From NCBI RefSeq assembly GCF_000421765.1, contig NZ_ATXQ01000002.1, positions 310,001 to 374,000 on the forward strand: a DNA stretch of 64,000 bases. The letters run 5' to 3'. A model generated the notes under the pieces. It was given only the letters and a program-made list of their open reading frames with translations. It was not told where the DNA came from and searched no databases. The position numbers and the translations under genes were made by a program. Source of the stretch: Denitrificimonas caeni DSM 24390. Lineage in GTDB: Bacteria > Pseudomonadota > Gammaproteobacteria > Pseudomonadales > Pseudomonadaceae. This document shows, piece by piece, positions 1-64,000 of the stretch (positions within the stretch are counted from its first letter, which is position 1; each line of letters begins with the position of its first letter).

Positions 1-98
1 CTTGATTTCAAGGGTTAACAGCGACTGACTTTTTGTTTATCTCGGCAAACAGCCTGCTAGTATGCGCAGCATTATTCAGCGATTGAATTGGAACATTT

Positions 99-671
99 AT
101 GCTCTCGATGACTTGGATCGAGCTGATCGCCGCAAGTTTAGGCGCACTCTCCGTCTACTTAATGACTCAGCAAAAGCCTGCCGCCTGGCCGATTGGCTTG
201 CTGATGGTGCTGCTGTACATCTGGATTTTTTACGACGCGCGTTTGTATTCAGAAATGCTTTTGCAAATCATTTATGTGGTATTGCAGATTTACGGCTGGT
301 GGCAATGGCTGCGCGGCGGCGAGCAACATCAAGGGCGAGCGGTGAGCCGTTTAAACAGTTTAGGCATCAGTCAAGGTTTGCTCGTGGGTGCCAGCATCAC
401 CCTTGCTTTGGGTTTTGCCATGAGCCAATACACCGATGCCAACTTGCCTTGGCTGGATGCAGCGCTGACTGGTTTTAGCTTGGTGGCACAATATTGGATG
501 GCGCAGAAACGCCTACAATGTTGGTTACTGTGGATTGTGCTGGATATTATTTATGTCGGAATGTTTATCACCGCAGAACTCTATCTCACCGCAATCCTCT
601 ATGTCGCATTCACTGCGCTGGCGGTGTATGGCTGGCTTGAGTGGCGCACAAGTGAGGCGCAAACAACATGA
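99..671 (+). CDS. pnuC: PnuC-type nicotinamide riboside transporter
   Basis: An integral inner-membrane protein of 190 residues that fits the PnuC family, which takes up nicotinamide riboside by facilitated diffusion for NAD salvage. The sequence is almost entirely hydrophobic helices. It shows the family's Trp/Tyr-rich pattern, with WIEL near the N-terminus, QIYGWWQW around residue 65 and a second AVYGWLEW near the C-terminus. The length is a little short for the family but normal. The stop overlaps the next start by 4 bases (ATGA), and that next gene is a nucleoside-kinase-like protein, so transport and phosphorylation are coupled. ATG at 99 was chosen; ATG at 108 is also possible. No riboswitch is visible in the 98 bases upstream. 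Confidence 0.9.
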   Translation: MLSMTWIELIAASLGALSVYLMTQQKPAAWPIGLLMVLLYIWIFYDARLYSEMLLQIIYVVLQIYGWWQWLRGGEQHQGRAVSRLNSLGISQGLLVGASITLALGFAMSQYTDANLPWLDAALTGFSLVAQYWMAQKRLQCWLLWIVLDIIYVGMFITAELYLTAILYVAFTALAVYGWLEWRTSEAQTT

Positions 672-1243
672 AAGTTGTGGTATTAAGCGGCCCTGAGTCG
701 GCAGGAAAAAGCACGCTGTGCCAAGCTTTAGCCGAGCGATTTAATGCTCCGTTGGTTAGCGAATATGTCAGAGAGTTTATTGAACAGACGCAGCGTGACA
801 CCGGCTATGCAGATATCAGTCTTATTGCCGAACAACAGCTTGCACGTGAACTGGCAGCGCGCGCCCAACAACCAGATTTACTGCTGCTCGACACACATTT
901 ATTGAGCAATAAGCTGTGGAGTGAAACCTTATTTGGACGCAGTCCAGACTGGATTGAAAGCGCACTCAAGGCCCAGCATTACGATTTAATTGGTTTGCTC
1001 AGCCCTGACGCAATGCCTTGGCAGGCGGATGGCCAACGTTGTCAGCCGCTATTAGCTGAGCGCCAACAATTTCATCAACATTTAGCGCATTGGTTGCAGC
1101 AGCACCAGCAGCCGGTATTGCATTTAGAGGGCTCTTGGCAAGCACGTTATCAAGAACTTGAGCGTGCCATTGAACAGCTGTTAGACAACCGTTTAGAGTT
1201 ATCCCCTTATCATCAGCCGAACATTCAGAGGATTAAGCCATGA
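668..1243 (+). CDS. NadR-like nicotinamide riboside kinase (AAA_28 ATPase)
   Basis: A 191-residue P-loop protein resembling the C-terminal kinase domain of NadR, which phosphorylates nicotinamide riboside to NMN. The Walker A motif GPESAGKS lies at residues 8-15, and an LLLLDTH segment near residue 75 resembles Walker B. Full-length enterobacterial NadR has about 410 residues with an HTH and an adenylyltransferase domain. Neither is present here, so NMN must be adenylylated by another enzyme. It is translationally coupled to pnuC (4-base overlap) and overlaps the following small gene by 4 bases. The kinase assignment rests on the motif and context. Confidence 0.85.
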   Translation: MKVVVLSGPESAGKSTLCQALAERFNAPLVSEYVREFIEQTQRDTGYADISLIAEQQLARELAARAQQPDLLLLDTHLLSNKLWSETLFGRSPDWIESALKAQHYDLIGLLSPDAMPWQADGQRCQPLLAERQQFHQHLAHWLQQHQQPVLHLEGSWQARYQELERAIEQLLDNRLELSPYHQPNIQRIKP

Positions 1244-1458
1244 CCAGCACCCACGCCCACGACCCCTTACATGGCGTTACTTTAGCTGTGGTTCTCAATC
1301 GTTTAGTTGCGCATTATGGCTGGGAAGAGTTGGCCGAATTGATACCGGTGAACTGCTTCAAAACCGACCCATCAGAAAAATCTTCGCTGAAGTTCTTACG
1401 CAAAACCGAGTGGGCCCGTGCGAAAGTTGAGGCGTTGTATATTTCGACATTTGCTTAA
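1240..1458 (+). CDS. VF530-family small DNA-binding-like protein
   Basis: A 72-residue protein of the VF530 (DUF2132) family, recognisable from the core DPLHGVTLA, a YGWEEL segment, an INCF-like VNCF segment and the ending FLRKTEWARAKVE. The family is small and of uncertain role; a DNA-binding fold has been proposed from a structure. The start overlaps the stop of the NadR-like gene by 4 bases, so it is the last gene of the pnuC operon. The repeat array starts about 35 bases after its stop. Confidence 0.85.
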   Translation: MTSTHAHDPLHGVTLAVVLNRLVAHYGWEELAELIPVNCFKTDPSEKSSLKFLRKTEWARAKVEALYISTFA

Positions 1459-1495
1459 TCAGCTAGCGACAAAGAGCAGATCGCAAACAACGCCG

Positions 1496-1609
1496 ATGAT
1501 CAACGAGTGCTTCGGGGTAAGTGTGACGAGCGTAGCCATGGATGGCGCAGCGCCGGAGTTGAACCCCGGATGGGTTCATCGACGGAAAAACACTTATCCC
1601 GAAGTGCGA
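1496..1609 (+). repeat. 114-bp palindromic element, copy 1
   Basis: Starts ATGATCAACGAGTGC and ends CCCGAAGTGCGA. Its ends are inverted copies of one another (CTTCGGGGTAAGTGT against ACACTTATCCCGAAG). The centre contains GCCATGGATGGCG, then a small hairpin (GAACCC...GGGTTC), then GGAAAAAC. No coding capacity is apparent. It looks like a non-mobile or MITE-like intergenic repeat. Confidence 0.85.
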
Positions 1610-1668
1610 TATGCACAGTATGTATGCATAACGAAACGTAAAGTATTGAGCATTTTATGCGCACGCCG

Positions 1669-1775
1669 TACCGCGCTAGTATCGTTTTTCCCTCAACGAG
1701 ACTTCCTGTCTCGATTCGGGCGCTTCGCCATCCATGGCGTCGCTTGCCACGAAACTAGCGCGGTACTCATTGACC
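1669..1775 (-). repeat. Related 107-bp palindromic element, opposite orientation
   Basis: Bounded by a perfect 13-base inverted repeat, GTACCGCGCTAGT and ACTAGCGCGGTAC. Read on the minus strand it has the same layout as the flanking 114-bp copies: GCCATGGATGGCG, GAAGCGCC, a hairpin (GAGAC...GTCTC), then GGGAAAAACG before the right terminal repeat. The left flank also matches: CAAACAAC followed by TCAATGAGTAC here, against TCAACGAGTGC in the other copies. It is therefore a diverged member of the same family. Confidence 0.75.
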
Positions 1776-1882
1776 TAGGATGTTGTTTGCAAGTCTGTAG
1801 CACGGCACTAGAAGATAGCCGACGCACACACATCTTTGCTGCTGCTTTAGTGATTCATACTGCAATCGTACAAACAACAAAA

Positions 1883-1996
1883 ATGATCAACGAGTGCTTC
1901 GGGATAAGTGTGACAAGCGTAGCCATGGATGGCGCAGCGCCGGAGTTGAACCCCGGATGGGTTCATCGACGGAAAAACACTTATCCCGAAGTACGA
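1883..1996 (+). repeat. 114-bp palindromic element, copy 2
   Basis: Matches copy 1 at 111 of 114 positions, offset by 387 bases. Its terminal inverted repeats CTTCGGGATAAGTGT and ACACTTATCCCGAAG are perfect, so this copy is closer to an intact palindrome than copy 1. CAAACAAC precedes it at a short distance, as it does copy 1. Confidence 0.85.
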
Positions 1997-2028
1997 CACT
2001 CACTTGATAAACAAGCAAGACCGCCATT

Positions 2029-2045
2029 GCGGGCGAGCCGCCCGC
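2029..2045. repeat. REP-like hairpin
   Basis: GCGGGC-GAGCC-GCCCGC is a perfect 6-bp stem followed by GCTCCCA. The arrangement resembles the Pseudomonas REP consensus (GCGGGCAAGCCCGCTCCCAC). It lies about 90 bases beyond the arcC stop and could stabilise the 3' end of the arc transcript. Confidence 0.5.
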
Positions 2046-2133
2046 GCTCCCAAACAAACGCCTGCAAACAATATTAAACAGCAGCCGCTAGGTATTGCAG
2101 ACGAAGCGCCCGCGTTCCAAGATTGCGTTTAGC

Positions 2134-3048
2134 TTAGCGGCGTTCAGCCACAATATGTGTGCCTGCTTGACCTGATAACAACGCCAAAGCATCAGACAAA
2201 CGACCAATCCCACTAAAACCACCCGACTCGGTAAAACTACAGGCTGCATTGATTTTTGGCCCCATAGAACCCGCGGGCAAATTAAGCGCATAACTTTCAG
2301 CCACAGTTAACTCACGCAACGGCCGCGCCTCTGGCGTACCAAAACCCTGATAGACCGCATCAACGTCCGTCAGCAAAAGCAACGCATCCGCACCCAATTG
2401 CTTGGCCAACAAAGCACTCGACGCATCTTTATCAATCACCGCCTCAATACCCAGCAGACTGTTATCAGCGTAACGCACCACCGGAATACCGCCGCCACCG
2501 TTACACACCACCACCACATTCTTATCGACCAGCAGACGAATCACCTGCAAATCAGGAATATCCAAAGGTTTTGGCGAAGCCACCACACGACGCCATTTAT
2601 CACCGTCTGCAGCAATATGCCAGCCCGCTTGCTCAGCACGCTGCAGCGCTTCCTCATGACTATACACAGGACCAATAAACTTAGTCGGCTTTGCAAAAGC
2701 CGGATCCTTAGCATCCACCACCACCTGCGTCAGCACACTCACCACCGGACAGCTGTGCTGCAAAGCGTTCTCCAACTCCTGCTCAATCAAATAACCAATC
2801 ATGCCCGCCGTTTGCGCACCCAGCACATCCAACGGAAAACTCTCAGCAGGGTTATACGCCTCCTCCTGCAAAGCCAACAAACCCACTTGCGGCCCGTTAC
2901 CATGCGTGATCACCAACTGATGCCCAGCACGAACAATCTCAGCCAAGGCACGCGCCGCCACTTTCACATTGTCACGCTGCACCTGCGCCGTTAACGGCTC
3001 ACCACGCTGCAACAACGCATTACCACCTAAAGCTGCAACCACTAACAT
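2134..3048 (-). CDS. arcC: Carbamate kinase ArcC
   Basis: The third enzyme of the arginine deiminase pathway. It transfers the phosphate of carbamoyl phosphate to ADP, giving ATP, CO2 and ammonia in the cytoplasm. The 304 residues match the family length. Family features are the N-terminal ALGGNALLQRG, THGNGPQVGLL near residue 50, and the C-terminal GSMGPKINAA segment. It is the last gene of the minus-strand operon, two bases after arcB. Intact. Confidence 0.96.
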   Translation of the reverse strand: MLVVAALGGNALLQRGEPLTAQVQRDNVKVAARALAEIVRAGHQLVITHGNGPQVGLLALQEEAYNPAESFPLDVLGAQTAGMIGYLIEQELENALQHSCPVVSVLTQVVVDAKDPAFAKPTKFIGPVYSHEEALQRAEQAGWHIAADGDKWRRVVASPKPLDIPDLQVIRLLVDKNVVVVCNGGGGIPVVRYADNSLLGIEAVIDKDASSALLAKQLGADALLLLTDVDAVYQGFGTPEARPLRELTVAESYALNLPAGSMGPKINAACSFTESGGFSGIGRLSDALALLSGQAGTHIVAERR

Positions 3049-3050
3049 AA

Positions 3051-4052
3051 TTAACGTCCTAAAGTTGCGACCAACACCGCCTTAATGGTGTGCATACGAT
3101 TCTCAGCTTGATCAAACACAATCGACGCTGGCCCTTCAAACACCTCCTCCGTAACCTCCATGGCATCAATGCCATAGGTTTGCTGAATGTCCTTACCGAT
3201 CGTGGTCTCAGTGTTATGGAATGCTGGCAGACAGTGCATAAACTTCACCCGAGGATTACCCACTTTCGCCATCAGTTCAGCATTGACTTGGTAAGGCATC
3301 AGCAGCTCAATACGCTCAGCCCATTTTTCCTGCGGCTCACCCATCGACAGCCAAACATCGGTATAGACAAAATCCACACCCTGCACCGCTGAATCAATGT
3401 CTTCAGTAATCGTAATCCGCGCACCGGTTTGCTCAGCAATCGCACGCGCATCGGCTTGGATAGACGCAGCCGGCCAGCAGTTTTTTGGCGCACAGAGACG
3501 CACATCCATCCCCATTTGCGCACCACCAATCAGCAAGCTATCGCCCATATTGTTCGCCGCATCGCCAATAAATACATAAGCGACTTCATGCAAAGGCTTA
3601 TCACTGTGCTCTTGCATGGTGAGAAAATCTGCAAGGATTTGCGTTGGGTGAAACTCATCCGTCAAACCGTTATACACCGGCACGCCAGCATACTCAGCCA
3701 GTTCATTGACAATCTCTTGACCAAAACCACGGTACTCAATGGCATCATAAACACGACCTAAAACACGCGCCGTATCTTTGACCGACTCTTTATGACCAAT
3801 GTGATTGCCGGTCGGGCCTAAATAGGTGACACGTGCACCTTGATCAAAGGCCGCCACTTCAAAACTAATACGCGTGCGTGTTGAGTCTTTTTCAAAAATC
3901 AGGGCAATATTTTTACCCTGCAGGCACGGCTGCTCAGTGCCTGCATACTTCGCTGCTTTCAAGTCTGCCGATAATTTCAGTAAAAAATCGATTTCTTGCG
4001 GTGTGTAATCACGCAAGGTCAATAAGTTACGGTTTTTAAGATTAAAAGCCAT
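3051..4052 (-). CDS. arcB: Catabolic ornithine carbamoyltransferase ArcB
   Basis: Converts citrulline plus phosphate to ornithine and carbamoyl phosphate in arginine fermentation. The 333 residues include the carbamoyl-phosphate loop KDSTRTR near residue 56, the FHPTQ segment and the C-terminal MHCLPAFH. Its place between arcA and arcC assigns it to the catabolic rather than the biosynthetic enzyme. It is separated from arcA by 172 bases that hold a palindromic element, unusually wide for this operon. Confidence 0.96.
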
Positions 4053-4113
4053 CCTCTGCTCCTTAATTAGCAGCTGGGTAAATAAATTACATTTAATACA
4101 TTAAAGTTAAGTA

Positions 4114-4221
4114 AGCACTGAATCATGTTAGCGAGGCCGTCAGGGCTAGGCGCAACGACCAAGGGGAGTAACAGCGAAAAGCTGACCCGAAGGGCGAGCG
4201 CTAGCGAGTTAAATCAGCGCT
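4114..4221. repeat. Palindromic repeat-like element between arcA and arcB
   Basis: About 108 bases with imperfect inverted ends (AGCACTGAATCA against AGCGCTGATTTA on the other strand). The interior is rich in AGCG/CGCT, including CGCTAGCG at about 4198-4205. Length and style recall the elements at 1.5-2.0 kb, but the sequence differs. It ends three bases from the arcA stop codon. It may shape the mRNA between arcA and arcB. Only one copy is seen in this window. Confidence 0.4.
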
Positions 4222-4224
4222 CCT

Positions 4225-5454
4225 TTAAATCGGATCACGCACCGTTGGACAACTCATACAACGCCCACCACCGCGTCCACGTCCAAGCTCAGCACCCGGA
4301 ATCGCCAACACTTCAATGCCTGCCGCAGCCAATGCCGCGTTAGTGTCATCGTTGCGATCATACCCCACTACCACGCCTGGGCTCAGGGCTAAGACGTTAT
4401 TACCATCATTCCACTGTTCACGTTCGCGTTCAGCCGGATGATCACCACCTGTTGGCACCACCTCTAATGAGGCATAACCTAAGACTTCAGCCACCACATC
4501 AAACAGATGGCGTGGATCATGACGGAAGACATGGGACTTACCGGTCTCATCAGGGCGCAGATCATAACACTGCATGGCATCGGCTGCCTCAGTAAAGGCG
4601 GTAACGATATTGCCCCCACAGAAAGTAAACACCGTATCAAGGTGCATGGCAGCGCGTGATTTAGGCATTTGACAGGCCACCACACGGTCAACCGTACCTT
4701 TGGCAAACAGCGCGCGTGCTAACTGGCCCACCGCTTGCGGCGAACTGCGCTCACCCATACCAACCAGCACAGTACGATGACCCACCGGCATAATATCGCC
4801 GCCCTCTAAGGTTGCCAGACCAAAGTTTTGCAGTGGATCACCCCATAACACCTCCACTTTACCGGCAAACTTGGGGTGAAACTTATACACGCCCGCGGTC
4901 AACAAGGTTTCTGGCTTACGTGCATTCCAATACATTGGATTAAGCGTCACCCCACCATAGATCCACGCACTGTTATCACGGGTGAATAAGAAATTCGGCA
5001 AAGGCGGCAATACAAAACCATAACGGCCCAGATGATTACCAAACAAGCTGACGGGATCGAACGGCAAATCGCCAACTTCAAGACCACCAATCAAATACTC
5101 TGCCAACTGCTCACCCGGTAATTCATCCATCCAAGCGCGCAGATCAGAGACCATGCCCACACCAATTTCATTCCAGGTAATACGCTGATCGAGAATCCAC
5201 TTGCGCCCTTCAGGAATCGCCAAGGTTTGCGCTAACAAATCGTGAATATCCAGCACTTCAATACCACGCGCTTGCATCACACTGACAAAGACATCGTGAT
5301 CTTTTTGCGCTTGCTTGACCCAAAACACATCATCAAACAACAAAGAATCACAGTTTGACGGGGTTAAACGCCGGTGTGCCAAGCCAGGTCGACACACAAT
5401 CACTTGACGCAAGGTGCCAGTTTCCGAGTGCACACCCAAAGCTAAATCAGTCAT
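4225..5454 (-). CDS. arcA: Arginine deiminase ArcA
   Basis: Hydrolyses arginine to citrulline and ammonia, the first enzymatic step of the pathway. At 409 residues it is near the pseudomonad length. It shows the N-terminal [12 protein letters not shown], the [10 protein letters not shown] segment, HLDTVFTF with the catalytic His/Asp region, and the C-terminal GGRCMSCP carrying the nucleophilic cysteine (residue 399). The residue before that cysteine is Arg; from memory P. aeruginosa has His there, while Arg is common in other ADIs. It follows the carrier gene by 34 bases, so the operon order is carrier-arcA-arcB-arcC. Confidence 0.96.
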
Positions 5455-5488
5455 TACTTACTCCTTAGCAACCAACAAAGCCGGCTCA

Positions 5489-6943
5489 TTACAACAAAGC
5501 ACCAAAGCTCAGCACGGCAGTAATAAATAGGGTCAAAATCAATAATAGCGGCCAGACAAACACCAACCATCGGTCATAGGACACCCGACCGATGGCCAAA
5601 CCTCCCAGAACCACGGCAAAGGTTGGGTTAATTAAGTTCACTAAACCGTTAGCAGACTGGAACGCGGTCACCACCAGTGCACGATCAACATGGGCGAAGT
5701 CCGCTAAAGGCGCCAAAATCGGCATCGACAGAACGGCGAGACCAGAAGAAGACGGCACAAAGAAGCTCATTCCCACTTCAATCCAAAACATCAGGTTGAT
5801 AAACGCCAACTCTGGTAATCCACCTAAGGTGGTTTCTGCACTGTTTAAAATTGTGTCAGCAATCATGCCCTGTTCCATGATCACCACAATACCGCGAGCT
5901 AAACCGACCACTAAGGCCACACCAAGTAAATCGCGCGCACCATCAACAAAGCTTTCGGTCAGTTTTTTCTCACCTAAACGACCAATAAAACCGATCAAAA
6001 TGGCTGACCCCATAAACAAGCCACCCATTTGTGCCATCCACCAATCTTGTGAGGAAACACCCCAAATCATCACAGCAAAGGTGAGCGCAAAAATAACCAA
6101 GGCGATACTTTGCATCCCGGTCAAGACGGATTTCTCTTCGCTCGCATCGTGTTTTTGTAAAAAGTATGCGCGATGTGCATCCCACTGTTTAGCCACCACC
6201 GAGCGCGAAGGATCTTCCTTTACCCGCTTGGCGTAACGCATCACATAAACCGCACAAATAATCAGACCGCCAATCAGCAAAACCAGACGCAAACCCATAC
6301 CATCGGTAAACGGGATACTCGCCGCATTCGCTGCAATCACTGTGGCAAACGGGTTAATAGTGGAACCCAACACACCAATCCCCGCTCCGACCATCACAAT
6401 CGCCACACCGGTCACCGCGTCATAACCTGCGGAAATAATTACTGGAATCAAAATGGCATAAAAGGCGAGCGTTTCTTCGGCCATACCGTAGGTGGTGCCA
6501 CCAAAAGCAAACAACGTCATTAGGATCGGGATCATCCACAGTTCGCGGCCTTCCAAGCGCCGCATGGCACTGCGAATCCCTGTATCAATCGCTCCGGTGG
6601 CATTCATCACACCTAAAAAACCACCGAGAAAGAGCACAAATAACGCCACATCAATCGCATTCGCGACATAGCTATCAGGATTATAAAAGCCTGCCGTGGG
6701 CGCCAGCATGACATCGACAAAACCTTGTGGTTTCGCTTCAACCACCTGATAGGTTCCAGGAACCGCGATCTCCCGACCCACTTCATCGCTCATTACTCGA
6801 TCGTACTTACCCGCTGGAATGATCCAGGTTAAGGCCGCTACGAAAATGATCAGTAAAAAGAGAATGGTGTAAGCCGTGGGGAATCGCGAACTTAGCGTTT
6901 TCTCTATTTCTTGCGCTTGCGGTTGTTTAGTTGGATCGGTCAT
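5489..6943 (-). CDS. YfcC-family carrier in the arginine deiminase operon
   Basis: An inner-membrane transporter of 484 residues with about 12 hydrophobic segments. It belongs to the YfcC/C4-dicarboxylate anaerobic carrier family, not to the APC-type ArcD usual in Pseudomonas. Visible signatures are IIPAGKYDR near residue 45, GMAEETLAFY near residue 160, and near the C-terminus FFVPSSSGLAVLSMP and SANGLVNLINPTFAV. As the first gene of the operon it most likely performs arginine/ornithine exchange; that role is inferred from position. GCAGGAG lies just upstream of the ATG, and an ANR/FNR box lies 57 bases before it. Confidence 0.88.
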   Translation of the reverse strand: MTDPTKQPQAQEIEKTLSSRFPTAYTILFLLIIFVAALTWIIPAGKYDRVMSDEVGREIAVPGTYQVVEAKPQGFVDVMLAPTAGFYNPDSYVANAIDVALFVLFLGGFLGVMNATGAIDTGIRSAMRRLEGRELWMIPILMTLFAFGGTTYGMAEETLAFYAILIPVIISAGYDAVTGVAIVMVGAGIGVLGSTINPFATVIAANAASIPFTDGMGLRLVLLIGGLIICAVYVMRYAKRVKEDPSRSVVAKQWDAHRAYFLQKHDASEEKSVLTGMQSIALVIFALTFAVMIWGVSSQDWWMAQMGGLFMGSAILIGFIGRLGEKKLTESFVDGARDLLGVALVVGLARGIVVIMEQGMIADTILNSAETTLGGLPELAFINLMFWIEVGMSFFVPSSSGLAVLSMPILAPLADFAHVDRALVVTAFQSANGLVNLINPTFAVVLGGLAIGRVSYDRWLVFVWPLLLILTLFITAVLSFGALL

Positions 6944-6972
6944 GTCATGTGCTCCTGCTAAGACGTAACACC

Positions 6973-6991
6973 AGCCTAGACCTCCTAGGCT
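6973..6991. promoter_or_regulatory. Inverted repeat in the arc leader
   Basis: AGCCTAG-ACCTC-CTAGGCT is a perfect 7-bp inverted repeat between the ANR/FNR box and the start of the carrier gene. It would fall near the expected promoter -10 or transcription start. It may be an operator or an early mRNA hairpin. Confidence 0.35.
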
Positions 6992-6999
6992 AACAAACG

Positions 7000-7013
7000 T
7001 TGATATAGATCAA
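7000..7013 (-). promoter_or_regulatory. ANR/FNR box of the arc operon
   Basis: TTGATATAGATCAA is a perfect match to the FNR/ANR consensus TTGAT-N4-ATCAA. Its centre lies about 63 bases upstream of the carrier start. A site at -41.5 would put the transcript start near 6965 and give oxygen-limited activation, as known for pseudomonad arc operons. Confidence 0.88.
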
Positions 7014-7131
7014 TTTCTAGCAAAAGCTTTTGCGAGTCTGCGCGTAAGGACGAACGATGCGCGCGACGATTTGTCGCCGTGAAGATATGGCATACACAAT
7101 TCAAGAAAGCGGAAAATCTTTCAACACAAAC

Positions 7132-7150
7132 AATATTGATTCTCATTAAC
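7132..7150 (+). promoter_or_regulatory. Fur box upstream of the ftr operon
   Basis: AATATTGATTCTCATTAAC agrees with the 19-base Fur consensus at 14 positions by hand alignment, including the TTGAT and TCATTA cores. It lies 81 bases upstream of the P19-like gene, where iron-dependent repression would be expected. Confidence 0.65.
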
Positions 7151-7181
7151 AGCAGGTTTAGGCTTTTCATCGATCTCTCTG

Positions 7182-7201
7182 GACTGCAGCGTAATGCAGT
7201 C
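7182..7201. promoter_or_regulatory. Inverted repeat in the ftrA leader
   Basis: GACTGCA-GCGTAA-TGCAGTC is a perfect 7-bp inverted repeat 30 bases before the ftrA start. It could be an operator or a 5' mRNA hairpin. AAAGGA precedes the ATG. Confidence 0.4.
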
Positions 7202-7230
7202 GTCGCTTATTTTCAAAAAGGACTGATTTA

Positions 7231-7785
7231 ATGTCGAAATTTAGCCATCTCGCTCTCGCCTGCTCCATTGCCTTATGTACCAGCCAAGCCTTCGCTAAAG
7301 AGTATCCGGTTGGTCAGCCGATCTTAAAAAACGGTATGGAAATCGCCGGCGTTTATTTGCAGCCTGTCACTATGGACAACGGCAGCGGGCATTCTCACCA
7401 TCTGCCTGCGGTCGATGCTGATATCCACTTAGAAGCGGATATTCATGCCACAGAAAACAATCCCAATGGTTTTGCTGAAGGCGACTGGATACCGTATTTA
7501 AGCATCACCTATCAGCTGCAAAAGCTCGATGGTAAAAGCGCAGTACAAGAAGGCAGTTTTATGCCAATGGTCGCCAATGACGGCACCCATTACGGCGAAA
7601 ACGTAAAGATGCAAGGACCGGGTAAATACCGCGTCACCTACACCATCTCGCCGCCATCAAAAAACCCACAGGTTGATTTTGGTCGCCACATTGATAAAGA
7701 AACCGGCGTCGCTGCCTGGTGGGAAACCTTTGAGGTGTCGTGGGACTTTGTTTACGCCGGTATCGGTAAAAAGGGTGGCTATTAA
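7231..7785 (+). CDS. ftrA: P19/FtrA-like periplasmic iron-binding protein
   Basis: A 184-residue exported protein of the P19/Tp34 family, the periplasmic component that captures ferrous iron, often with copper. A signal peptide covers about residues 1-22, cut after AFA. The metal-binding family pattern is seen in GHSHHLPAVDADIHLEADIH (residues 54-73), a later GTHYGENV, and the C-terminal WETF segment. It leads a four-gene set matching FtrABCD of Bordetella: P19, cupredoxin, Ftr1 permease, polyferredoxin. The upstream Fur box and downstream hairpin suggest iron-repressed expression with extra ftrA transcript. Confidence 0.9.
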   Translation: MSKFSHLALACSIALCTSQAFAKEYPVGQPILKNGMEIAGVYLQPVTMDNGSGHSHHLPAVDADIHLEADIHATENNPNGFAEGDWIPYLSITYQLQKLDGKSAVQEGSFMPMVANDGTHYGENVKMQGPGKYRVTYTISPPSKNPQVDFGRHIDKETGVAAWWETFEVSWDFVYAGIGKKGGY

Positions 7786-7796
7786 TCCATGCGTTC

Positions 7797-7834
7797 TACT
7801 TCAGCAAAGCCTTGAGTATCGGTTTGCTGAAGTA
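7797..7834 (+). terminator. Partial terminator between ftrA and ftrB
   Basis: TACTTCAGCAAA at 7797-7808 pairs perfectly with TTTGCTGAAGTA at 7823-7834, a 12-bp stem followed by CTTTTAAGG. It lies between two genes of one operon, so it probably attenuates readthrough or protects the ftrA mRNA rather than ending the operon. Confidence 0.65.
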
Positions 7835-7851
7835 CTTTTAAGGAACTACTG

Positions 7852-8178
7852 ATGCGCTATTTGAGCTTATTTTTCGCCTGCGCACTGCTGAGCTGCAACG
7901 TCAGTGCTGCAGACGCCTTTACCGTGCAATTGGAAATGAAAGACGGCGAGTTGATTCCTGGCACCCTGACAGTGCCAGCCAACACCCGCATCCGTATTGA
8001 AGTGCACAACAGCGGCAGCAGCCCTGCTGAGTTTGAAAGCACACAGATGCGCAAAGAAAAAGTCTTGGCTCCGGGTGCAAAATCAGTGGTCGTCATCGCT
8101 CGTTTACGTCCCGGCCAATACAGTTTTTTTGATGATTTCCATTTAGATCATCCCGCAGGCTTAGTCATCGCAGAGTAA
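7852..8178 (+). CDS. ftrB: FtrB-like cupredoxin-domain periplasmic protein
   Basis: A 108-residue protein with a signal peptide (about residues 1-19, cut after VSA) followed by a small cupredoxin-like beta domain. Visible parts are PGTLTVPANTRIRIEVHNSG, FES with MRKEK, LAPGAKS and the final FHLDHPAGLVI. In the Ftr system the cupredoxin is thought to oxidise ferrous iron delivered by the P19 protein before permeation. It starts 66 bases after ftrA with the hairpin between them, and ends three bases before ftrC. Confidence 0.85.
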   Translation: MRYLSLFFACALLSCNVSAADAFTVQLEMKDGELIPGTLTVPANTRIRIEVHNSGSSPAEFESTQMRKEKVLAPGAKSVVVIARLRPGQYSFFDDFHLDHPAGLVIAE

Positions 8179-8181
8179 CTT

Positions 8182-9051
8182 ATGGGTCAAACATTATTTG
8201 TAGTCTGGCGCGAAGCCATGGAAGCGTTGCTGGTCATCGGCATTTTGTATGCCTGGTTAAACAGTTTTCCTGAAGGACAGAAAGGTAAGCGTTATCTTCT
8301 TCTCGGCGTCGCCCTGGGCAGCCTGCTGGCAGTGTTTTTAGCGGCAAGCATTTACGGTTTATCCAATCTACTCTCCGGCGATAGCTACGATCTGTTTTTA
8401 ATCGCGATGCAGTTAACCGCTGCGGTATTGATTGTGCAGATGGTGTACTGGATGAATCAGCACGGTCGTCATCTTAAACAGCATCTGGAACAGGGCTTGA
8501 GTAAACAGGTTCAGCAAGCCAATTGGCTGGGCGTCACCTTGATTACCGCTATTGCCATTGCCCGTGAAGGCAGTGAAATTGTGGTCTTTCTCTCCAGTAC
8601 GATTTTCAGTTTAACCAGCGCCACTGTGCTGCCGTTCTTGCTGACCTGCGCACTGGGCTTACTCTTAGCTTTTGCTACTTTTTATGTGTTCCAATTCAGT
8701 CAGCGCTGGTTGTCTTGGCCGGTCTTTTTCAAAGTCACCACTGCGATTTTATTATGCTTGGGTGCTTCGCTGTTTCTCAAAGGCATGGAGGGGGCGTTCG
8801 AGTTCAGCCTCAATTATGACTGGAACGTACCCGATATTTTGCTCGATCCGGCTTGGGATATCTCTGCCATTTTGGATGATTCCAGCCCACTCGGCAGCTT
8901 GCTTGCCTCTCTGTTGGCTTATCGCGCCATGCCGGCATGGTTTAGCGTGCTCAGCTTTGCCTTGTATTGGCTGGCGGTCTACCTCCTATTTAAAGTGATC
9001 AGACCTCATCTTAATCACCTTGCAAAATCACAGACGCAACAGCATGCGTAA
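8182..9051 (+). CDS. ftrC: Ftr1-family iron permease FtrC
   Basis: A 289-residue inner-membrane permease of the FTR1/EfeU family with about seven hydrophobic helices. Two copies of the family's REXXE iron-binding motif are visible: REAME at residues 10-14, a variant of the usual REGLE, and REGSE near residue 136. It would move iron into the cytoplasm in partnership with the FtrB cupredoxin. It sits between ftrB and ftrD at spacings of 3 and 8 bases, so all are one transcript. Confidence 0.92.
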   Translation: MGQTLFVVWREAMEALLVIGILYAWLNSFPEGQKGKRYLLLGVALGSLLAVFLAASIYGLSNLLSGDSYDLFLIAMQLTAAVLIVQMVYWMNQHGRHLKQHLEQGLSKQVQQANWLGVTLITAIAIAREGSEIVVFLSSTIFSLTSATVLPFLLTCALGLLLAFATFYVFQFSQRWLSWPVFFKVTTAILLCLGASLFLKGMEGAFEFSLNYDWNVPDILLDPAWDISAILDDSSPLGSLLASLLAYRAMPAWFSVLSFALYWLAVYLLFKVIRPHLNHLAKSQTQQHA

Positions 9052-9059
9052 GGCTCATT

Positions 9060-10451
9060 ATGCACAGTAAAAGCTCTCGTTATATCGCCTATGCAGGGTA
9101 TTGGCTGCGCGATCATCGCAAAGTGATTCTCGGTATTCAGTGGTTCATCGTGCTGTTCTATGCCGCTCTGATTATTATTCCCTGTTTCTATCCAGTACCG
9201 GATAACGATGCGCGCATACTTAACAATCTTACGGTGTTTGCCCAGTTCTGTTTCTGGGGTATTTGGTGGCCGTTTGTTTTGCTGTCGATGATTTTTCTAG
9301 GACGCTTTTGGTGCGGAGTGATGTGCCCTGAAGGTGCGCTGACTGAGTGGGCTTCAAACAATGGCTTAGGCCGACCGATTCCAAAATGGATGCGCTGGGG
9401 AGGTTGGCCATTTACCGCCTTTGCCCTAACCACAATCTATGGGCAGTTGGTCAGCGTTTACCAATACCCTTGGGCGGTGCTGTTAGTGCTGGGTGGTTCA
9501 ACGGTTGCGGCGATCATCGTCGGTTTTTTATACGCAAAAAACAAACGTGCATGGTGCAATTATTTGTGCCCGGTCAATGGTGTGTTTGCCTTGCTGGCAA
9601 AATTAGCGCCGGTGTATTACAAGGTCGATAAAGTTGCTTGGGATGAAAATCGTCAATATGAAAAAGCCAATCTAATTAAAGTTGCGCAGGTCAATTGCGC
9701 GCCTTTGCAGCCGTTGCGCAGCATGCAAGGCAGCAGTGGTTGCCACATGTGCGGACGCTGCAGCGGTCATCACAATGCGATTGATTTAAGCTTTCGCTCG
9801 CCAATGGATGAAGTGGTACGTCTTGGCGCGAGCGAAGCGACTTTCTGGCAAATGGCTTTGATTCTGTATGGCTTACTGGGTATCGCCATCGGCGCTTTTC
9901 ACTGGACCATGAGCCCGCTGTTTATCCAATACAAATTGACCTTGGCTGAGTTTTTTATCAACCATGAAATCTGGTGGATTCTTGATAACAATGCCCCGTG
10001 GTTTGTCTTGACTCACTACCCAGAAAACAATGATGTTTTCTCTTGGCTGGATGGTTTGTGCATCCTCACCTATATTCTTGCCACGGCAGCTGTGATGGGC
10101 ACGGCTCTTTTGGCCTGTTTGACTGCTGCTACGGCGATTGCTGGCCACGTCAGTCGACAACGCATCTATCATCTGGCGCAAGCTTTTATCCCCATTGCCG
10201 GTGCAGGCGTATTCTTGGGTTTATCCGCCACCACCTTGTCGTTAATCAAACATGAAGGCATCAGTACCTGGTGGGCGAACGACGTTCGTTTGCTACTGCT
10301 GGTGGTGTCCAGTTGTACAGTGGCCTGGCTGGGTTTTAGGATTTTACAGCTGTGGACTTCGGGCTGGCGTTTAATGGTGTCATTCTGCGCTGTCTTAGCG
10401 GCACTGGCGGTGGTGAATAGCGCCTGGGGCTTGATGTTTTGGTGGTGGTAA
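9060..10451 (+). CDS. ftrD: FtrD-like membrane polyferredoxin (4Fe-4S)
   Basis: A 463-residue membrane protein of the NapH/CcoG-like polyferredoxin group. Cysteine clusters are visible at CGVMCPEGALTEW (about residues 82-95), WCNYLCPVNG (about 160-170) and CHMCGRCSGHH (about 223-233). Several transmembrane segments lie before and after them. In the Ftr iron system this component is thought to pass electrons across the membrane, for example to recycle the cupredoxin. It ends 39 bases from the convergent regulator gene; no clear terminator is visible between them. Confidence 0.87.
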   Translation: MHSKSSRYIAYAGYWLRDHRKVILGIQWFIVLFYAALIIIPCFYPVPDNDARILNNLTVFAQFCFWGIWWPFVLLSMIFLGRFWCGVMCPEGALTEWASNNGLGRPIPKWMRWGGWPFTAFALTTIYGQLVSVYQYPWAVLLVLGGSTVAAIIVGFLYAKNKRAWCNYLCPVNGVFALLAKLAPVYYKVDKVAWDENRQYEKANLIKVAQVNCAPLQPLRSMQGSSGCHMCGRCSGHHNAIDLSFRSPMDEVVRLGASEATFWQMALILYGLLGIAIGAFHWTMSPLFIQYKLTLAEFFINHEIWWILDNNAPWFVLTHYPENNDVFSWLDGLCILTYILATAAVMGTALLACLTAATAIAGHVSRQRIYHLAQAFIPIAGAGVFLGLSATTLSLIKHEGISTWWANDVRLLLLVVSSCTVAWLGFRILQLWTSGWRLMVSFCAVLAALAVVNSAWGLMFWWW

Positions 10452-10490
10452 TCTACTGCTAGAAAAGGACGCATGAATGGTTCACGCGGT

Positions 10491-11468
10491 TTAACGTCGA
10501 CTAAAGCGCTTGCGGTATTCTGTAGGGGTCACGCCAGTTCTGTTGCGAAATAAACGCCGAAACGAACTGGCATCTTCATAGCCCACTTGCGACATCACCA
10601 GATCCACACTGAGCTCGGTTTCTTCCAACAGTTTCTGTGCGGCTTCAATGCGCAGAGACTGCAGATACGCATTGGGTGGGCTGTCTAAGGCGGTATTAAA
10701 ACGCCTGATCAGCGTGCGTTTCGAGACATTAAAACGTTGCGCCAACTCATCCAAAGTAAAACGTTGCGCATAATGCGCTTGCAGCCACTCTTGCACCTGC
10801 TTGACCAATTCGTCTTTGTGCGGCTTGGCTAAACGCATCAGGGAATACGACAACTGGCTGTCACGGCGGTAATCAATCACAAAGGCTTTAGCGGTTTGCA
10901 GGGCCACGTCAAAACCGACAAAACGCTCAATCATATGTAGGCCTAAGTCAAACCACGCCAAACCACCGCCTGCACAATAAATATGCTCATCGCGGGTAAT
11001 CAGTTGCTCTGCAGTTAACTGCACCGCTAGATAACGCTCGGCAAACTGCTGTTTAAAGCCCCAATGAGTGGTCGCACAGCGGCCATTGAGAATGCCTGCT
11101 TCAGCCAAGAGAAAATTGCCGGTGCAATTGCCGGCAATGGTCCAGCTCTGCTGATTGGCATACTGCAATAAAGCTAACAGCTCTGAATTCTGCGCCAGCA
11201 CCTCATCGATTGGCCCACCGATGGTCGGCACAATGATCGCATCCACCTGCACGATGTCGGCGTAACTCAGCTGCGCAGCGATTTGAATGCCATTGATGCA
11301 GCGAATCGGCTGACCATCAGGGCTGGCAATGCGCACATTAAAGTGCCGCCCCACTTCCTCGCCCTGCACTCGATTCCAAGTCACCCCAGCCAAAGCGAAC
11401 AAATCCATCACCCCGGTAATGGCCGAAGCCAAAGCCGAATCAAAACCAAGCACTATGATATTCAGCAT
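10491..11468 (-). CDS. GlxA-family AraC-type transcriptional regulator
   Basis: A 325-residue regulator with an N-terminal DJ-1/PfpI-like class I amidotransferase fold (residues 1-190; IVPTIGGP, GNCTGNFLLAEAGIL) and a C-terminal AraC helix-turn-helix pair (about 228-325; FTLDELAQRFNVSKRTLIRRFN and EDASSFRRLFRNRTGVTPTEYRKRF segments). The amidotransferase-like part usually serves as a ligand-sensing domain. It lies divergent to the acyl-CoA dehydrogenase gene, with about 107 bases between the starts, and may control it. The ligand is unknown. Confidence 0.88.
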   Translation of the reverse strand: MLNIIVLGFDSALASAITGVMDLFALAGVTWNRVQGEEVGRHFNVRIASPDGQPIRCINGIQIAAQLSYADIVQVDAIIVPTIGGPIDEVLAQNSELLALLQYANQQSWTIAGNCTGNFLLAEAGILNGRCATTHWGFKQQFAERYLAVQLTAEQLITRDEHIYCAGGGLAWFDLGLHMIERFVGFDVALQTAKAFVIDYRRDSQLSYSLMRLAKPHKDELVKQVQEWLQAHYAQRFTLDELAQRFNVSKRTLIRRFNTALDSPPNAYLQSLRIEAAQKLLEETELSVDLVMSQVGYEDASSFRRLFRNRTGVTPTEYRKRFSRR

Positions 11469-11575
11469 AGCTTGTCACTTTTAGCCCCAAGAGTGGCCAT
11501 ATTGACAATTATCTTTGTCCGCAACAAGGTTGATACTCGTTCACAAGCCCACTTTTTCTGTCGTTGGAGTTCAAG

Positions 11576-13366
11576 GTGTCGAAACTTATCAATAATAAAG
11601 ATTTAGAGTTTCTCCTCTATAACGTATTTAACGCTGAGCAACTGACCCAGTTACCGCGCTTTGCTGAGCATGACCGCACCACCTTTGACAGCATCTTAAC
11701 CACCGCAGAGCGTATCGCCACTGACTACTTTGCCCCGCATAACGCCAAAGCCGATGCTAACGAGCCACAGTTTGATGGCACGCATGTCACCACCATTGCT
11801 GAAGTAAAAGACGCGTGGCGACACTTTGCCGAATCAGGTTTGCTCTGTGCCCGGCATGACTATGCCGAGGGTGGTATGCAATTACCGTCGTTGCTGCACA
11901 TGGCCGCTAACAGCTTTTTTATGTCGGCCAACCCATCGACTGCAGGCTATCCATTTTTAACCAGCGCCGCCGCCAATGTGATTCATGCTTTTGGCAGTGA
12001 TGAACAAAAAGCCATGTTTATTCCAGCGATGTTTAGCGGTCGTTTTTCGGGAACCATGGCTTTAACCGAACCGGATGTAGGTTCATCCTTGGGCGATTTG
12101 AGCACGAAAGCCGTACCCGCTGCTGATGGCAGTTACCGTATCAAGGGGCAAAAAATGTACATCTCTGGTGGTGATCAAGACATCACCGAGAACATCGTGC
12201 ACTTGGTTTTGGCGCGCATTGAAGGTGCTGAGAAAGGCGTTAAAGGCATCTCGCTGTTTATTGTGCCGAAAGTGATGACCCACCCGGATGGCTCGTTAGC
12301 TGAGCGTAACGATGTGCAACTGGCGGGTTTGCTGCATAAGATGGGCTATCGCGGCACCACCTCGACCGTGCTCAATTTTGGCGAACAAGATCAGTGCGTC
12401 GGTTACCTGCTGGGTGAAGCAGGTAAAGGCTTGATGTACATGTTCAAGATGATGAACGAAGCACGCATTGGCGTAGGTTTAGGCGCGGCAATGATCGGTT
12501 ATCGCGGTTATTTAGCCTCACTGGATTACGCCCGCAACCGCCCACAAGGCCGCTGTGTTACTGAAAAAGGCCCAGACAGCAAGCCCATTAACATCATCGA
12601 ACACACCGATGTAAAGCGCATGCTGTTAGCACAAAAAGCTTACGTAGAAGGCTCGCTGGCGCTGTGTTTACTGGCGGCACGCTTGGTCGATGAGCAAGAA
12701 GCCGGTAGCGATGGCGATGCCGGTATCTTGCTCGATTTACTGACACCAATCGTTAAATCTTTTCCGTCATTTTATGGTCCGCGTGCCAATGATCTGGCCA
12801 TTCAAGTGCTCGGCGGCGCCGGTTATACCCGTGAATATCCAGTGGAACAGTGCTACCGCGATAACCGTTTAAATCCGATTCATGAAGGTACTCATGGCAT
12901 TCAATCTCTGGATTTATTAGGCCGTAAACTCTGGCAGCACAACGGCAAAGGTTTGAAGCTGTTAATGGCGCGCATGCACAGCACCCTCGCCGCGGCAGCA
13001 CAGAAACCGCAACTGGGCGAACTGGTCAGCGAGTTCGAACACTACTTAACCCTGGTACAAACCACCACCTTGAAGCTCGGTGCTGCGATGCAAGCCGGTC
13101 AAGTCGAGGAAGCGCTGGCCAACTCTGCAGTGTTCTTAGACATGCTGGGTAAGACCGTGGTCGGCTGGCTGTGGTTGGAGATGGCCGATAAAGCCTTGGC
13201 CACCTTTGCAGGCTCCAGCAACGCTGAGGACAGCGACTTTGTTGCCGGCAAGTTACAAGCGGCGCACTACTTTGTGCGCTGGGAAATGCCAGAAATAGAA
13301 CTGCAAGCACGTTTACTGCAGCGTTTTGATCGCAGCTGCTTAGATATGCAAAGTGCTTGGTTCTAG
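11576..13366 (+). CDS. Acyl-CoA dehydrogenase (FadE-like)
   Basis: A flavin-dependent dehydrogenase of 596 residues, the longer class of acyl-CoA dehydrogenase found in pseudomonads, for the first step of fatty acid beta-oxidation. Typical segments are GTMALTEPDVGSSLGDL in the middle domain, YISGGDQDITEN, and the C-terminal QVLGGAGYTREYPVEQ with RLNPIHEGTHGIQ. The GTG at 11576 is preferred because GGAG ends 6 bases before it and the N-terminus MSKLINNKDLEFLLY is typical; an upstream TTG (11564) overlaps the RBS. A crotonase follows, supporting lipid catabolism. Confidence 0.92.
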   Translation: MSKLINNKDLEFLLYNVFNAEQLTQLPRFAEHDRTTFDSILTTAERIATDYFAPHNAKADANEPQFDGTHVTTIAEVKDAWRHFAESGLLCARHDYAEGGMQLPSLLHMAANSFFMSANPSTAGYPFLTSAAANVIHAFGSDEQKAMFIPAMFSGRFSGTMALTEPDVGSSLGDLSTKAVPAADGSYRIKGQKMYISGGDQDITENIVHLVLARIEGAEKGVKGISLFIVPKVMTHPDGSLAERNDVQLAGLLHKMGYRGTTSTVLNFGEQDQCVGYLLGEAGKGLMYMFKMMNEARIGVGLGAAMIGYRGYLASLDYARNRPQGRCVTEKGPDSKPINIIEHTDVKRMLLAQKAYVEGSLALCLLAARLVDEQEAGSDGDAGILLDLLTPIVKSFPSFYGPRANDLAIQVLGGAGYTREYPVEQCYRDNRLNPIHEGTHGIQSLDLLGRKLWQHNGKGLKLLMARMHSTLAAAAQKPQLGELVSEFEHYLTLVQTTTLKLGAAMQAGQVEEALANSAVFLDMLGKTVVGWLWLEMADKALATFAGSSNAEDSDFVAGKLQAAHYFVRWEMPEIELQARLLQRFDRSCLDMQSAWF

Positions 13367-13382
13367 GTTATGTTCAACGGAT

Positions 13383-13427
13383 CGCGCTGAATATTCTGGG
13401 TAACACGCCAGAGCATTGTTCAGCGCG
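13383..13427 (+). promoter_or_regulatory. Stem-loop between acyl-CoA dehydrogenase and crotonase genes
   Basis: CGCGCTGAA (13383-13391) pairs with TTCAGCGCG (13419-13427), and an inner CTGG...CCAG stem lies in the loop. No T-tract follows, so it is more likely an mRNA stability element than a terminator. AAGGAG and the crotonase start come 15 or more bases later. Confidence 0.45.
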
Positions 13428-13451
13428 CCTTTAGTCAATTAAGGAGCAGCC

Positions 13452-14240
13452 ATGAGCAGCGAAAACAAAGTGTTGGTTGAGGCCAGTGAGCATATTCTGA
13501 CGATCACCTTCAACCGCCCAGAAAAACTCAATGCACTGGATCCTGAAAGTTTCCATCTGTTGGCGCAGGCACTGTATCGCCTGCAGCATGACAGCGAACT
13601 GCGCGTCGGTGTTATCCAAGCCAACGGCAAGCACTTTACCGCCGGTTTAGAGCTGGATAAGTGGGCACCGATCTTTGCCACAGGCCAAGCCCCCGACATG
13701 GCGCACGATGAAATCGACCCCTATGGCATTGCTGGCGAAACTTTGACCAAACCCTTAATCATTGCTGTACAAGGTTTGTGCTACACCTCAGGTCTTGAGT
13801 TGCTACTCAATACCGAGATCCGTCTGGCCACCGCTGCAACACGTTTCGCGCAACTGGAAGTGCAGCGCGGTATTTACCCTTGTGGCGGCGGCACGGTACG
13901 TTTACCTGCAGAGATTGGCTGGGCGCGGGCGCAGCGTTACTTGCTGACCGGTGATGAGTTTAACGGCCAACAAGCCTATGACTGGGGCATGCTCACGGAA
14001 CTGTGCGAGCCAGAACATCTCCACCAGCGCGCCCGCGAGCTGGCGTGTAAAGTCGCGGCAGCGGCACCACTGGGCGTACAGGCCGCACTGACATCCGCAA
14101 AGCTTGCGCGTTTGCATGGCGATAGCGCCGCATTATCCGAGGTGTTTGATGATTTGGCCAAGGTCATGGCCAGCGAGGATGCCGCCGAAGGTGTGCGCTC
14201 ATTTTTGGAACGCCGTGCAGCGGTGTTTACAGGGCGCTAA
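13452..14240 (+). CDS. Crotonase / enoyl-CoA hydratase family protein
   Basis: A 262-residue crotonase-fold protein, likely hydrating or isomerising an enoyl-CoA in fatty acid breakdown. The N-terminal FNRPEKLNALD and oxyanion-hole segment KHFTAGLEL are present. Glu116 (in SGLEL) and Glu136 (in FAQLEV) fall where the two catalytic glutamates of enoyl-CoA hydratase lie. AAGGAG precedes the start. It lies 85 bases after the acyl-CoA dehydrogenase and is probably in the same operon. The exact substrate cannot be read from the sequence. Confidence 0.88.
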   Translation: MSSENKVLVEASEHILTITFNRPEKLNALDPESFHLLAQALYRLQHDSELRVGVIQANGKHFTAGLELDKWAPIFATGQAPDMAHDEIDPYGIAGETLTKPLIIAVQGLCYTSGLELLLNTEIRLATAATRFAQLEVQRGIYPCGGGTVRLPAEIGWARAQRYLLTGDEFNGQQAYDWGMLTELCEPEHLHQRARELACKVAAAAPLGVQAALTSAKLARLHGDSAALSEVFDDLAKVMASEDAAEGVRSFLERRAAVFTGR

Positions 14241-14279
14241 TAACTCGTGCGCTTTACTGGCGCTATATCTCAGATCAAA

Positions 14280-14312
14280 AAACGCGCAGCCAACCGAGCT
14301 GACTGCGCGTTT
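14280..14312 (+). terminator. Terminator after the crotonase gene
   Basis: AAACGCGCAG (14280-14289) pairs with CTGCGCGTTT (14303-14312), a 10-bp stem ending in a short T run. It lies 40 bases after the crotonase stop and before the convergent lipoprotein gene. Confidence 0.65.
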
Positions 14313-14352
14313 CAATGTAAACACGAAAACTATGACTAATAGTAAACGTCAA

Positions 14353-14715
14353 TCAGCGAATAATTTTCCACTCACCTGATTTATTTTTCTTTAAACGCAG
14401 ATCCTGCATATTGGTTTGTGTCTGCCCCATCATTGTCGCGGTGACTTCAACAGTGCACAGATACGCATCGTTATCAGAAGACTTACAACCTTGTGGCGAT
14501 ATATTTTCGATTTTAGGCATCATGCTCGACACCATCTCTTCCATACCAGAATCTTTAACACCTGCTATGTCTGAAACTTGTGCTAGTTCACTTGCAACCT
14601 GATCTTCAATTACCTTACGCACTTCAGCATCTGATGGGCCTCCACCACAAGCAGCCAGTGCTGCAGCCATGCCAAAAACCAATCCTAGCTTTGTAAAACC
14701 TTTTACTGCTTTCAT
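14353..14715 (-). CDS. Small hypothetical lipoprotein
   Basis: A 120-residue predicted lipoprotein with no function I recognise. A signal sequence ends in the lipobox LAAC followed by GGGPSDAE. The mature part is charged, with an AEVRKVIEDQVASELAQ helix near its start, and ends DLRLKKNKSGEWKIIR. The terminal part resembles small DUF4878- or NTF2-like lipoproteins, but this is weak. ATG at 14715 was chosen because AAGGAG sits 5 bases upstream; an upstream GTG at 14733 would swallow that RBS. It is a single gene between two terminators. Confidence 0.75.
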   Translation of the reverse strand: MKAVKGFTKLGLVFGMAAALAACGGGPSDAEVRKVIEDQVASELAQVSDIAGVKDSGMEEMVSSMMPKIENISPQGCKSSDNDAYLCTVEVTATMMGQTQTNMQDLRLKKNKSGEWKIIR

Positions 14716-14753
14716 AGTGACTCCTTGTTTCACGCATCATCCATCATTATAGA

Positions 14754-14785
14754 AAAAGCCACCTTGCTTAAACAAAGTGGCTTTC
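14754..14785 (-). terminator. Terminator of the five-gene envelope operon
   Basis: On the minus strand AAAGCCAC...GTGGCTTT forms an 8-bp stem, extended inside after one mismatch, followed by TTTTTCT. It lies just after the last gene of the operon (stop at 14792). Confidence 0.75.
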
Positions 14786-14791
14786 AATCAA

Positions 14792-15988
14792 TTAGAAGCC
14801 CAGTTGTACACCGCCACCGTCGTTCAGTTGGTAATTGGCTTCGCGGCCTTCAGCGTAACCTGCTGATCCACCTTGTGAACGGCACACACTGCCTTTCACC
14901 ACTGAACCTTCAGTAATTTTCGCATAAGACAGTTTGTTAGTGGTACGCACCACTTCAATCACACCCGTTTTGCTTTCCACCCGACCTGCTTTTTCTTTGG
15001 TGTAGGCATCATGCACTACAGCACCTTCGCTGAAACACTCGTAGATATCACCAGTGACCAACTCTTGAGAGAACACCAACTCACTGCCATCCATATCGGC
15101 CACGCGCAGTGGATAGATCGCTTCCAGCACTTGATTGGTGATTTTCCCGACCACACCATCAAGTGCGCTATGTGTTGACTTGAGACTGCCATCTTTAAGA
15201 TCAGCATCCACACTCAAGGTGTTGGCGAATTTAACTTGGCGCGTAGCAAACAGGATCACTTGATAGTCAATTGATAACTGCGCTTTGATTTTCTCACGTC
15301 CAGTCAGGTTACTTGTTTTTGAACTCGCTTCAGCTGCGGTCACGGTATAAACAAACATATAGTCTGTACCTAAACCGTTGCCCAGCTTATAAATCTCATC
15401 GCTCATGGCATTGCCGCTTTGGATAAAAGCTTTCTCCATGGCGTAGAGATTACCGTGTTGACGGTCCAACACATTAAACTTACGGCTCTGCACAAATTTA
15501 TTAATAAATTTCTGCTTGAGCGTTTCGTTAAGCTCGTAATAGCCACCACTGGCATTGCCCAGAACAGTAATGCTCCTTCTACTGTCTGCGCTAAGACCAG
15601 GAGCTTTATAGCTTTTACTAGTTTTGGTATTGCGTATCGTAACGTTAGCAATGTAACGACCATCGGTGTCTTGGTGCACGCTATTGACCTCGTAAGAGTC
15701 CGCGCGACCATTGGTCACCTTAGAGATTTCATCACTATAGGCGTCCTGTAAGACAGTGCCATCTTTAGAGCTGGTTTTCATGTGCAAGCTAGTCGACTTC
15801 ATCGATTTGATTTTCACACCTTGCAGCTTAGAAATCGCCTCGATAACCGCATTATTAACCGCCTCTTCACGGGTGATACCACTGCCTTCACCGCTGCTGC
15901 TTTGGGTAGTGGTTTTGGTAATCACCTGCGCTTGAGCTGTAAACGACAAGCTAAGTGTACAGACCAGACATAATATGAGTCTTAACAT
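14792..15988 (-). CDS. FlgT/CsgG-like secreted protein of the envelope operon
   Basis: A 398-residue exported protein with a signal peptide (residues 1-20, cut after AQA). Three parts can be told apart: an N-terminal region (about 25-110) with GITREEAVNNAVIEAISKL, as in FlgT-N/LPP20 domains; a middle region (about 125-285) resembling CsgG or FlgT-M, with KFVQSRKFNVLDR and LGTDYMFVYTVT; and a C-terminal region (about 290-375) like the FlgT C-terminal barrel. There is no lipobox, so it is likely periplasmic. It is the last gene of a tight five-gene operon. Function unknown; the domain reading is by eye. Confidence 0.7.
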   Translation of the reverse strand: MLRLILCLVCTLSLSFTAQAQVITKTTTQSSSGEGSGITREEAVNNAVIEAISKLQGVKIKSMKSTSLHMKTSSKDGTVLQDAYSDEISKVTNGRADSYEVNSVHQDTDGRYIANVTIRNTKTSKSYKAPGLSADSRRSITVLGNASGGYYELNETLKQKFINKFVQSRKFNVLDRQHGNLYAMEKAFIQSGNAMSDEIYKLGNGLGTDYMFVYTVTAAEASSKTSNLTGREKIKAQLSIDYQVILFATRQVKFANTLSVDADLKDGSLKSTHSALDGVVGKITNQVLEAIYPLRVADMDGSELVFSQELVTGDIYECFSEGAVVHDAYTKEKAGRVESKTGVIEVVRTTNKLSYAKITEGSVVKGSVCRSQGGSAGYAEGREANYQLNDGGGVQLGF

Positions 15989-15998
15989 AAGTGAGTCC

Positions 15999-17390
15999 TT
16001 AGAAGTCGTCCATGTCGTTTACCACACGGCTTTTGCGCGTCACACTCTGACTCGATTTAGGAGTGCTCTGAGCCTTAGATCCTTGCGAAGACAACGGAGC
16101 AACCATTTGATTGGTATTTTCTACGTTAGCGTGTGAATACATACGCACCACACCGACATAAACAACACCGTTAGCGTCTTTCGCGTCCCAACGTTTCACA
16201 GTACGCAAACCACGCAAGTTCATGTCTGAACGTGAAGTGATTTCCTTGTTGGTAATATCAATAATATCTTTCGCTGTTTTCTCACTCAGCGAGGTATCGT
16301 TGCCATTCACAGTTTCGGTAATGCTACGTTCAATCTGGGCGCTACTTTCCGAGCTACGCTTGAACTGAATCGCGGTATTAATAAAAGCAGATACAGCAGC
16401 GTCAGCACGTGAAGTTGCTTGATCAGTAGCGACTTCTTTCTTACGGTTATTCATGTACGGATCGCTATCTGGCTGATAGCTCCACTGACCGTAGCTGATA
16501 ATCACTGGCGCGCCACTTTCATTGTAAATCAGGCGAATACCATGCTCACTGATATAACCATCGTTTTTCTCTGGCAAGACATCTTTAACTTGACGACCCT
16601 TACCAGTAATCAACGACGCACGCTTCTGACGCATATCGCTTGCAACCTGTCGGGTTTTTCCAGACATCACAGCAATAACGCCGACCTCGTAATGATCAGC
16701 ACTGACTTGCGTCATGCTCGTTTGTACTGGAACTAAACCTTGCATGCTACCAAACGCACTTTCACTGATTTTTTGCACTAAAGCATCAGCAAACAATACT
16801 TTTTTGCGTTCTTCAGTTAAACCAGCAGCTTCAACACCCATTTCTTGCAATGCGCTATCTAGTTTTGCACCTGTCAGTTTTACAGCCTTATCTAATAACT
16901 GCGCAAAGCGGCCTTCAGCAGGCAACTTTTCAAACTCACGAGCATTAGTGGAATCATCACTAAACAACGTTTGCTTAAGTTCGCTTGACTGACGACCAAA
17001 TGCATTGCGCACAAACTCAGCCTGCATATTGAGCATCGCATTATCAAAGGCTAAATTTAATGCTTTAGCAAAAGACGGATCAGTGGCAGCCAAAGCCACG
17101 GTTGCACGGCCGCTAAAGAAAACTTTGCCGTTATTATCTTCGCCGTAATTAATGTCATGCTGATCAGCAAACTCATCAAAAAAATCATTCAGCGACTTCG
17201 GAGTAATATCTTTAGTGCTGGAATCAGAGAGCGCGTTTTGCTCTTCAATATCCGACTGCACAACGGCAGTACTGCTGACCTGTGGTTGAGCTTGCGGCTC
17301 AGCAGCTTGTCCAACTGACACATCTGACTCTTCTGCAGTTACATGGGCTGCCATAAGGCATGCTAAAACAACACCTGTTATTTTTTTCAT
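15999..17390 (-). CDS. Exported hypothetical protein (DUF6844-like)
   Basis: A 463-residue protein with a cleavable signal peptide (cut after VTA) and no lipobox, so probably periplasmic. I recall DUF6844 proteins in this kind of cluster, but cannot confirm the family. It begins with an acidic, Gln-rich linker, contains a SLNDFFDEFADQHDINYG segment near residue 65, a long middle helix-rich part and a Ser-rich basic tail ending in NDMDDF. ATG at 17390 or 17396 is possible. It lies 10 bases before the FlgT/CsgG-like gene. Confidence 0.7.
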   Translation of the reverse strand: MKKITGVVLACLMAAHVTAEESDVSVGQAAEPQAQPQVSSTAVVQSDIEEQNALSDSSTKDITPKSLNDFFDEFADQHDINYGEDNNGKVFFSGRATVALAATDPSFAKALNLAFDNAMLNMQAEFVRNAFGRQSSELKQTLFSDDSTNAREFEKLPAEGRFAQLLDKAVKLTGAKLDSALQEMGVEAAGLTEERKKVLFADALVQKISESAFGSMQGLVPVQTSMTQVSADHYEVGVIAVMSGKTRQVASDMRQKRASLITGKGRQVKDVLPEKNDGYISEHGIRLIYNESGAPVIISYGQWSYQPDSDPYMNNRKKEVATDQATSRADAAVSAFINTAIQFKRSSESSAQIERSITETVNGNDTSLSEKTAKDIIDITNKEITSRSDMNLRGLRTVKRWDAKDANGVVYVGVVRMYSHANVENTNQMVAPLSSQGSKAQSTPKSSQSVTRKSRVVNDMDDF

Positions 17391-17408
17391 TGTCATATCC
17401 CTACGTTA

Positions 17409-18032
17409 TTACCAGCTAACTGATTTAGATGAGCCTGTCTTATCGATGGTCTGTTCATCTTCCCAATACACCAAACCACTGTTGAGGTCAGTCATACGCA
17501 GTAGAAAGAAATACTCAACCTGTACTTTACCGTTAGCGAGCTTAACGTTGTCTTGGCGAATTTTCCCGGCTAGCGAGAAGTCAGGCGCAACCAAAGTGCC
17601 TGACTTGGCGATGGTCTTCTGATTGAACTCAGAATTATCGCGCAGCTCACGCACATCTTCGCTCATGCTGTCTAATGCACCGCCTGCAGCAACGGCAGAG
17701 GTCAACACAAACTTGCCAGAACGGCGAAGCGCTGAGGTAATTTTGGCTGTTAGTTTCTCGGTATCAATGCGTTGCGGTGTGTCGTTTAATACGCGTCCAA
17801 TGGCCACAACTTTACGTTGGCCTGGGGCGATACCGACAAAGGCCGGATCACTGAGCATGCTTTGGATCATGGTTTCAGCGGCATTATCAAAATCTTCACG
17901 GTCTAAACCAAGCGATAAAGCATTGCCTTTTTTAACCTGCGCAGCCGAACCATCCGTGTAACTCATCTGCGAACAGCCGGTTAGCACTAACGTGGCGGCC
18001 AGTACTGCTGTTGCTAATTTAAATTTTCTCAC
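17409..18032 (-). CDS. LpoB-like penicillin-binding-protein activator lipoprotein
   Basis: A 207-residue lipoprotein with the lipobox LTGC near residue 20. The globular part resembles LpoB, the outer-membrane lipoprotein that activates PBP1b in enterobacteria: RKVVAIGRVLNDTPQRIDTEKL near residue 73, then ITSALRRSGKFVLTSA, DFSLAGKI and YFFLLRMTDLNSGLVYWEDE. These also fit the wider CsgG/LpoB superfamily. Pseudomonads normally use LpoP for PBP1b, so a role in peptidoglycan synthesis is not certain. A YcfL-like gene precedes it by 15 bases, as ycfL precedes lpoB in E. coli. Confidence 0.8.
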   Translation of the reverse strand: MRKFKLATAVLAATLVLTGCSQMSYTDGSAAQVKKGNALSLGLDREDFDNAAETMIQSMLSDPAFVGIAPGQRKVVAIGRVLNDTPQRIDTEKLTAKITSALRRSGKFVLTSAVAAGGALDSMSEDVRELRDNSEFNQKTIAKSGTLVAPDFSLAGKIRQDNVKLANGKVQVEYFFLLRMTDLNSGLVYWEDEQTIDKTGSSKSVSW

Positions 18033-18047
18033 CGTATCTTTCCTTGT

Positions 18048-18410
18048 TTATTTGATGTGGACTTTAATGTCTTTTGCTCTTTTATCGCTGGCAAGCTTAT
18101 GCATGACATAGCTTTCGTTACGCGTCAGGCTTAATGCTCGGTAGCGCTCATCGATAGGATTGCGCAAGCCATAGCCTTGATCGTCCAGCCATTCAACTTT
18201 GTAATTGATCGTACGCGACTTGGAGCTTTGGAACGTAATCTGCACTTCCAATATTCCGTTGGCATTGGTTCTGCTTTGAATATCAGTGACATATTGCGGG
18301 TAACGAGAGTCTGCAGTGACAGCCTGATCCTGAATATGAATAAGACTTGGTGAACAGCCATTGAGCAACAACATGACTGCGCAGCAAACGAATATCTTTT
18401 TTAAATGCAT
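18048..18410 (-). CDS. YcfL-like small lipoprotein
   Basis: A 120-residue predicted lipoprotein (lipobox LNGC near residue 19) of the YcfL (DUF1425) type. The region NGILEVQITFQSSKSRTINYKVEWLDDQG (about residues 55-83) resembles the family's immunoglobulin-like beta core. The function of YcfL is unknown. It sits 4 bases after the COG3014-like gene and just before the LpoB-like gene, the ycfL-lpoB pairing known in E. coli. Confidence 0.78.
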   Translation of the reverse strand: MHLKKIFVCCAVMLLLNGCSPSLIHIQDQAVTADSRYPQYVTDIQSRTNANGILEVQITFQSSKSRTINYKVEWLDDQGYGLRNPIDERYRALSLTRNESYVMHKLASDKRAKDIKVHIK

Positions 18411-18414
18411 GGGT

Positions 18415-19764
18415 TTACCTTTCGATTACGCTGACTTGAGTGGGCAGATAAGGTGCAAAAGAACGTACAACAATCAGCACGTTTTTATTTTTATCAACTT
18501 TCTGGCTAAATATTTCCTCACCATTGGCGGCAAGAATTTCAACCTTACCTTTATTCTCATGCATGCTGACTGAAGCTGTTTTTGGCAATCCGCGCCAGCT
18601 TCTTACATCGGCTTGAGTCGCAACTGTCGTAGCGATACTACTGGCAAGAGCAAGGAAACCACCGGTTGTGTCATTTTTAGCAACAGCCACGTTTAACGCT
18701 GTTTTCACAACGGTAGAAGCAACTGATTTAGTGATTTCCGCAGGCAAATTAATTTTGAACTCAGTTGCAACAACGCTATCAAAATCAACAACTTGACTGG
18801 TTGCTACATTGTTCACTTTAAGTTCACCAAACGATGCTTCGCGTTTTTTCAACGTTGGCATAGCAAAGGTGCTAGTAATCACTTTACGATCGATGATCAG
18901 CGGCAAGGTAAACTTAAACTCTTCTTTAATAGCACCAAAACCATCTTCATAAGATACAAAAATATAGTTCTTGGCTTTCTTTGTGGTCACTGCATTGGCA
19001 CGCTTATCAAATAACTGCAGCTGTTTTTGAATCTGTTTGTCATCTGGATTAATGATGGCTACTTCTTTAAATAAATCAGCGGCTTTACCGTAATCTTTCT
19101 CCATGTAGAAGAAAACGGAAGCCAAGTATGTCGCATAGGGGTTGACAAAATCTTTGGTGGTATCAAATTCTTTAAAGAAACCATCGTATTTAGACATGAT
19201 CTGCGATGAACTGTTGTCTAGATTTTCTTTGTCAGTGAATTTTTTTGATTCATCAAGTTTTGCTCTGTTCTGCTCAACTTGCTTAGCAAAGTACTCTTTG
19301 GCTTTATCTTGTCTTAGCAGTGCACGATTAAATTCGACACGAGCATTGTCATAATCGCCCAAACTCATGTAGTTCAGGCCTTTGTAGCTATTAACCATAA
19401 TTCGCTCATACAAAGAGCCTTTATAGTCAAACATATTGTCATTAACCAAAGTAGCCATGACTGTTTTGGCGCCTTTATTGGCTATATTCTGCAAGTCTAC
19501 ATCGTTCTTGTAGGACTCTTCGGCCGCATCAAAAAACATGTTGCTCTTTTCATAGCCTTGGCAGCTGCGCGCTACCAATCCAGCATTAATACCAGTGTAA
19601 ATGACATCACTGTTGCGTTTGATTTTTGCTTCATGCTCAGCAAAAAAATTATCTGAACAAAACTTGTTCGCCAAAGCATTCTCAAAATCTTTACTTTTTT
19701 GCTCATGACCTGCACAACCCATCAATGCAATGGTCAATGACACTGTAAAAGCAATCCTTTTCAT
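18415..19764 (-). CDS. COG3014-like TPR-containing lipoprotein
   Basis: A 449-residue predicted lipoprotein (lipobox LMGC near residue 15) that I place in the COG3014 group. TPR-like helices are visible at YKGLNYMSLGDYDNARVEF and VFFYMEKDYGKAADLFKEV; the C-terminal half is beta-rich. ATG at 19764 is chosen because AAGGAAAA lies just upstream and gives a proper signal peptide; a longer frame from 19815 does not. It is the first gene of the operon, whose five genes are separated by 4 to 18 bases. Confidence 0.75.
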   Translation of the reverse strand: MKRIAFTVSLTIALMGCAGHEQKSKDFENALANKFCSDNFFAEHEAKIKRNSDVIYTGINAGLVARSCQGYEKSNMFFDAAEESYKNDVDLQNIANKGAKTVMATLVNDNMFDYKGSLYERIMVNSYKGLNYMSLGDYDNARVEFNRALLRQDKAKEYFAKQVEQNRAKLDESKKFTDKENLDNSSSQIMSKYDGFFKEFDTTKDFVNPYATYLASVFFYMEKDYGKAADLFKEVAIINPDDKQIQKQLQLFDKRANAVTTKKAKNYIFVSYEDGFGAIKEEFKFTLPLIIDRKVITSTFAMPTLKKREASFGELKVNNVATSQVVDFDSVVATEFKINLPAEITKSVASTVVKTALNVAVAKNDTTGGFLALASSIATTVATQADVRSWRGLPKTASVSMHENKGKVEILAANGEEIFSQKVDKNKNVLIVVRSFAPYLPTQVSVIER

Positions 19765-19795
19765 GGTTTTTCCTTTAGATAGAGCAACACTGTGC

Positions 19796-19817
19796 TCATG
19801 CTCAAAAATGAGCATGA
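19796..19817. promoter_or_regulatory. Inverted repeat upstream of the envelope operon
   Basis: TCATGCTCA-AAAA-TGAGCATGA is a perfect 9-bp inverted repeat 32 bases before the start of the COG3014-like gene. It could be an operator or a leader hairpin. The remaining 560 bases up to the RND terminator, 19818-20364, hold no gene or other structure that I can support. Confidence 0.4.
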
Positions 19818-20364
19818 ACTCATGGGTATTAAGAAGGGATAAATGGGCAAGACAGTCCTTATCTTTCTTGAATTTTATTAAAAATCCCGTCTACAAAGAA
19901 TATCCCTATAGACGCTTAATGAATATTTTAATGGAGCAAGGGAACTCATATTGAAAAAACGAGTCTTGCGTCACGGTTTAGCGGCTCGATTATAGGCAAA
20001 GATGTTTCAATGTCAATTTACGAAACGGTATAAAGCGGCCATTAGCCATCAAAGAAACTTCTTGGTTGCACAAGTCTCTTTAGCACCGCCTACAAATACT
20101 GCAGGCTTTTTATACTATCCAAAAAAAACAGGTAGTAACTCTGTGAGGCAGGTTACGACTGGTGATTTCGCTTTACCCTGATTTTAAAGCCGCTATTTTA
20201 ACCAGTAAGTCACTCATCCACGCTCTGTGAAGACTCAGATTTAGCAGTTTCATGCAGAGTAAAAGCGAGAAAACTCTATCAACTAAAGTCTTAATAGTAG
20301 GAGGCTAAAACCTTTACTCAGGCAAAGAGAATGGTGCTTATGCAATTCATCATTAAAAAACTCA

Positions 20365-20402
20365 CAGAATAAAAAACGCCAAGAAAAGCGTTTTTTATTC
20401 TG
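20365..20402 (-). terminator. Terminator of the RND pump operon
   Basis: CAGAATAAAAAACGC pairs perfectly with GCGTTTTTTATTCTG around an 8-base loop. The 15-bp stem has A/T-rich arms, so it can act on both strands. It lies 27 bases after the RND permease stop. Confidence 0.85.
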
Positions 20403-20428
20403 TATATACAACCGATATAGTTTATTCG

Positions 20429-23400
20429 TCAGTCAACAGGTTCTGCCGGTAAGCGGAAAACCACCACATACAACAATGGCACCACCACCAAAGTTAAGAT
20501 CGTAGCAAAGGTCAAACCAAACATAATCACCACGGCCATGCTCTTAAAGAATGGATCAAACAGCAATGGAGCCACACCGAGGATCGTAGTAAAAGCGCCA
20601 AGAAAGACGGGCCGTGCACGGCTGACCGAGGCGTCAATCACTGCGGTAAAGCCAGGCTTACCTTCACTAATTTCCACATCGGCCTGGTCGACCAAGACAA
20701 TCGAGTTTTTCACCAACATCCCGACTAGACTCAAGCAACCTAAGATCGCCATAAACTCAAACGGCACTTGGAAAATCACTAAGCCCACAGTCACACCAAT
20801 AATTGCTAATGGTGCAGTTAACCAAATGACCAAAGGTTGGCGCAGCGCATTAAACATAAGCACTACGGCCAAAATCATCGCGGTAAAACCATAAGGAGCA
20901 GATATCGCTAAACCTTCATTGGATTCATTCGAGTCTTTATACTCACCGTGCCATTCCAAGCTGTAGCCCGGAGGCAACTCGATCGCTTCAACTTTAGGTT
21001 TAAGTCGATTAAATAAAGGATCGGCCTGCTGCCCCGGGAGCGGATCAGTCTGCGCCATAATGGTTGGAAAGCGGTCCACTCGACGCAAAATAGCATCTGT
21101 CCACTCAACCTTTACATCACTCACCAACTGACTGATCGGTAAGTGTTTTTCTGCAGTAGGACTATATACTTGCACGTTTTCTACATCTTGTGCTTGTGAG
21201 CGTTCGCTATAGGGTGCGCGCGCGATAATCGGTATCAGCTTATCTTTTTCGCGATAAACCCCCACACGCTCACCGGTAAAGGCGCGGTTCAATGCTTGAC
21301 TGATCTGGGTAATATCCACACCAGCTCGGCGCGCGGCCACTTCATCAACAACGGGCCGCAGCACTGGCGTTTTATCACGCCAGTCATCCTGAACAGCAAT
21401 CGCTCCGGGATCAGCCGCCATAATAGTTTTTGCTTGCTCAGCCAACTGGCGCAGCACCACTGGATCTGGACCTTTAAAAGCCACTTCAATTTTCTTACCA
21501 CCACCACGGCCAAGCATAAACTTCCAGACCTTAATTTCTGCTAACGGATGACGCTCAGAGAGCTCTGTCTGTAATTCATCCACGAGTTCAGCAATACCAG
21601 TCGCATCTTCCACATCAATTAAAAGCTGACCATAGCTGCTATTAGGGTCTTCAGGGCTATAAGTCAGCATAAAACGCAAACCACCTTGCCCAACAAATCG
21701 AGTGATATGCGTCACACCCTCTTTATCCTGCACATGCTCAGCCATGCGCTCCAACTCTTGCGCCGTTTCGCGGATGTCAGAGCCTTGTGATAAATACATG
21801 TCCACCACAAATTGAGGGCGCGCTGAGTCCGGCATAAAACCAGGCTTAACCCAATTAAATCCAAAAATCGCACTCACTAATAAACCGAGCATAATCGCAC
21901 CGGTCAATAAGCGCTTGCGTAGCGCCACATTCAATAGGCGGCGGTAGCGGTATAAAATACCTGTTTGTTTTTCTGTTTCGCCTTCAGCTTTGACTTTAAC
22001 TTTCAGCCAAGCGACGCACAGCAGCGGCGTTAAGGTCACGGCAAATAACCAACTGAGCATCATCGAATAGAGAATCACCCAGAACAACGAACCAGCATAT
22101 TCGCCCATATCCGTTGGCGACAAACCGATGGCACTAAAGGCCAGAATGCCAACGACGGTACCGCCCAGCAGCGGAAACTGCGTGCCTTTGACCACAGCAA
22201 TTGCAGCACTTTCAGCCGCCTCGCCTTTTTGCATACGCACCAGAATGCCGTCGGTCACAACTATGGCGTTATCCACCAACATACCGAGGGCAATAATCAA
22301 CGCACCCAGCGAGACCCGCTGCATGGCAATGTCATCCATATACATCGCAATCAGAGTGCCCGCCACTGTCAGTAATAAAACGCTGCCGACAATCACGCCA
22401 CTGCGCCAACCCATAAACAGGATTAGCACCAGCACCACAATAGCCACGGCGGCAGCCAAATTGGCGACAAAACCATCAACCGCTTCACGTACTGAATCAG
22501 ATTGGTAGGAAACAATATGCAGATCAATGCCGACTGGGCGCTGCGAGTCCAACTGCTTTAAACGGGCACGCACTGCATCACCGACATCTACCACATTACC
22601 ACCAGCAACTTGCGAGATGCCTAAGCCAATCGCAGGTTGACCGTCATAGTTCATTAAGGCGCGCGGCGGCTCAATGGTTGAACGGGTAATTTTGGCGATA
22701 TCTTTTAAGAAAATCACCTGTTCGCCGCTGGGCGAACTCAAAGCAATATTTCCTAACGCTTGCACCGAATCAACTTGTCCTCGCGGACTAAAATGCACGC
22801 GCTGTGGACCAATCAATAAGTTACCTGAGTCGGTGATCACATTTTGTTGGCGCAAGGATTGATAGATATCATCTTGCGCAATCCCCAACTGCGCAGCTTT
22901 TGCCGACGCAATTTCAATAAATATAGCTTCTTCAGGCTCACCTAAGGTTGCAACGCGGGCCACGCCAGGCACTTGCAATAGCTCGCGTTCAAGGGTGTCG
23001 AGGTAATCTTTTATCTCTTTTAAAGAATAGCCTTCACCCGTTACCGCAAAAAACAGTGCATACACATCGCCAAAATCATCATTAACGATCGAGGCTTGTG
23101 CACCAGGAGGGAGTTTTCTCTGAGCATCTTCGACTTTGCGTCTGAGCTTATCCCACACCTGTTCAAGCTCTGCTTTGGTTGGCGAAAACTCCAGTTCAAT
23201 CTCAACTTTCACTAAAGAATTGCCCATCCTTGAAACTGAAGTGACCTCTTTAATTTCTTGCAGCTGCTGTACCGCTTCTTCAATCACCTCGGTCACTTCT
23301 TCAGCAACTTGCTCAGGTAGTGCCCCTGGATAAAGGGTGGTAATCGCCGCTTGACGAATCACAAACTCAGGATCTTCGAAACGGCCGAGTTTTTCATAGC

Positions 23401-23482
23401 TGATATAACCACCCAGCAACACCAAGACCACAACCATCCAAGCGATGGTGCGTTTAGCGAGTGTTTGTTTAGCAATATTCAC
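20429..23482 (-). CDS. RND-family efflux permease
   Basis: A 1017-residue inner-membrane proton-driven efflux pump of the AcrB superfamily. Both internal repeats are recognisable: a TM1 start followed by FVIRQAAITTLYPGALPEQV, the TM4 segment ALGMLVDNAIVVTDG, and in the second half GMLVKNSIVLVDQAD. In TM4 the second acidic residue of the AcrB pair (Asp407-Asp408) is Asn here; VDN is common in some RND subfamilies. The adaptor gene precedes it by 36 bases. No outer-membrane channel gene is present, so it would borrow a TolC/OprM-like protein. Substrate unknown. Confidence 0.93.
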   Translation of the reverse strand: MNIAKQTLAKRTIAWMVVVLVLLGGYISYEKLGRFEDPEFVIRQAAITTLYPGALPEQVAEEVTEVIEEAVQQLQEIKEVTSVSRMGNSLVKVEIELEFSPTKAELEQVWDKLRRKVEDAQRKLPPGAQASIVNDDFGDVYALFFAVTGEGYSLKEIKDYLDTLERELLQVPGVARVATLGEPEEAIFIEIASAKAAQLGIAQDDIYQSLRQQNVITDSGNLLIGPQRVHFSPRGQVDSVQALGNIALSSPSGEQVIFLKDIAKITRSTIEPPRALMNYDGQPAIGLGISQVAGGNVVDVGDAVRARLKQLDSQRPVGIDLHIVSYQSDSVREAVDGFVANLAAAVAIVVLVLILFMGWRSGVIVGSVLLLTVAGTLIAMYMDDIAMQRVSLGALIIALGMLVDNAIVVTDGILVRMQKGEAAESAAIAVVKGTQFPLLGGTVVGILAFSAIGLSPTDMGEYAGSLFWVILYSMMLSWLFAVTLTPLLCVAWLKVKVKAEGETEKQTGILYRYRRLLNVALRKRLLTGAIMLGLLVSAIFGFNWVKPGFMPDSARPQFVVDMYLSQGSDIRETAQELERMAEHVQDKEGVTHITRFVGQGGLRFMLTYSPEDPNSSYGQLLIDVEDATGIAELVDELQTELSERHPLAEIKVWKFMLGRGGGKKIEVAFKGPDPVVLRQLAEQAKTIMAADPGAIAVQDDWRDKTPVLRPVVDEVAARRAGVDITQISQALNRAFTGERVGVYREKDKLIPIIARAPYSERSQAQDVENVQVYSPTAEKHLPISQLVSDVKVEWTDAILRRVDRFPTIMAQTDPLPGQQADPLFNRLKPKVEAIELPPGYSLEWHGEYKDSNESNEGLAISAPYGFTAMILAVVLMFNALRQPLVIWLTAPLAIIGVTVGLVIFQVPFEFMAILGCLSLVGMLVKNSIVLVDQADVEISEGKPGFTAVIDASVSRARPVFLGAFTTILGVAPLLFDPFFKSMAVVIMFGLTFATILTLVVVPLLYVVVFRLPAEPVD

Positions 23483-23518
23483 TGATCTATACGCCCTATA
23501 TTTATGCTCAGTCCTGAC

Positions 23519-24571
23519 TTACAGAGGACGAACCAGCATGCCGTCACGTAACTGACCGACACCAGCAGTAGCAATCTGCTCACCGCCAACTAAACCTTTC
23601 AGCACCACAACATCAGCACCTAGCACATCACCCAGCTCAACGGCTTGTAACGTCACTCGCGAGGTTTCGGAATTAAACACCCAAACACCGGTGACACCAT
23701 CAGCACTGGAAAATATAGCTTTAAGAGGTACTGTGATCTGTCCTACGGCGATTCCTGCTACGGCTTGTTGCGGCACCACATCAACTGACATGCCTGGTAA
23801 AACGGTGATGTCATAACCTGGATCGAGAGCCAAGACCACTTCATAGGTTTGCGTCTGACTGTCACTGTCGGAGGAAAAAGACTTTAAAGTAACCGGTAAT
23901 AGTTTTTCTGGTCGATCAGCAAAAACCGCATAACCCACAACCTTCTTTGGCGTGTTGCGCACCACACGCTCCGGGACATTTATCACAATTTCGAGATCAT
24001 TAAGATCTTGTAGGCTGACAATCGGTTCCTTGTCTTTCACGTTGCTATAGTTTTCAACATAACGCTTGGTTATTACTCCACTAAAGGGCGCAACCAAACG
24101 AGTGTCATCAAAGTCTTTTTTAGTTAACGCATAATCAGCCTGTGCGACATCCATCGCCGTACGCTGTTTATCCACCTCGGCTTTAGCAACCGCTTGGCTA
24201 CGCTGCCAGAGTTGTTCAACTCGACTGTAATCAGTACGCGTCTTATTGTATTTAGCCAGCGCTGAACGCATCTGTATTTTGTAATTGGCATCATCTAAGC
24301 GAGCAACAAGATCGCCTTTATTGATCAACTGCCCTTCTTCAACCGGCAATTCAATCACTTGTCCTGGTACATTGAAGGTCAAGTCAGCACGCTGCGCAGC
24401 ACGCACACGTCCGGGGAAACGCAGGCTCGATGTTTTATTGGAAGAGTTCACAATTGTAATCGGCACAGGACGCGAGGTCTCAACCTGCTGATCAACAACC
24501 TCGCCCTCTGTGCAGCCACTCAAAGCAGCCAAAATCACAGCACTTGCCAGCCAGCTTATACGCTTCATCAA
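23519..24571 (-). CDS. RND efflux periplasmic adaptor lipoprotein
   Basis: A 350-residue membrane fusion protein that links the RND permease to an outer-membrane channel. It has a lipoprotein signal (lipobox LSGC, residue 20). Then come the usual parts: SLRFPGRVRAAQRADLTFNV and VPGQVIELPVEEGQLINKGD (barrel-sandwich/lipoyl, about 50-92), a coiled-coil hairpin (about 100-155) and DTRLVAPFSGVITKRYVENY. It is the first gene of a two-gene operon and is divergent from a small HTH regulator 172 bases away. Confidence 0.92.
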   Translation of the reverse strand: MMKRISWLASAVILAALSGCTEGEVVDQQVETSRPVPITIVNSSNKTSSLRFPGRVRAAQRADLTFNVPGQVIELPVEEGQLINKGDLVARLDDANYKIQMRSALAKYNKTRTDYSRVEQLWQRSQAVAKAEVDKQRTAMDVAQADYALTKKDFDDTRLVAPFSGVITKRYVENYSNVKDKEPIVSLQDLNDLEIVINVPERVVRNTPKKVVGYAVFADRPEKLLPVTLKSFSSDSDSQTQTYEVVLALDPGYDITVLPGMSVDVVPQQAVAGIAVGQITVPLKAIFSSADGVTGVWVFNSETSRVTLQAVELGDVLGADVVVLKGLVGGEQIATAGVGQLRDGMLVRPL

Positions 24572-24743
24572 TCCTCACACTCCTGATCAATACCGTCATG
24601 ACTACCGGTGTGGCAGCATTATTATCTATATGAGAAGACTGACTAGTTTCATTGAAGTAGCAGCGCTAAGCAACGCACTATATCCCCACAATGGGTATCA
24701 TCAGTGCTTTCACCCTATTTAGCTTCTTTACTTGAGAACCACT

Positions 24744-25205
24744 ATGCCGTTTAGCTCTGAAAAAATCACAAGCCATTTTGGTCATATCTTCCCAACCCAT
24801 GTGGACGCACTGTGTGAACTGCTGATTGTGCTGCGCCAACAGTTCTTTGGTGATTTGGATTTAATGCTGATTTTAGCCATCATCGGTTCACGCGCGCTGC
24901 CTGCACGGCAAACCAGCAATATGACTTACGCTGAATTTATCAGTGACAACACCAAAGACCGCGCCGACCAACCAATTAATATTCAATCAATTGCCGAGTG
25001 CAGTGGCATTGCGCGAGAAACCGTGCGGCGTAAAGTTCACAAACTAGAAGAACTGGGCTTTATTGCACGCGATCCCAGCGGCATGCTCACTGTCACAGAT
25101 AAAGCCATCAACCAGTTAGCGCCTGCAACCGAAGCCAGTTTGCAATACTTAATCACCCTCGGCAGCAGTAGCCTTGCTGTGACCCCGCCCGAGTCAAACA
25201 TTTAA
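24744..25205 (+). CDS. Winged-helix HTH regulator divergent from the RND operon
   Basis: A 153-residue protein. A helix-turn-helix is visible near residues 72-105: QSIAECSGIARETVRRKVHKLEELGFIARD, of the Crp/MarR winged-helix kind. The N-terminal 65 residues are hydrophobic helices that may dimerise. The ATG at 24744 was chosen over a TTG at 24732. It is divergently placed to the RND adaptor, so it is a plausible local regulator of the pump; I see no clear operator. Confidence 0.72.
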   Translation: MPFSSEKITSHFGHIFPTHVDALCELLIVLRQQFFGDLDLMLILAIIGSRALPARQTSNMTYAEFISDNTKDRADQPINIQSIAECSGIARETVRRKVHKLEELGFIARDPSGMLTVTDKAINQLAPATEASLQYLITLGSSSLAVTPPESNI

Positions 25206-25302
25206 GAAGCGTTTCGCTGAAAGTTTTGCGCTATAGCGACGACTGAGTGACACTGAGGCTTAAGTACATGCACCACTGATTCCTTCAGTTGAGGACAAGA
25301 TT

Positions 25303-26226
25303 ATGAGCAATCAAAGCACAACCACAGACTCACCCTGTGATATCGAAACTGGCTGCACGGGGGTCGAGCAACTGATTCACCCCAAAGACCAAGATCTCGG
25401 CGGCTTCACCGTACGTCGCAGCTTACCGAGTCGAGGTGCTAGACGGATTGGCCCTTGGGTTTTCTTCGATCACATAGGGCCAGCTGACTTTCCAGCAGGT
25501 GACGGTGTTAACGTACTGCCGCATCCCCATATCAACATGGCCACAGTCACCTATTTATTTGACGGTGAAATGCTCCATCAAGATTCTGTAGGCAGCGTGC
25601 AAAGCATTCGCCCCGGCGATTTAAACCTGATGGTGGCGGGCTCTGGCATCGTCCATTCGGAGCGGCAATCTGCCGAAGTCAAAAGCCAACCGCACTCCAT
25701 TCATGGCTTTCAGTTGTGGCTGGCATTACCCGCAGAAGATGAAGAAACTGAGCCTGCGTTTTATCACTACAACAGCGCGCAGATCCCTTCGCTTGAGGTT
25801 GTTGGTGTCAACGTCCGCGTGTTGATGGGCACAGCCTACGGCGTCACCTCGCCAGTAAAAACCTTTAGCTCAACCTTATACATTGAGGCCAAGCTTAAGG
25901 CCGGACAGTCCTTAGCTTTGCCCCACGCGGCCATGCGTGGACTGTACGTGGTGAGCGGCGCAATCAGCATCCAAGACTTGAGTATCGGCCAGCACCGACT
26001 TGCGATATTAAGTGACGATCAACAAATCGTTATTCGCGCAGAACATGATAGCCAAGTGGTGTTAATTGGTGGTGATGATATTGGCCATCGCTACATGGAC
26101 TGGAACTTTGTCTCCAGCCGTATCGAGCGGGTCAAGCAGGCGCGCCAGCAATGGATTGATCAGCAGTTTGCAAAAATACCCAGCGATAACCAAGGCTACA
26201 TTCCCTACCCAAATATCCAGCGCTAG
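25303..26226 (+). CDS. Pirin family protein
   Basis: A 307-residue double-cupin protein of the pirin family; some members have quercetin 2,3-dioxygenase activity, others bind enzymes or regulators. The N-terminal cupin shows HPHINMATVTYLFDGE, PGDLNLMVAGSGIVHSE and HGFQLWLALP. His and Glu at the usual metal positions are present. The usual HPHRGFETVTY is here HPHINMATVTY. AGGACAAG precedes the ATG. It appears monocistronic; its physiological substrate cannot be inferred. Confidence 0.9.
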   Translation: MSNQSTTTDSPCDIETGCTGVEQLIHPKDQDLGGFTVRRSLPSRGARRIGPWVFFDHIGPADFPAGDGVNVLPHPHINMATVTYLFDGEMLHQDSVGSVQSIRPGDLNLMVAGSGIVHSERQSAEVKSQPHSIHGFQLWLALPAEDEETEPAFYHYNSAQIPSLEVVGVNVRVLMGTAYGVTSPVKTFSSTLYIEAKLKAGQSLALPHAAMRGLYVVSGAISIQDLSIGQHRLAILSDDQQIVIRAEHDSQVVLIGGDDIGHRYMDWNFVSSRIERVKQARQQWIDQQFAKIPSDNQGYIPYPNIQR

Positions 26227-26420
26227 GCAGCGCAACAACTAAAATAATCATTAGATAATACATTGCAGTATATACAGCGCTAGCTCAGCAATACTGCATA
26301 ACATAGCCAAAGGCCACTAATTATAATTCAAAAAAAGCCTGATTAATCATACTAAAGACTGAACTTTACAAATATAGGGCGGTCGTACTTCATACGCAAC
26401 ATCACTTATGGAGTATATTC

Positions 26421-27164
26421 ATGATCAGTAAAAATATATTAATTAGTGCTACAGCGGCAGGTTTATTATTATCACCTTTTGCTTTGTTAGCGGCTGAGCC
26501 TGTATCCAACATTGGTATTACAGGAAGCCATAACAAGTACAAGATGTCGTCTAATATCAATCAATTAGACAACCACAATGAGCGCATGCCGAAAGGCGGT
26601 ATCTACTACAACTTCGGTAATAAAATGACAGGCGAGGAAGGGGTTATCTTCCAAGCAGGTATCGAAGCTAAATACGGTAAAAAAGGCGACGTCGAAGATA
26701 AAGAAGCGCAAGCTGATTTAGACGTCGGCTACCGTCTGCGTATTGATGAGCGTAACTATATTGATGGTATTGTTGGTGGTGGCTACCAGTACAACCGCTT
26801 TGAAGATAAGAAAGGACTTGATGTACGTCTAGTAAACAAATCACCATTTGCAAAAGCAGGTGTTGGTTTTAACCATAAAGGCGATACAGTACTTACTCGT
26901 TTAGAAGTGGGCACACGTTATAACGTCGATGCCAAAAGCACTCTTAAAGTTGAAAGCATAGGCAGTGAAACAGTTGACTTGAAAAGCAAGCACAGCCCTT
27001 ATGCTGAATTAAACTTTATGTGGGACAAAGGCTACAATGGCCTTCCTCTTACTGCAGGCTTATATTACACCCAGCATAACTATGAGCTGAAAGACAAATA
27101 TAACATTGGCGACACCGAGTTGAAGAATGATGAGTTCGGACTAAAACTTGGTATGGCGTTCTAA
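26421..27164 (+). CDS. Small outer-membrane beta-barrel protein
   Basis: A 247-residue protein with a signal peptide (residues 1-24, cut after LAA). The mature part alternates hydrophobic and polar residues (IFQAGIEAKYG, IDGIVGGGYQYNRF, AKAGVGFNH, PLTAGLYYTQHNYEL) and ends in LGMAF with a terminal Phe, the usual signal for outer-membrane barrel insertion. About 8-10 strands seem likely. I do not recognise a named family. It stands alone with its own terminator; the 194 bases upstream are AT-rich and probably hold its promoter. Confidence 0.75.
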   Translation: MISKNILISATAAGLLLSPFALLAAEPVSNIGITGSHNKYKMSSNINQLDNHNERMPKGGIYYNFGNKMTGEEGVIFQAGIEAKYGKKGDVEDKEAQADLDVGYRLRIDERNYIDGIVGGGYQYNRFEDKKGLDVRLVNKSPFAKAGVGFNHKGDTVLTRLEVGTRYNVDAKSTLKVESIGSETVDLKSKHSPYAELNFMWDKGYNGLPLTAGLYYTQHNYELKDKYNIGDTELKNDEFGLKLGMAF

Positions 27165-27224
27165 TCAAACAACGCTTATCGAAAAAAGCTAAAGCGTATC
27201 TATGATGAACGCTGCCAGCACCTT

Positions 27225-27260
27225 AAGCCCGAAGCTTTATTAAGCTTCGGGCTTATTTTT
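27225..27260 (+). terminator. Terminator after the outer-membrane barrel gene
   Basis: AAGCCCGAAGCTT and AAGCTTCGGGCTT form a perfect 13-bp stem with a 4-base loop, followed by ATTTTT. It lies 60 bases after the stop codon and faces the convergent small membrane gene. Confidence 0.9.
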
Positions 27261-27279
27261 ATATCTGTATAATTTAGAA

Positions 27280-27528
27280 TTAAGCCAACATTCTTAAAGC
27301 AAAGTAAGGCACTAGATTAAACATAAGAATAAGAACTTTATAATTTGCTAAAAAGTTAAAATACAGCATGTTCAAACCCGTTGTATTCGTGGCCATTAAG
27401 CGGCTGTGAATGACTTTTATCTGCGAGTTAAACACCATCACGATAAAAGCTGCACATATCAGTACAGCGATATTAATAGCTGCGCACCAACCCAAAAAAC
27501 TTGTTACCGTCGCTAAATCTAACATCAT
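27280..27528 (-). CDS. Small membrane protein (DUF6868-like)
   Basis: An 82-residue protein with two hydrophobic segments (about residues 8-33 and 58-78). I recognise it as similar to short pseudomonad membrane proteins labelled DUF6868. GCAGGAG lies 5 bases before the ATG, a strong ribosome binding site that supports translation. It follows the helicase-like gene by 33 bases on the same strand and may share its transcript. Function unknown. Confidence 0.65.
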   Translation of the reverse strand: MMLDLATVTSFLGWCAAINIAVLICAAFIVMVFNSQIKVIHSRLMATNTTGLNMLYFNFLANYKVLILMFNLVPYFALRMLA

Positions 27529-27561
27529 GCATGCTCCTGCTTGTGCTCTAGTAGCTCAATA

Positions 27562-29469
27562 CTACTTTACTGCATCAGCAATCCAGTCAGAAAAACCGTC
27601 TGGAACAATCAACTCATGCTGCGCACGTGTACACGCAGTGTACAGGCTAGAAAACAAGCGTGCGCGACTGTCTTGATTGTCATGACTGCTCGGCTTCACT
27701 AGCAAATCTCTGGAAAGATAAACACTGCTGAACTCCATGTTCTTGCTGTCACTGACTCGCGCCAAAATAATCTTCCCACCCCCCTTGCGCATATGGCGAT
27801 CCACCGCGGTTTGAAAATCCGCCAGCGTGTAACCTTTCTCCAGCATCCGCGCAATCGCGTCAAAAGACGGGTTACCCGACATCGCCGCAGTCAATGCATC
27901 CCAACTCGCATAACGAAAAATCAGACCATGACGTGGCCGTATGCCCTGCTGATAGAGCTCAATACAGTCTTGCGCAAACACCATAAAATCTTTAAAGGTT
28001 GAGCGAGCCAATTTAAACGACACACCGGCATGAGTTAAACGCTGAAACCATGCAAACAAATCAAACTCATCGGCGACAATCACCGTTGTTGCCTGCTGTG
28101 GAATATGCCAACCACTGTAGTGCTGTAAATGTGTGCATTGGTCAGCGCGACCAGCAAACAGCTCTTTAGTGGCTCCTGGATGCGCTTGAATCAACGGATT
28201 AATCACATGCTCAACTTGCTTACCCAATCGCACCGATTGGGTAATGTTGCGCTGGCGAATCACATGATTACGCGCCGCAGCCATGCCATTAAGATTTTGC
28301 AACTCGTCACTCAAGGTGATCACTGCCTGCGGGCTACGGTCGAGAATTTGCAGCATGGGCGTGGGAATATCGTGCCCTTCATCAACGATGATATGACTGT
28401 ATTGGGTATCTAGCACCTCATCGGTCAACGACATCAGTTTGATACGATGGTAGCCACGAATCGGCAGACGGATCTGCGGCTCCGAGGGTTGCACCAACTC
28501 AGACCAATAACGCCGCACTGTCTCCAGCAACACCGCGATATCAACAGGAACTAAATTACTGGCAATACCCGCAGGCAAATGCACAACGTCAATCGAGTCG
28601 GCATTTGTATTACAAAAGCTGGCCACCGTTCTGACGCAAATACTGGCCACTTGCTCGGCTGATAAATAAGCAATCGCCGGTAGATTGAGCCACTGCACCA
28701 CCTGCGCATGGGACACCTGCCAGGTTTGCTGTGCGCGGCTTTTATCCTTCAAGCGCCAGCTGTTAGCCAGCAAATTATTGTCGAGCACCTGCGCAACCGC
28801 TTGGCCAAAGGTCATCGCTGGAAAATGCTCACCTGCCCTGCTTTTCAGCGCCTGCAACTGCCCAAACGTCTGCGCTAACAGCAAGGTACGCTGCGGCTCA
28901 AGTAATTGCGTAAAACGGCTGATTAAATGGGTTTTTCCAGACCCAGCATAACCTTGCACATTAAATGACTCATCGGGCGCCGCAAGAAACTCACGCAGTG
29001 CCCGACTTTGTGGATCAGTCACCGACAGTTCGGCCTGATACTCAGCAAAATAAACCTTCTGCAGCGGCATCACTTCTTTTTGATACTCGCTGCTAAAGGT
29101 AAACAGCCACTCGCCTTCAGCATCTAAATATCGTTCTTCTGCAGCAGGATGCTCATCATCCAATAAACTGATTTTTAGACCGGCCAACTGCGACAATCCT
29201 GCGGACAATTGCTCAATAGAAAAGCGTTCGCCAACCAGTTGTTGAAAGGCCTTTGGCAGCTGCTGGTTAGCTTGATTACCGGCACTGATGATTTGCGCAA
29301 ACTGGCGCTGCATTGAAGCTAATGGTGCTTGCTGCTGCGCTAGCTTGTCTGCATTTTGAATAAACAACACCGCAGCCAACTGCGGCACAGTGGCTGAATT
29401 AAAAAACTCAGGCAACTCACCTTCAGATAAGCGCTGAGCGACTGTGCGGTACAGGGGTAAAAAAATCAT
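27562..29469 (-). CDS. Superfamily I helicase-like ATPase (UvrD/PIF-like)
   Basis: A 635-residue protein whose C-terminal two thirds are a superfamily I helicase-like ATPase. Visible motifs are Walker A GYAGSGKTH (about residue 174), Walker B VDEGHD (usual DEAQD), a motif III-like SDELQNLNG, a motif V-like SKNMEFSSVYL and a motif VI-like SLYTACTRAQHELIV. The N-terminal 150 residues match nothing I know and could be a nucleic-acid or partner-binding domain. No nuclease motif was seen. It stands without other repair genes. Confidence 0.8.
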   Translation of the reverse strand: MIFLPLYRTVAQRLSEGELPEFFNSATVPQLAAVLFIQNADKLAQQQAPLASMQRQFAQIISAGNQANQQLPKAFQQLVGERFSIEQLSAGLSQLAGLKISLLDDEHPAAEERYLDAEGEWLFTFSSEYQKEVMPLQKVYFAEYQAELSVTDPQSRALREFLAAPDESFNVQGYAGSGKTHLISRFTQLLEPQRTLLLAQTFGQLQALKSRAGEHFPAMTFGQAVAQVLDNNLLANSWRLKDKSRAQQTWQVSHAQVVQWLNLPAIAYLSAEQVASICVRTVASFCNTNADSIDVVHLPAGIASNLVPVDIAVLLETVRRYWSELVQPSEPQIRLPIRGYHRIKLMSLTDEVLDTQYSHIIVDEGHDIPTPMLQILDRSPQAVITLSDELQNLNGMAAARNHVIRQRNITQSVRLGKQVEHVINPLIQAHPGATKELFAGRADQCTHLQHYSGWHIPQQATTVIVADEFDLFAWFQRLTHAGVSFKLARSTFKDFMVFAQDCIELYQQGIRPRHGLIFRYASWDALTAAMSGNPSFDAIARMLEKGYTLADFQTAVDRHMRKGGGKIILARVSDSKNMEFSSVYLSRDLLVKPSSHDNQDSRARLFSSLYTACTRAQHELIVPDGFSDWIADAVK

Positions 29470-29825
29470 TCGGCTCCCGCTGCTGCTTAGTTTTAGGGAC
29501 TAGTTCCAATCAGCTTAGCTCACTGGCTAAAGATATGTGTAAATCAACTGCCGGTGTAATTTACTCTAACCAAAAATTAGACAGTCGCACCAACACATAG
29601 TAGGCACCTCTATTTTCGGCTACCTCGTCAGAGTCAATATTCATTTACTGAGTTCTTACGACAAACACATGAACCTGCATAAACGAAAAATCAGTATCTA
29701 TGCTTGAGTGGCTACGATATTGCCAATATTCATCACACAAGATTGTTAGCTGCACCTAAAAAACCTTAGACGAATGTGCTCTGCAGTATTCTGAAAAAAC
29801 AGCTCAACATTAAATAAATAGCACA

Positions 29826-30605
29826 TTAGCTGTGTGACGTGAGTTTTGTAAAATCAACGAGAGGCAGACACTCAAAACCAGGTTTAGCAAACAAGTAGCC
29901 CTGCATCAATGCAATACCTGAATCTTGCAACCATTGCATCTCTTCTATTGTTTCAATACCTTCGGCTAAAGGGATGATATTTAAGTCCTTAAACAAGTTT
30001 AAAGAGTGCTTAATGATCGATTGTCGTGATTTATCTTTATCAATATTACGAATCAACGCCATATCAAATTTAACAATATTTGTTTGGAAATCTGCCAGCA
30101 AGCCCAAGCCAGAATAGCCTGAACCAAAATCAACAATCGCCGTTATAAATCCAGAATTTTTATAATATTCAACGATTTCTTTGACAAAGTTACTGTCATC
30201 AATTTTTTCAACTTCAGTAAATTCAAACATAATCTTATCTGTTGAGAAGCCATATTTTTCAGCAGCCTCTAACGTGGTTCGAATGCAGCGCTCTGGTTTA
30301 TAAATCGCTTTGGGAAGAAAATTTATACTGAGCATGCTGTCCAGTTTTAACTTTGCAGCCAAGGCGATTGCTTTAACGCGGCAGAGCTGATCAAACAAGT
30401 AACGATTATCATCATTAACTTTAGAAATAATTGAATAAGCCGACTCATTAGCAAGGCCTCTAACCAGCGCTTCATAGCCAAATATCTGATTGCTTTGGCA
30501 GTTAACGATAGGCTGAAAAGCCATGGTGAAATCAAAATCAAGACTGGACTCATCAGAGCATTTAGCACAAGAGAATCTATCGTAAACAATTGATTTTTCT
30601 GACAT
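29826..30605 (-). CDS. EAL-domain protein (c-di-GMP phosphodiesterase-like)
   Basis: A 259-residue stand-alone EAL protein. After a short N-terminal part with a CAKC motif (residues 13-16), the EAL domain shows E45-A-L, Asn95, Glu129, the loop motif, Lys179, Glu215 and Gln235. The canonical DDFG is VDFG here: position 158 is Val instead of a metal-binding Asp (codon GTT against GAT), while Asp159 remains. Activity may be reduced or lost, leaving a binding role. It is separated from the chemoreceptor gene by 220 bases. The 356 bases upstream of it in map order (29470-29825) hold no gene I can support. Confidence 0.88.
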   Translation of the reverse strand: MSEKSIVYDRFSCAKCSDESSLDFDFTMAFQPIVNCQSNQIFGYEALVRGLANESAYSIISKVNDDNRYLFDQLCRVKAIALAAKLKLDSMLSINFLPKAIYKPERCIRTTLEAAEKYGFSTDKIMFEFTEVEKIDDSNFVKEIVEYYKNSGFITAIVDFGSGYSGLGLLADFQTNIVKFDMALIRNIDKDKSRQSIIKHSLNLFKDLNIIPLAEGIETIEEMQWLQDSGIALMQGYLFAKPGFECLPLVDFTKLTSHS

Positions 30606-30826
30606 TTCTATACCTCACACACCAAGCAATAACATTAAAACACTGGATCTTGGTGTATCGCAGCATCAAGAAAACCTAAAAACCCCAATAAAAACACAAT
30701 ATAAGCCGCGAGCAACGCTGTGCTGCTTTCCCGCTTAGAACTTTCGGCATCATCAGTATGTAATAAGTTGCCTAAGCAAGAAGCTTTTCTGCATTGCAGA
30801 TAGGCTTGCTCATAGCAAACCAGCCA

Positions 30827-32371
30827 TTAGCGATCTGATGTATTAAATGCCATCAAGCGTTCTTGCAATTGTTCAAACTCCTCAGTCAACCCTGACATAC
30901 TGTCGGCAATACGTAAACTTGCCTGTTTACTTTGAATCGCCACCTGCTCAACTTGGGTCGCCTCAGCTAAAAGCTTTTGTGTGCTTTGATCTTGGAGCTC
31001 TGAAAGCTGCGCAACGTCTTTACCAAGGACACGCATCGTTTGCAGTGAGGAGCTGATGTTCTCAAAGTTAATCACCACCTCTTGGCTTTTTTGGCTGTTA
31101 AGCATAGCTAATTCTGCACTTTGATGGATCGTGTGTACTGATGTTTTTGAACTTTCTTCTAGACGGTAAATAATTTGACTAATACGCTCAGTTGATTGCT
31201 TCGAGCGAGTTGCAAGGGAGCGGACTTCATCAGCAACCACTGCGAAACCACGACCCAGCTCTCCTGCCCTAGCGGCCTCAATTGCAGCATTTAAAGCTAA
31301 TAAATTTGTTTGTTCAGCAATATTTTGTACTTCGCTAATCATGCCAATCGCTGACTGACAATCTGCTGCTAAAGCGTCTACTACTTTGGAAGTCTCTTCA
31401 AGAGTTGCAGTAAGCTGCTTTAAGCTCTGCTCTGATTCTTTAACCAATGCGCTACCTGACGACTGCTGTTCTGTAACCTGATTAATCAACACAACAGTTT
31501 TCGCTAAGGCATCTTTCTCACTGGCAAAATACTCTAAGTTACGCGTCAATGTCTGGTGCATTTGCTGCGCATCCTGATGGTTTTCAGCAGCACAGCCAAG
31601 CAGTTGCTGCGTATCAGTTGTCATGTTGTGCAAAACTTGACTGGTATGTTTTTGCGCGGTTTGTACTTGATGGATAGTGCCATCCATACCCTCTAATAAT
31701 GCATCCAATAATTTCATTAGAGCATTACGGCCTGTTTTACTATCCACTCGTACTGACAAATCAAGTCGCTGCGGGTCTTTGCGAATGGCTTGCAAGGTTT
31801 GTAACAGTGTTTGAGATACAGTCAACAAATTTGCGGCTAAAATTAGCAAATAAATCAGCACTGCTGACTCAATCACCACATAAAAGGCGTGCATCATAAC
31901 GATGCCCCACGAGTGCATATGATCCGGAAACAAATAAATGGGATAGCCCATGACTTGCAACTGATGAACACCTATATGCAATAACGCGGCAGTAACCGCT
32001 GCGGCAACAATAGTGCGCCAGTCTAAATATGCAAACAGAGCTGCAATAAAAACAAAATAGCCAAAATGCGCTTCAATCATGCCTTGTAACTGGTGAACAT
32101 GCAGGCTGACAAAAACCATCAAAACCATACCCACACCCATCGAAGCAAGGCGACTTCTGACAGAAAAAACTAAAACGGTATTAATTGCAGTCAGCAAACC
32201 ACCGATGACAATAGCCAACCCCCATGTGTCGTGTTGAGTAGCAAATCCTAAGGACATCGCCCAAGCTAACAGGGTAATTACCCATAAGCTTTTGCCAACA
32301 TGACCGTGATAATTACCAACAATATTAATGAGACGACTTGGTTTTTTAGAGGAGTAGTCTGCTGGCGTCAC
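30827..32371 (-). CDS. Methyl-accepting chemotaxis protein with membrane-embedded sensor
   Basis: A 514-residue chemoreceptor. The N-terminal 190 residues hold about six hydrophobic helices without a large periplasmic domain, so sensing is likely within or at the membrane. A HAMP-like linker follows, and then a long helical coiled coil carrying the highly conserved tip segment (around residues 345-385: [16 protein letters not shown] and [14 protein letters not shown]). There is no C-terminal CheR/CheB pentapeptide. It would report to a CheA located elsewhere. Ligand unknown. Confidence 0.9.
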
Positions 32372-32440
32372 GTTGGAACCTCGTCATTAAAGACTGATGC
32401 AGCTTAATGGGCTGACAATCATTTTGGAAAAAGGAGAAAA

Positions 32441-32476
32441 ATGAGCTTCACTAAAAATCAAGCTTTAGTGGCTTGA
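32441..32476 (+). other. Possible 11-residue leader ORF with hairpin
   Basis: AAGGAG is followed at 4 bases by an 11-codon frame (MSFTKNQALVA). An inverted repeat CACTAAA...TTTAGTG overlaps it. A tandem 9-base repeat, TTATAGCGT, starts at 32514. No gene is seen downstream on this strand before the tRNA, so its meaning is unclear. The rest of 32372-33026 is AT-rich without another supported feature. Confidence 0.2.
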
Positions 32477-33026
32477 ATTGAAAAAAACAGCTAAATACCT
32501 GAACTGTATAGGCTTATAGCGTTTATAGCGTTTATAAGAAAATACACTGAAAATTTAATCGTATTTGTTTATCGGTCGCAGATCAGCTTTCTTGAGCTAA
32601 AACTATTTTTAAATAACTACGCCTTATTACCCATGCGTCATAAAAGCTCATATCTACTTCTCATCGACCCTTAGGCGAAGGCATTGCAAACAAAGCTCCA
32701 TCTACAGAGCTGCTCAGCGCAGCAACTTGGATTATGAGCGATAAGTCCAGCGGCATAACAATGAGGATTAAAACAGATCTGACGATTGTTCAGATAATAA
32801 CGCTGTTACCCATCATGTTATACCCAACCGAAGAGTAAGTCATGAAGGCTGTAGCAGCACAGATTTGTGCCGCACCAATCATGACATCAAAAGTAAGATT
32901 AAATATGAGTTTCATGAGCTAAGTGGATAAAAATCAAAATCGGCATGACAACATTAGTCTGAGTCAGTATGATTCTTGCGCTAAAATACTATGCGGCTAG
33001 TAGCTTTTTAGTTAACCATTTTTTCT

Positions 33027-33103
33027 CCGCCCTTAGCTCATTTGGATAGAGCGGTCCCCTCCTAAGGGACAGGTAGCAGGTTCAAGTCCTGCAGGGCGGG
33101 CCA
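33027..33103 (+). tRNA. tRNA-Arg (anticodon CCT)
   Basis: A full cloverleaf can be folded: acceptor CCGCCCT with AGGGCGG, D arm from GCTC, anticodon stem GTCCC/GGGAC with loop CTCCTAA giving anticodon CCT, and T arm GCAGG-TTCAAGT-CCTGC. The discriminator is G and CCA is encoded. It reads AGG codons. It stands alone between the chemoreceptor region and a minus-strand gene. tRNA genes are common phage or island attachment sites, but no integrase lies next to it. Confidence 0.96.
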
Positions 33104-33114
33104 TACTCATAAAA

Positions 33115-33765
33115 TCACTGCCAATCTTTTAGCGCTTGTTGAGCGGCGCTATTCAGAGGCTTTGCCAGTAAACCGGTTGGCACAAGGTTGACGCTGTACA
33201 CAGCACCATCAGCGATCGGCAAATAGTTCACGCGCAAGGCACTGGCATCAACGATAAATAAGTCTTTTTGTAAAGTGCGCAACCAATACCAGAAGTCGAC
33301 ACCATACAAACTGCGCGCCAACTCAACTTCGGTGAATTGTGCGAGTTCTTGCTGCTCAATGGCTAAAAAACGACCGCTTAGTGTTTCTAAGCGATAGCCT
33401 GGTTGTAAGCCAATCAAATCGGCTAAGCCTTTCCATTTCAGCTGACGTGCATCCAGCTGCCACAAATCGCCATCAAGTAGGAACGTGCGTTCGATGGCAC
33501 CTTCTAAAATAGTCACTTGGTAGCGTTGCGGTGTTTGTGCTTGCACACTTAAGGTGAATAGCGGTTTGTCTTGTGGGATTTCTTGGTAGGTGCTGATATC
33601 GTAAGCCACCAGCCCGCCAACGAGGGCAACAGCCAATAAGCTCAACCCAAACATGCCGCGCAGCCAACCCATCAACCAACGGTCGCCAGTCAGTATTCGG
33701 CCAGCAAAAAGTAAGACGATGAACGCCAGTACTGCAAAGCCGATGGCAAGCCCAATAAATTGCAT
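33115..33765 (-). CDS. Conserved hypothetical membrane-anchored protein
   Basis: A 216-residue protein with two N-terminal hydrophobic segments (about 4-24 and 36-55) and a soluble remainder that is probably periplasmic. Similar pseudomonad proteins have carried the unsupported name multidrug efflux pump; nothing here looks like a transporter. Features such as QDKPLFTLSVQAQTPQRYQV, FLLDGDLWQLDARQLKWKG and RSLYGVDFWYWL recur in that family. It is divergent from the TSUP transporter gene, about 100 bases apart. Confidence 0.7.
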   Translation of the reverse strand: MQFIGLAIGFAVLAFIVLLFAGRILTGDRWLMGWLRGMFGLSLLAVALVGGLVAYDISTYQEIPQDKPLFTLSVQAQTPQRYQVTILEGAIERTFLLDGDLWQLDARQLKWKGLADLIGLQPGYRLETLSGRFLAIEQQELAQFTEVELARSLYGVDFWYWLRTLQKDLFIVDASALRVNYLPIADGAVYSVNLVPTGLLAKPLNSAAQQALKDWQ

Positions 33766-33868
33766 GCAAATTTTCCTTATGGGTGTTTAATAAGTTGGCA
33801 TTATGCGTGGCTAAAGCACTTTCGTCCAAACTCTGTTCTGTGCGTTGTTACACAGGTTAAGGTTTTTT

Positions 33869-34654
33869 ATGTCTCTGACTCTCAATCTCGTTGCCGAACC
33901 ACATGTTTTATTGATTTTAGTGGCGGTAGCTTTTATCGCAGGCTTTATTGATGCCATTGCCGGCGGTGGTGGTTTGCTGACGATTCCTGCGCTGCTCATG
34001 GCAGGTTTACCGCCTTATTTAGTGTTAGGAACCAATAAACTCTGCGCGACCTTTGGCTCAGCAACGGCAAGTTTTGCTTTTTACCGCAAAGGTTTATTCA
34101 ATCCTAAACAGTGGCGCAATGGTTTGATCGCAACAGCAATTGGTGCTGTTTTAGGTGCTCTATTGGCCCAGCAATTACCCGCCGAATGGCTGAATCAAAT
34201 GTTACCGGTAGTGGTCTTTGCTTGCGCTGTGTATTTATTGTTTGGCCGCACACCGCAAGTCAGCGAGAGCAGCACGCCGATTATCAAAACAACACGGCAA
34301 TGGCCACAAGGTCTAGCGTTAGGCTTTTATGATGGCGTAGCCGGCCCTGGTACTGGCGCGTTTTGGACAGTTAGCACACTACTGCTCTACCCTTTAGATT
34401 TACTGCGCGCCAGCGGTGTAGCGCGCTCAATGAACTTTGTCAGTAATGCCGCAGCACTGAGCATGTTTATCATCAGCGGCAATGTCGCATGGGCGTTAGG
34501 CATAGGTATGGGAGCTGCGTTAATGCTTGGCGCAGTCGTTGGCGCAAAAGTAGCCATTGGTGGCGGCAATCGCTTAATCCGTCCCGTTTTTATTCTGGTG
34601 GTAATGGCACTAGCCGCGCGCTTAGCGTGGCAGCATTGGTTCGGCGTGGCCTAG
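33869..34654 (+). CDS. TSUP (TauE/SafE) family transporter
   Basis: A 261-residue integral membrane protein of the TauE/SafE family, permeases of sulfur compounds or organic acids. It shows the typical [18 protein letters not shown] near residue 20, the NKLCATFGS segment, and the second half [14 protein letters not shown]. About seven or eight helices are visible. ATG at 33869 with AAGG 6 bases upstream is preferred to an earlier TTG at 33845. Its 3' end overlaps the convergent nudC by 33 bases. Confidence 0.88.
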
Positions 34655-35473
34655 ACGCTGGGCCACATACAAATCAATTAAGTAGCGTGCGATGGAGTTT
34701 TGCGCTGGCAATGGCGGTAAGTTGTGAATGCTAAACCACTGCGCATCTTCGATTTCATCGGGCTGTGGAATAATCTCACCGCTGACGTATTGGGCGTGAA
34801 AGCCGAGCATCAGTGAGTGTGGAAACGGCCAATTCTGGCTCGCTATATAGCGTATATCAGCAATTTCTATACTGACTTCTTCGCGTACCTCACGGGCAAC
34901 GCAGTGCTCAACGGTTTCATTGGGTTCTACATAACCTGCCAAAGCACTGTACATGCCGGTTACAAAGCGTGACGAGCGTGCCAGCAGGATTTCATCACCG
35001 CGACTGACGACAACAATCATACTGGGCGCTAAACGTGGGTATTGTTGTAACTGACAGCGATGACATTGCATCATGCGATGGCCGACTGCTTGTTGCATGC
35101 GTTGCCCACAACTGCCGCAATAACGGTGTTCGCGCGCCCAAGTACCGACCTGACTGGCAAAGCCCAGCAAACGGAACAATGTTAAACGCCCATCGAGCAT
35201 AAACTGACGCAAGCTCAGCCAGCTAAATCCAGCCAATTGCACCGGCTGCTCAAGCTCAAGCATAAACACCGGCTCGCCATTGAGGTGACCGATGCCCTGT
35301 TCAGCAATAATCGTCTCGCTGAGCTGCGCTGTGAGCCACTGACGCGGAAACAGCACACCGTTAGCATCCGCTAGAAAACGCATGCCATGGTGAGCAACCA
35401 CTAAACCACCTGCACAGGCGGTATCTGGCATGCCTTGCTGCCAATCCAGATCTCCCATCATGGCGTCATGCAT
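34622..35473 (-). CDS. nudC: NADH pyrophosphatase NudC
   Basis: A 283-residue Nudix hydrolase that cleaves NADH and removes NAD caps from RNA. The four-cysteine zinc ribbon (CGSCGQRM and CHRCQLQQ, about residues 118-140) is followed by the Nudix box with [20 protein letters not shown], then the [14 protein letters not shown] motif that is specific to the NudC group. It directly follows fimL (start adjacent to the fimL stop), matching the P. aeruginosa arrangement. Intact. Confidence 0.95.
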
Positions 35474-37144
35474 TTACGCAGAGGCACCCAGCGCACGTAA
35501 GCTTTCATCCGCTAAATCAAGCACGCTGCGGTTTTCTTTTGCCTGCAATAACACGCCGCCTTCAAGGTAATACTCAAGACTAGATAAAGCATCCGCGAGG
35601 GTTTCGAGCATATGCTCTGAGGGCATAATCGTGGCTTCAAGCATGTGCTGCTGAATGTAGCGCGCGCAGGCTCCAACCTGCTCAGCAGCACGCTCTTGAT
35701 CTAAGAACAATAAGCCACCACGCACGTTGAACAAGCTGCTTGGCACATTCGCCAAGTGCATTTTGTCGCCATCAGATTCAAGATATGAAGTAATCGCGCG
35801 TTTGGCCAAGCTTAAACCACTTTTTGCTTCATCATTCACGACAATACGTGCTTCTATCAACTGATGTTTAGCAAAAGATTCAGCTTCACTCAGTGGCTCA
35901 CTCTTCTGACTCTGCGCTTGACGCTCGCCGCGTTCAAGTCCGGCTACCATGCTTTCTACGTACAATAAAGTATCGGCTAACGCTGATAAATCGGCGTGTT
36001 CCACAGCTTTACTATCTGTCCAGCTTTCAACCACATTCAAATGTTTTCTCAGTGAATTTGCGGCCGCATTTAAACCTACCATTGCTAAGGTTTTTTCCAA
36101 CTTAGCAAGAATTAAATGCAAATTGCTGAGCACTTCATTTTGTGCAGTACCGCGTCCAACGAGATCGAGTAAGTCTTTGGCACTAATGATTTCTTCACGA
36201 ATAGCTGCAGAGAGCGAACGCAGCACGTTTTGTCCCGGACCTGATAAACGCTGATATTCATCGTCAAGCATATGATCGGTGAACGGCAAGGCTGGCAAGT
36301 TGGTTAGACGACGCACCTGCTCCGCCAGCTCACCATTGCTGTTCGCCAATGCAATCAGATAAAGCAAGTCTTTGATCACGCCACGCGGAGCGACATAATT
36401 ACTGCTGTCAGTTTGCAGCTTAATTTCACGATCGACTCGAGCAAAAAGTTGTTTACGACTTTTTTTAGACAGCAATTGCCCATCGGCTTGAGATTCTAGC
36501 GCTGCGGAAGCCACCCAATATAAATGACTGACCGGTTGACCGGCATACAAGCGGTCTAAGCGCTGCATAGCACGCATCATTAAACGCAAACTGGCTTGAA
36601 TATTATCCTCGCGAATAAACGCCAATAAACCGACTTGATACATGTGACGTAAACGCCGTGCTTGTAGCAATACATCAGTAGCACCAGCAGTGCTCGGTGG
36701 CACGGCTGGACGCTGAACATCTAGGCGCGCAGCAAAAAAGAAGCTTTCAGGCAAAGGCGCTTGTTTTCCAGCAACTCGCAGCTTATTAATCGCAGGTAAC
36801 AATAGCTCAGGCATTTCAACCCAATGTGCTTCCAGCTGCTCTAAATAGCTACGCAACACATGCAGGGCGTTATTAATGGCGGTTAACTGATCATTGCGAT
36901 CGTCTGTTGCTCCCGCCGGAATATCCATTGCCAAGGCGCGAGTCTCTTCTGCCAACTGCTCTGCGCCAGCCAGTTCAACCAATGACAAGATGCCTTTAAT
37001 TTGCTGCAAATTGCTCACGGCATTTTGCAGCAATGCACCATTGTCTCGAGCCTCAAGAAACTGCTCCAGATACTGCTGTGTTTCCGCCATGGTGGCGAAG
37101 AGCTCATCGCGAACCATGCTTAGGGACGTTGCTCCAATAACCAT
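35474..37144 (-). CDS. fimL: FimL, ChpA-N-terminal-like pilus/cAMP regulator
   Basis: A 556-residue, largely helical cytoplasmic protein related to the N-terminal part of ChpA but without a phosphorylatable His domain. In P. aeruginosa FimL supports type IV pilus function and cAMP control. Recognition rests on the N-terminus MVIGATSLSMVRDELFATM and on its place between nudC and a crotonase gene. ATG at 37144 is preferred, with CAGGA 8-9 bases upstream; a start at 37153 is also open. No other pilus gene is in the window. Confidence 0.87.
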   Translation of the reverse strand: MVIGATSLSMVRDELFATMAETQQYLEQFLEARDNGALLQNAVSNLQQIKGILSLVELAGAEQLAEETRALAMDIPAGATDDRNDQLTAINNALHVLRSYLEQLEAHWVEMPELLLPAINKLRVAGKQAPLPESFFFAARLDVQRPAVPPSTAGATDVLLQARRLRHMYQVGLLAFIREDNIQASLRLMMRAMQRLDRLYAGQPVSHLYWVASAALESQADGQLLSKKSRKQLFARVDREIKLQTDSSNYVAPRGVIKDLLYLIALANSNGELAEQVRRLTNLPALPFTDHMLDDEYQRLSGPGQNVLRSLSAAIREEIISAKDLLDLVGRGTAQNEVLSNLHLILAKLEKTLAMVGLNAAANSLRKHLNVVESWTDSKAVEHADLSALADTLLYVESMVAGLERGERQAQSQKSEPLSEAESFAKHQLIEARIVVNDEAKSGLSLAKRAITSYLESDGDKMHLANVPSSLFNVRGGLLFLDQERAAEQVGACARYIQQHMLEATIMPSEHMLETLADALSSLEYYLEGGVLLQAKENRSVLDLADESLRALGASA

Positions 37145-37330
37145 GCCTAGCATCCTGTTCTAAAAATACATTACAAAATATCACACAAGGCTAAAAGGTC
37201 TTAATACAGTTAAGTAAGCCTAGCAGTCAAAATCTATTAATCGCATATACTAGCAAGGCTGCACCGGCGAAGTGCAGCTTGTTCTTCAGAGTATGCGGTG
37301 TTTAACAATCCCATCACACAGATTCTTGAC

Positions 37331-38143
37331 TTAATCTTTAAACTCTGGGGTTTGCTTGCTCATGTGAGCAGCCATGGCAACACGTAAGTCTTCTGCCTGC
37401 AGCATCGCGGCATTCCACGTTGCAATATAATTAAGTCCATCAGCCACCGTATGATCGCGCATATAACGGATCATCTCTTTACTGCCCTGCACTGCAATCG
37501 GAGACTTTTGTGCGATCGTGGTAGCAATCGTAAAGACCGCATCCATCAAAGCATCTTGATCAGCATAGGTGCTATTCACTAAGCCAATGCGCTGTGCTTC
37601 ATCACCCAGTACGGTGCGACCGGTATAGGCCAATTCACGCATCATGCCATCGCCAATAATGTGTGGAAGACGCTGTAACGTGCCGACATCAGCGGTCATA
37701 CCCACATCAATTTCTTTGATCGCAAACTGCGCATCAACTGTGCTGTAGCGCATATCGCAGGCACTGATTAAATCAATTGCGCCACCCAAGCAATAACCTT
37801 GAATTGCTGCCAACACAGGCTTACTGCAATTATCAACGGCATTAAAGGACGACTGTAACTCTTCAATTTTACGTTTCAGTGCGCGTGCGTTACGCCCAAC
37901 TTCTTTACCGAGTTGGCCACCGACTTGCGCCAGTAGCATCAAATCAATACCGGAAGAAAAGTGCTTGCCGGCACCGGACAAGACAACAACGCGCACTTCA
38001 GGCGTTTCTTCAATCCAAGCAAAAATATCGCGGATCTCTGACCAAAAATCAGCATTCATCGCATTAATTTTGTCGGGACGGTTGATTTGCACGTGAGCAA
38101 CTTTATCGTTTAACTCAACTTTAAACGCTTTGTAATCAGACAC
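37331..38143 (-). CDS. Dienoyl-CoA isomerase-like crotonase
   Basis: A 270-residue crotonase that resembles delta3,5-delta2,4-dienoyl-CoA isomerase (ECH1), which handles odd-position double bonds in fatty acid oxidation. KHFSSGIDLMLL, CLGGAIDLISACDMRYS and AIKEIDVGMTADVGTLQRLP are ECH1-like. Asp124, Glu144 and Asp152 occupy the sites of the three acidic catalytic residues known in rat ECH1. It follows nhaB divergently. From memory P. aeruginosa has the same gene between fimL and nhaB. Confidence 0.88.
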   Translation of the reverse strand: MSDYKAFKVELNDKVAHVQINRPDKINAMNADFWSEIRDIFAWIEETPEVRVVVLSGAGKHFSSGIDLMLLAQVGGQLGKEVGRNARALKRKIEELQSSFNAVDNCSKPVLAAIQGYCLGGAIDLISACDMRYSTVDAQFAIKEIDVGMTADVGTLQRLPHIIGDGMMRELAYTGRTVLGDEAQRIGLVNSTYADQDALMDAVFTIATTIAQKSPIAVQGSKEMIRYMRDHTVADGLNYIATWNAAMLQAEDLRVAMAAHMSKQTPEFKD

Positions 38144-38352
38144 GGTGTGATCCCCTAACCAAGATTATTTTTTCAGTGCGTATTCATTTCTTATGTGCGA
38201 CACACTATAGCAAGCCATCAAAAAATGTCGATAATGCCACAAGTCTTGGCTTTTCTAGAGTCTAATCAAGTTTTCCGCTGAAACTCTTTGAAACACTTGA
38301 AATTTGCAACCCTGAAGCAGAGAGTATGCGCATCTTTTTCGGGGATAGAAAA

Positions 38353-39855
38353 ATGTCCAAATCTTTCGCTGCTGCTTTCGGGCGCAACTTCTTAGGGCAG
38401 TCGCCCACCTGGTACAAACAAACTATACTTTTCTTCTTAATTATCAACCCCTTAGTGTTTTTAAGCTTAGGCCCAGCAGTGGCTGGTTGGTTATTGGTGG
38501 CTGAGTTTATTTTCACTTTAGCCATGGCGCTAAAATGCTACCCATTACAGCCCGGCGGCTTATTAGTGCTGGAAGCAATTCTGATGGGGCTGGCCACACC
38601 AGACGCACTTTATGCCGAACTGGTGCATAACTTCCCGGTGATCCTGCTACTGATGTTTATGGTGGCCGGTATTTACTTTATGCAGGATCTGTTGCTGGCG
38701 TTGTTTTCACAAATTTTGCTCAAGGTGAAATCTAAGCTGCTGCTGAGTCTAATGTTTTGTGCGCTGGCAGCCTTTCTCTCGGCATTCCTCGATGCGTTAA
38801 CTGTTACCGCAGTGATTATTAGCGTCGCCGTCGGCTTCTATTCGGTGTACCACAAAGTGGCTTCGGGTAAGAGTCCACGTGAAGACAGCAACTACGGCTC
38901 TGACACTGATGTGATTGAACTGCACCGTGAACACCTTGAAGAGTTTCGCTCGTTTTTACGCAGCTTATTGATGCATGCCGCCGTTGGTACTGCTCTAGGC
39001 GGCGTCTGTACGCTGGTCGGCGAGCCACAAAACCTGCTGATTGGTAAAACCATGAACTGGGATTTCATCACCTTTTTTAAACACATGGCTCCGATTTCAT
39101 TGCCAGTGCTCGCGGCTGGTCTAGCTACCTGTGCGATTTTGGAACATTTCAGTTGGTTTGGTTATGGCGCGAAACTGCCCAACCCTGTGCGTAAAATCCT
39201 TGCCGACTTTGATCGTGAAGAGCGCAAGCGCCGCACCAACTCACAAAAAGCAGCTTTAGTAGTACAAGCCATTTCTGCCGTTGTGCTGATCCTTGGTTTG
39301 GCTTTCCACGTAGCTGAAGTCGGTTTAATCGGTTTATTGATTATTGTTTTAATCACTTCGTTAAACGGCATCACCGACGAGCATCACATTGGCCGTGCAT
39401 TCCAAGACGCCCTGCCGTTTACCGCATTATTGGTGGTGTTTTTCGCCGTGGTTGCGGTGATCCAGGAACAAGGCTTATTTGCTCCGGTCATTGAGTATGT
39501 TCTGAGCATGCCGGTTGATCAGCAGCCTTCGATGCTGTTTATTGCTAACGGTTTCTTATCGGCGATCAGCGATAACGTCTTTGTTGCGACGATTTACATC
39601 ACTGAAGTTGAAAAAGCCTTCAAAGCCGGACAAATGACGCAAGAGCATTTCGACCTGCTGGCGATTGCGATCAATACCGGGACAAACTTACCCAGTGTGG
39701 CGACGCCTAATGGTCAAGCAGCGTTCTTGTTCTTGCTGACCTCAGCGATTGCACCACTGGTGCGCTTATCCTACGGTCGTATGGCTTATATGGCTTTGCC
39801 CTACACCATTGTTATGAGCTTACTCGGCTGGTGGGGTATCACTCACTGGGCATAA
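38353..39855 (+). CDS. nhaB: Na+/H+ antiporter NhaB
   Basis: A 500-residue inner-membrane sodium/proton antiporter, the expected length for pseudomonads. It shows the N-terminal [26 protein letters not shown], the loop [17 protein letters not shown] and the late segment [18 protein letters not shown] with [19 protein letters not shown]. The ATG at 38353, with GGGGA 7 bases upstream, is preferred to 38326. It stands alone; a convergent terminator follows. Confidence 0.95.
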
Positions 39856-39858
39856 AAA

Positions 39859-39892
39859 AACCGCGACAACTGATTTCTAAGTTGTCGCGGTT
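39859..39892 (-). terminator. Convergent terminator between nhaB and dnaQ
   Basis: AACCGCGACAACT and AGTTGTCGCGGTT form a perfect 13-bp stem with an 8-base loop. The T-run (complement of AAAAAAA at 39854-39860) follows on the minus strand, so it mainly ends the rnhA-dnaQ transcript; it may also stop nhaB readthrough. Confidence 0.87.
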
Positions 39893-39911
39893 GGCTTAAA
39901 GCCGTATCGCT

Positions 39912-40628
39912 TTACTCATCCCAGGCCAGCTCAACACCGCTGGCCTTTTTTATCTTCTGCAGAAACGCTTGGTGCGCCTCCAACTCTGCTGCAGTCGCAG
40001 TGACCACAGACAAAGGGGCGCGATCAGCGGCAAGACGACTGATTTTAGTCACGCTGACAAAACCACCACCGGCATCACCGCCATCACCGGCCAATGACAA
40101 GTTGGTTTGACCACCCGTCATTGCTAGGTAGACTTCAGCAAGAATCTCCGCATCCAGCAAAGCGCCGTGCAGGTCACGTCCCGAGTTATCAACACCATAG
40201 CGTTTGCATAAGGCATCGAGGTTGTTACGCTGCCCTGGGTGACGCTCACGTGCCATCACCAAGGTGTCTAAAACGGTGCAATGTTCAGTCACATCGGAGC
40301 GATCCGACTGTCCCAACAAAGCAAATTCATTATTGATAAAACCGATATCAAACGCCGCGTTATGAATCACCAACTCTGCGCCTTCGATAAATTCAAAAAA
40401 CTCATCGGCGATATCTTTAAAACGCGGTTTGTCTTTTAGGTATTCATCAGTAATACCGTGAACCGCAATCGCACCTTCATCAATGGTGCGATCAGGCTGT
40501 AGGTAAACATGATAATGGCGCCCAGTAGGCTGGCGGCCCTGCAGTTCAATACAACCAATTTCAATGATACGGTGACCATCGGTGACGGGCATCCCCGTGG
40601 TTTCAGTGTCTAAAACGACATATCTCAT
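39912..40628 (-). CDS. dnaQ: DNA polymerase III epsilon subunit (proofreading 3'-5' exonuclease)
   Basis: A 238-residue DEDDh exonuclease that proofreads during replication. ExoI DTETTG starts at residue 7, Exo[16 protein letters not shown] near 98, and Exo[20 protein letters not shown] carries the His and Asp of the DEDDh type. The C-terminal tail would bind the polymerase alpha subunit. Its ATG overlaps the rnhA stop by 4 bases, so the two are translationally coupled; in E. coli they are divergent. Confidence 0.96.
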
Positions 40629-41065
40629 GCAAACAATTCCTCTACACCACGGTTAGCCAACTGATCGGCACGCTCATTACCTGGATGACCGGTATGACCA
40701 CGCACCCACTGCCATTCAATCTGATGCCGGGCCACTTGTTCATCAAGCTGCTGCCATAAATCGACATTTTTTACCGGCTGTTTGGCGGCGGTTTTCCAAT
40801 TGCGTTTTTTCCAATTGGGCATCCACTCTTGAATGCCCTGCATGACATATTTGGAATCCGTCACCAAGCGTACTGGGCAAGATTTTTTCAGCTCCGCCAA
40901 GCCTCGAATCGCTGCAGTAAGCTCCATGCGATTATTGGTGGTCTCGCGTTCGCCACCCCACAACTCTAACTCTTTACCTTTGTAGACCAACAATGCACCC
41001 CAGCCGCCTGGACCAGGATTACCTTTACAGGCACCGTCGGTAAAAATATCCACTTTATCTGTCAT
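40625..41065 (-). CDS. rnhA: Ribonuclease HI
   Basis: A 146-residue RNase HI that removes RNA from RNA-DNA hybrids. The catalytic acids are D10 ([15 protein letters not shown]), E48 (NNRMEL), D70 (TDSKYV) and D134, with H124 in [12 protein letters not shown], the same numbering as in E. coli. The start at 41065 is preferred to an upstream frame at 41113 because of the family length and N-terminus. It overlaps the end of the methyltransferase gene by 11 bases and the dnaQ start by 4, so three genes are chained. Confidence 0.96.
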
Positions 41066-41837
41066 GTTCTTCGCTATGTTTAAAGTTACTTTGATGTGTT
41101 GTCTGCGCAGCAACCACGCTGGGCTGCAGTTTTTGCACTTTTAATTTCGATGATTGTACTTGCGGATGCGCACCATGCACCATTTTACGGGCAACTAACA
41201 TGTAACAGCCACCTAAAGGCGCTTTTTTCGCAGCGCCGTAGCGCTCCAGCCACGACAATTTGTTTTGCACTGCCGAGGCGGTAAATAAAGGTTGGTAAGC
41301 AGCAAAACTGCGCTTCTCTAAGGTAAAGCCCAGCACAGCCAACCAATCAGTGATGCGCGCCGGCGGCAAACAATAGGCATGCTTCCAAACGCTACGGGTA
41401 AAGTAACGGTAAACACCGAACAAACTCCAAGCATGTGCGCCGACAATCAGCAAATGTCCACCTGGGCGCACGCACTGCGCTGCTTCGCGCAACAGCGCAT
41501 GCGGTGATAGGGCAAAATCCAAACTGTGTTGCAGTACCACCACATCGACAGCATCCGCAGCAATTGGCCAACGATCTTCAGCACAATGCATCTCCACGTC
41601 CAAGCTTCGATCACCCAAGCTGACTTGGTGACGAATACTTGGGGTCGCAATCATGCCAGCCGGCGGATTATAAAACAGCACAAAACTGCCAAAATGCCTG
41701 GCCAACTGTGTTTCCAGCAGTTTACTTTCCATGGTACTGAGCAACTGCCCTTTACCGGTTAAAAACCACTGCGCAACAGAGCCCGCTAACACTTTACGCG
41801 AGCGCGTCAGAAGCCCAGAAAAACGTTGTAATACCAT
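41055..41837 (-). CDS. SAM-dependent class I methyltransferase
   Basis: A roughly 260-residue methyltransferase-fold protein, likely the counterpart of the P. aeruginosa gene between rnhA and gloB. The C-terminal part of the Rossmann core is visible as [23 protein letters not shown] followed by [13 protein letters not shown]; the usual N-terminal GxGxG motif is not clear. Starts at 41837 or 41891 are possible; the former gives a normal family N-terminus. It is divergent from gloB. Substrate unknown. Confidence 0.8.
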
Positions 41838-41926
41838 ACACTGCTGCCCACCTAAGTTGACCCTGACCGCGAAAAGCTTAATGACAAACATGCTAAGCTG
41901 TCGAAAAGGCTGCTTAGGATCTTGTC

Positions 41927-42709
41927 ATGCTTACGTTTACCGCTTTACCTGCATTTAATGATAACTATATTTGGCTGCTGCAAAACTCCGACACGCTGCA
42001 TTGTGCAGTGGTTGATCCGGGCGATGCGCAGCCTGTGCTGGATTGGTTAGCCGCCAACCGACAATGGCAATTGACTGACATTCTAATCACCCACCATCAT
42101 CATGACCATGTCGGCGGTGTCAGCCAACTCAAACAGGCGACTCAAGCCAAAGTAACCGGTCCTGCTCGTGAGAAAATACCCAGTTTAGATCTCGCCGTCG
42201 ACGAAGGTTCCCAAATCGAGTTGCTTGGTCATACCGTACAGGTTTTTGCGGTGCCCGGACACACGCTGGGTCACGTCGTTTATTTTTCTGACGACACTAA
42301 AAATACACCTTGGCTGCTCAGCGGCGATACTTTATTTGCCGGTGGCTGTGGTCGCATCTTCGAAGGCAGCGCTGAGCAAATGTATGCCTCTTTAAGCAAG
42401 CTTGCTGCGCTGCCTGATACCACCTTAGTGTATTGCACGCATGAGTACACATTAAGCAACTTACTGTTTGCGGTTGCCGTCGAGCCAGGCAATGCAGAAC
42501 TGGCTAAGCGCTTGCTGGAGGTGCAGCAATTACGCGAACAGCACCTGATTACTCTACCCAGCAACATTGCCCTAGAAAAAGCCAGCAACCCTTTTCTGCG
42601 CTGTCTAGAGCCTTCAGTCAAAGATGCTGCAGAACAAAAAGCGCAAACAACTTTGCAAACCGCCAGCGAAGTGTTTGCAACTTTACGCACATGGAAAGAT
42701 ACATTTTAA
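41927..42709 (+). CDS. gloB: Hydroxyacylglutathione hydrolase (glyoxalase II)
   Basis: A 260-residue metallo-beta-lactamase-fold enzyme that hydrolyses S-lactoylglutathione to lactate and glutathione in methylglyoxal detoxification. The binuclear metal motif [10 protein letters not shown] is at residues 55-64, followed by [29 protein letters not shown] and [11 protein letters not shown]. The length is as expected. It lies between the methyltransferase gene, on the other strand, and mltD, as in other pseudomonads. Confidence 0.95.
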
Positions 42710-42792
42710 GTTCACATAATTGACCAATGAACTTGACCCTAGGGATTGAGCTTCCTAGAATCGCGCAAACTTTCTGAAAAGCATATTGATTG

Positions 42793-44361
42793 ATGCCTGT
42801 TATTTGCCGAAACAAACTACAGATAACCCAGCCCATCCGTCGCAATTTTGCACTGGCAATGTTGGCGCTGGTAGTGGCAATAAGCTCAGGTTGCCAGACC
42901 TTTAATGGCTCAACTGACGATTCACCCCAAGCATCCAATCAACACCACAAAAGTAAAGATGGTTTTATTGTTGGTCTTGAAAACAACCCTAACTGGGTTA
43001 ATGATGTTGACACCAACCAAGAAACTGATGCTTGGCAGCGGATTCGCCAAGGCTTTCAGTTACAAGACCATCTAGACAACCCTCGTATTGATCAACAGCG
43101 TTTATGGTTTGCCAGCCGCGGCCGTTCAATTGAAATCATCTCTGAGCGCAGCAACCCCTACCTGTTCTACATTATTGAAAGCTTAGAAGCGCGCAATATG
43201 CCGCTCGAGTTGGCGCTGCTGCCGATGATTGAAAGTGCCTATGATCCACTGGCCTATTCACGCTCACATGCATCAGGTTTATGGCAGTTTATTCCATCCA
43301 CTGGTCGTCACTTTAAACTCACGCAAACCCATTGGTACGATGCCCGTCGCGACATTATGGCCTCCACTGAAGCGGCGCTGACCTACCTTGAATACCTGAA
43401 CAAGATGTTTGATGGTGACTGGTTATTGGCTTTAGCCGCTTATAACGCTGGAGAAGGCACAGTTGGCCGAGCGATTAAGCGCAATATTGATCGTGGCTTA
43501 CCAACCGACTATTGGAACCTTAATCTGCCTGCAGAAACTCAAGCCTATGTGCCCAAATTACTGGCCGTCGCGCAGATCATTAACGCCCCTGAAGCCTACG
43601 GCATCAATCTAAGTCCAGTGGCCAATGAACCCTACTTCACCCAGATTCCATTGAAGCAACAAATGGATATCTCACAGCTCGCACAACTCGCACAAGTCAA
43701 AGAAGATCACCTGTTAAAACTCAACCCTGCCTATACCCAGGGAATCACTTTCGGCGGACCTAAACACTTATTAGTACCCACAAAAAGTGCTGAGTTGTTG
43801 GCTGCTAAACTAGCCATAATGAAGCCCAGCGACATAGTCCAGTGGCAACAATACACCGTGCGCGGCGGTGATAATTTGTCAGCCATTGCCAATCGCCATT
43901 TTGTCACCACAGGCTTAATTAAAGACATCAACAAACTGCCCAACGACAACTTGCGCATTGGTCAAGTACTCAATATTCCGAAAAGCCCAGCCGGTGCTGC
44001 TGGCAACTTAGCCCAATACAATCGCCCTGCCGTAGCAAGCCCAAGCCGCCGCTACACAGTGCGTAAAGGCGATACTCTTTCACGCATTGCCGCGCAACAT
44101 AAAGTTTCAGTGACGGATCTTAAACGCTGGAATAACTTGTCATCCAATGCGCTCAAAATCGGTCAAAACCTCAGTTTAACGGCCAACAGCAACCCGACTG
44201 TTCATCGAACCGCAGTGGCTACTTTGTATAAGGTGCGTGCCGGTGATTCACTGTATGGCATTGCCAAGCGCCATAAGGTCAGTTTAAAACAACTACAAAA
44301 CTGGAACCCAAAAATTAGTACAGCGCTAAAACCTGGACAAACCCTCGCACTCTACCTATAA
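42793..44361 (+). CDS. mltD: Membrane-bound lytic murein transglycosylase D
   Basis: A 522-residue lipoprotein that cleaves peptidoglycan to 1,6-anhydro-muropeptides. A lipobox (ISSGC) ends the signal at about residue 34. The lysozyme-like SLT domain (about 110-240) carries the catalytic Glu in LLPMIESAYDP, with SHASGLWQFIPSTGRHF. Three LysM domains follow: YTVRGGDNLSAIA, YTVRKGDTLSRIA and YKVRAGDSLYGIA. ATG at 42793 is preferred; the ribosome binding site is weak. Confidence 0.95.
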   Translation: MPVICRNKLQITQPIRRNFALAMLALVVAISSGCQTFNGSTDDSPQASNQHHKSKDGFIVGLENNPNWVNDVDTNQETDAWQRIRQGFQLQDHLDNPRIDQQRLWFASRGRSIEIISERSNPYLFYIIESLEARNMPLELALLPMIESAYDPLAYSRSHASGLWQFIPSTGRHFKLTQTHWYDARRDIMASTEAALTYLEYLNKMFDGDWLLALAAYNAGEGTVGRAIKRNIDRGLPTDYWNLNLPAETQAYVPKLLAVAQIINAPEAYGINLSPVANEPYFTQIPLKQQMDISQLAQLAQVKEDHLLKLNPAYTQGITFGGPKHLLVPTKSAELLAAKLAIMKPSDIVQWQQYTVRGGDNLSAIANRHFVTTGLIKDINKLPNDNLRIGQVLNIPKSPAGAAGNLAQYNRPAVASPSRRYTVRKGDTLSRIAAQHKVSVTDLKRWNNLSSNALKIGQNLSLTANSNPTVHRTAVATLYKVRAGDSLYGIAKRHKVSLKQLQNWNPKISTALKPGQTLALYL

Positions 44362-44492
44362 AAGACTTGCCCCGTTAGTTGAGCCCGATAGTGCCAATCA
44401 ACCTTAGTGTCTTGATGAATGTATGACGCTGCGCCAGCCGATCAAGTAGACTGTGGATATTGAGTGCCTGTTTTTTATGGATTGTGTGTCTT

Positions 44493-46319
44493 ATGCGCGT
44501 GTTTCTTTTTTTCATTGCTGCTGTGCTTTTTAGCCCATCCATCTATGCCAGCTTAGTCACCAAACACGGCTATGCTCAGTTTGAACAACTTAAATATGAC
44601 GCACAATTCACTCATTTTGACTGGGTCAATCCGCACGCGCCCAAAGGTGGCAGCGTACGCTTAATGGCGTTTGGCACCTTTGATACCCTCAATCCCTACA
44701 CCTTAAAAGGCACCAGCCCAATCGGCACAGCTGATTTTGCCAGCTATGGCATTAGCGAGTTAAACGAACCTTTAATGGTTGGTAGTGGTAATTACGACCC
44801 ATCCGGTGATGAAGCAGCCAGCGCGTACGGCCTAATCGCTGAAACAGTGCAATACAATGCCAGTCGCAGTTGGGTAGTGTTCAACTTACGCAAAGAAGCA
44901 CGCTTTCATGATGGCACGCCAATCACGGCAAAAGATGTGGCGTTTTCTTATCGCACTTTATTAAAGCAAGGCCACCCACAATACCGCACGTATCTGCAAG
45001 AAGTGGCGCGGGTCGATATCCTCAGTAGTCATCGCATTCGTTTTGTCTTTAAGCGCGCGGGCAACCCTCTATTGATTTTACGCATTGGCGACTTACCTGT
45101 GCTGCCTGAACATTACTGGCGTGATCAAGATTTCAGCCAAACCACCTTTAAAGCGCCGCTGGGCAGTGGCCCTTATAAAATCACCGAAGTAAAACCTGGG
45201 CGTGCCTTAGTCTTTGAACGGGTTAAAGACTGGTGGGGAAAAGATCTGCCGGTGAATCGTGGTAAATACAATTTCGATAAAGTCTATGTGGATTTTTATC
45301 GTGACAAACATGTTGCTTTTGAAGCCTTTAAAGTTGGCAGTTTTGATTTTTATATTGAGCATCAAGCGAAAAACTGGGCCAATAACTATCGTTTCCCAGA
45401 CATTGCCAAAGGCCGAGTGATTCGTGCTGAAATTGCTCACCAAATCCCCACGCAAACCCAAGCTTTGTTTATTAATACGCGCCGTGCACAGTTTCACGAC
45501 CGTGACACACGCGAAGCTTTAACTTTATTATTTGATTTCGAATGGGCCAATAAAACTCTATTCAATAATGCCTATCAGCGCGCCAACAGTTACTACCCTA
45601 ATAGTGATTTTTCGGCCCGCAATAAACCCAAAGGAGCTGAGTGGTTGCTGCTATCAAAATGGCGTGAGCAGCTGCCTTTAGAGTTATTTCTACAACCTTT
45701 TGTCTTAGAGACCACCGAAGGTCGCGGCATTCCACGCGAGACCTTGCGCAAAGCCTTAGGCTTATTGGCCAAAGCTGGCTGGAAAAGCAGTGCCAGTGGT
45801 ATGAAAAACAAACAAGGTCAAGTCCTTGAACTGGAAATACTTCTGGTTAATCCCAGCTTAGAACGCATTTTGCAGGCCTATATCAACACCCTCAATGAGG
45901 TTGGCATCAACGCCCGCATGCGCACCGTTGATCGTGCTCAATTTAAGCAACGCTTGGATAACTTTGACTTTGATTTAACCTTATTAACCTTGCCGCAAAC
46001 GCTAAGCCCCGGCCTTGAACAATGGCAGTATTTTCACTCATCACAAGCAATGGTAAAAGGTAGCAAGAATTACGCAGGGATTAACAGTCCGGTAATTGAT
46101 GAGCTACTCGATCATTTACTCAATGCAAAAACCTATAATGAGCAGCGCACTGCGGCCCGCGCGCTGGACCGTGCCTTACTGTGGAACTACTACAGTATTC
46201 CCAACTGGTATATTAGCCACCACCGTATTGCTTACCAAAACCGTTTTGAATTTGTGCGCATTCCACCTTACACCTTGGGCTTGCGTGCTTGGTGGTTAAA
46301 ACCTTCGGAGATCAAATGA
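44493..46319 (+). CDS. nppA1: Peptide-type ABC importer binding protein 1 (NppA1-like)
   Basis: A 608-residue periplasmic solute-binding protein of family 5 with a signal peptide (residues 1-19). It leads an operon with a second binding protein, two permeases and a double ATPase; this order matches the P. aeruginosa Npp transporter (peptidyl nucleoside antibiotics) and E. coli Yej (microcin C). Typical segments are HFDWVNPHAPKGG at the N-terminus and GSGPYKI near residue 220. The start is not fixed well: no clear RBS is seen before the ATG at 44493. Confidence 0.88.
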   Translation: MRVFLFFIAAVLFSPSIYASLVTKHGYAQFEQLKYDAQFTHFDWVNPHAPKGGSVRLMAFGTFDTLNPYTLKGTSPIGTADFASYGISELNEPLMVGSGNYDPSGDEAASAYGLIAETVQYNASRSWVVFNLRKEARFHDGTPITAKDVAFSYRTLLKQGHPQYRTYLQEVARVDILSSHRIRFVFKRAGNPLLILRIGDLPVLPEHYWRDQDFSQTTFKAPLGSGPYKITEVKPGRALVFERVKDWWGKDLPVNRGKYNFDKVYVDFYRDKHVAFEAFKVGSFDFYIEHQAKNWANNYRFPDIAKGRVIRAEIAHQIPTQTQALFINTRRAQFHDRDTREALTLLFDFEWANKTLFNNAYQRANSYYPNSDFSARNKPKGAEWLLLSKWREQLPLELFLQPFVLETTEGRGIPRETLRKALGLLAKAGWKSSASGMKNKQGQVLELEILLVNPSLERILQAYINTLNEVGINARMRTVDRAQFKQRLDNFDFDLTLLTLPQTLSPGLEQWQYFHSSQAMVKGSKNYAGINSPVIDELLDHLLNAKTYNEQRTAARALDRALLWNYYSIPNWYISHHRIAYQNRFEFVRIPPYTLGLRAWWLKPSEIK

Positions 46320-48136
46320 TGCTGACTGCCTTGCGTCGTGGTTGTTTATCACTCTGCGTCTTAGTCTGTAGCACGGCTGCATTGGCCGAGCCGCAACATG
46401 CCATGACGTTGTACGATGAAGCGCCTAAATATCCAAGCGACTTCACTCATTTTGACTACACCAATCCAGATGCGCCAAAAGGTGGCACCTTGCGTTTGGC
46501 CGGCCTCAATGGCTTTGACAGCCTTAATCCTTTTATTCCTAAAGGCAATGCCGGCGATCAGATTGGTTTACTTTACGACACCCTCACCTACCATTCCGCC
46601 GATGAGCCTTTTACTGAATACGGCCTGCTCGCTGAGCGTATTGAAAAAGCCGATGACCACAGCTTTGTCCGCTTTTATTTAAACCCCAAAGCACGCTTTA
46701 ATGATGGTCAGCCGGTGACCGCTGAAGATGTGCTGTTCACCTTTAACACCCTGATCGAAAAAGGCCATCCGCTGTATCGCCATTATTATGCTGATGTTGC
46801 TGAAGTGGTGGTGGAAAATCCACTGCAAGTACGCTTTGATTTTAAGCACAGTAATAACCGCGAATTACCCCTGATTTTAGGTCAGCTACAAATCTTGCCA
46901 AAACATTGGTGGGCAGAACGCGATTTCACTAAAACCAGCTTAACCGCGCCGTTAGGCAGTGGCCCGTACCGTCTAGTGCAGGTCGATGCCGGACGCAGTT
47001 TGCGCTATGAGCGGGTAAAAGACTGGTGGGGCAAAGATCTCCCGGTGTCGCGCGGACTTTACAATTTCAACACCATCTATATTGATTATTACCGCGATAT
47101 GTCAGTCGCGCTAGAAGCCTTTAAAGCCGGTCAGTTTGATTTCAACCTGGAATACTCGGCTAAAGATTGGGCCACTGGTTACAACTCTCCAGCACTGCGC
47201 AGCGGTGCGATTATCAAAAAGTCGATTAAGAACCACAACCCTGTCGGCATGCAGGGTTTTACTTTTAATTTACGCAAAAAAATGTTTCAAGACCCGCGCG
47301 TACGCCAAGCATTAAGCCTGTTATTTGATTTTGAGTGGACCAATAAACAGCTTTTTTATAGCTCTTATATCCGTACCCAAAGCTATTTTGAAAACTCGGA
47401 ACTGGCAGCTCGTGGCTTACCTTCAGAAGAAGAACTGGCGATTTTAGAGCCACTACGCGGTTCGATTCCTGAGCAAGTGTTTACCCAGGCTTACCAAACG
47501 CCGATCAGTGATGGCAGTGGCATTATTCGTGAGCGCCGTTTAGAAGCTTATCGCCTGCTGCAAGAAGCCGGCTACCGCATTGAAAATGATCAGATGGTCA
47601 ATGCTGAGGGTGAGCCGCTAGCTTTTGAGTTTATTATTGCTCAAGCCAACTTAGAGCGTGTCCTTCTACCCTTTAAGCGCAATCTTGCCGAACTGGGCAT
47701 TGAGATGACCATTCGCCGCGCCGATGTATCACAATACATCAACCGCATGCGCTCGCGGGATTTTGAGATGACCTCAAGTATTTGGTCGCAATCCAATTCA
47801 CCGGGCAATGAACAACGGGACTTTTGGCATTCCAGCAGTGTCGATAACCCCGGCAGCCGCAACTTTATTGGCCTGCAAGATCCTGCCATCGACAGCTTAG
47901 TTGAAGGTCTTATCAACGCGCCAAGCCGCGCCAGTTTAATCACCCATGCGCGCGCGTTGGATCGGGTTTTACTCTGGGGCCATTACGTGATTCCAAACTA
48001 CTACATCGACACTTGGCGGACAGCCTACTGGCAACACTTGGCACAACCCGAAGTGGCACCTTTGTATGATTACGGCTTAATGACCTGGTGGATTAAACCT
48101 GACGCAGCCCACCCCTCTACTGCGGCGGACGAATAA
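46316..48136 (+). CDS. nppA2: Peptide-type ABC importer binding protein 2 (NppA2-like)
   Basis: A 606-residue family 5 binding protein with a signal peptide ending in ALA. It is a close paralogue of its neighbour: both have the core [33 protein letters not shown] and [12 protein letters not shown] in the same order. CGGAG lies 6 bases before the start, and the ATG overlaps the upstream stop (ATGA), so the two are coupled. Two tandem binding proteins may broaden the range of ligands delivered to one permease. Confidence 0.9.
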
Positions 48137-48138
48137 CT

Positions 48139-49227
48139 ATGCTGGCGTATATTTTTCGGCGTTTATTGCTGATCATTCCCACTTTGCTGGGCATTTTAGT
48201 GGTCAACTTTATTATTATTCAGGCAGCACCTGGCGGCCCTGTAGAACAAATGATTGCCAAACTGGAAGGCTTTGACGCAGCAGCAGGCGGAGCCACTGGG
48301 CGTATTTCCGGCGGTGGCTCGGAAGTTTCTAGTAGCGCCTCAGCCAACTATCGAGGCGCGCAAGGTTTAGATCCTGAGCTGATCTTGGAAATCGAGAAGA
48401 TGTATGGCTTTGATAAGCCGGCCATCGAGCGCTTTTGGATTATGCTAAAAAACTATGCGCACTTTGATTTTGGCAACAGTTTCTTCCGCGATGCCAAGGT
48501 GACTGATTTAATTCTTGAAAAAATGCCCGTCTCAATCTCGTTAGGGCTCTGGAGTACGCTGTTGATGTATATGATTTCCATACCGCTGGGGATCAGTAAA
48601 GCCGTACGCCACGGCAGCGCGTTTGATGTTTGGACCAGTTCGGCGATTATTTTAGGCTATGCGATCCCGGCCTTCTTGTTTGCAATTTTATTGGTGGTGG
48701 TGTTTGCCGGCGGTAGCTATTTAAGCTGGTTTCCGCTGCGCGGCCTGACCTCCAATAATTTTGAAGAGCTAAGCTTACTCGGTAAGCTCGGCGACTACTT
48801 CTGGCACTTAGCCTTGCCGGTCACCGCTCTGGTGATTGGTAACTTTGCCACGCTGACTTTACTGACTAAAAACAGTTTCTTGGATGAAATCAACAAGCAG
48901 TATGTGACCACCGCACGTGCCAAAGGCTTGCCAGAAAATAAAGTCTTGTACGGCCATGTATTTCGTAATGCCATGCTGATTATTATTGCCGGCTTCCCTG
49001 CGGCCTTTATCGGCATGTTTTTCACCGGCTCACTGCTAATTGAAGTGATTTTCTCGCTCGATGGCTTGGGTTTACTGAGTTTTGAAGCGGCAATTAATCG
49101 CGATTATCCGGTAGTGTTTGGTACGTTATTCTTATTCACTTTACTGGGTTTGCTGGTTAAATTAATCGGTGATATTACCTACACCTTGGTCGATCCGCGC
49201 ATCGACTTCAGCAGTCGGGGGAACTGA
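48139..49227 (+). CDS. nppB: ABC importer permease, YejB/NppB-like
   Basis: A 362-residue inner-membrane permease of the DppB/OppB type with about six helices. The N-terminal [19 protein letters not shown], an insert of about 60 residues rich in Gly and Ser, and the EAA-type segment [22 protein letters not shown] are visible. It starts 3 bases after nppA2 and ends just before nppC. The YejB-like insert supports assignment to the Yej/Npp class of oligopeptide importers. Confidence 0.93.
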
Positions 49228-49228
49228 T

Positions 49229-50248
49229 ATGGCGCTTTCTCCGATCAACCAACGCCGTTTTGCGCTGTTCAAAGAACATAAGCGCGGCTGGTTTTCCTTA
49301 TGGATCTTTCTCGGTTTATTTATTCTATCGCTGGGCGCAGAGTTCATTGCCAACGATAAACCGCTGCTGGTGCAGTATGACGGTGCACTGTACTTTCCAG
49401 TGCTCAAGCGTTATCCAGAAACTGCTTTCGGTGGCGAGTTTCCGTTACAAGCCAATTATAAAAGCCCATATATCGAAGAGCTGATCGCGGAAAAAGATGG
49501 TTGGATGCTGTGGCCGATCATTCCATTTAACTACTCCAGCATCAATTACGATCTGCAAGTGCCAGCCCCAGCACCGCCCTCGTCGCAAAACTGGCTGGGC
49601 ACCGATGACCAAGGCCGTGATGTCTTGGCTAGGGTGATTTACGGCTTCCGTATTTCGGTGTTATTTGCTCTGACATTAACCTTAGTCAGCTCAGTGATTG
49701 GCGTCTTTGTTGGCGCTTTGCAGGGCTTTTATGGTGGATGGGTAGATTTGGTCGGCCAGCGCTTTTTAGAAGTCTGGTCGGGACTGCCGGTCCTGTACCT
49801 GTTGATTATTATGGCCAGCTTTATTCAGCCTAATTTCTGGTGGCTACTGGGAATCATGTTGTTATTTTCTTGGATGAGCTTGGTTGATTTGGTTCGCGCG
49901 GAGTTTTTACGTGGCCGTAATCTGGAATATGTTCGTGCGGCACGCGCCTTAGGCATGCAAAACAGTGCGATTATGTTCCGCCATATTCTGCCCAACGCGA
50001 TGGTCTCAACCATTACTTTCTTGCCTTTTATTTTAACTGGCGCAATTGGCACATTAACCGCTTTGGATTTCTTAGGTTTTGGTTTACCGCCAGGCTCACC
50101 CTCACTGGGTGAATTGGTGGCGCAAGGTAAATCCAACTTACAGGCACCTTGGCTGGGTATCAGCGCTTTTACGGTCTTGGCATTGATGCTGAGTTTATTA
50201 GTATTTATTGGTGAGGCTGCCCGTGATGCATTCGACCCAAGAAAATAA
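49229..50248 (+). CDS. nppC: ABC importer permease, YejE/NppC-like
   Basis: A 339-residue permease of the DppC/OppC type. The N-terminal LSPINQRRFALFKEHKRGW is family-typical, as is the periplasmic loop of about 90 residues (YFPVLKRYPETAFGGEFP). The EAA-type segment is VRAARALGMQNSAIMFRHILPNA. ATG at 49229 follows GGGGGA and the nppB stop by one base. Its end overlaps the nppD start by 23 bases. Confidence 0.93.
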   Translation: MALSPINQRRFALFKEHKRGWFSLWIFLGLFILSLGAEFIANDKPLLVQYDGALYFPVLKRYPETAFGGEFPLQANYKSPYIEELIAEKDGWMLWPIIPFNYSSINYDLQVPAPAPPSSQNWLGTDDQGRDVLARVIYGFRISVLFALTLTLVSSVIGVFVGALQGFYGGWVDLVGQRFLEVWSGLPVLYLLIIMASFIQPNFWWLLGIMLLFSWMSLVDLVRAEFLRGRNLEYVRAARALGMQNSAIMFRHILPNAMVSTITFLPFILTGAIGTLTALDFLGFGLPPGSPSLGELVAQGKSNLQAPWLGISAFTVLALMLSLLVFIGEAARDAFDPRK

Positions 50249-51866
50249 AGTGGAACAACTGCTCAGCATTGAAGACTTATCCGTTGAGTTTATCAGCGGC
50301 GAGAACGTACAGCGCGCAGTCAACAACATCAGTTTCAGCATTCATAAAGGTGAAACACTGGCGCTGGTTGGCGAAAGTGGTTCAGGCAAGTCGGTCACTG
50401 CGCACTCTATTTTGCGCTTACTGCCCTACCCGTTGGCACGTCATCCCAGCGGTAAGATTATCTATCAAGGCAAGGACTTGCTTGCTGCTGCGCCAGAGTA
50501 TTTGCGTAAAGTACGCGGCAACCGCATTGCGATGATTTTCCAAGAGCCGATGAGTTCGCTCAATCCTTTGCACACCATCGAAAAGCAGATCAATGAAATC
50601 CTGATTTTGCATAAAGGGATGAACGCCAAGCAAGCCTCAGTGCGCACACTAGAGCTACTTACTCTGGTCGAGATACCCAACCCCGCGCAGCGCATGAATT
50701 CCTACCCACACGAACTGTCTGGCGGACAACGTCAGCGTGTGATGATTGCCATGGCACTCGCCAATGAGCCGGAACTGCTGATTGCTGATGAACCGACTAC
50801 GGCGCTGGACGTTACTGTGCAGCAAACTATTTTAGAACTGCTCAGCGATTTACAAGAGCGTCTTGGCATGTCGATCTTATTGATCAGCCATGACTTGAAC
50901 TTAGTGCGGCGCGTCGCCCATCGTGTTTGCGTGATGCGCAACGGCGAAATTGTTGAGCAAGCCGCATGCGCTGAGATTTTTAGCAACCCACAGCACCCCT
51001 ATACGCAAGAACTGCTCGGCGCTGAGCCAAGCGGCACGCCAGTTCCGCATAGCCCGAGCGAGACGCTATTGGAAACCCGCGATTTACGTGTTTGGTTTCC
51101 GATCAAAAAAGGTATTTTTCAGCGCACTGCCGATTATATTAAAGCTGTTGATGGCATTAGTTTCACCTTGCAGCGCGGACAAACCCTTGGCGTCGTCGGC
51201 GAAAGCGGATCAGGTAAATCGACCCTAGGTTTAGCAATTTTGCGGCTAATCAATAGTAAAGGCGGCATTTTTTACGCAGGCAATGCCATCGACCAACTCT
51301 CGCAAAAAGAAATCCGACCACTGCGCCGCGACATTCAAGTGGTTTTTCAAGACCCATTTGGTAGCCTGAGCCCAAGAATGAGCGTCTCAGATATCATTGG
51401 CGAAGGTTTGCATATCCACAAGATGGGCAATGCACAGGAACAAGAGCAAGCAATCATCGCTGCGTTGCAAGAAGTGGGCCTCGATCCAGACACACGGCAC
51501 CGCTATCCCCATGAATTTTCTGGGGGACAACGGCAACGTATTGCGATTGCGCGCGCCTTGGTACTGAAGCCGAAGCTGATTGTTTTAGATGAACCCACCT
51601 CAGCGCTGGACCGCACTGTACAGCGTCAAGTGGTGGAATTGCTGCGTAATTTGCAGCTGAAATACAATTTGACCTATGTGTTTATTAGCCATGACTTGGC
51701 AGTGGTCAAAGCCCTCAGTCACCATTTATTGGTGATGCGTCAGGGGCAAGTGATTGAACAAGGTGCTGCAGCAAGTATTTTTGCAGCGCCGCAACAAACC
51801 TATACACAGCAGTTGCTCGCAGCGGCATTTATAAATAGCTCGCAGCAGCAAACGCATGATTATTGA
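50226..51866 (+). CDS. nppD: ABC importer double ATPase, YejF/NppD-like
   Basis: A 546-residue protein with two fused ABC ATPase domains. The first has Walker A GESGSGKSVT, signature LSGGQRQRV and Walker B LLIADEPTTALD. The second has GESGSGKSTL, FSGGQRQRI and LIVLDEPTSALD. It energises the Npp importer. ATG at 50226 or GTG at 50250 could be the start. fabI follows after only 19 bases, so it may also be transcribed from this operon. Confidence 0.95.
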   Translation: MHSTQENKVEQLLSIEDLSVEFISGENVQRAVNNISFSIHKGETLALVGESGSGKSVTAHSILRLLPYPLARHPSGKIIYQGKDLLAAAPEYLRKVRGNRIAMIFQEPMSSLNPLHTIEKQINEILILHKGMNAKQASVRTLELLTLVEIPNPAQRMNSYPHELSGGQRQRVMIAMALANEPELLIADEPTTALDVTVQQTILELLSDLQERLGMSILLISHDLNLVRRVAHRVCVMRNGEIVEQAACAEIFSNPQHPYTQELLGAEPSGTPVPHSPSETLLETRDLRVWFPIKKGIFQRTADYIKAVDGISFTLQRGQTLGVVGESGSGKSTLGLAILRLINSKGGIFYAGNAIDQLSQKEIRPLRRDIQVVFQDPFGSLSPRMSVSDIIGEGLHIHKMGNAQEQEQAIIAALQEVGLDPDTRHRYPHEFSGGQRQRIAIARALVLKPKLIVLDEPTSALDRTVQRQVVELLRNLQLKYNLTYVFISHDLAVVKALSHHLLVMRQGQVIEQGAAASIFAAPQQTYTQQLLAAAFINSSQQQTHDY

Positions 51867-51885
51867 TTGAAGAAGAGGAAGTATC

Positions 51886-52683
51886 ATGGGTTTCATGACC
51901 GGTAAACGCGTTTTAATCGTTGGCGTAGCCAGCAAATTATCCATTGCTTCAGGCATTGCAGCCGCCATGCACCGCGAAGGCGCAGAGTTGGCTTTCACCT
52001 ATCAAAATGAAAAGCTGCAAAAGCGTGTTGAAGGCTTTGCCGAAACCTGGGGCTCATCCGCTGACCTGTGCTTCCCTTGCGATGTTGCTAATGATGACGA
52101 TATTGACAACGTATTTACTGAACTGGCGAAAAAGTGGGACGGTTTAGACTGTATCGTGCACTCAGTCGGTTTTGCCCCAGGCGATCAACTCGACGGCGAC
52201 TTTACTGAAGTCACCACCCGCGAAGGCTTTAAGATTGCTCACGATATCAGCGCCTATAGCTTTATTGCTTTAGCTAAAGCCGGTCGCAGCATGATGCAAG
52301 GCCGCAATGGTAGCTTACTGACCCTAACTTACTTAGGTGCAGAGCGCACCATGCCGAACTACAACGTTATGGGCATGGCTAAAGCCAGCCTAGAGGCCGG
52401 TGTGCGTTACTTAGCCGGTAGCTTAGGTGCTGAAGGCACTCGCGTGAATGCGGTCTCTGCAGGTCCGATCCGCACCCTCGCCGCATCTGGCATTAAGAGC
52501 TTTCGTAAAATGCTCGCTGCCAATGAGAAACAAACCCCTTTGCGTCGCAACGTGACCATTGATGAAGTCGGTAATGCCGGTGCATTTTTATGCTCGGACT
52601 TAGCCTCAGGTATCAGCGGTGAAATCATGTACGTCGATGGTGGCTTCAATACCACGGCGATGGGTAACATCGAAGAAGACTGA
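51886..52683 (+). CDS. fabI: Enoyl-ACP reductase FabI (NADH)
   Basis: A 265-residue short-chain dehydrogenase-like reductase that completes each round of fatty acid elongation. The N-terminal [13 protein letters not shown] nucleotide-binding segment and the active-site pattern Tyr149...Tyr159...Lys166 ([20 protein letters not shown] region) match FabI. AGAGGAAG precedes the ATG. It sits between the npp operon and a convergent terminator shared with ppiD. Confidence 0.97.
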
Positions 52684-52710
52684 GTTTTCTCAAACGATGT
52701 TTCCTGAGCA

Positions 52711-52742
52711 ACAAAAAACCCGCTTGAAAGCGGGTTTTTTGT
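52711..52742. terminator. Bidirectional terminator between fabI and ppiD
   Basis: ACAAAAAACCCGCT pairs with AGCGGGTTTTTTGT around a TGAA-like loop. The A and T runs flank the G+C stem, so it ends both fabI and ppiD transcripts. Confidence 0.9.
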
Positions 52743-52758
52743 ACTTACAATTCAACGC

Positions 52759-54627
52759 TTAAAAACGTTGAATTTTTGCGTCCAACTCAAGTTGCTGGAG
52801 GAATGCATTGAAGTCGACTTGACCAGCACGTGAGGCAAGAATGTCTCGGTACTGCTTCAATTCGCTGCCGTTCAGTGACACATCTGCAGCATTGACGCCG
52901 GTTAGGCGCACAACCACATAGTCACCATTACCGAGGTTTAAACCTGCAAACTTAGCAGCACCCGCCTCTGGCTTAGGCATTTTAAACAGCGCTTGTAACA
53001 CTTCAGGATCAATATTCTCTTGACCACGCGTCGCTGCTTCTACCACCTGCCAAGTCTCTTGCTGGGCTTGTTCAACCGAAGCTTTACCTTCTTGTAAACT
53101 GCTTAGCAATGCTTCACCTTGGCTCCGAGCCTGTTCAATCGCACGCTTGGCAATCAATTGCTCACGAATCTGCGTACTGACTTCAGCAAAATCAATGGGC
53201 TCTGGACGCTTATGCTCTTTAACACGCAGCACCACTGTGGTTTCTGGATCAAGCTCGATAGCTGTACTGTTAGCGCCCTCTTCGAGGACCTCAGTGCTAA
53301 ATGCTGCTTGCAATACCTGACGATTAGCAAACAAACCATCCAGTCCTTCACGACCAAAAGGTTCACTGACTTTAATCTCTAAACCCAACTCGCTGGCGGG
53401 TTGCTGCAGATCAGCCGACTCATAAGCTGCGCTTTCTAAGTCGCGAACGGCTTCTACAAAGCGCTGTTCAACTTCTTGGGTTTTTAGATCTTGGCTCAAC
53501 TTCTCTTTCAAACTGGCAAAGGTTGGAATGTCCGCTGCTTGCACATCAAGCAACTTAATCACATGCCAGCCGTAGTCGGTACGCACTGGGACAGAAACCT
53601 GCTCTTTCTCAAGCGCATATAAAGCGTCTTCAAATGCTGGTTCATAGACACCTTTTGCGGCAAAGCCTAGATCACCGCCTTGCTCGGCAGAACCTATGTC
53701 ATCAGACATCTCTTTCGCTACCACAGCAAAGTCTTCGCCAGCATTGATGCGCTCAATTGCACTCTGCGCTGCTGCTTTGGCTTGAGCATCAGTCACTTCA
53801 CCTGACACTTCAAAGAGGATATGTGCCGCATGACGCTGCTCCGCAAGGTTAGCGATTTCCGCTTGATACATCTCTTGAAGTGCTGCGTCATCCACAGCGA
53901 CCTGATCAAAGAAGGCTTTCTTATCCAGCTCAATGTACTCAACTACAATTTGCTCTGGAGTTAAAAACTCAGAAGCATTATCGCTGTAGTAAGCCTTAGC
54001 TTCTTCATCAGTGACCGTTACTTTATCCAACCCTGGTTTGATGGTCAGCATGGCAAAGTCACGGGTTTGACGCTCTAGGTCAGCAAAAGCTTGCGCTTCT
54101 TGCTCGGTAACAAAAGTAGTCGCAGCAATCCCTGCACGCAATTGTCCGGTGCGCATCTCTTGCTCGATCATCTGTCTAAACTGCAAACGGGTGTAACCCA
54201 TTTGACGAATCACCTGATCAAAACGATCGGCATTAAACTTGCCATCAACCTGGAACTCAGGCGCCAGTAAAATAAACTGATCAATTAAGGCGCTAGAAAA
54301 AGCGAAGCCTGACTGATCCGCTGCTTGCACCAGTAACTTACGTGAAATAAGACCTTTCAATGCCGCTTCTGAAAGTAATGCGTCATCAATCAGGCTGGCA
54401 TCAAAATCTTTCCCAAATTGCTGCAACAGTTGCCTGCGCTGAAGATTTTTTGCTTCAGCTAATGCATCGAGGGTAATTTCTTCACCGTTAACTTTGGCAG
54501 CATTATTACTGTTGCTGGTTGAACCTAAAATGGCATCAAAACCAGTAAAAGCAAACAGCACGACAATCAAACCAATAATGGATTTAGAGATCCACCCCGT
54601 AGAGTTATCTCGAATATTCTGCAGCAT
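52759..54627 (-). CDS. ppiD: Periplasmic folding chaperone / PPIase-like PpiD
   Basis: A 622-residue inner-membrane-anchored protein that faces the periplasm and assists folding of exported proteins near the Sec translocon. A single N-terminal membrane helix (about 15-35) follows MLQNIRDNSTGWISK. A SurA-like helical region and a parvulin domain (about 265-355; HAAHILFE, GGDLGF, VRTDYGWHVIKLL) are seen. It follows hupB on the same strand with a terminator between them. Confidence 0.95.
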   Translation of the reverse strand: MLQNIRDNSTGWISKSIIGLIVVLFAFTGFDAILGSTSNSNNAAKVNGEEITLDALAEAKNLQRRQLLQQFGKDFDASLIDDALLSEAALKGLISRKLLVQAADQSGFAFSSALIDQFILLAPEFQVDGKFNADRFDQVIRQMGYTRLQFRQMIEQEMRTGQLRAGIAATTFVTEQEAQAFADLERQTRDFAMLTIKPGLDKVTVTDEEAKAYYSDNASEFLTPEQIVVEYIELDKKAFFDQVAVDDAALQEMYQAEIANLAEQRHAAHILFEVSGEVTDAQAKAAAQSAIERINAGEDFAVVAKEMSDDIGSAEQGGDLGFAAKGVYEPAFEDALYALEKEQVSVPVRTDYGWHVIKLLDVQAADIPTFASLKEKLSQDLKTQEVEQRFVEAVRDLESAAYESADLQQPASELGLEIKVSEPFGREGLDGLFANRQVLQAAFSTEVLEEGANSTAIELDPETTVVLRVKEHKRPEPIDFAEVSTQIREQLIAKRAIEQARSQGEALLSSLQEGKASVEQAQQETWQVVEAATRGQENIDPEVLQALFKMPKPEAGAAKFAGLNLGNGDYVVVRLTGVNAADVSLNGSELKQYRDILASRAGQVDFNAFLQQLELDAKIQRF

Positions 54628-54683
54628 GCATCCCCCGATGTCGCTATTAAAAATAGCTGTGCATTATGGGTAGGGCTAATAAA

Positions 54684-54713
54684 ACAAAGGCGCACCGAAT
54701 GATGCGCCTTTGT
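54684..54713 (-). terminator. Terminator after hupB
   Basis: ACAAAGGCGCA pairs with TGCGCCTTTGT (11 bp, 8-base loop). On the minus strand it is followed by TTTATT. It separates hupB from ppiD, so ppiD needs its own promoter within 54628-54683. Confidence 0.85.
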
Positions 54714-54812
54714 ATTCAGTGATACGCGTAAAGCCTGCGCTTTCTATTTTAAGCAGCAAATAGAACGTACCAGTCACACCAGCTTTACAACCAATGTGTA
54801 AGAAGCGCTTAG

Positions 54813-55088
54813 TTAACCGTTAACCGCGTCTTTCAGTGCTTTACCTGCTTTAAAGCCAGGAATTTTTGCTGCTGCAATTTCAATTGGGTTACCAGTCTGA
54901 GGATTACGGCCTGTGCGCGCAGCACGATCCTTAACAGCAAAAGTACCAAAACCAACCAACACTACTGAATCACCTTCTTGCAAGGCACCAGTGATGCTTT
55001 CGATAACTGCATCTAATGCGCGTCCTGCAACGGCTTTAGGAATATCTGCCGAAGCAGCAACTTTATCAATCAACTCTGACTTGTTCAC
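54813..55088 (-). CDS. hupB: DNA-binding protein HU-beta
   Basis: A 91-residue HU protein, one of the main nucleoid-binding proteins. It starts [19 protein letters not shown]; the DNA-binding beta arm is [22 protein letters not shown] and the helix ends [11 protein letters not shown]. The length is as expected. It follows lon by 136 bases and has its own terminator, matching an independent, abundant transcript. Confidence 0.97.
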
Positions 55089-55224
55089 TCGTAAGTCCCC
55101 TTAGGTTTCTTAAATAATTATAATTGCAATTTTGATTCATACAAAACAGCTTTGCTTTCAATCAAAAGACACGGACACCACGCTTTATAGCAAGGTGTCG
55201 AAAAGCATGTCAACCACAACAGTA

Positions 55225-57621
55225 TTAATGGGTACTGATGCGATCAGTCGCTTCAGTTTCTCGCGACTCATCCTTCATTAATAATTCAGATGCGACATCA
55301 GACAATGGGTCTGGCATGTATTGCAGCGCAATTTGCAGTACCTCGTCAATCCATTTTACTGGCTTGATGTCTAAATCGGCCTTTATATTAGCTGGTATTT
55401 CCTTCAAGTCACGTACATTTTCTTCAGGGATGATAACTGTTTTAATTCCACCACGGTGTGCGGCAAGTAGTTTTTCTTTCAAACCACCAATTGCCAGCAC
55501 TTGGCCACGCAAAGTAATCTCACCGGTCATGGCCACATCAGCGCGCACCGGGATCTTAGTCAATGCCGACACAAGCGCCGTACACATGCCTATACCGGCA
55601 CTTGGTCCATCCTTAGGGGTAGCGCCCTCTGGCATGTGCAAATGCACGTCACTCTTCTCGTAGAAGTCAGGAGCGATGCCTAATAACTGCGCGCGGCTGC
55701 GTACAACGGTCAGAGCTGCAGTCATTGATTCAACCATCACATCGCCAAGCGAGCCGGTTTTGATCAACTGGCCCTTACCTGGCACGACTGCAGATTCGAT
55801 GGTTAACAACACGCCACCGACTGAAGTCCAAGCTAAACCTGTGACCTGCCCGACCTGATCTTCTAGCTCAGCAGAGCCATAAGTATATTTTTGCACACCT
55901 AAATAATGCTCTAAATCATCAGCCGTCACCGTGACTTTAATTTTTTTCTGCGCGGATTGTTCTTTCACCACTTTGCGACACACTTTCGCAATTTGACGTT
56001 CTAAACCACGCACACCAGCTTCACTGGTGTACAGGCGCACAACATTAAGCATTGCATCTGACTCAAAAATCAGCTCTGCATCTTTTAAGCCATTGGCTTT
56101 CAGCTGCTTGCTGACTAAGTATTTTTTAGCAATATTGAGCTTTTCATCTTCGGTGTAACCCGGCAGACGAATCACTTCCATACGGTCTAATAACGGACCT
56201 GGAATATTCATTGAGTTGGCGGTACAAACGAACATCACATCCGATAAATCGTAATCCACTTCTAGATAGTGGTCGTTGAAGCTATGGTTTTGCTCTGGAT
56301 CGAGTACTTCCAGCAATGCAGAGGCTGGATCACCACGCATGTCTTGACCCATCTTGTCGATTTCATCAAGCAAGAATAATGGATTACGCACACCAACTTT
56401 GCTTAAACGCTGAATGATTCGACCCGGCATCGCACCAATATAAGTACGGCGGTGACCTCGAATTTCTGCTTCATCGCGCACGCCGCCGAGGGCCATACGG
56501 ATGTATTTACGATTGACCGAACGGGCAATCGACTCCGCTAGAGAGGTTTTACCCACGCCCGGCGGACCAACTAAGCAAAGAATCGGACCTTTAAGTTTTT
56601 TAACGCGCTTTTGCACGGCTAAATACTCAAGGATGCGCTCCTTCACTTCTTCAAGACCAAAATGGTCAGCTTCAAGAATTTCTTCAGCGCGCTGCAAATC
56701 TAAGCGCACCTTACTCTTGGATTTCCAAGGGGTGTTGATTAACCAATCTAAATAGGTTCGCACCACCGATGCTTCGGCAGACATAGGTGACATTTGCTGC
56801 AGTTTTTTCAACTCAGCATGGGCTTTGGCGAGCGCTTCTTCGCTCATGCCAGCATCATCAATGCGCTGTTTTAGCACATCCATGTCATTTTGACCGTCTT
56901 CGCCTTCACCGAGCTCTTTTTGAATGGCTTTCATTTGCTCATTCAAATAATACTCGCGCTGACTGCGCTCCATTTGCTTTTTCACGCGACCACGGATGCG
57001 TTTTTCAACATTAAGCAATTCAAGCTCAGTGTCGAGCACACCCAAGAGCAAATCGACACGCTCAGCAATATCGAGACGGTCCAGCACTGTTTGCTTCTGT
57101 CCGAGCTTGAGGGTCATTTGCGCAGCTATTGAGTCGCTCAAGCGGCCGACGTCATCAATTTCACCCAGCGTCGCTAAAGCTTCAGCAGGGACTTTCTTGC
57201 TTTGCTGCACAAACGACTCAAAGTGCTCGAATAAAGTATGGCGCAGCACTTCATTTTCAGTGGTGCTGGCGGGTTCTTCGTTATGCAACTGTACTTGCGC
57301 GCGCAAGTAGTCGTCACCGGCCAATCCTTCAATAATTTCGCCACGCTGCTCACCTTCAGCCAGCACTTTAACAGTACCGTCAGGCAACTTCAGCAGTTGT
57401 AAAATCGTGGCGACGGTACCCACTGTATACAGGGCATCTAGTTTTGGATCGTTGTCTGCAGGTTGCTGCTGCGCAATCAGAAGGATTTTCTTATCGCCTT
57501 CCATCGCAGCTTCTAATGCTGCAATTGATTTTTCACGCCCAACAAATAAGGGAATAACCATGTGTGGATAAACCACAACATCTCGCAATGGCAGTAACGG
57601 CAATTCGATGATTGTCTTCAT
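55225..57621 (-). CDS. lon: ATP-dependent protease Lon
   Basis: A 798-residue Lon protease that degrades misfolded and regulatory proteins. The N-terminal substrate domain begins ELPLLPLRDVVVYPHMVIPLFVG. The AAA+ module has Walker A GPPGVGKTS (about 355). The serine of the catalytic dyad is in KDGPSAGIGM and the lysine in GGLKEKLLAAHRGG. A heat-shock promoter match precedes it and a clpX terminator lies upstream, so it is transcribed separately. Confidence 0.97.
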   Translation of the reverse strand: MKTIIELPLLPLRDVVVYPHMVIPLFVGREKSIAALEAAMEGDKKILLIAQQQPADNDPKLDALYTVGTVATILQLLKLPDGTVKVLAEGEQRGEIIEGLAGDDYLRAQVQLHNEEPASTTENEVLRHTLFEHFESFVQQSKKVPAEALATLGEIDDVGRLSDSIAAQMTLKLGQKQTVLDRLDIAERVDLLLGVLDTELELLNVEKRIRGRVKKQMERSQREYYLNEQMKAIQKELGEGEDGQNDMDVLKQRIDDAGMSEEALAKAHAELKKLQQMSPMSAEASVVRTYLDWLINTPWKSKSKVRLDLQRAEEILEADHFGLEEVKERILEYLAVQKRVKKLKGPILCLVGPPGVGKTSLAESIARSVNRKYIRMALGGVRDEAEIRGHRRTYIGAMPGRIIQRLSKVGVRNPLFLLDEIDKMGQDMRGDPASALLEVLDPEQNHSFNDHYLEVDYDLSDVMFVCTANSMNIPGPLLDRMEVIRLPGYTEDEKLNIAKKYLVSKQLKANGLKDAELIFESDAMLNVVRLYTSEAGVRGLERQIAKVCRKVVKEQSAQKKIKVTVTADDLEHYLGVQKYTYGSAELEDQVGQVTGLAWTSVGGVLLTIESAVVPGKGQLIKTGSLGDVMVESMTAALTVVRSRAQLLGIAPDFYEKSDVHLHMPEGATPKDGPSAGIGMCTALVSALTKIPVRADVAMTGEITLRGQVLAIGGLKEKLLAAHRGGIKTVIIPEENVRDLKEIPANIKADLDIKPVKWIDEVLQIALQYMPDPLSDVASELLMKDESRETEATDRISTH

Positions 57622-57680
57622 TCTTCTCTCTCACTTGCGGCACGCAGGCCGTAATAATATTGGCTAAGCCTGTGATTGAA

Positions 57681-57708
57681 GATGGGGGCGCCTAACAACA
57701 ATTACAAG
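57681..57708 (-). promoter_or_regulatory. Sigma-32 (RpoH) promoter match upstream of lon
   Basis: On the minus strand CTTGTAA (57708-57702) and CCCCATC (57687-57681) are 14 bases apart. The heat-shock consensus is CTTGAAA and CCCCAT with 13-15 between. It lies about 60 bases before the lon start. Confidence 0.75.
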
Positions 57709-57727
57709 GTGAACAGCACAAATAACA

Positions 57728-57749
57728 AAAAGGGCCCGTAGGCCCTTTT
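57728..57749 (-). terminator. Terminator after clpX
   Basis: AAAAGGGCC and GGCCCTTTT form a 9-bp stem with loop CGTA. On the minus strand TTTTTGTT follows. It lies 20 bases after the clpX stop and before the lon promoter. Confidence 0.88.
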
Positions 57750-57768
57750 ATCAACACACTGTACGCAC

Positions 57769-59052
57769 TTAAGCGTCAGGTGCTGCTTTCTTCGCTACAG
57801 GCTCTTTCGATGCGTAGATCAATAAAGGCTTAGAAGTACCCTCAATCACGCTCTCATCAATCACCACTTTAGTCACATCAGTTTCTGATGGGATGTCATA
57901 CATGGTGTCGAGCAAAATACCTTCAAGAATGGAACGCAAGCCACGTGCACCGGTTTTACGCAGTAAGGCACGCTTGGCCACAGCATTCAATGCATCTGGA
58001 CGGAACTCCAGTTCAACCCCTTCCATGTCGAATAACTTGCCATACTGTTTAGTCAGCGCATTCTTCGGCTCGGTGAGGATTTGAATCAGAGCGGCTTCAT
58101 CGAGCTCTTCCAAGGTTGCAATCACTGGCAAGCGACCAACAAACTCAGGAATCAAGCCAAACTTAACCAGATCATCGGGCTCAACATCACGCAACGCTTC
58201 ACCGATTTTCTTCTCTTGCTCTTTACTGTGTACTTCCGCAGCAAAACCAATTCCACCTTTTACAGAGCGGTTTTGGATAACTTTCTCTAAACCAGAAAAC
58301 GCACCACCACAGATAAATAGGATATTGCGCGTATCCACTTGCAAGAATTCTTGCTGCGGATGCTTGCGTCCACCCTGAGGCGGAATCGAGGCAACGGTGC
58401 CTTCAATCAGCTTCAATAAAGCTTGTTGAACACCTTCACCTGACACATCGCGGGTAATCGATGGGTTATCAGATTTGCGGGTGATTTTATCAATTTCATC
58501 AATATAAACGATGCCCATCTGTGCTTTCTCTACATCGTAGTCGCACTTTTGCAGCAGTTTTTGAATGATGTTTTCGACGTCTTCACCCACATAACCGGCT
58601 TCGGTCAAAGTGGTCGCATCGGCAATGGTAAAAGGCACATTCAATAGGCGCGCTAAGGTTTCAGCCAGCAATGTTTTGCCCGATCCAGTTGGACCAATTA
58701 GCAAAATGTTACTTTTACCTAATTCAATGTCATCTTTTTTGTCGCGATTGTTTAAGCGCTTGTAGTGGTTATACACCGCTACCGCTAAAACTTTTTTAGC
58801 GCGCTCCTGACCAATCACATACTGGTCCAGAATGCCGCTGATTTCTTTTGGCGAAGGCAGTTTATGTGCAGCGCTTTCATCCTGTGCTTCTTGCACTTCC
58901 TCACGGATAATGTCATTGCACAAATCAACGCATTCATCACAAATAAAAACCGAGGGGCCAGCTATCAGCTTGCGCACTTCATGTTGGCTTTTGCCACAGA
59001 AGGAGCAATACAGCAACTTGCCTTTGTCCTCGCCACTACGCTTATCAGTCAT
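57769..59052 (-). CDS. clpX: ClpX, ATPase subunit of ClpXP
   Basis: A 427-residue AAA+ unfoldase that feeds substrates to ClpP. The N-terminal zinc-binding domain has CSFCGKS and CDECVDLC; Walker A is GPTGSGKT (about 119) and the substrate pore loop GYVGEDVE is present. The ClpP-binding loop, typically IGF, reads IGF in KGGIGFAAE. It follows clpP by 106 bases on the same strand. Confidence 0.97.
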
Positions 59053-59158
59053 TCGTTCGTTCCAGTTTGGTAGGCTATGAATATAAGATGAAGCCTTCAG
59101 TCGGCTTTTTCAACCCATAGACCCACATAAAACATATACAGCAGTACTTTAATGTTGA

Positions 59159-59800
59159 TTAAACCGGCATTTGACGCTTGGTTGCCACATGGTCAATCAA
59201 ACCGTATTTCACTGCTTCGTCACCGCTCATAAAGTTATCACGATCGGTATCTTTGGCAATAATGTCAATTGGCTGACCCGTATGATCGGCCAAAATTTTA
59301 TTCAAACGATCACGAATGGTTAAAATCTCGCGCGCATGAATTTCAAAATCAGATGCTTGGCCCTGAAACCCACCTAACGGCTGGTGGATCATCATGCGTG
59401 AATGCGGTAAGCAATAACGCTTGCCTGCAGCACCACCAGCTAACAATAACGCACCCATACTGGCCGCTTGACCAATACAAGTAGTCGACACATCAGGCTT
59501 AATAAACTGCATGGTGTCGTAAATTGACATCCCAGCCGTGACTGAACCACCTGGTGAATTGATATACAGGTGAATGTCTTTGTCTGGGTTTTCAGCTTCC
59601 AAGAATAGCAACTGCGCAACCACTAAGTTCGCCATATAGTCTTCGACTGGGCCAACTAAGAAAATAATGCGCTCTTTGAGCAGGCGCGAGTAAATATCAT
59701 AAGCACGCTCACCGCGTGATGACTGCTCGACAACCATTGGCACCAAACCGCCAGCGCCTTGAATCTCTTGTGGGTTTTGCATAAAAGTATTGTGTGACAT
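59159..59800 (-). CDS. clpP: ClpP, serine protease subunit
   Basis: A 213-residue peptidase subunit that forms the double-ring degradation chamber. The catalytic triad is Ser114 (QAASMGA), His139 (MMIHQPLGG) and Asp188. The ATG at 59800 gives the expected pseudomonad N-terminus MSHNTF and length; a frame from 59848 is longer but atypical. It lies between tig and clpX as usual. Confidence 0.96.
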
Positions 59801-59846
59801 ATCTGCCGTAGCTCCCAGATTAATGCTCATCGTCATAAAGACACAC

Positions 59847-59868
59847 AAGCCAGCACTAAGGCTGGCTT
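59847..59868 (-). terminator. Weak terminator-like hairpin between tig and clpP
   Basis: AAGCCAGC and GCTGGCTT form an 8-bp stem with a 6-base loop, followed on the minus strand by GTGTGTCTTT. It could reduce readthrough from tig into clpP. Confidence 0.5.
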
Positions 59869-59922
59869 ATTGGCTAACAGACCTCACAGGCCTGCTAGCA
59901 CTTGGGTGTCAGCAGAGTAAAA

Positions 59923-61251
59923 TCACTCAGCGCTGGCTTCTTCTTCAGCCTGAGGCGCTGCTGCTGGTTTAACTGCTTCTTCGTAAGCAACAGTAACATC
60001 AGTTACTTTGGCTTTCGCTAAAACAGTATCTACAACTTGTTCTTCAAGCACAACCGCACGAACGTCGTCTAACTGCTGTTCGTTTTTGTAGTACCACTCA
60101 ATCACTTGCTGTGGCTCTTGGTAAGCTGCAGCCATTTCTTCAATGGTGCTACGCACGCGTTGATCGTCAGCTTTGATTTCAAACTGCTTAACCATTTGTG
60201 CAACGATCAAACCTAAAGCAACACGGCGCTTAGCTTGCTCAGTGAATAACTCAGCTGGCAATTGGTCAGGCTTGATGTTGCCACCAAACTGCTGAACGGC
60301 TTGCACACGCAAACGATCAACTTCGTTAGAAATCAATGCACTTGGCACTTCGATCTCATTGGCAGCTAACAAGCCATCCATCACTTGGCTTTTTACTTTG
60401 CCTTTGATGGCTTGATTCAGTTCACGCTGCATGTTCTTGGTTACTTCAGCACGGAAACCTTCTAAACCGCCTTCAGCGTTACCAAACATCGCGAAGAACT
60501 CTTCGTTCAGCTCTGGCAGCTCTGGACCTTCAACCTTATTCACAATCACAGTGAACTCAGCTGTTTTACCGGCCAAATCAAGGTTTTGGTAATCTTCTGG
60601 GAAGGTTGGCGCGATTTCTTTGGTTTCGCCAGCGCTGCAACCCACTAGAGCGTCTTCAAAACCAGGAATCATACGGCCTGAACCTAGAACTAAAGGTACG
60701 TTATCAGCAGTACCGCCAGCAAATGGCTCACCATCAATGCGACCTACAAAATTGATGGTCACTTGGTCGTTCAGCTCAGCAGCACGCTCTACAGTTACAA
60801 AGCGAGTGTTTTGCTTACGTAAGATTTCCAGCATGTTATCAACATCAGATTCAGCCACTTCAGCGCTCTGACGCTCAACTTCAATGCCTTCTAAGCCTTT
60901 AACTTCAAACTCTGGGAACACTTCAAAGGTTGCGACGTATTCAAGACCTTTCTCTTTCTCGAATACACGCGGCTCAATCGCAGGCTGACCCACTGGATTA
61001 AGCTTCTCAGCAACAACAGCTTCATAAAAAGTTGCTTGGATCACATCGCCTAAAACTTCTTGGCGTGCATCAGCTTCATAACGCTGACGAATGATGCTCA
61101 TTGGCACTTTACCAGGACGGAAGCCTGGTACTTTGGCGCGCTTAGCGGTTTGCTGAAGGCGCTTAGTCACTTCATTTTCAATACGCTCAGCTGGAACGCT
61201 AATGTTCATTTTGCGCTCAAGGGCGGAAGTGCTTTCTACGGAAACTTGCAT
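59923..61251 (-). CDS. tig: Trigger factor, ribosome-associated chaperone
   Basis: A 442-residue chaperone that binds nascent chains at the ribosomal exit. [14 protein letters not shown] begins the ribosome-binding domain, with the signature [10 protein letters not shown] (about residue 45). The FKBP-like PPIase domain is in the middle ([17 protein letters not shown]), and the helical C-terminal arms end in EEEASAE. ATG at 61251 follows GAGGAATAACC; a frame from 61344 is too long. It heads the tig-clpP-clpX block. Confidence 0.96.
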
Positions 61252-61365
61252 GGTTATTCCTCGTTGAATAGACGTGGCCAGACATACCGACCCTAGAATC
61301 AAGGGCATGCATTCTAGTGGTCTCGAACAGAAATATCCATTCAATCCGGCAGAGAATTTGCAGTA

Positions 61366-62919
61366 TTACAATAATCCTTCAATTGGCAGCCATGAAAGTA
61401 CACGCACGGCAGCGCGTCGCCAGAGTTTACTATTGGGCTCATTGGTGTAGGTTTTGACTCCACCCTCTTGCTGCTCCGTCCAGTAAAGCCGGCCATTGGG
61501 CATCGTTTTGATTCGATAAGCATGGGCCGGAATCTCATCATAAAACGCATGATTAATTCGCTGCGCTAAGCGTGGACTGTCAATTACAAAACCCAGCTCA
61601 GTATTTAAATTTGCGGAGCGCGGATCAAAATTAAACGATCCAACAAAGACGTGCTGACGATCCACTGAGAAGGTTTTTGCATGCAAACTAGAGCCTGAGC
61701 TGCCTAAAAAGCGCTTTTTACCCTTTGAACGCTTCACTTGACTGGGGTTGCGCTGCATCTCATAGAGAATTACACCTGACTCCAGCAACGCCTGTCGACG
61801 CTTGGCGTAGCCTGCATGCACCGCAGCGACATCGGTGGCCGATAGCGAATTGGTTAGCACTTTAACCTCAACCCCTTTGCGCACCAACCAAGCAAACGCC
61901 TCAACGCCGGACTCGGTTGGTACAAAATAAGGCGAGATCAACTCCACATCGACTTGTGGATCACCAATAATGTCTTGCAACTGCTGAATCAATAATGATT
62001 CTTTCTCAGCTTTACCGAGCCCTTTACGCGGATCATCGCTGACCATACGTACATTGACCCACTCAAAAGGAACCTCACCCTGTTCCAGTTGAGTAATAAA
62101 GGGGGATTCACGTAATGACTCAACATACTGCTGCGCGCCTTTGCTGGCGGCAATTTGCTCAGCATGCTCACGTAAAGTAGTTAGAGGTAAAGCCTTACTA
62201 CTGGAGACCACTCGCTCTAAGGGATAACTAGAGGCGCTGTGCCAGTATTTATCGAAGTCCGCTGACACATCGCGCACCGCCTCGCCAACGCTTAACACAT
62301 CTAGATCAGCAAATAGCACATCATTGGTTGCACCAAAATACTCATCGCCGACATTGCGTCCACCGATAATGCTCAAGGAGTTATCTGCGGTCATCGACTT
62401 ATTATGCATACGCCGATTAAGCCGAGTGAAATCAGTGAGAAAACCCCACCAGCGCGGCTTGCGCAACATAAAAGGATTGAACAGACGCACTTCAATATTT
62501 TCATGGCCGTTCAGACCCGCCAGCACAGCATCGGTATTGCTGGTGTTATTGTCATCCAGTAATAAACGCACACGCACGCCGCGATCAGCCGCCTCGTGTA
62601 AAGCCTCAAAAAGCATGGTGCCAGTCATATCGCGCTGCCAAATGTAATATTGCACATCAAGACTGCGCTGCGCATGCTTGGCCAGCATCATGCGCGCCGC
62701 AAAAGCATCGTCAGCCTCGATCAGCGGAAAAACACCACTTCGTCCTGCACCATACTGCGCTTCCAAGGGTGCCAGTGCCTTGGCGAAATAGGTATCAGCG
62801 ACCTGTTCTTTTGTATAGGCATAGGTTTGACTACGTCCTTCTAAAGAAGGCAAATTACTGCAGCCAAGTAGCAGAGCACTTAGACTCATGAATCCCCAGC
62901 GTATTAATTTTTTAGTCAT
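61366..62919 (-). CDS. PLD-superfamily lipoprotein (ClsC/YmdC-like)
   Basis: A 517-residue predicted lipoprotein (lipobox LLGC, residue 20) of the phospholipase D/cardiolipin synthase superfamily. Two HKD motifs are present: RMHNKSMTADN (about 190) and SLHAKTFSVDRQ (about 415). The family contains cardiolipin synthase ClsC and periplasmic phospholipases, so lipid transfer or hydrolysis is likely. It stands alone between tig and hemN; the partner YmdB is not in the window. Confidence 0.85.
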   Translation of the reverse strand: MTKKLIRWGFMSLSALLLGCSNLPSLEGRSQTYAYTKEQVADTYFAKALAPLEAQYGAGRSGVFPLIEADDAFAARMMLAKHAQRSLDVQYYIWQRDMTGTMLFEALHEAADRGVRVRLLLDDNNTSNTDAVLAGLNGHENIEVRLFNPFMLRKPRWWGFLTDFTRLNRRMHNKSMTADNSLSIIGGRNVGDEYFGATNDVLFADLDVLSVGEAVRDVSADFDKYWHSASSYPLERVVSSSKALPLTTLREHAEQIAASKGAQQYVESLRESPFITQLEQGEVPFEWVNVRMVSDDPRKGLGKAEKESLLIQQLQDIIGDPQVDVELISPYFVPTESGVEAFAWLVRKGVEVKVLTNSLSATDVAAVHAGYAKRRQALLESGVILYEMQRNPSQVKRSKGKKRFLGSSGSSLHAKTFSVDRQHVFVGSFNFDPRSANLNTELGFVIDSPRLAQRINHAFYDEIPAHAYRIKTMPNGRLYWTEQQEGGVKTYTNEPNSKLWRRAAVRVLSWLPIEGLL

Positions 62920-62964
62920 ATAAGGTCACAAAATGATTGCTCTACATTACCGCTGCTGAATAAA

Positions 62965-62978
62965 TTGCGCTAAATCAA
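62965..62978 (+). promoter_or_regulatory. Half-conserved ANR/FNR box upstream of hemN
   Basis: TTGCGCTAAATCAA keeps the right half ATCAA and three of five bases on the left of TTGAT-N4-ATCAA. It lies 112 bases before the hemN start. HemN genes in pseudomonads are known to be induced by ANR under low oxygen. Confidence 0.5.
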
Positions 62979-63089
62979 GATCTTGCTGCTCTTTTGCCGC
63001 AAATCTGTGTCTATCAGGTAGTCTAGCCCTAATTCATAATGATCAGCAAAACTGAGCATCTAATCTTTCTCTATAAAGGGGTCTGGCCA

Positions 63090-64000
63090 ATGGAGCAAAT
63101 GCCAAGCTTTAATCGAGCACTTGTGGAAAAATATGACCGTCCGGGTCCACGATACACTTCCTATCCAACTGCGCCACAATTTCACACAGCATTTGCTGTC
63201 GATCATTATCGTCAAGCAACTGAGCGCAGCAATACCCAAGAATCAGCGAAACCGTTATCGATATATATCCATATTCCTTTCTGCCAAAGTCTTTGCTACT
63301 ACTGCGCATGCAATAAAATCATTACGCAAAAGACCAGCCGAGCGGTGGAATACCTTGAGTATCTGAAACAAGAGATTCACTTACAAGCCAGTTTATTTGA
63401 TAAAAAGCGCTTGGTCACACAATTGCACCTTGGCGGTGGCACACCGACCTACCTGACCCAAGAGCAACTGACTGATTTGATGGACACCTTGCGCAGCGCC
63501 TTCAATCTGGATGAAACCGAGCAGCGCCAGTTCTCGCTAGAAGTTGACCCGCGTACCATTACCCCAGCTCAAATCCAACTGCTACGTGACCTAGGCTTTA
63601 ATCGCATCAGTTTTGGTATTCAAGATTTTGATCCAAAAGTGCAGGAAGCGGTCAATCGCATTCAAAGCGAAGAACAAGTACAAAACTTAATCGATGCAGC
63701 ACGCAAGGCTGAGTTTCGCTCAATCAGTGCTGACTTAATTTACGGCTTACCGCTGCAAACAGTAGAGAGTTTTGATACCACGCTAGACAAAATCATCGCT
63801 ATGCGCCCTGACCGCATTGCCGCTTACAGCTATGCGCACTTACCTAAACTGGTACGCGCACAGCGCTTGATCCGTCCTGAAGACATGCCGCCACCCGAGC
63901 GCAAACTCGAACTGCTTGAGTTAACCATTCGCCGCTTATGCAGCGCAGGCTATGTTTATATTGGTATGGATCACTTTGCTCTGCCAGAAGATGAACTGGC
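63090..64000 (+). CDS. hemN: Oxygen-independent coproporphyrinogen III oxidase HemN (5' part)
   Basis: A radical-SAM enzyme of anaerobic haem synthesis, cut off by the window end after about 303 codons. The start follows AAAGGGG by 8 bases. MEQMPSFNRALVEKYDRPGP and RYTSYPTAPQFH are typical, and the iron-sulfur motif CQSLCYYCACNK is near residue 66. GGGTPTYL and the VDPRTITP stretch follow. The frame remains open to base 64000. A possible ANR box is upstream, in line with the anaerobic arc operon in the same window. Confidence 0.96.
   Translation, partial: MEQMPSFNRALVEKYDRPGPRYTSYPTAPQFHTAFAVDHYRQATERSNTQESAKPLSIYIHIPFCQSLCYYCACNKIITQKTSRAVEYLEYLKQEIHLQASLFDKKRLVTQLHLGGGTPTYLTQEQLTDLMDTLRSAFNLDETEQRQFSLEVDPRTITPAQIQLLRDLGFNRISFGIQDFDPKVQEAVNRIQSEEQVQNLIDAARKAEFRSISADLIYGLPLQTVESFDTTLDKIIAMRPDRIAAYSYAHLPKLVRAQRLIRPEDMPPPERKLELLELTIRRLCSAGYVYIGMDHFALPEDEL

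Follow-up and report, generated by a model that had tools for sequence, protein, structure and literature searches.

Does an apparently transferred five-gene operon of Denitrificimonas caeni encode an outer-membrane scaffold?

Introduction

In a 64,000-nucleotide stretch of the Denitrificimonas caeni DSM 24390 genome (the window), five adjacent genes encode exported proteins, one of which belongs to the LpoB family, and the question raised by this locus is what these proteins do together. The core of the operon is widespread and little studied. Its genes, the trio TPR-YcfL-LpoB, are found in eight phyla, including Campylobacter jejuni and, by published account, Helicobacter pylori, and the loss of single members is reported to affect adherence and colonisation in the former or vesicles and shape in the latter (PMC3100323; PMC11394524). 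No mechanism for these relatives was found in the literature searched. An initial annotation made from the sequence had suggested one envelope complex and hinted at activation of PBP1b. Here we tentatively propose, at somewhat less than an even chance, that the operon was acquired horizontally and encodes a scaffold at the outer membrane; this scaffold would be a counterpart of FlgT-type rings outside the flagellum and would work unlike LpoB with PBP1B.

Organisation of the operon

The five open reading frames lie on the minus strand, from 19764 to 14792 (Table 1), and form a real operon, as first annotated. The close spacing described for it was also found, although the gaps, given as 4-18 bases, measure 4, 15, 12 and 10 bp. 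For the TPR gene, whose frame is listed from 19815, the ATG at 19764 was retained from the initial annotation. The claim that all five products are exported and three are lipoproteins agrees with our reading by eye of a lipobox Cys followed by Ala or Ser in three proteins and of ordinary signal peptides in the other two; the TPR lipoprotein is expected to be sorted to the outer membrane.

Consensus scanning found 5 promoter-like sites in the region, against 11.0 expected by chance, and the site in Table 1 is the sole perfect one. Terminator-like sites (6 found, 6.3 expected) are no commoner than chance, so that the leader hairpin is only a lead as an attenuator. For the single terminator claimed for the end of the operon, a terminator-like hairpin was read from the sequence; it is absent from the scanner list. 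An RNA element in the leader was rejected, since Rfam at gathering scores gives only one tRNA in the window, at another place.

Table 1. Coordinates of the operon, its candidate signals and the inserted segment
Feature	Position	Strand	Details
TPR lipoprotein (Cj0089/HP0018 type)	18415..19764	-	449 aa; lipid Cys17; TPR_2 2.8e-6 (Pfam)
YcfL-like (DUF1425) lipoprotein	18048..18410	-	120 aa; Cys19; Pfam 2.4e-9
LpoB-family lipoprotein	17409..18032	-	207 aa; Cys20; short linker; C-terminal Trp (KSVSW); Pfam 2.2e-43
DUF6844 exported protein	15999..17396	-	465 aa; low-confidence tail, end MDDF; Pfam 2.9e-28
FlgT-like exported protein	14792..15988	-	Weak LPP20-like N domain, CsgG-like middle, TsaP/FlgT-C-like end, tail GGGVQLGF
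Sigma70-type promoter	19989..20016	-	TTGACA-16-TATAAT, 12/12 matches (consensus scan)
5' leader hairpin and T-run, possible attenuator	19888..19914	-	Consensus scan
Terminator-like hairpin and T-run after last gene	about 14784-14752	-	Read from sequence
Segment missing from empty site of same-genus genomes	14234..20441	.	Boundaries from G002 match

Conserved order and apparent transfer between phyla

The gene order is conserved beyond chance. Among 80 loci fetched by LpoB alone (the 80 top-scoring of 206 confirmed matches, a sample that leans towards the window's subtype), a same-strand TPR gene opens the cluster in 79, at 10-651 bp upstream of LpoB, and comes after LpoB in one; YcfL lies between the two in 69. 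Marinobacter and Zhongshania strains are among the other carriers of the operon. The co-occurrence in other genomes anticipated by the initial annotation is therefore seen, the TPR lipoprotein being the sole operon partner present in all 80. When loci were fetched by TPR, taking the 40 best-scoring of 55 further genomes that gave a TPR match, 34 loci had a same-strand neighbour of LpoB size within 1.5 kb, two (L069 and L071) had such a gene in the same cluster in a different order, and the remaining four (L052, L058, L063 and L081) belonged to neither group. In L052, an apparent fusion of LpoB, DUF6844 and FlgT into one protein was discounted because its reading frame runs through stretches of N. 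Another set of 20 LpoB-family loci had a TPR neighbour in 13 and none seen in seven.

The operon sits in a 6.2-kb insertion, and the empty site is present in four same-genus genomes, with flanks spaced by 133 bp (G002), 136 bp (G007), 422 bp (G005) and 790 bp (G009). Apart from those of one Thiopseudomonas, its closest relatives are Campylobacter and Helicobacter operons, which suggests movement between phyla; judged from sequence kinship, the block was apparently acquired horizontally from Campylobacter-like bacteria. Such a transfer into a pseudomonad would mark the system as a portable module. A transposon-like insertion was rejected, as no direct repeat joins the two segment ends, and so was a phage carrier, as one scan of viral contigs gave no relative of the LpoB protein. 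A role in anti-phage defence was likewise discarded, none of the five proteins having a PADLOC match. Four points go beyond the initial annotation: the transfer from Campylobacterota and, described below, the fold shared with 4QVR, the conservation of the C-termini, and the relatives already studied in C. jejuni and H. pylori.

The LpoB-like protein and PBP1b

By score, the third protein carries an LpoB domain (TIGR02722, 195 bits against a curated cut-off of 110.55). The statement that pseudomonads usually lack LpoB roughly holds: of 99 Pseudomonadaceae genomes, 19, counting that of the window, have a match over all or almost all of its length. Scores so far above curated cut-offs favour regulation of cell-wall synthases, in which the LpoB-family protein would activate a class A PBP as in E. 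coli while the other proteins tune it. So do the adjacency of ycfL and lpoB in E. coli too, the presence in this genome of a PBP1b with UB2H, and the suggestion of such a role for HP1457 (PMC11394524). LpoB is described as about 145 Å long, its long linker letting an outer-membrane protein span the periplasm (PMC9593243). This linker is missing here: it has 22-29 residues in 81/81 copies (26 in the window, none of them Pro), compared with 58, including 16 Pro, in E. coli LpoB. Moreover, a UB2H match over the cut-off was found in 10 of 27 operon genomes and is absent from the other 17, and PBP1b in this genome already adjoins LpoP. For these reasons the operon's 'LpoB' probably does not activate PBP1B, contrary to the earlier hint, and synthase regulation as an account of the whole operon seems very unlikely. 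If the scaffold reading is right, the LpoB annotation, which is in wide use, misleads for much of the family.

Folds of the FlgT-like and DUF6844 proteins

The CsgG/FlgT fold first assigned to the last protein is supported by Foldseek matches to FlgT (3w1e, E 2.3e-17) and CsgG (E 1.3e-5) and by profile matches to CsgG (E 0.0012) and the C-terminal domain of TsaP (1.7e-9). It thus has a CsgG/TolB-like middle and a C-terminal domain as in FlgT. Superposition of model residues 136-372 on FlgT gave Z 14.1 over 205 residues with an rmsd of 11.6; the domains therefore match and their arrangement differs. The N domain resembles LPP20 at only 0.099 in Pfam, and one Foldseek alignment (407 columns) reaches it while a second stops short.

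These CsgG-fold matches, together with the published need for Cj0091 in adherence (PMC3100323), would fit secretion or fibre assembly through a CsgG-like pore exporting surface proteins or adhesins. We consider this quite unlikely: the closest fold is that of FlgT rather than CsgG; the sequence has a CsgG-like domain and no lipobox, hence no lipid anchor; and a Pfam scan covering the operon and one adjacent gene shows nothing of curli type in the operon. The FlgT architecture could also indicate a flagellar motor accessory, part of an H-ring or basal disk. FlgI is present in this genome, and H. pylori HP1454 and HP1456, which might be relatives of these proteins, are reported to interact with FlgP and FapH (PMC11756786). 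However, some 43 kb separate FlgI from the operon in this genome, and nine of 27 operon genomes give no FlgI match, with DUF6844 and FlgT-like genes retained in five of these nine; flagella thus appear not to be needed, and a motor accessory is highly improbable.

DUF6844 shares its fold with 4QVR (profile E 2e-60; model Z 27.0). The sole other row of interest in the structure search was a weak one, LPP20 (Z 5.2; profile E 0.077). DUF6844 was rejected as a FlgT-like paralogue, the two giving no profile match. The FlgT-like protein was likewise rejected as an LpoB paralogue, the direct profile match being weak (probability 10.5, E 0.003) even though iterated profiles of the two merge. Neither COG3014 nor DUF6844 was found mentioned in the literature searched.

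Conserved C-termini and a possible TPR hub

The C-terminal Trp of LpoB occurs in 79/79 complete copies among named relatives. Docking of this residue into YcfL, FlgT-like or DUF6844 proteins was set aside because it persists where their genes are undetected, in 11/11 loci without YcfL and in 23/23 with room for FlgT-like or DUF6844 genes but neither detected. The wider gammaproteobacterial LpoB is mixed at this position (L 11, W 9, R 6, F 5, P 2, M 1, Y 1; n=35, window included). DUF6844 and FlgT-like proteins have conserved C-terminal tails of their own, the FlgT-like motif being missing in 2/47 named copies and in 4/6 outside the named set, whereas TPR and YcfL C-termini show no conservation. 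No published description of the three conserved C-termini was found in the literature searched. In the TPR region, N125, K128, R142, N146, R147 and R151 are kept in 78-80 of 81 proteins, a set that we take to resemble a carboxylate clamp. We propose that the tails of the LpoB-like, DUF6844 and FlgT-like proteins dock into the TPR lipoprotein, both docking and function being our interpretation.

A bolder generalisation, which we regard as doubtful, is that most non-enterobacterial 'LpoB' would belong to a separate envelope scaffold with a TPR lipoprotein at its base. This lipoprotein would read a C-terminal code, the free C-termini of LpoB-like (...W), DUF6844 (...DDF or EDW) and FlgT-like (GGVxL[GP]F) proteins docking into it, and the block would move between phyla. 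E. coli LpoB would then be a derived escapee that lost its TPR partner and tail and gained a linker.

A scaffold at the outer membrane

From gene content and order, the insertion, Campylobacterota kinship, the FlgT/CsgG and 4QVR folds and the conserved C-termini, we infer the following arrangement. All three lipoproteins would line the periplasmic side of the outer membrane. The TPR lipoprotein would be the hub: the LpoB-like protein would bind it by the C-terminal Trp, and the DUF6844 and FlgT-like proteins probably by the tails that each of them carries. From the CsgG/FlgT-type domains a structure resembling a ring or disk might next be built, which could steady the outer membrane, fasten it to the wall and check peptidoglycan hydrolases. 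That the five proteins share one envelope complex is plausible.

Synteny, folds, the short linker, scarce UB2H, FlgI absences, the C-termini, the conserved TPR residues and the published findings on HP0018 and Cj0091 were counted for the scaffold. Deletion of HP0018, the TPR homologue in H. pylori, is reported to give vesicle chains and an altered shape (PMC11394524). Counted against it were the weak FlgT-like/LpoB and DUF6844/LPP20 matches, mixed gammaproteobacterial LpoB ends, gaps in the FlgT-like tail motif and the seven of 20 LpoB-family loci without a TPR neighbour.

In peptidoglycan hydrolase control, a rival account, the TPR lipoprotein would serve amidases and lytic transglycosylases as an adaptor of the NlpI kind, with the rest ancillary. 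NlpI has TPRs. It is an outer-membrane lipoprotein that scaffolds hydrolases (PMC7049810), and H. pylori HP0018 co-immunoprecipitated with AmiA and MltD, its mutant being less helical in shape (PMC11394524). The authors of the latter study themselves ask for confirmation of the co-immunoprecipitation, and this account, which leaves the FlgT/CsgG folds and conserved tails unexplained, appears unlikely.

Comparison with known systems

Nearest by sequence is C. jejuni cj0089-cj0090-cj0091, with the order TPR, YcfL-like, LpoB-like as in the window. Gene order and the neighbouring genes given in PMC3100323, not accessions, are our grounds for equating it with L099 and L101. Their LpoB-like proteins are 80-81% identical to the window's, and both loci are without full DUF6844 and FlgT-like genes, L099 keeping a 98-residue DUF6844 remnant after LpoB. 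Two further records labelled C. jejuni (L111, 73%; L118, 69%) have FlgT-like and lack YcfL. Cj0091 is located in the outer membrane, and adherence and early colonisation of chickens depend on it (PMC3100323). Oakland et al. (PMC3100323) place Cj0089 with the inner membrane and report reduced adherence in the cj0091 mutant, not in the cj0089 mutant; both points were counted against the scaffold, as they are unsuited to an outer-membrane TPR hub. In H. pylori, by the account of PMC11394524, HP0018 is the Cj0089 homologue and, unlike in the window, its gene stands alone, while HP1457 is the Cj0091 orthologue and is called an LpoB homologue.

E. coli ycfL-lpoB belongs to families common to the window operon, but its cluster has no TPR gene and its LpoB combines a Pro-rich linker with the absence of a C-terminal Trp. 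Vibrio FlgT, of the H/LPHT ring, has a succession of folds that the FlgT-like protein shares in its middle and C-terminal domains and, weakly, in its N domain. The FlgT-like protein differs in occurring in genomes with and without FlgI, in another operon, and in mostly carrying a further conserved tail at its C-terminus. Finally, DUF6844 has the fold of FTT_1539c (PDB 4QVR) at 21-25% identity; the entry says hypothetical, and if our reading is right, this solved structure of unknown function would gain a context.

Organisation and distribution of the operon

The five genes proposed by the initial annotation are present as described, with intergenic gaps of 4, 15, 12 and 10 bp, and the terminator it claimed is seen as a hairpin and T-run, read by eye, 3' of the last gene. 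A perfect sigma70 promoter, the sole 12-of-12 site in the region, ends 225 bp 5' of the first start codon; the 225-base leader contains a terminator-like hairpin between promoter and first gene, through which attenuation is possible. Pfam and NCBIfam provide the names LpoB, DUF1425 (YcfL), DUF6844 and TPR; the last, FlgT-like protein reaches no family cut-off in either, its best Pfam match being LPP20 (0.099).

A single LpoB alignment scan yielded 206 confirmed matches, the best 80 of which were retained. These 80 loci belong to Campylobacterota (35), Planctomycetota (17), Pseudomonadota (15), Chlorobiota (4), Thermodesulfobacteriota (3), Lentisphaerota (3), Verrucomicrobiota (1) and Myxococcota (1), plus one without a phylum assignment. 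The genes, which the initial annotation had treated as one unit, do co-occur in other genomes: TPR lies beside LpoB in all 80 (10-651 bp upstream in 79, downstream in one), and YcfL stands between them in 69, with all eight phyla represented. Among the 65 loci with at least 3.5 kb 3' of LpoB, 41 carry the FlgT-like gene, 12 a full DUF6844 and 23 neither.

Across 274 gammaproteobacterial genomes, TPR matches occur in 44 and PF13036 (LpoB) matches, many of them partial, in 82. DUF6844 is rare (6/274, own genome included) at the Pfam threshold, which overlooks divergent copies such as that of genome G162; in G256, DUF6844 and FlgT-like genes occur together, away from the TPR-YcfL-LpoB trio. A TPR gene was near PF13036 in 13 of 20 inspected loci, six of the 20 being already known with TPR from the class-wide search; seven of the 12 inspected loci from genomes without an earlier TPR match did have one.

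Several variants were observed. Nine Campylobacter loci (L110-L118) keep TPR, LpoB-like and FlgT-like genes with conserved tails, YcfL and DUF6844 being undetected there. In a Campylobacter jejuni record DUF6844 is reduced to a remnant after LpoB, possibly the gene called cj0092; the gene is full-length in Campylobacter loci L098 and L102. Two other Pseudomonadaceae genomes bear a second CsgG/Lpo-like gene directly after the trio.

Coordinates of features in the window and in relative loci
Feature	Locus	Position	Remark
Terminator-like hairpin	window	19888-19914	within leader
Small lipoprotein gene	window	14353-14733	inside inserted segment
PBP1b, then LpoP directly	L095 (window's genome)	5978-9022	
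DUF6844 remnant	L099 (C. jejuni)	10736-11032	98 residues
Second CsgG/Lpo-like gene	L048	6894-7670	
Second CsgG/Lpo-like gene	L050	1240-1986	
DUF6844	L100 (Helicobacter sp. 11-8110)	10627-12012	20% identity to window's

Insertion and origin

GC content is 39-48% across the five genes vs 49-56% in three neighbouring genes. The flanks were searched for in twelve genomes of the genus, one of them the window's own. The upstream RND gene matched in ten and the downstream flank query in six; the hydratase gene is counted in five, because the G001 match covers the small lipoprotein stretch only. Where both genes are present in other genomes, they are 133 (G002), 136 (G007), 422 (G005) and 790 bp (G009) apart; the same interval in the window is ~6.2 kb, small lipoprotein gene included. 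DNA similar to the latter occurs elsewhere in the window's genome and in G001, G005 and G007. A search for a direct repeat joining the two ends of the segment found none, and none of the 11 other genomes of the genus, seven at least 90% complete, had a TPR match.

By LpoB identity among the best 80 of 206, the closest relative is Thiopseudomonas sp. MB2.015 (91%, cut contig), with Campylobacter and Helicobacter sequences next, at no more than 83%. A careful tree was built from TPR and LpoB together, using 49 rows chosen by us from 81 available; in it, the window and Thiopseudomonas form a pair (100/100) nested in a 23-row clade (100/100) whose remaining rows are 19 Campylobacter and two Helicobacter; a quick 90-row TPR tree agrees (supports 99 and 100). 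Transfer from Campylobacterota to the pseudomonad is likely rather than certain, because support for placement within the clade is 94/89 and 88/89; several rows are of unusual composition. The window's FlgT-like protein is 51-53% identical to those of L098, L102 and L119 (other copies, at most 45%) and its DUF6844 43-47% (others, at most 36%), and the five genes were probably transferred together. In Helicobacter sp. 11-8110 a divergent DUF6844 sits amid close neighbours, so the gene was probably exchanged there.

The LpoB-family protein and conserved C-termini

The initial annotation hinted at a PBP1b activator, which was not borne out. From lipid Cys to first conserved Asp, the operon proteins span 22-29 residues (81/81), whereas E. 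coli LpoB spans 58, with 16 prolines. Among 27 operon genomes of our own choosing, UB2H exceeded the cut-off in ten, matched partially below it in eight and gave no match in nine. The window's genome encodes a PBP1b with UB2H, and the adjacent gene matches LpoP (6w5q, 5.7e-50). Judged by sequence, the protein is not a canonical LpoB (on LpoB reach and LpoP, see PMC9593243 and PMC7267771). FlgI is missing in nine of the same 27 genomes, some of these nine being drafts; flagella therefore seem not to be required.

Trp is the last residue of LpoB in 79 of the best 80 of 206 loci, the exception (L104) being cut at a contig end; the search patterns left out this end. The Trp is kept in all 11 loci without detected YcfL and in all 23 that offer enough sequence for a FlgT-like or DUF6844 gene yet showed neither, which leaves the TPR protein as the candidate partner within the operon. 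The final residue of DUF6844 is F or W in 12/12 complete copies and 6/6 of a further set, with little other conservation in the tail before it; the FlgT-like motif G[VIA]x[LM][GP][FW] lies within the last 12 residues of 45/47 copies in the main set and just 2/6 of the further set. Both tails are low-confidence regions of the models. No conservation was found at TPR and YcfL C-termini. TPR residues N125, K128, R142, N146, R147 and R151 are kept in 78-80 of 81; residues of this kind form carboxylate clamps in other TPR proteins. In more remote LpoB-like proteins from gammaproteobacteria the C-terminal residue varies, which counts against TPR docking. A FlgT/CsgG-like scaffold under the outer membrane, with the TPR lipoprotein as hub receiving its partners' C-terminal tails, is a tentative mechanism that falls a little short of being probable.

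Comparison with known systems

The last protein is CsgG/FlgT-like, as first annotated: its model (mean pLDDT 74) matches best FlgT 3w1e (E 2.3e-17) and LPHT ring chain 8z5n_0, then CsgG, PelC and other lipoproteins, and profiles relate its C-terminal domain to TsaP (1.7e-9) and its middle to CsgG (0.0012). The VIA alignment (residues 136-373) has Z 14.1 with large rmsd; the domains therefore match and their arrangement differs. DUF6844 (pLDDT 68) shares its fold with 4QVR, the structure of FTT_1539c (profile 2e-60; model Z 27.0), and FTT1539 is among the immunodominant antigens listed in PMC4207810. A weak resemblance of DUF6844 to LPP20 (0.077; Z 5.2) is no more than a lead.

In searches of open-access papers none was found under the names COG3014 or DUF6844, and the passages covered from two Cj0089/Cj0091 papers contained no description of the five-gene form or the C-termini. 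The cj0089-91 genes are co-transcribed and activated by CmeR, Cj0091 is located in the outer membrane and acts in adherence and colonisation, and Cj0089 was found with the inner membrane, without adherence phenotype (PMC3100323); loss of HP0018 leads to vesicle chains, and HP1457, termed an LpoB homologue, is syntenic with hp0018 in some helicobacters (PMC11394524); FlgP and FapH are interaction partners of HP1454 and HP1456 (PMC11756786). The operon is real and portable, a variant of an already known lipoprotein operon.
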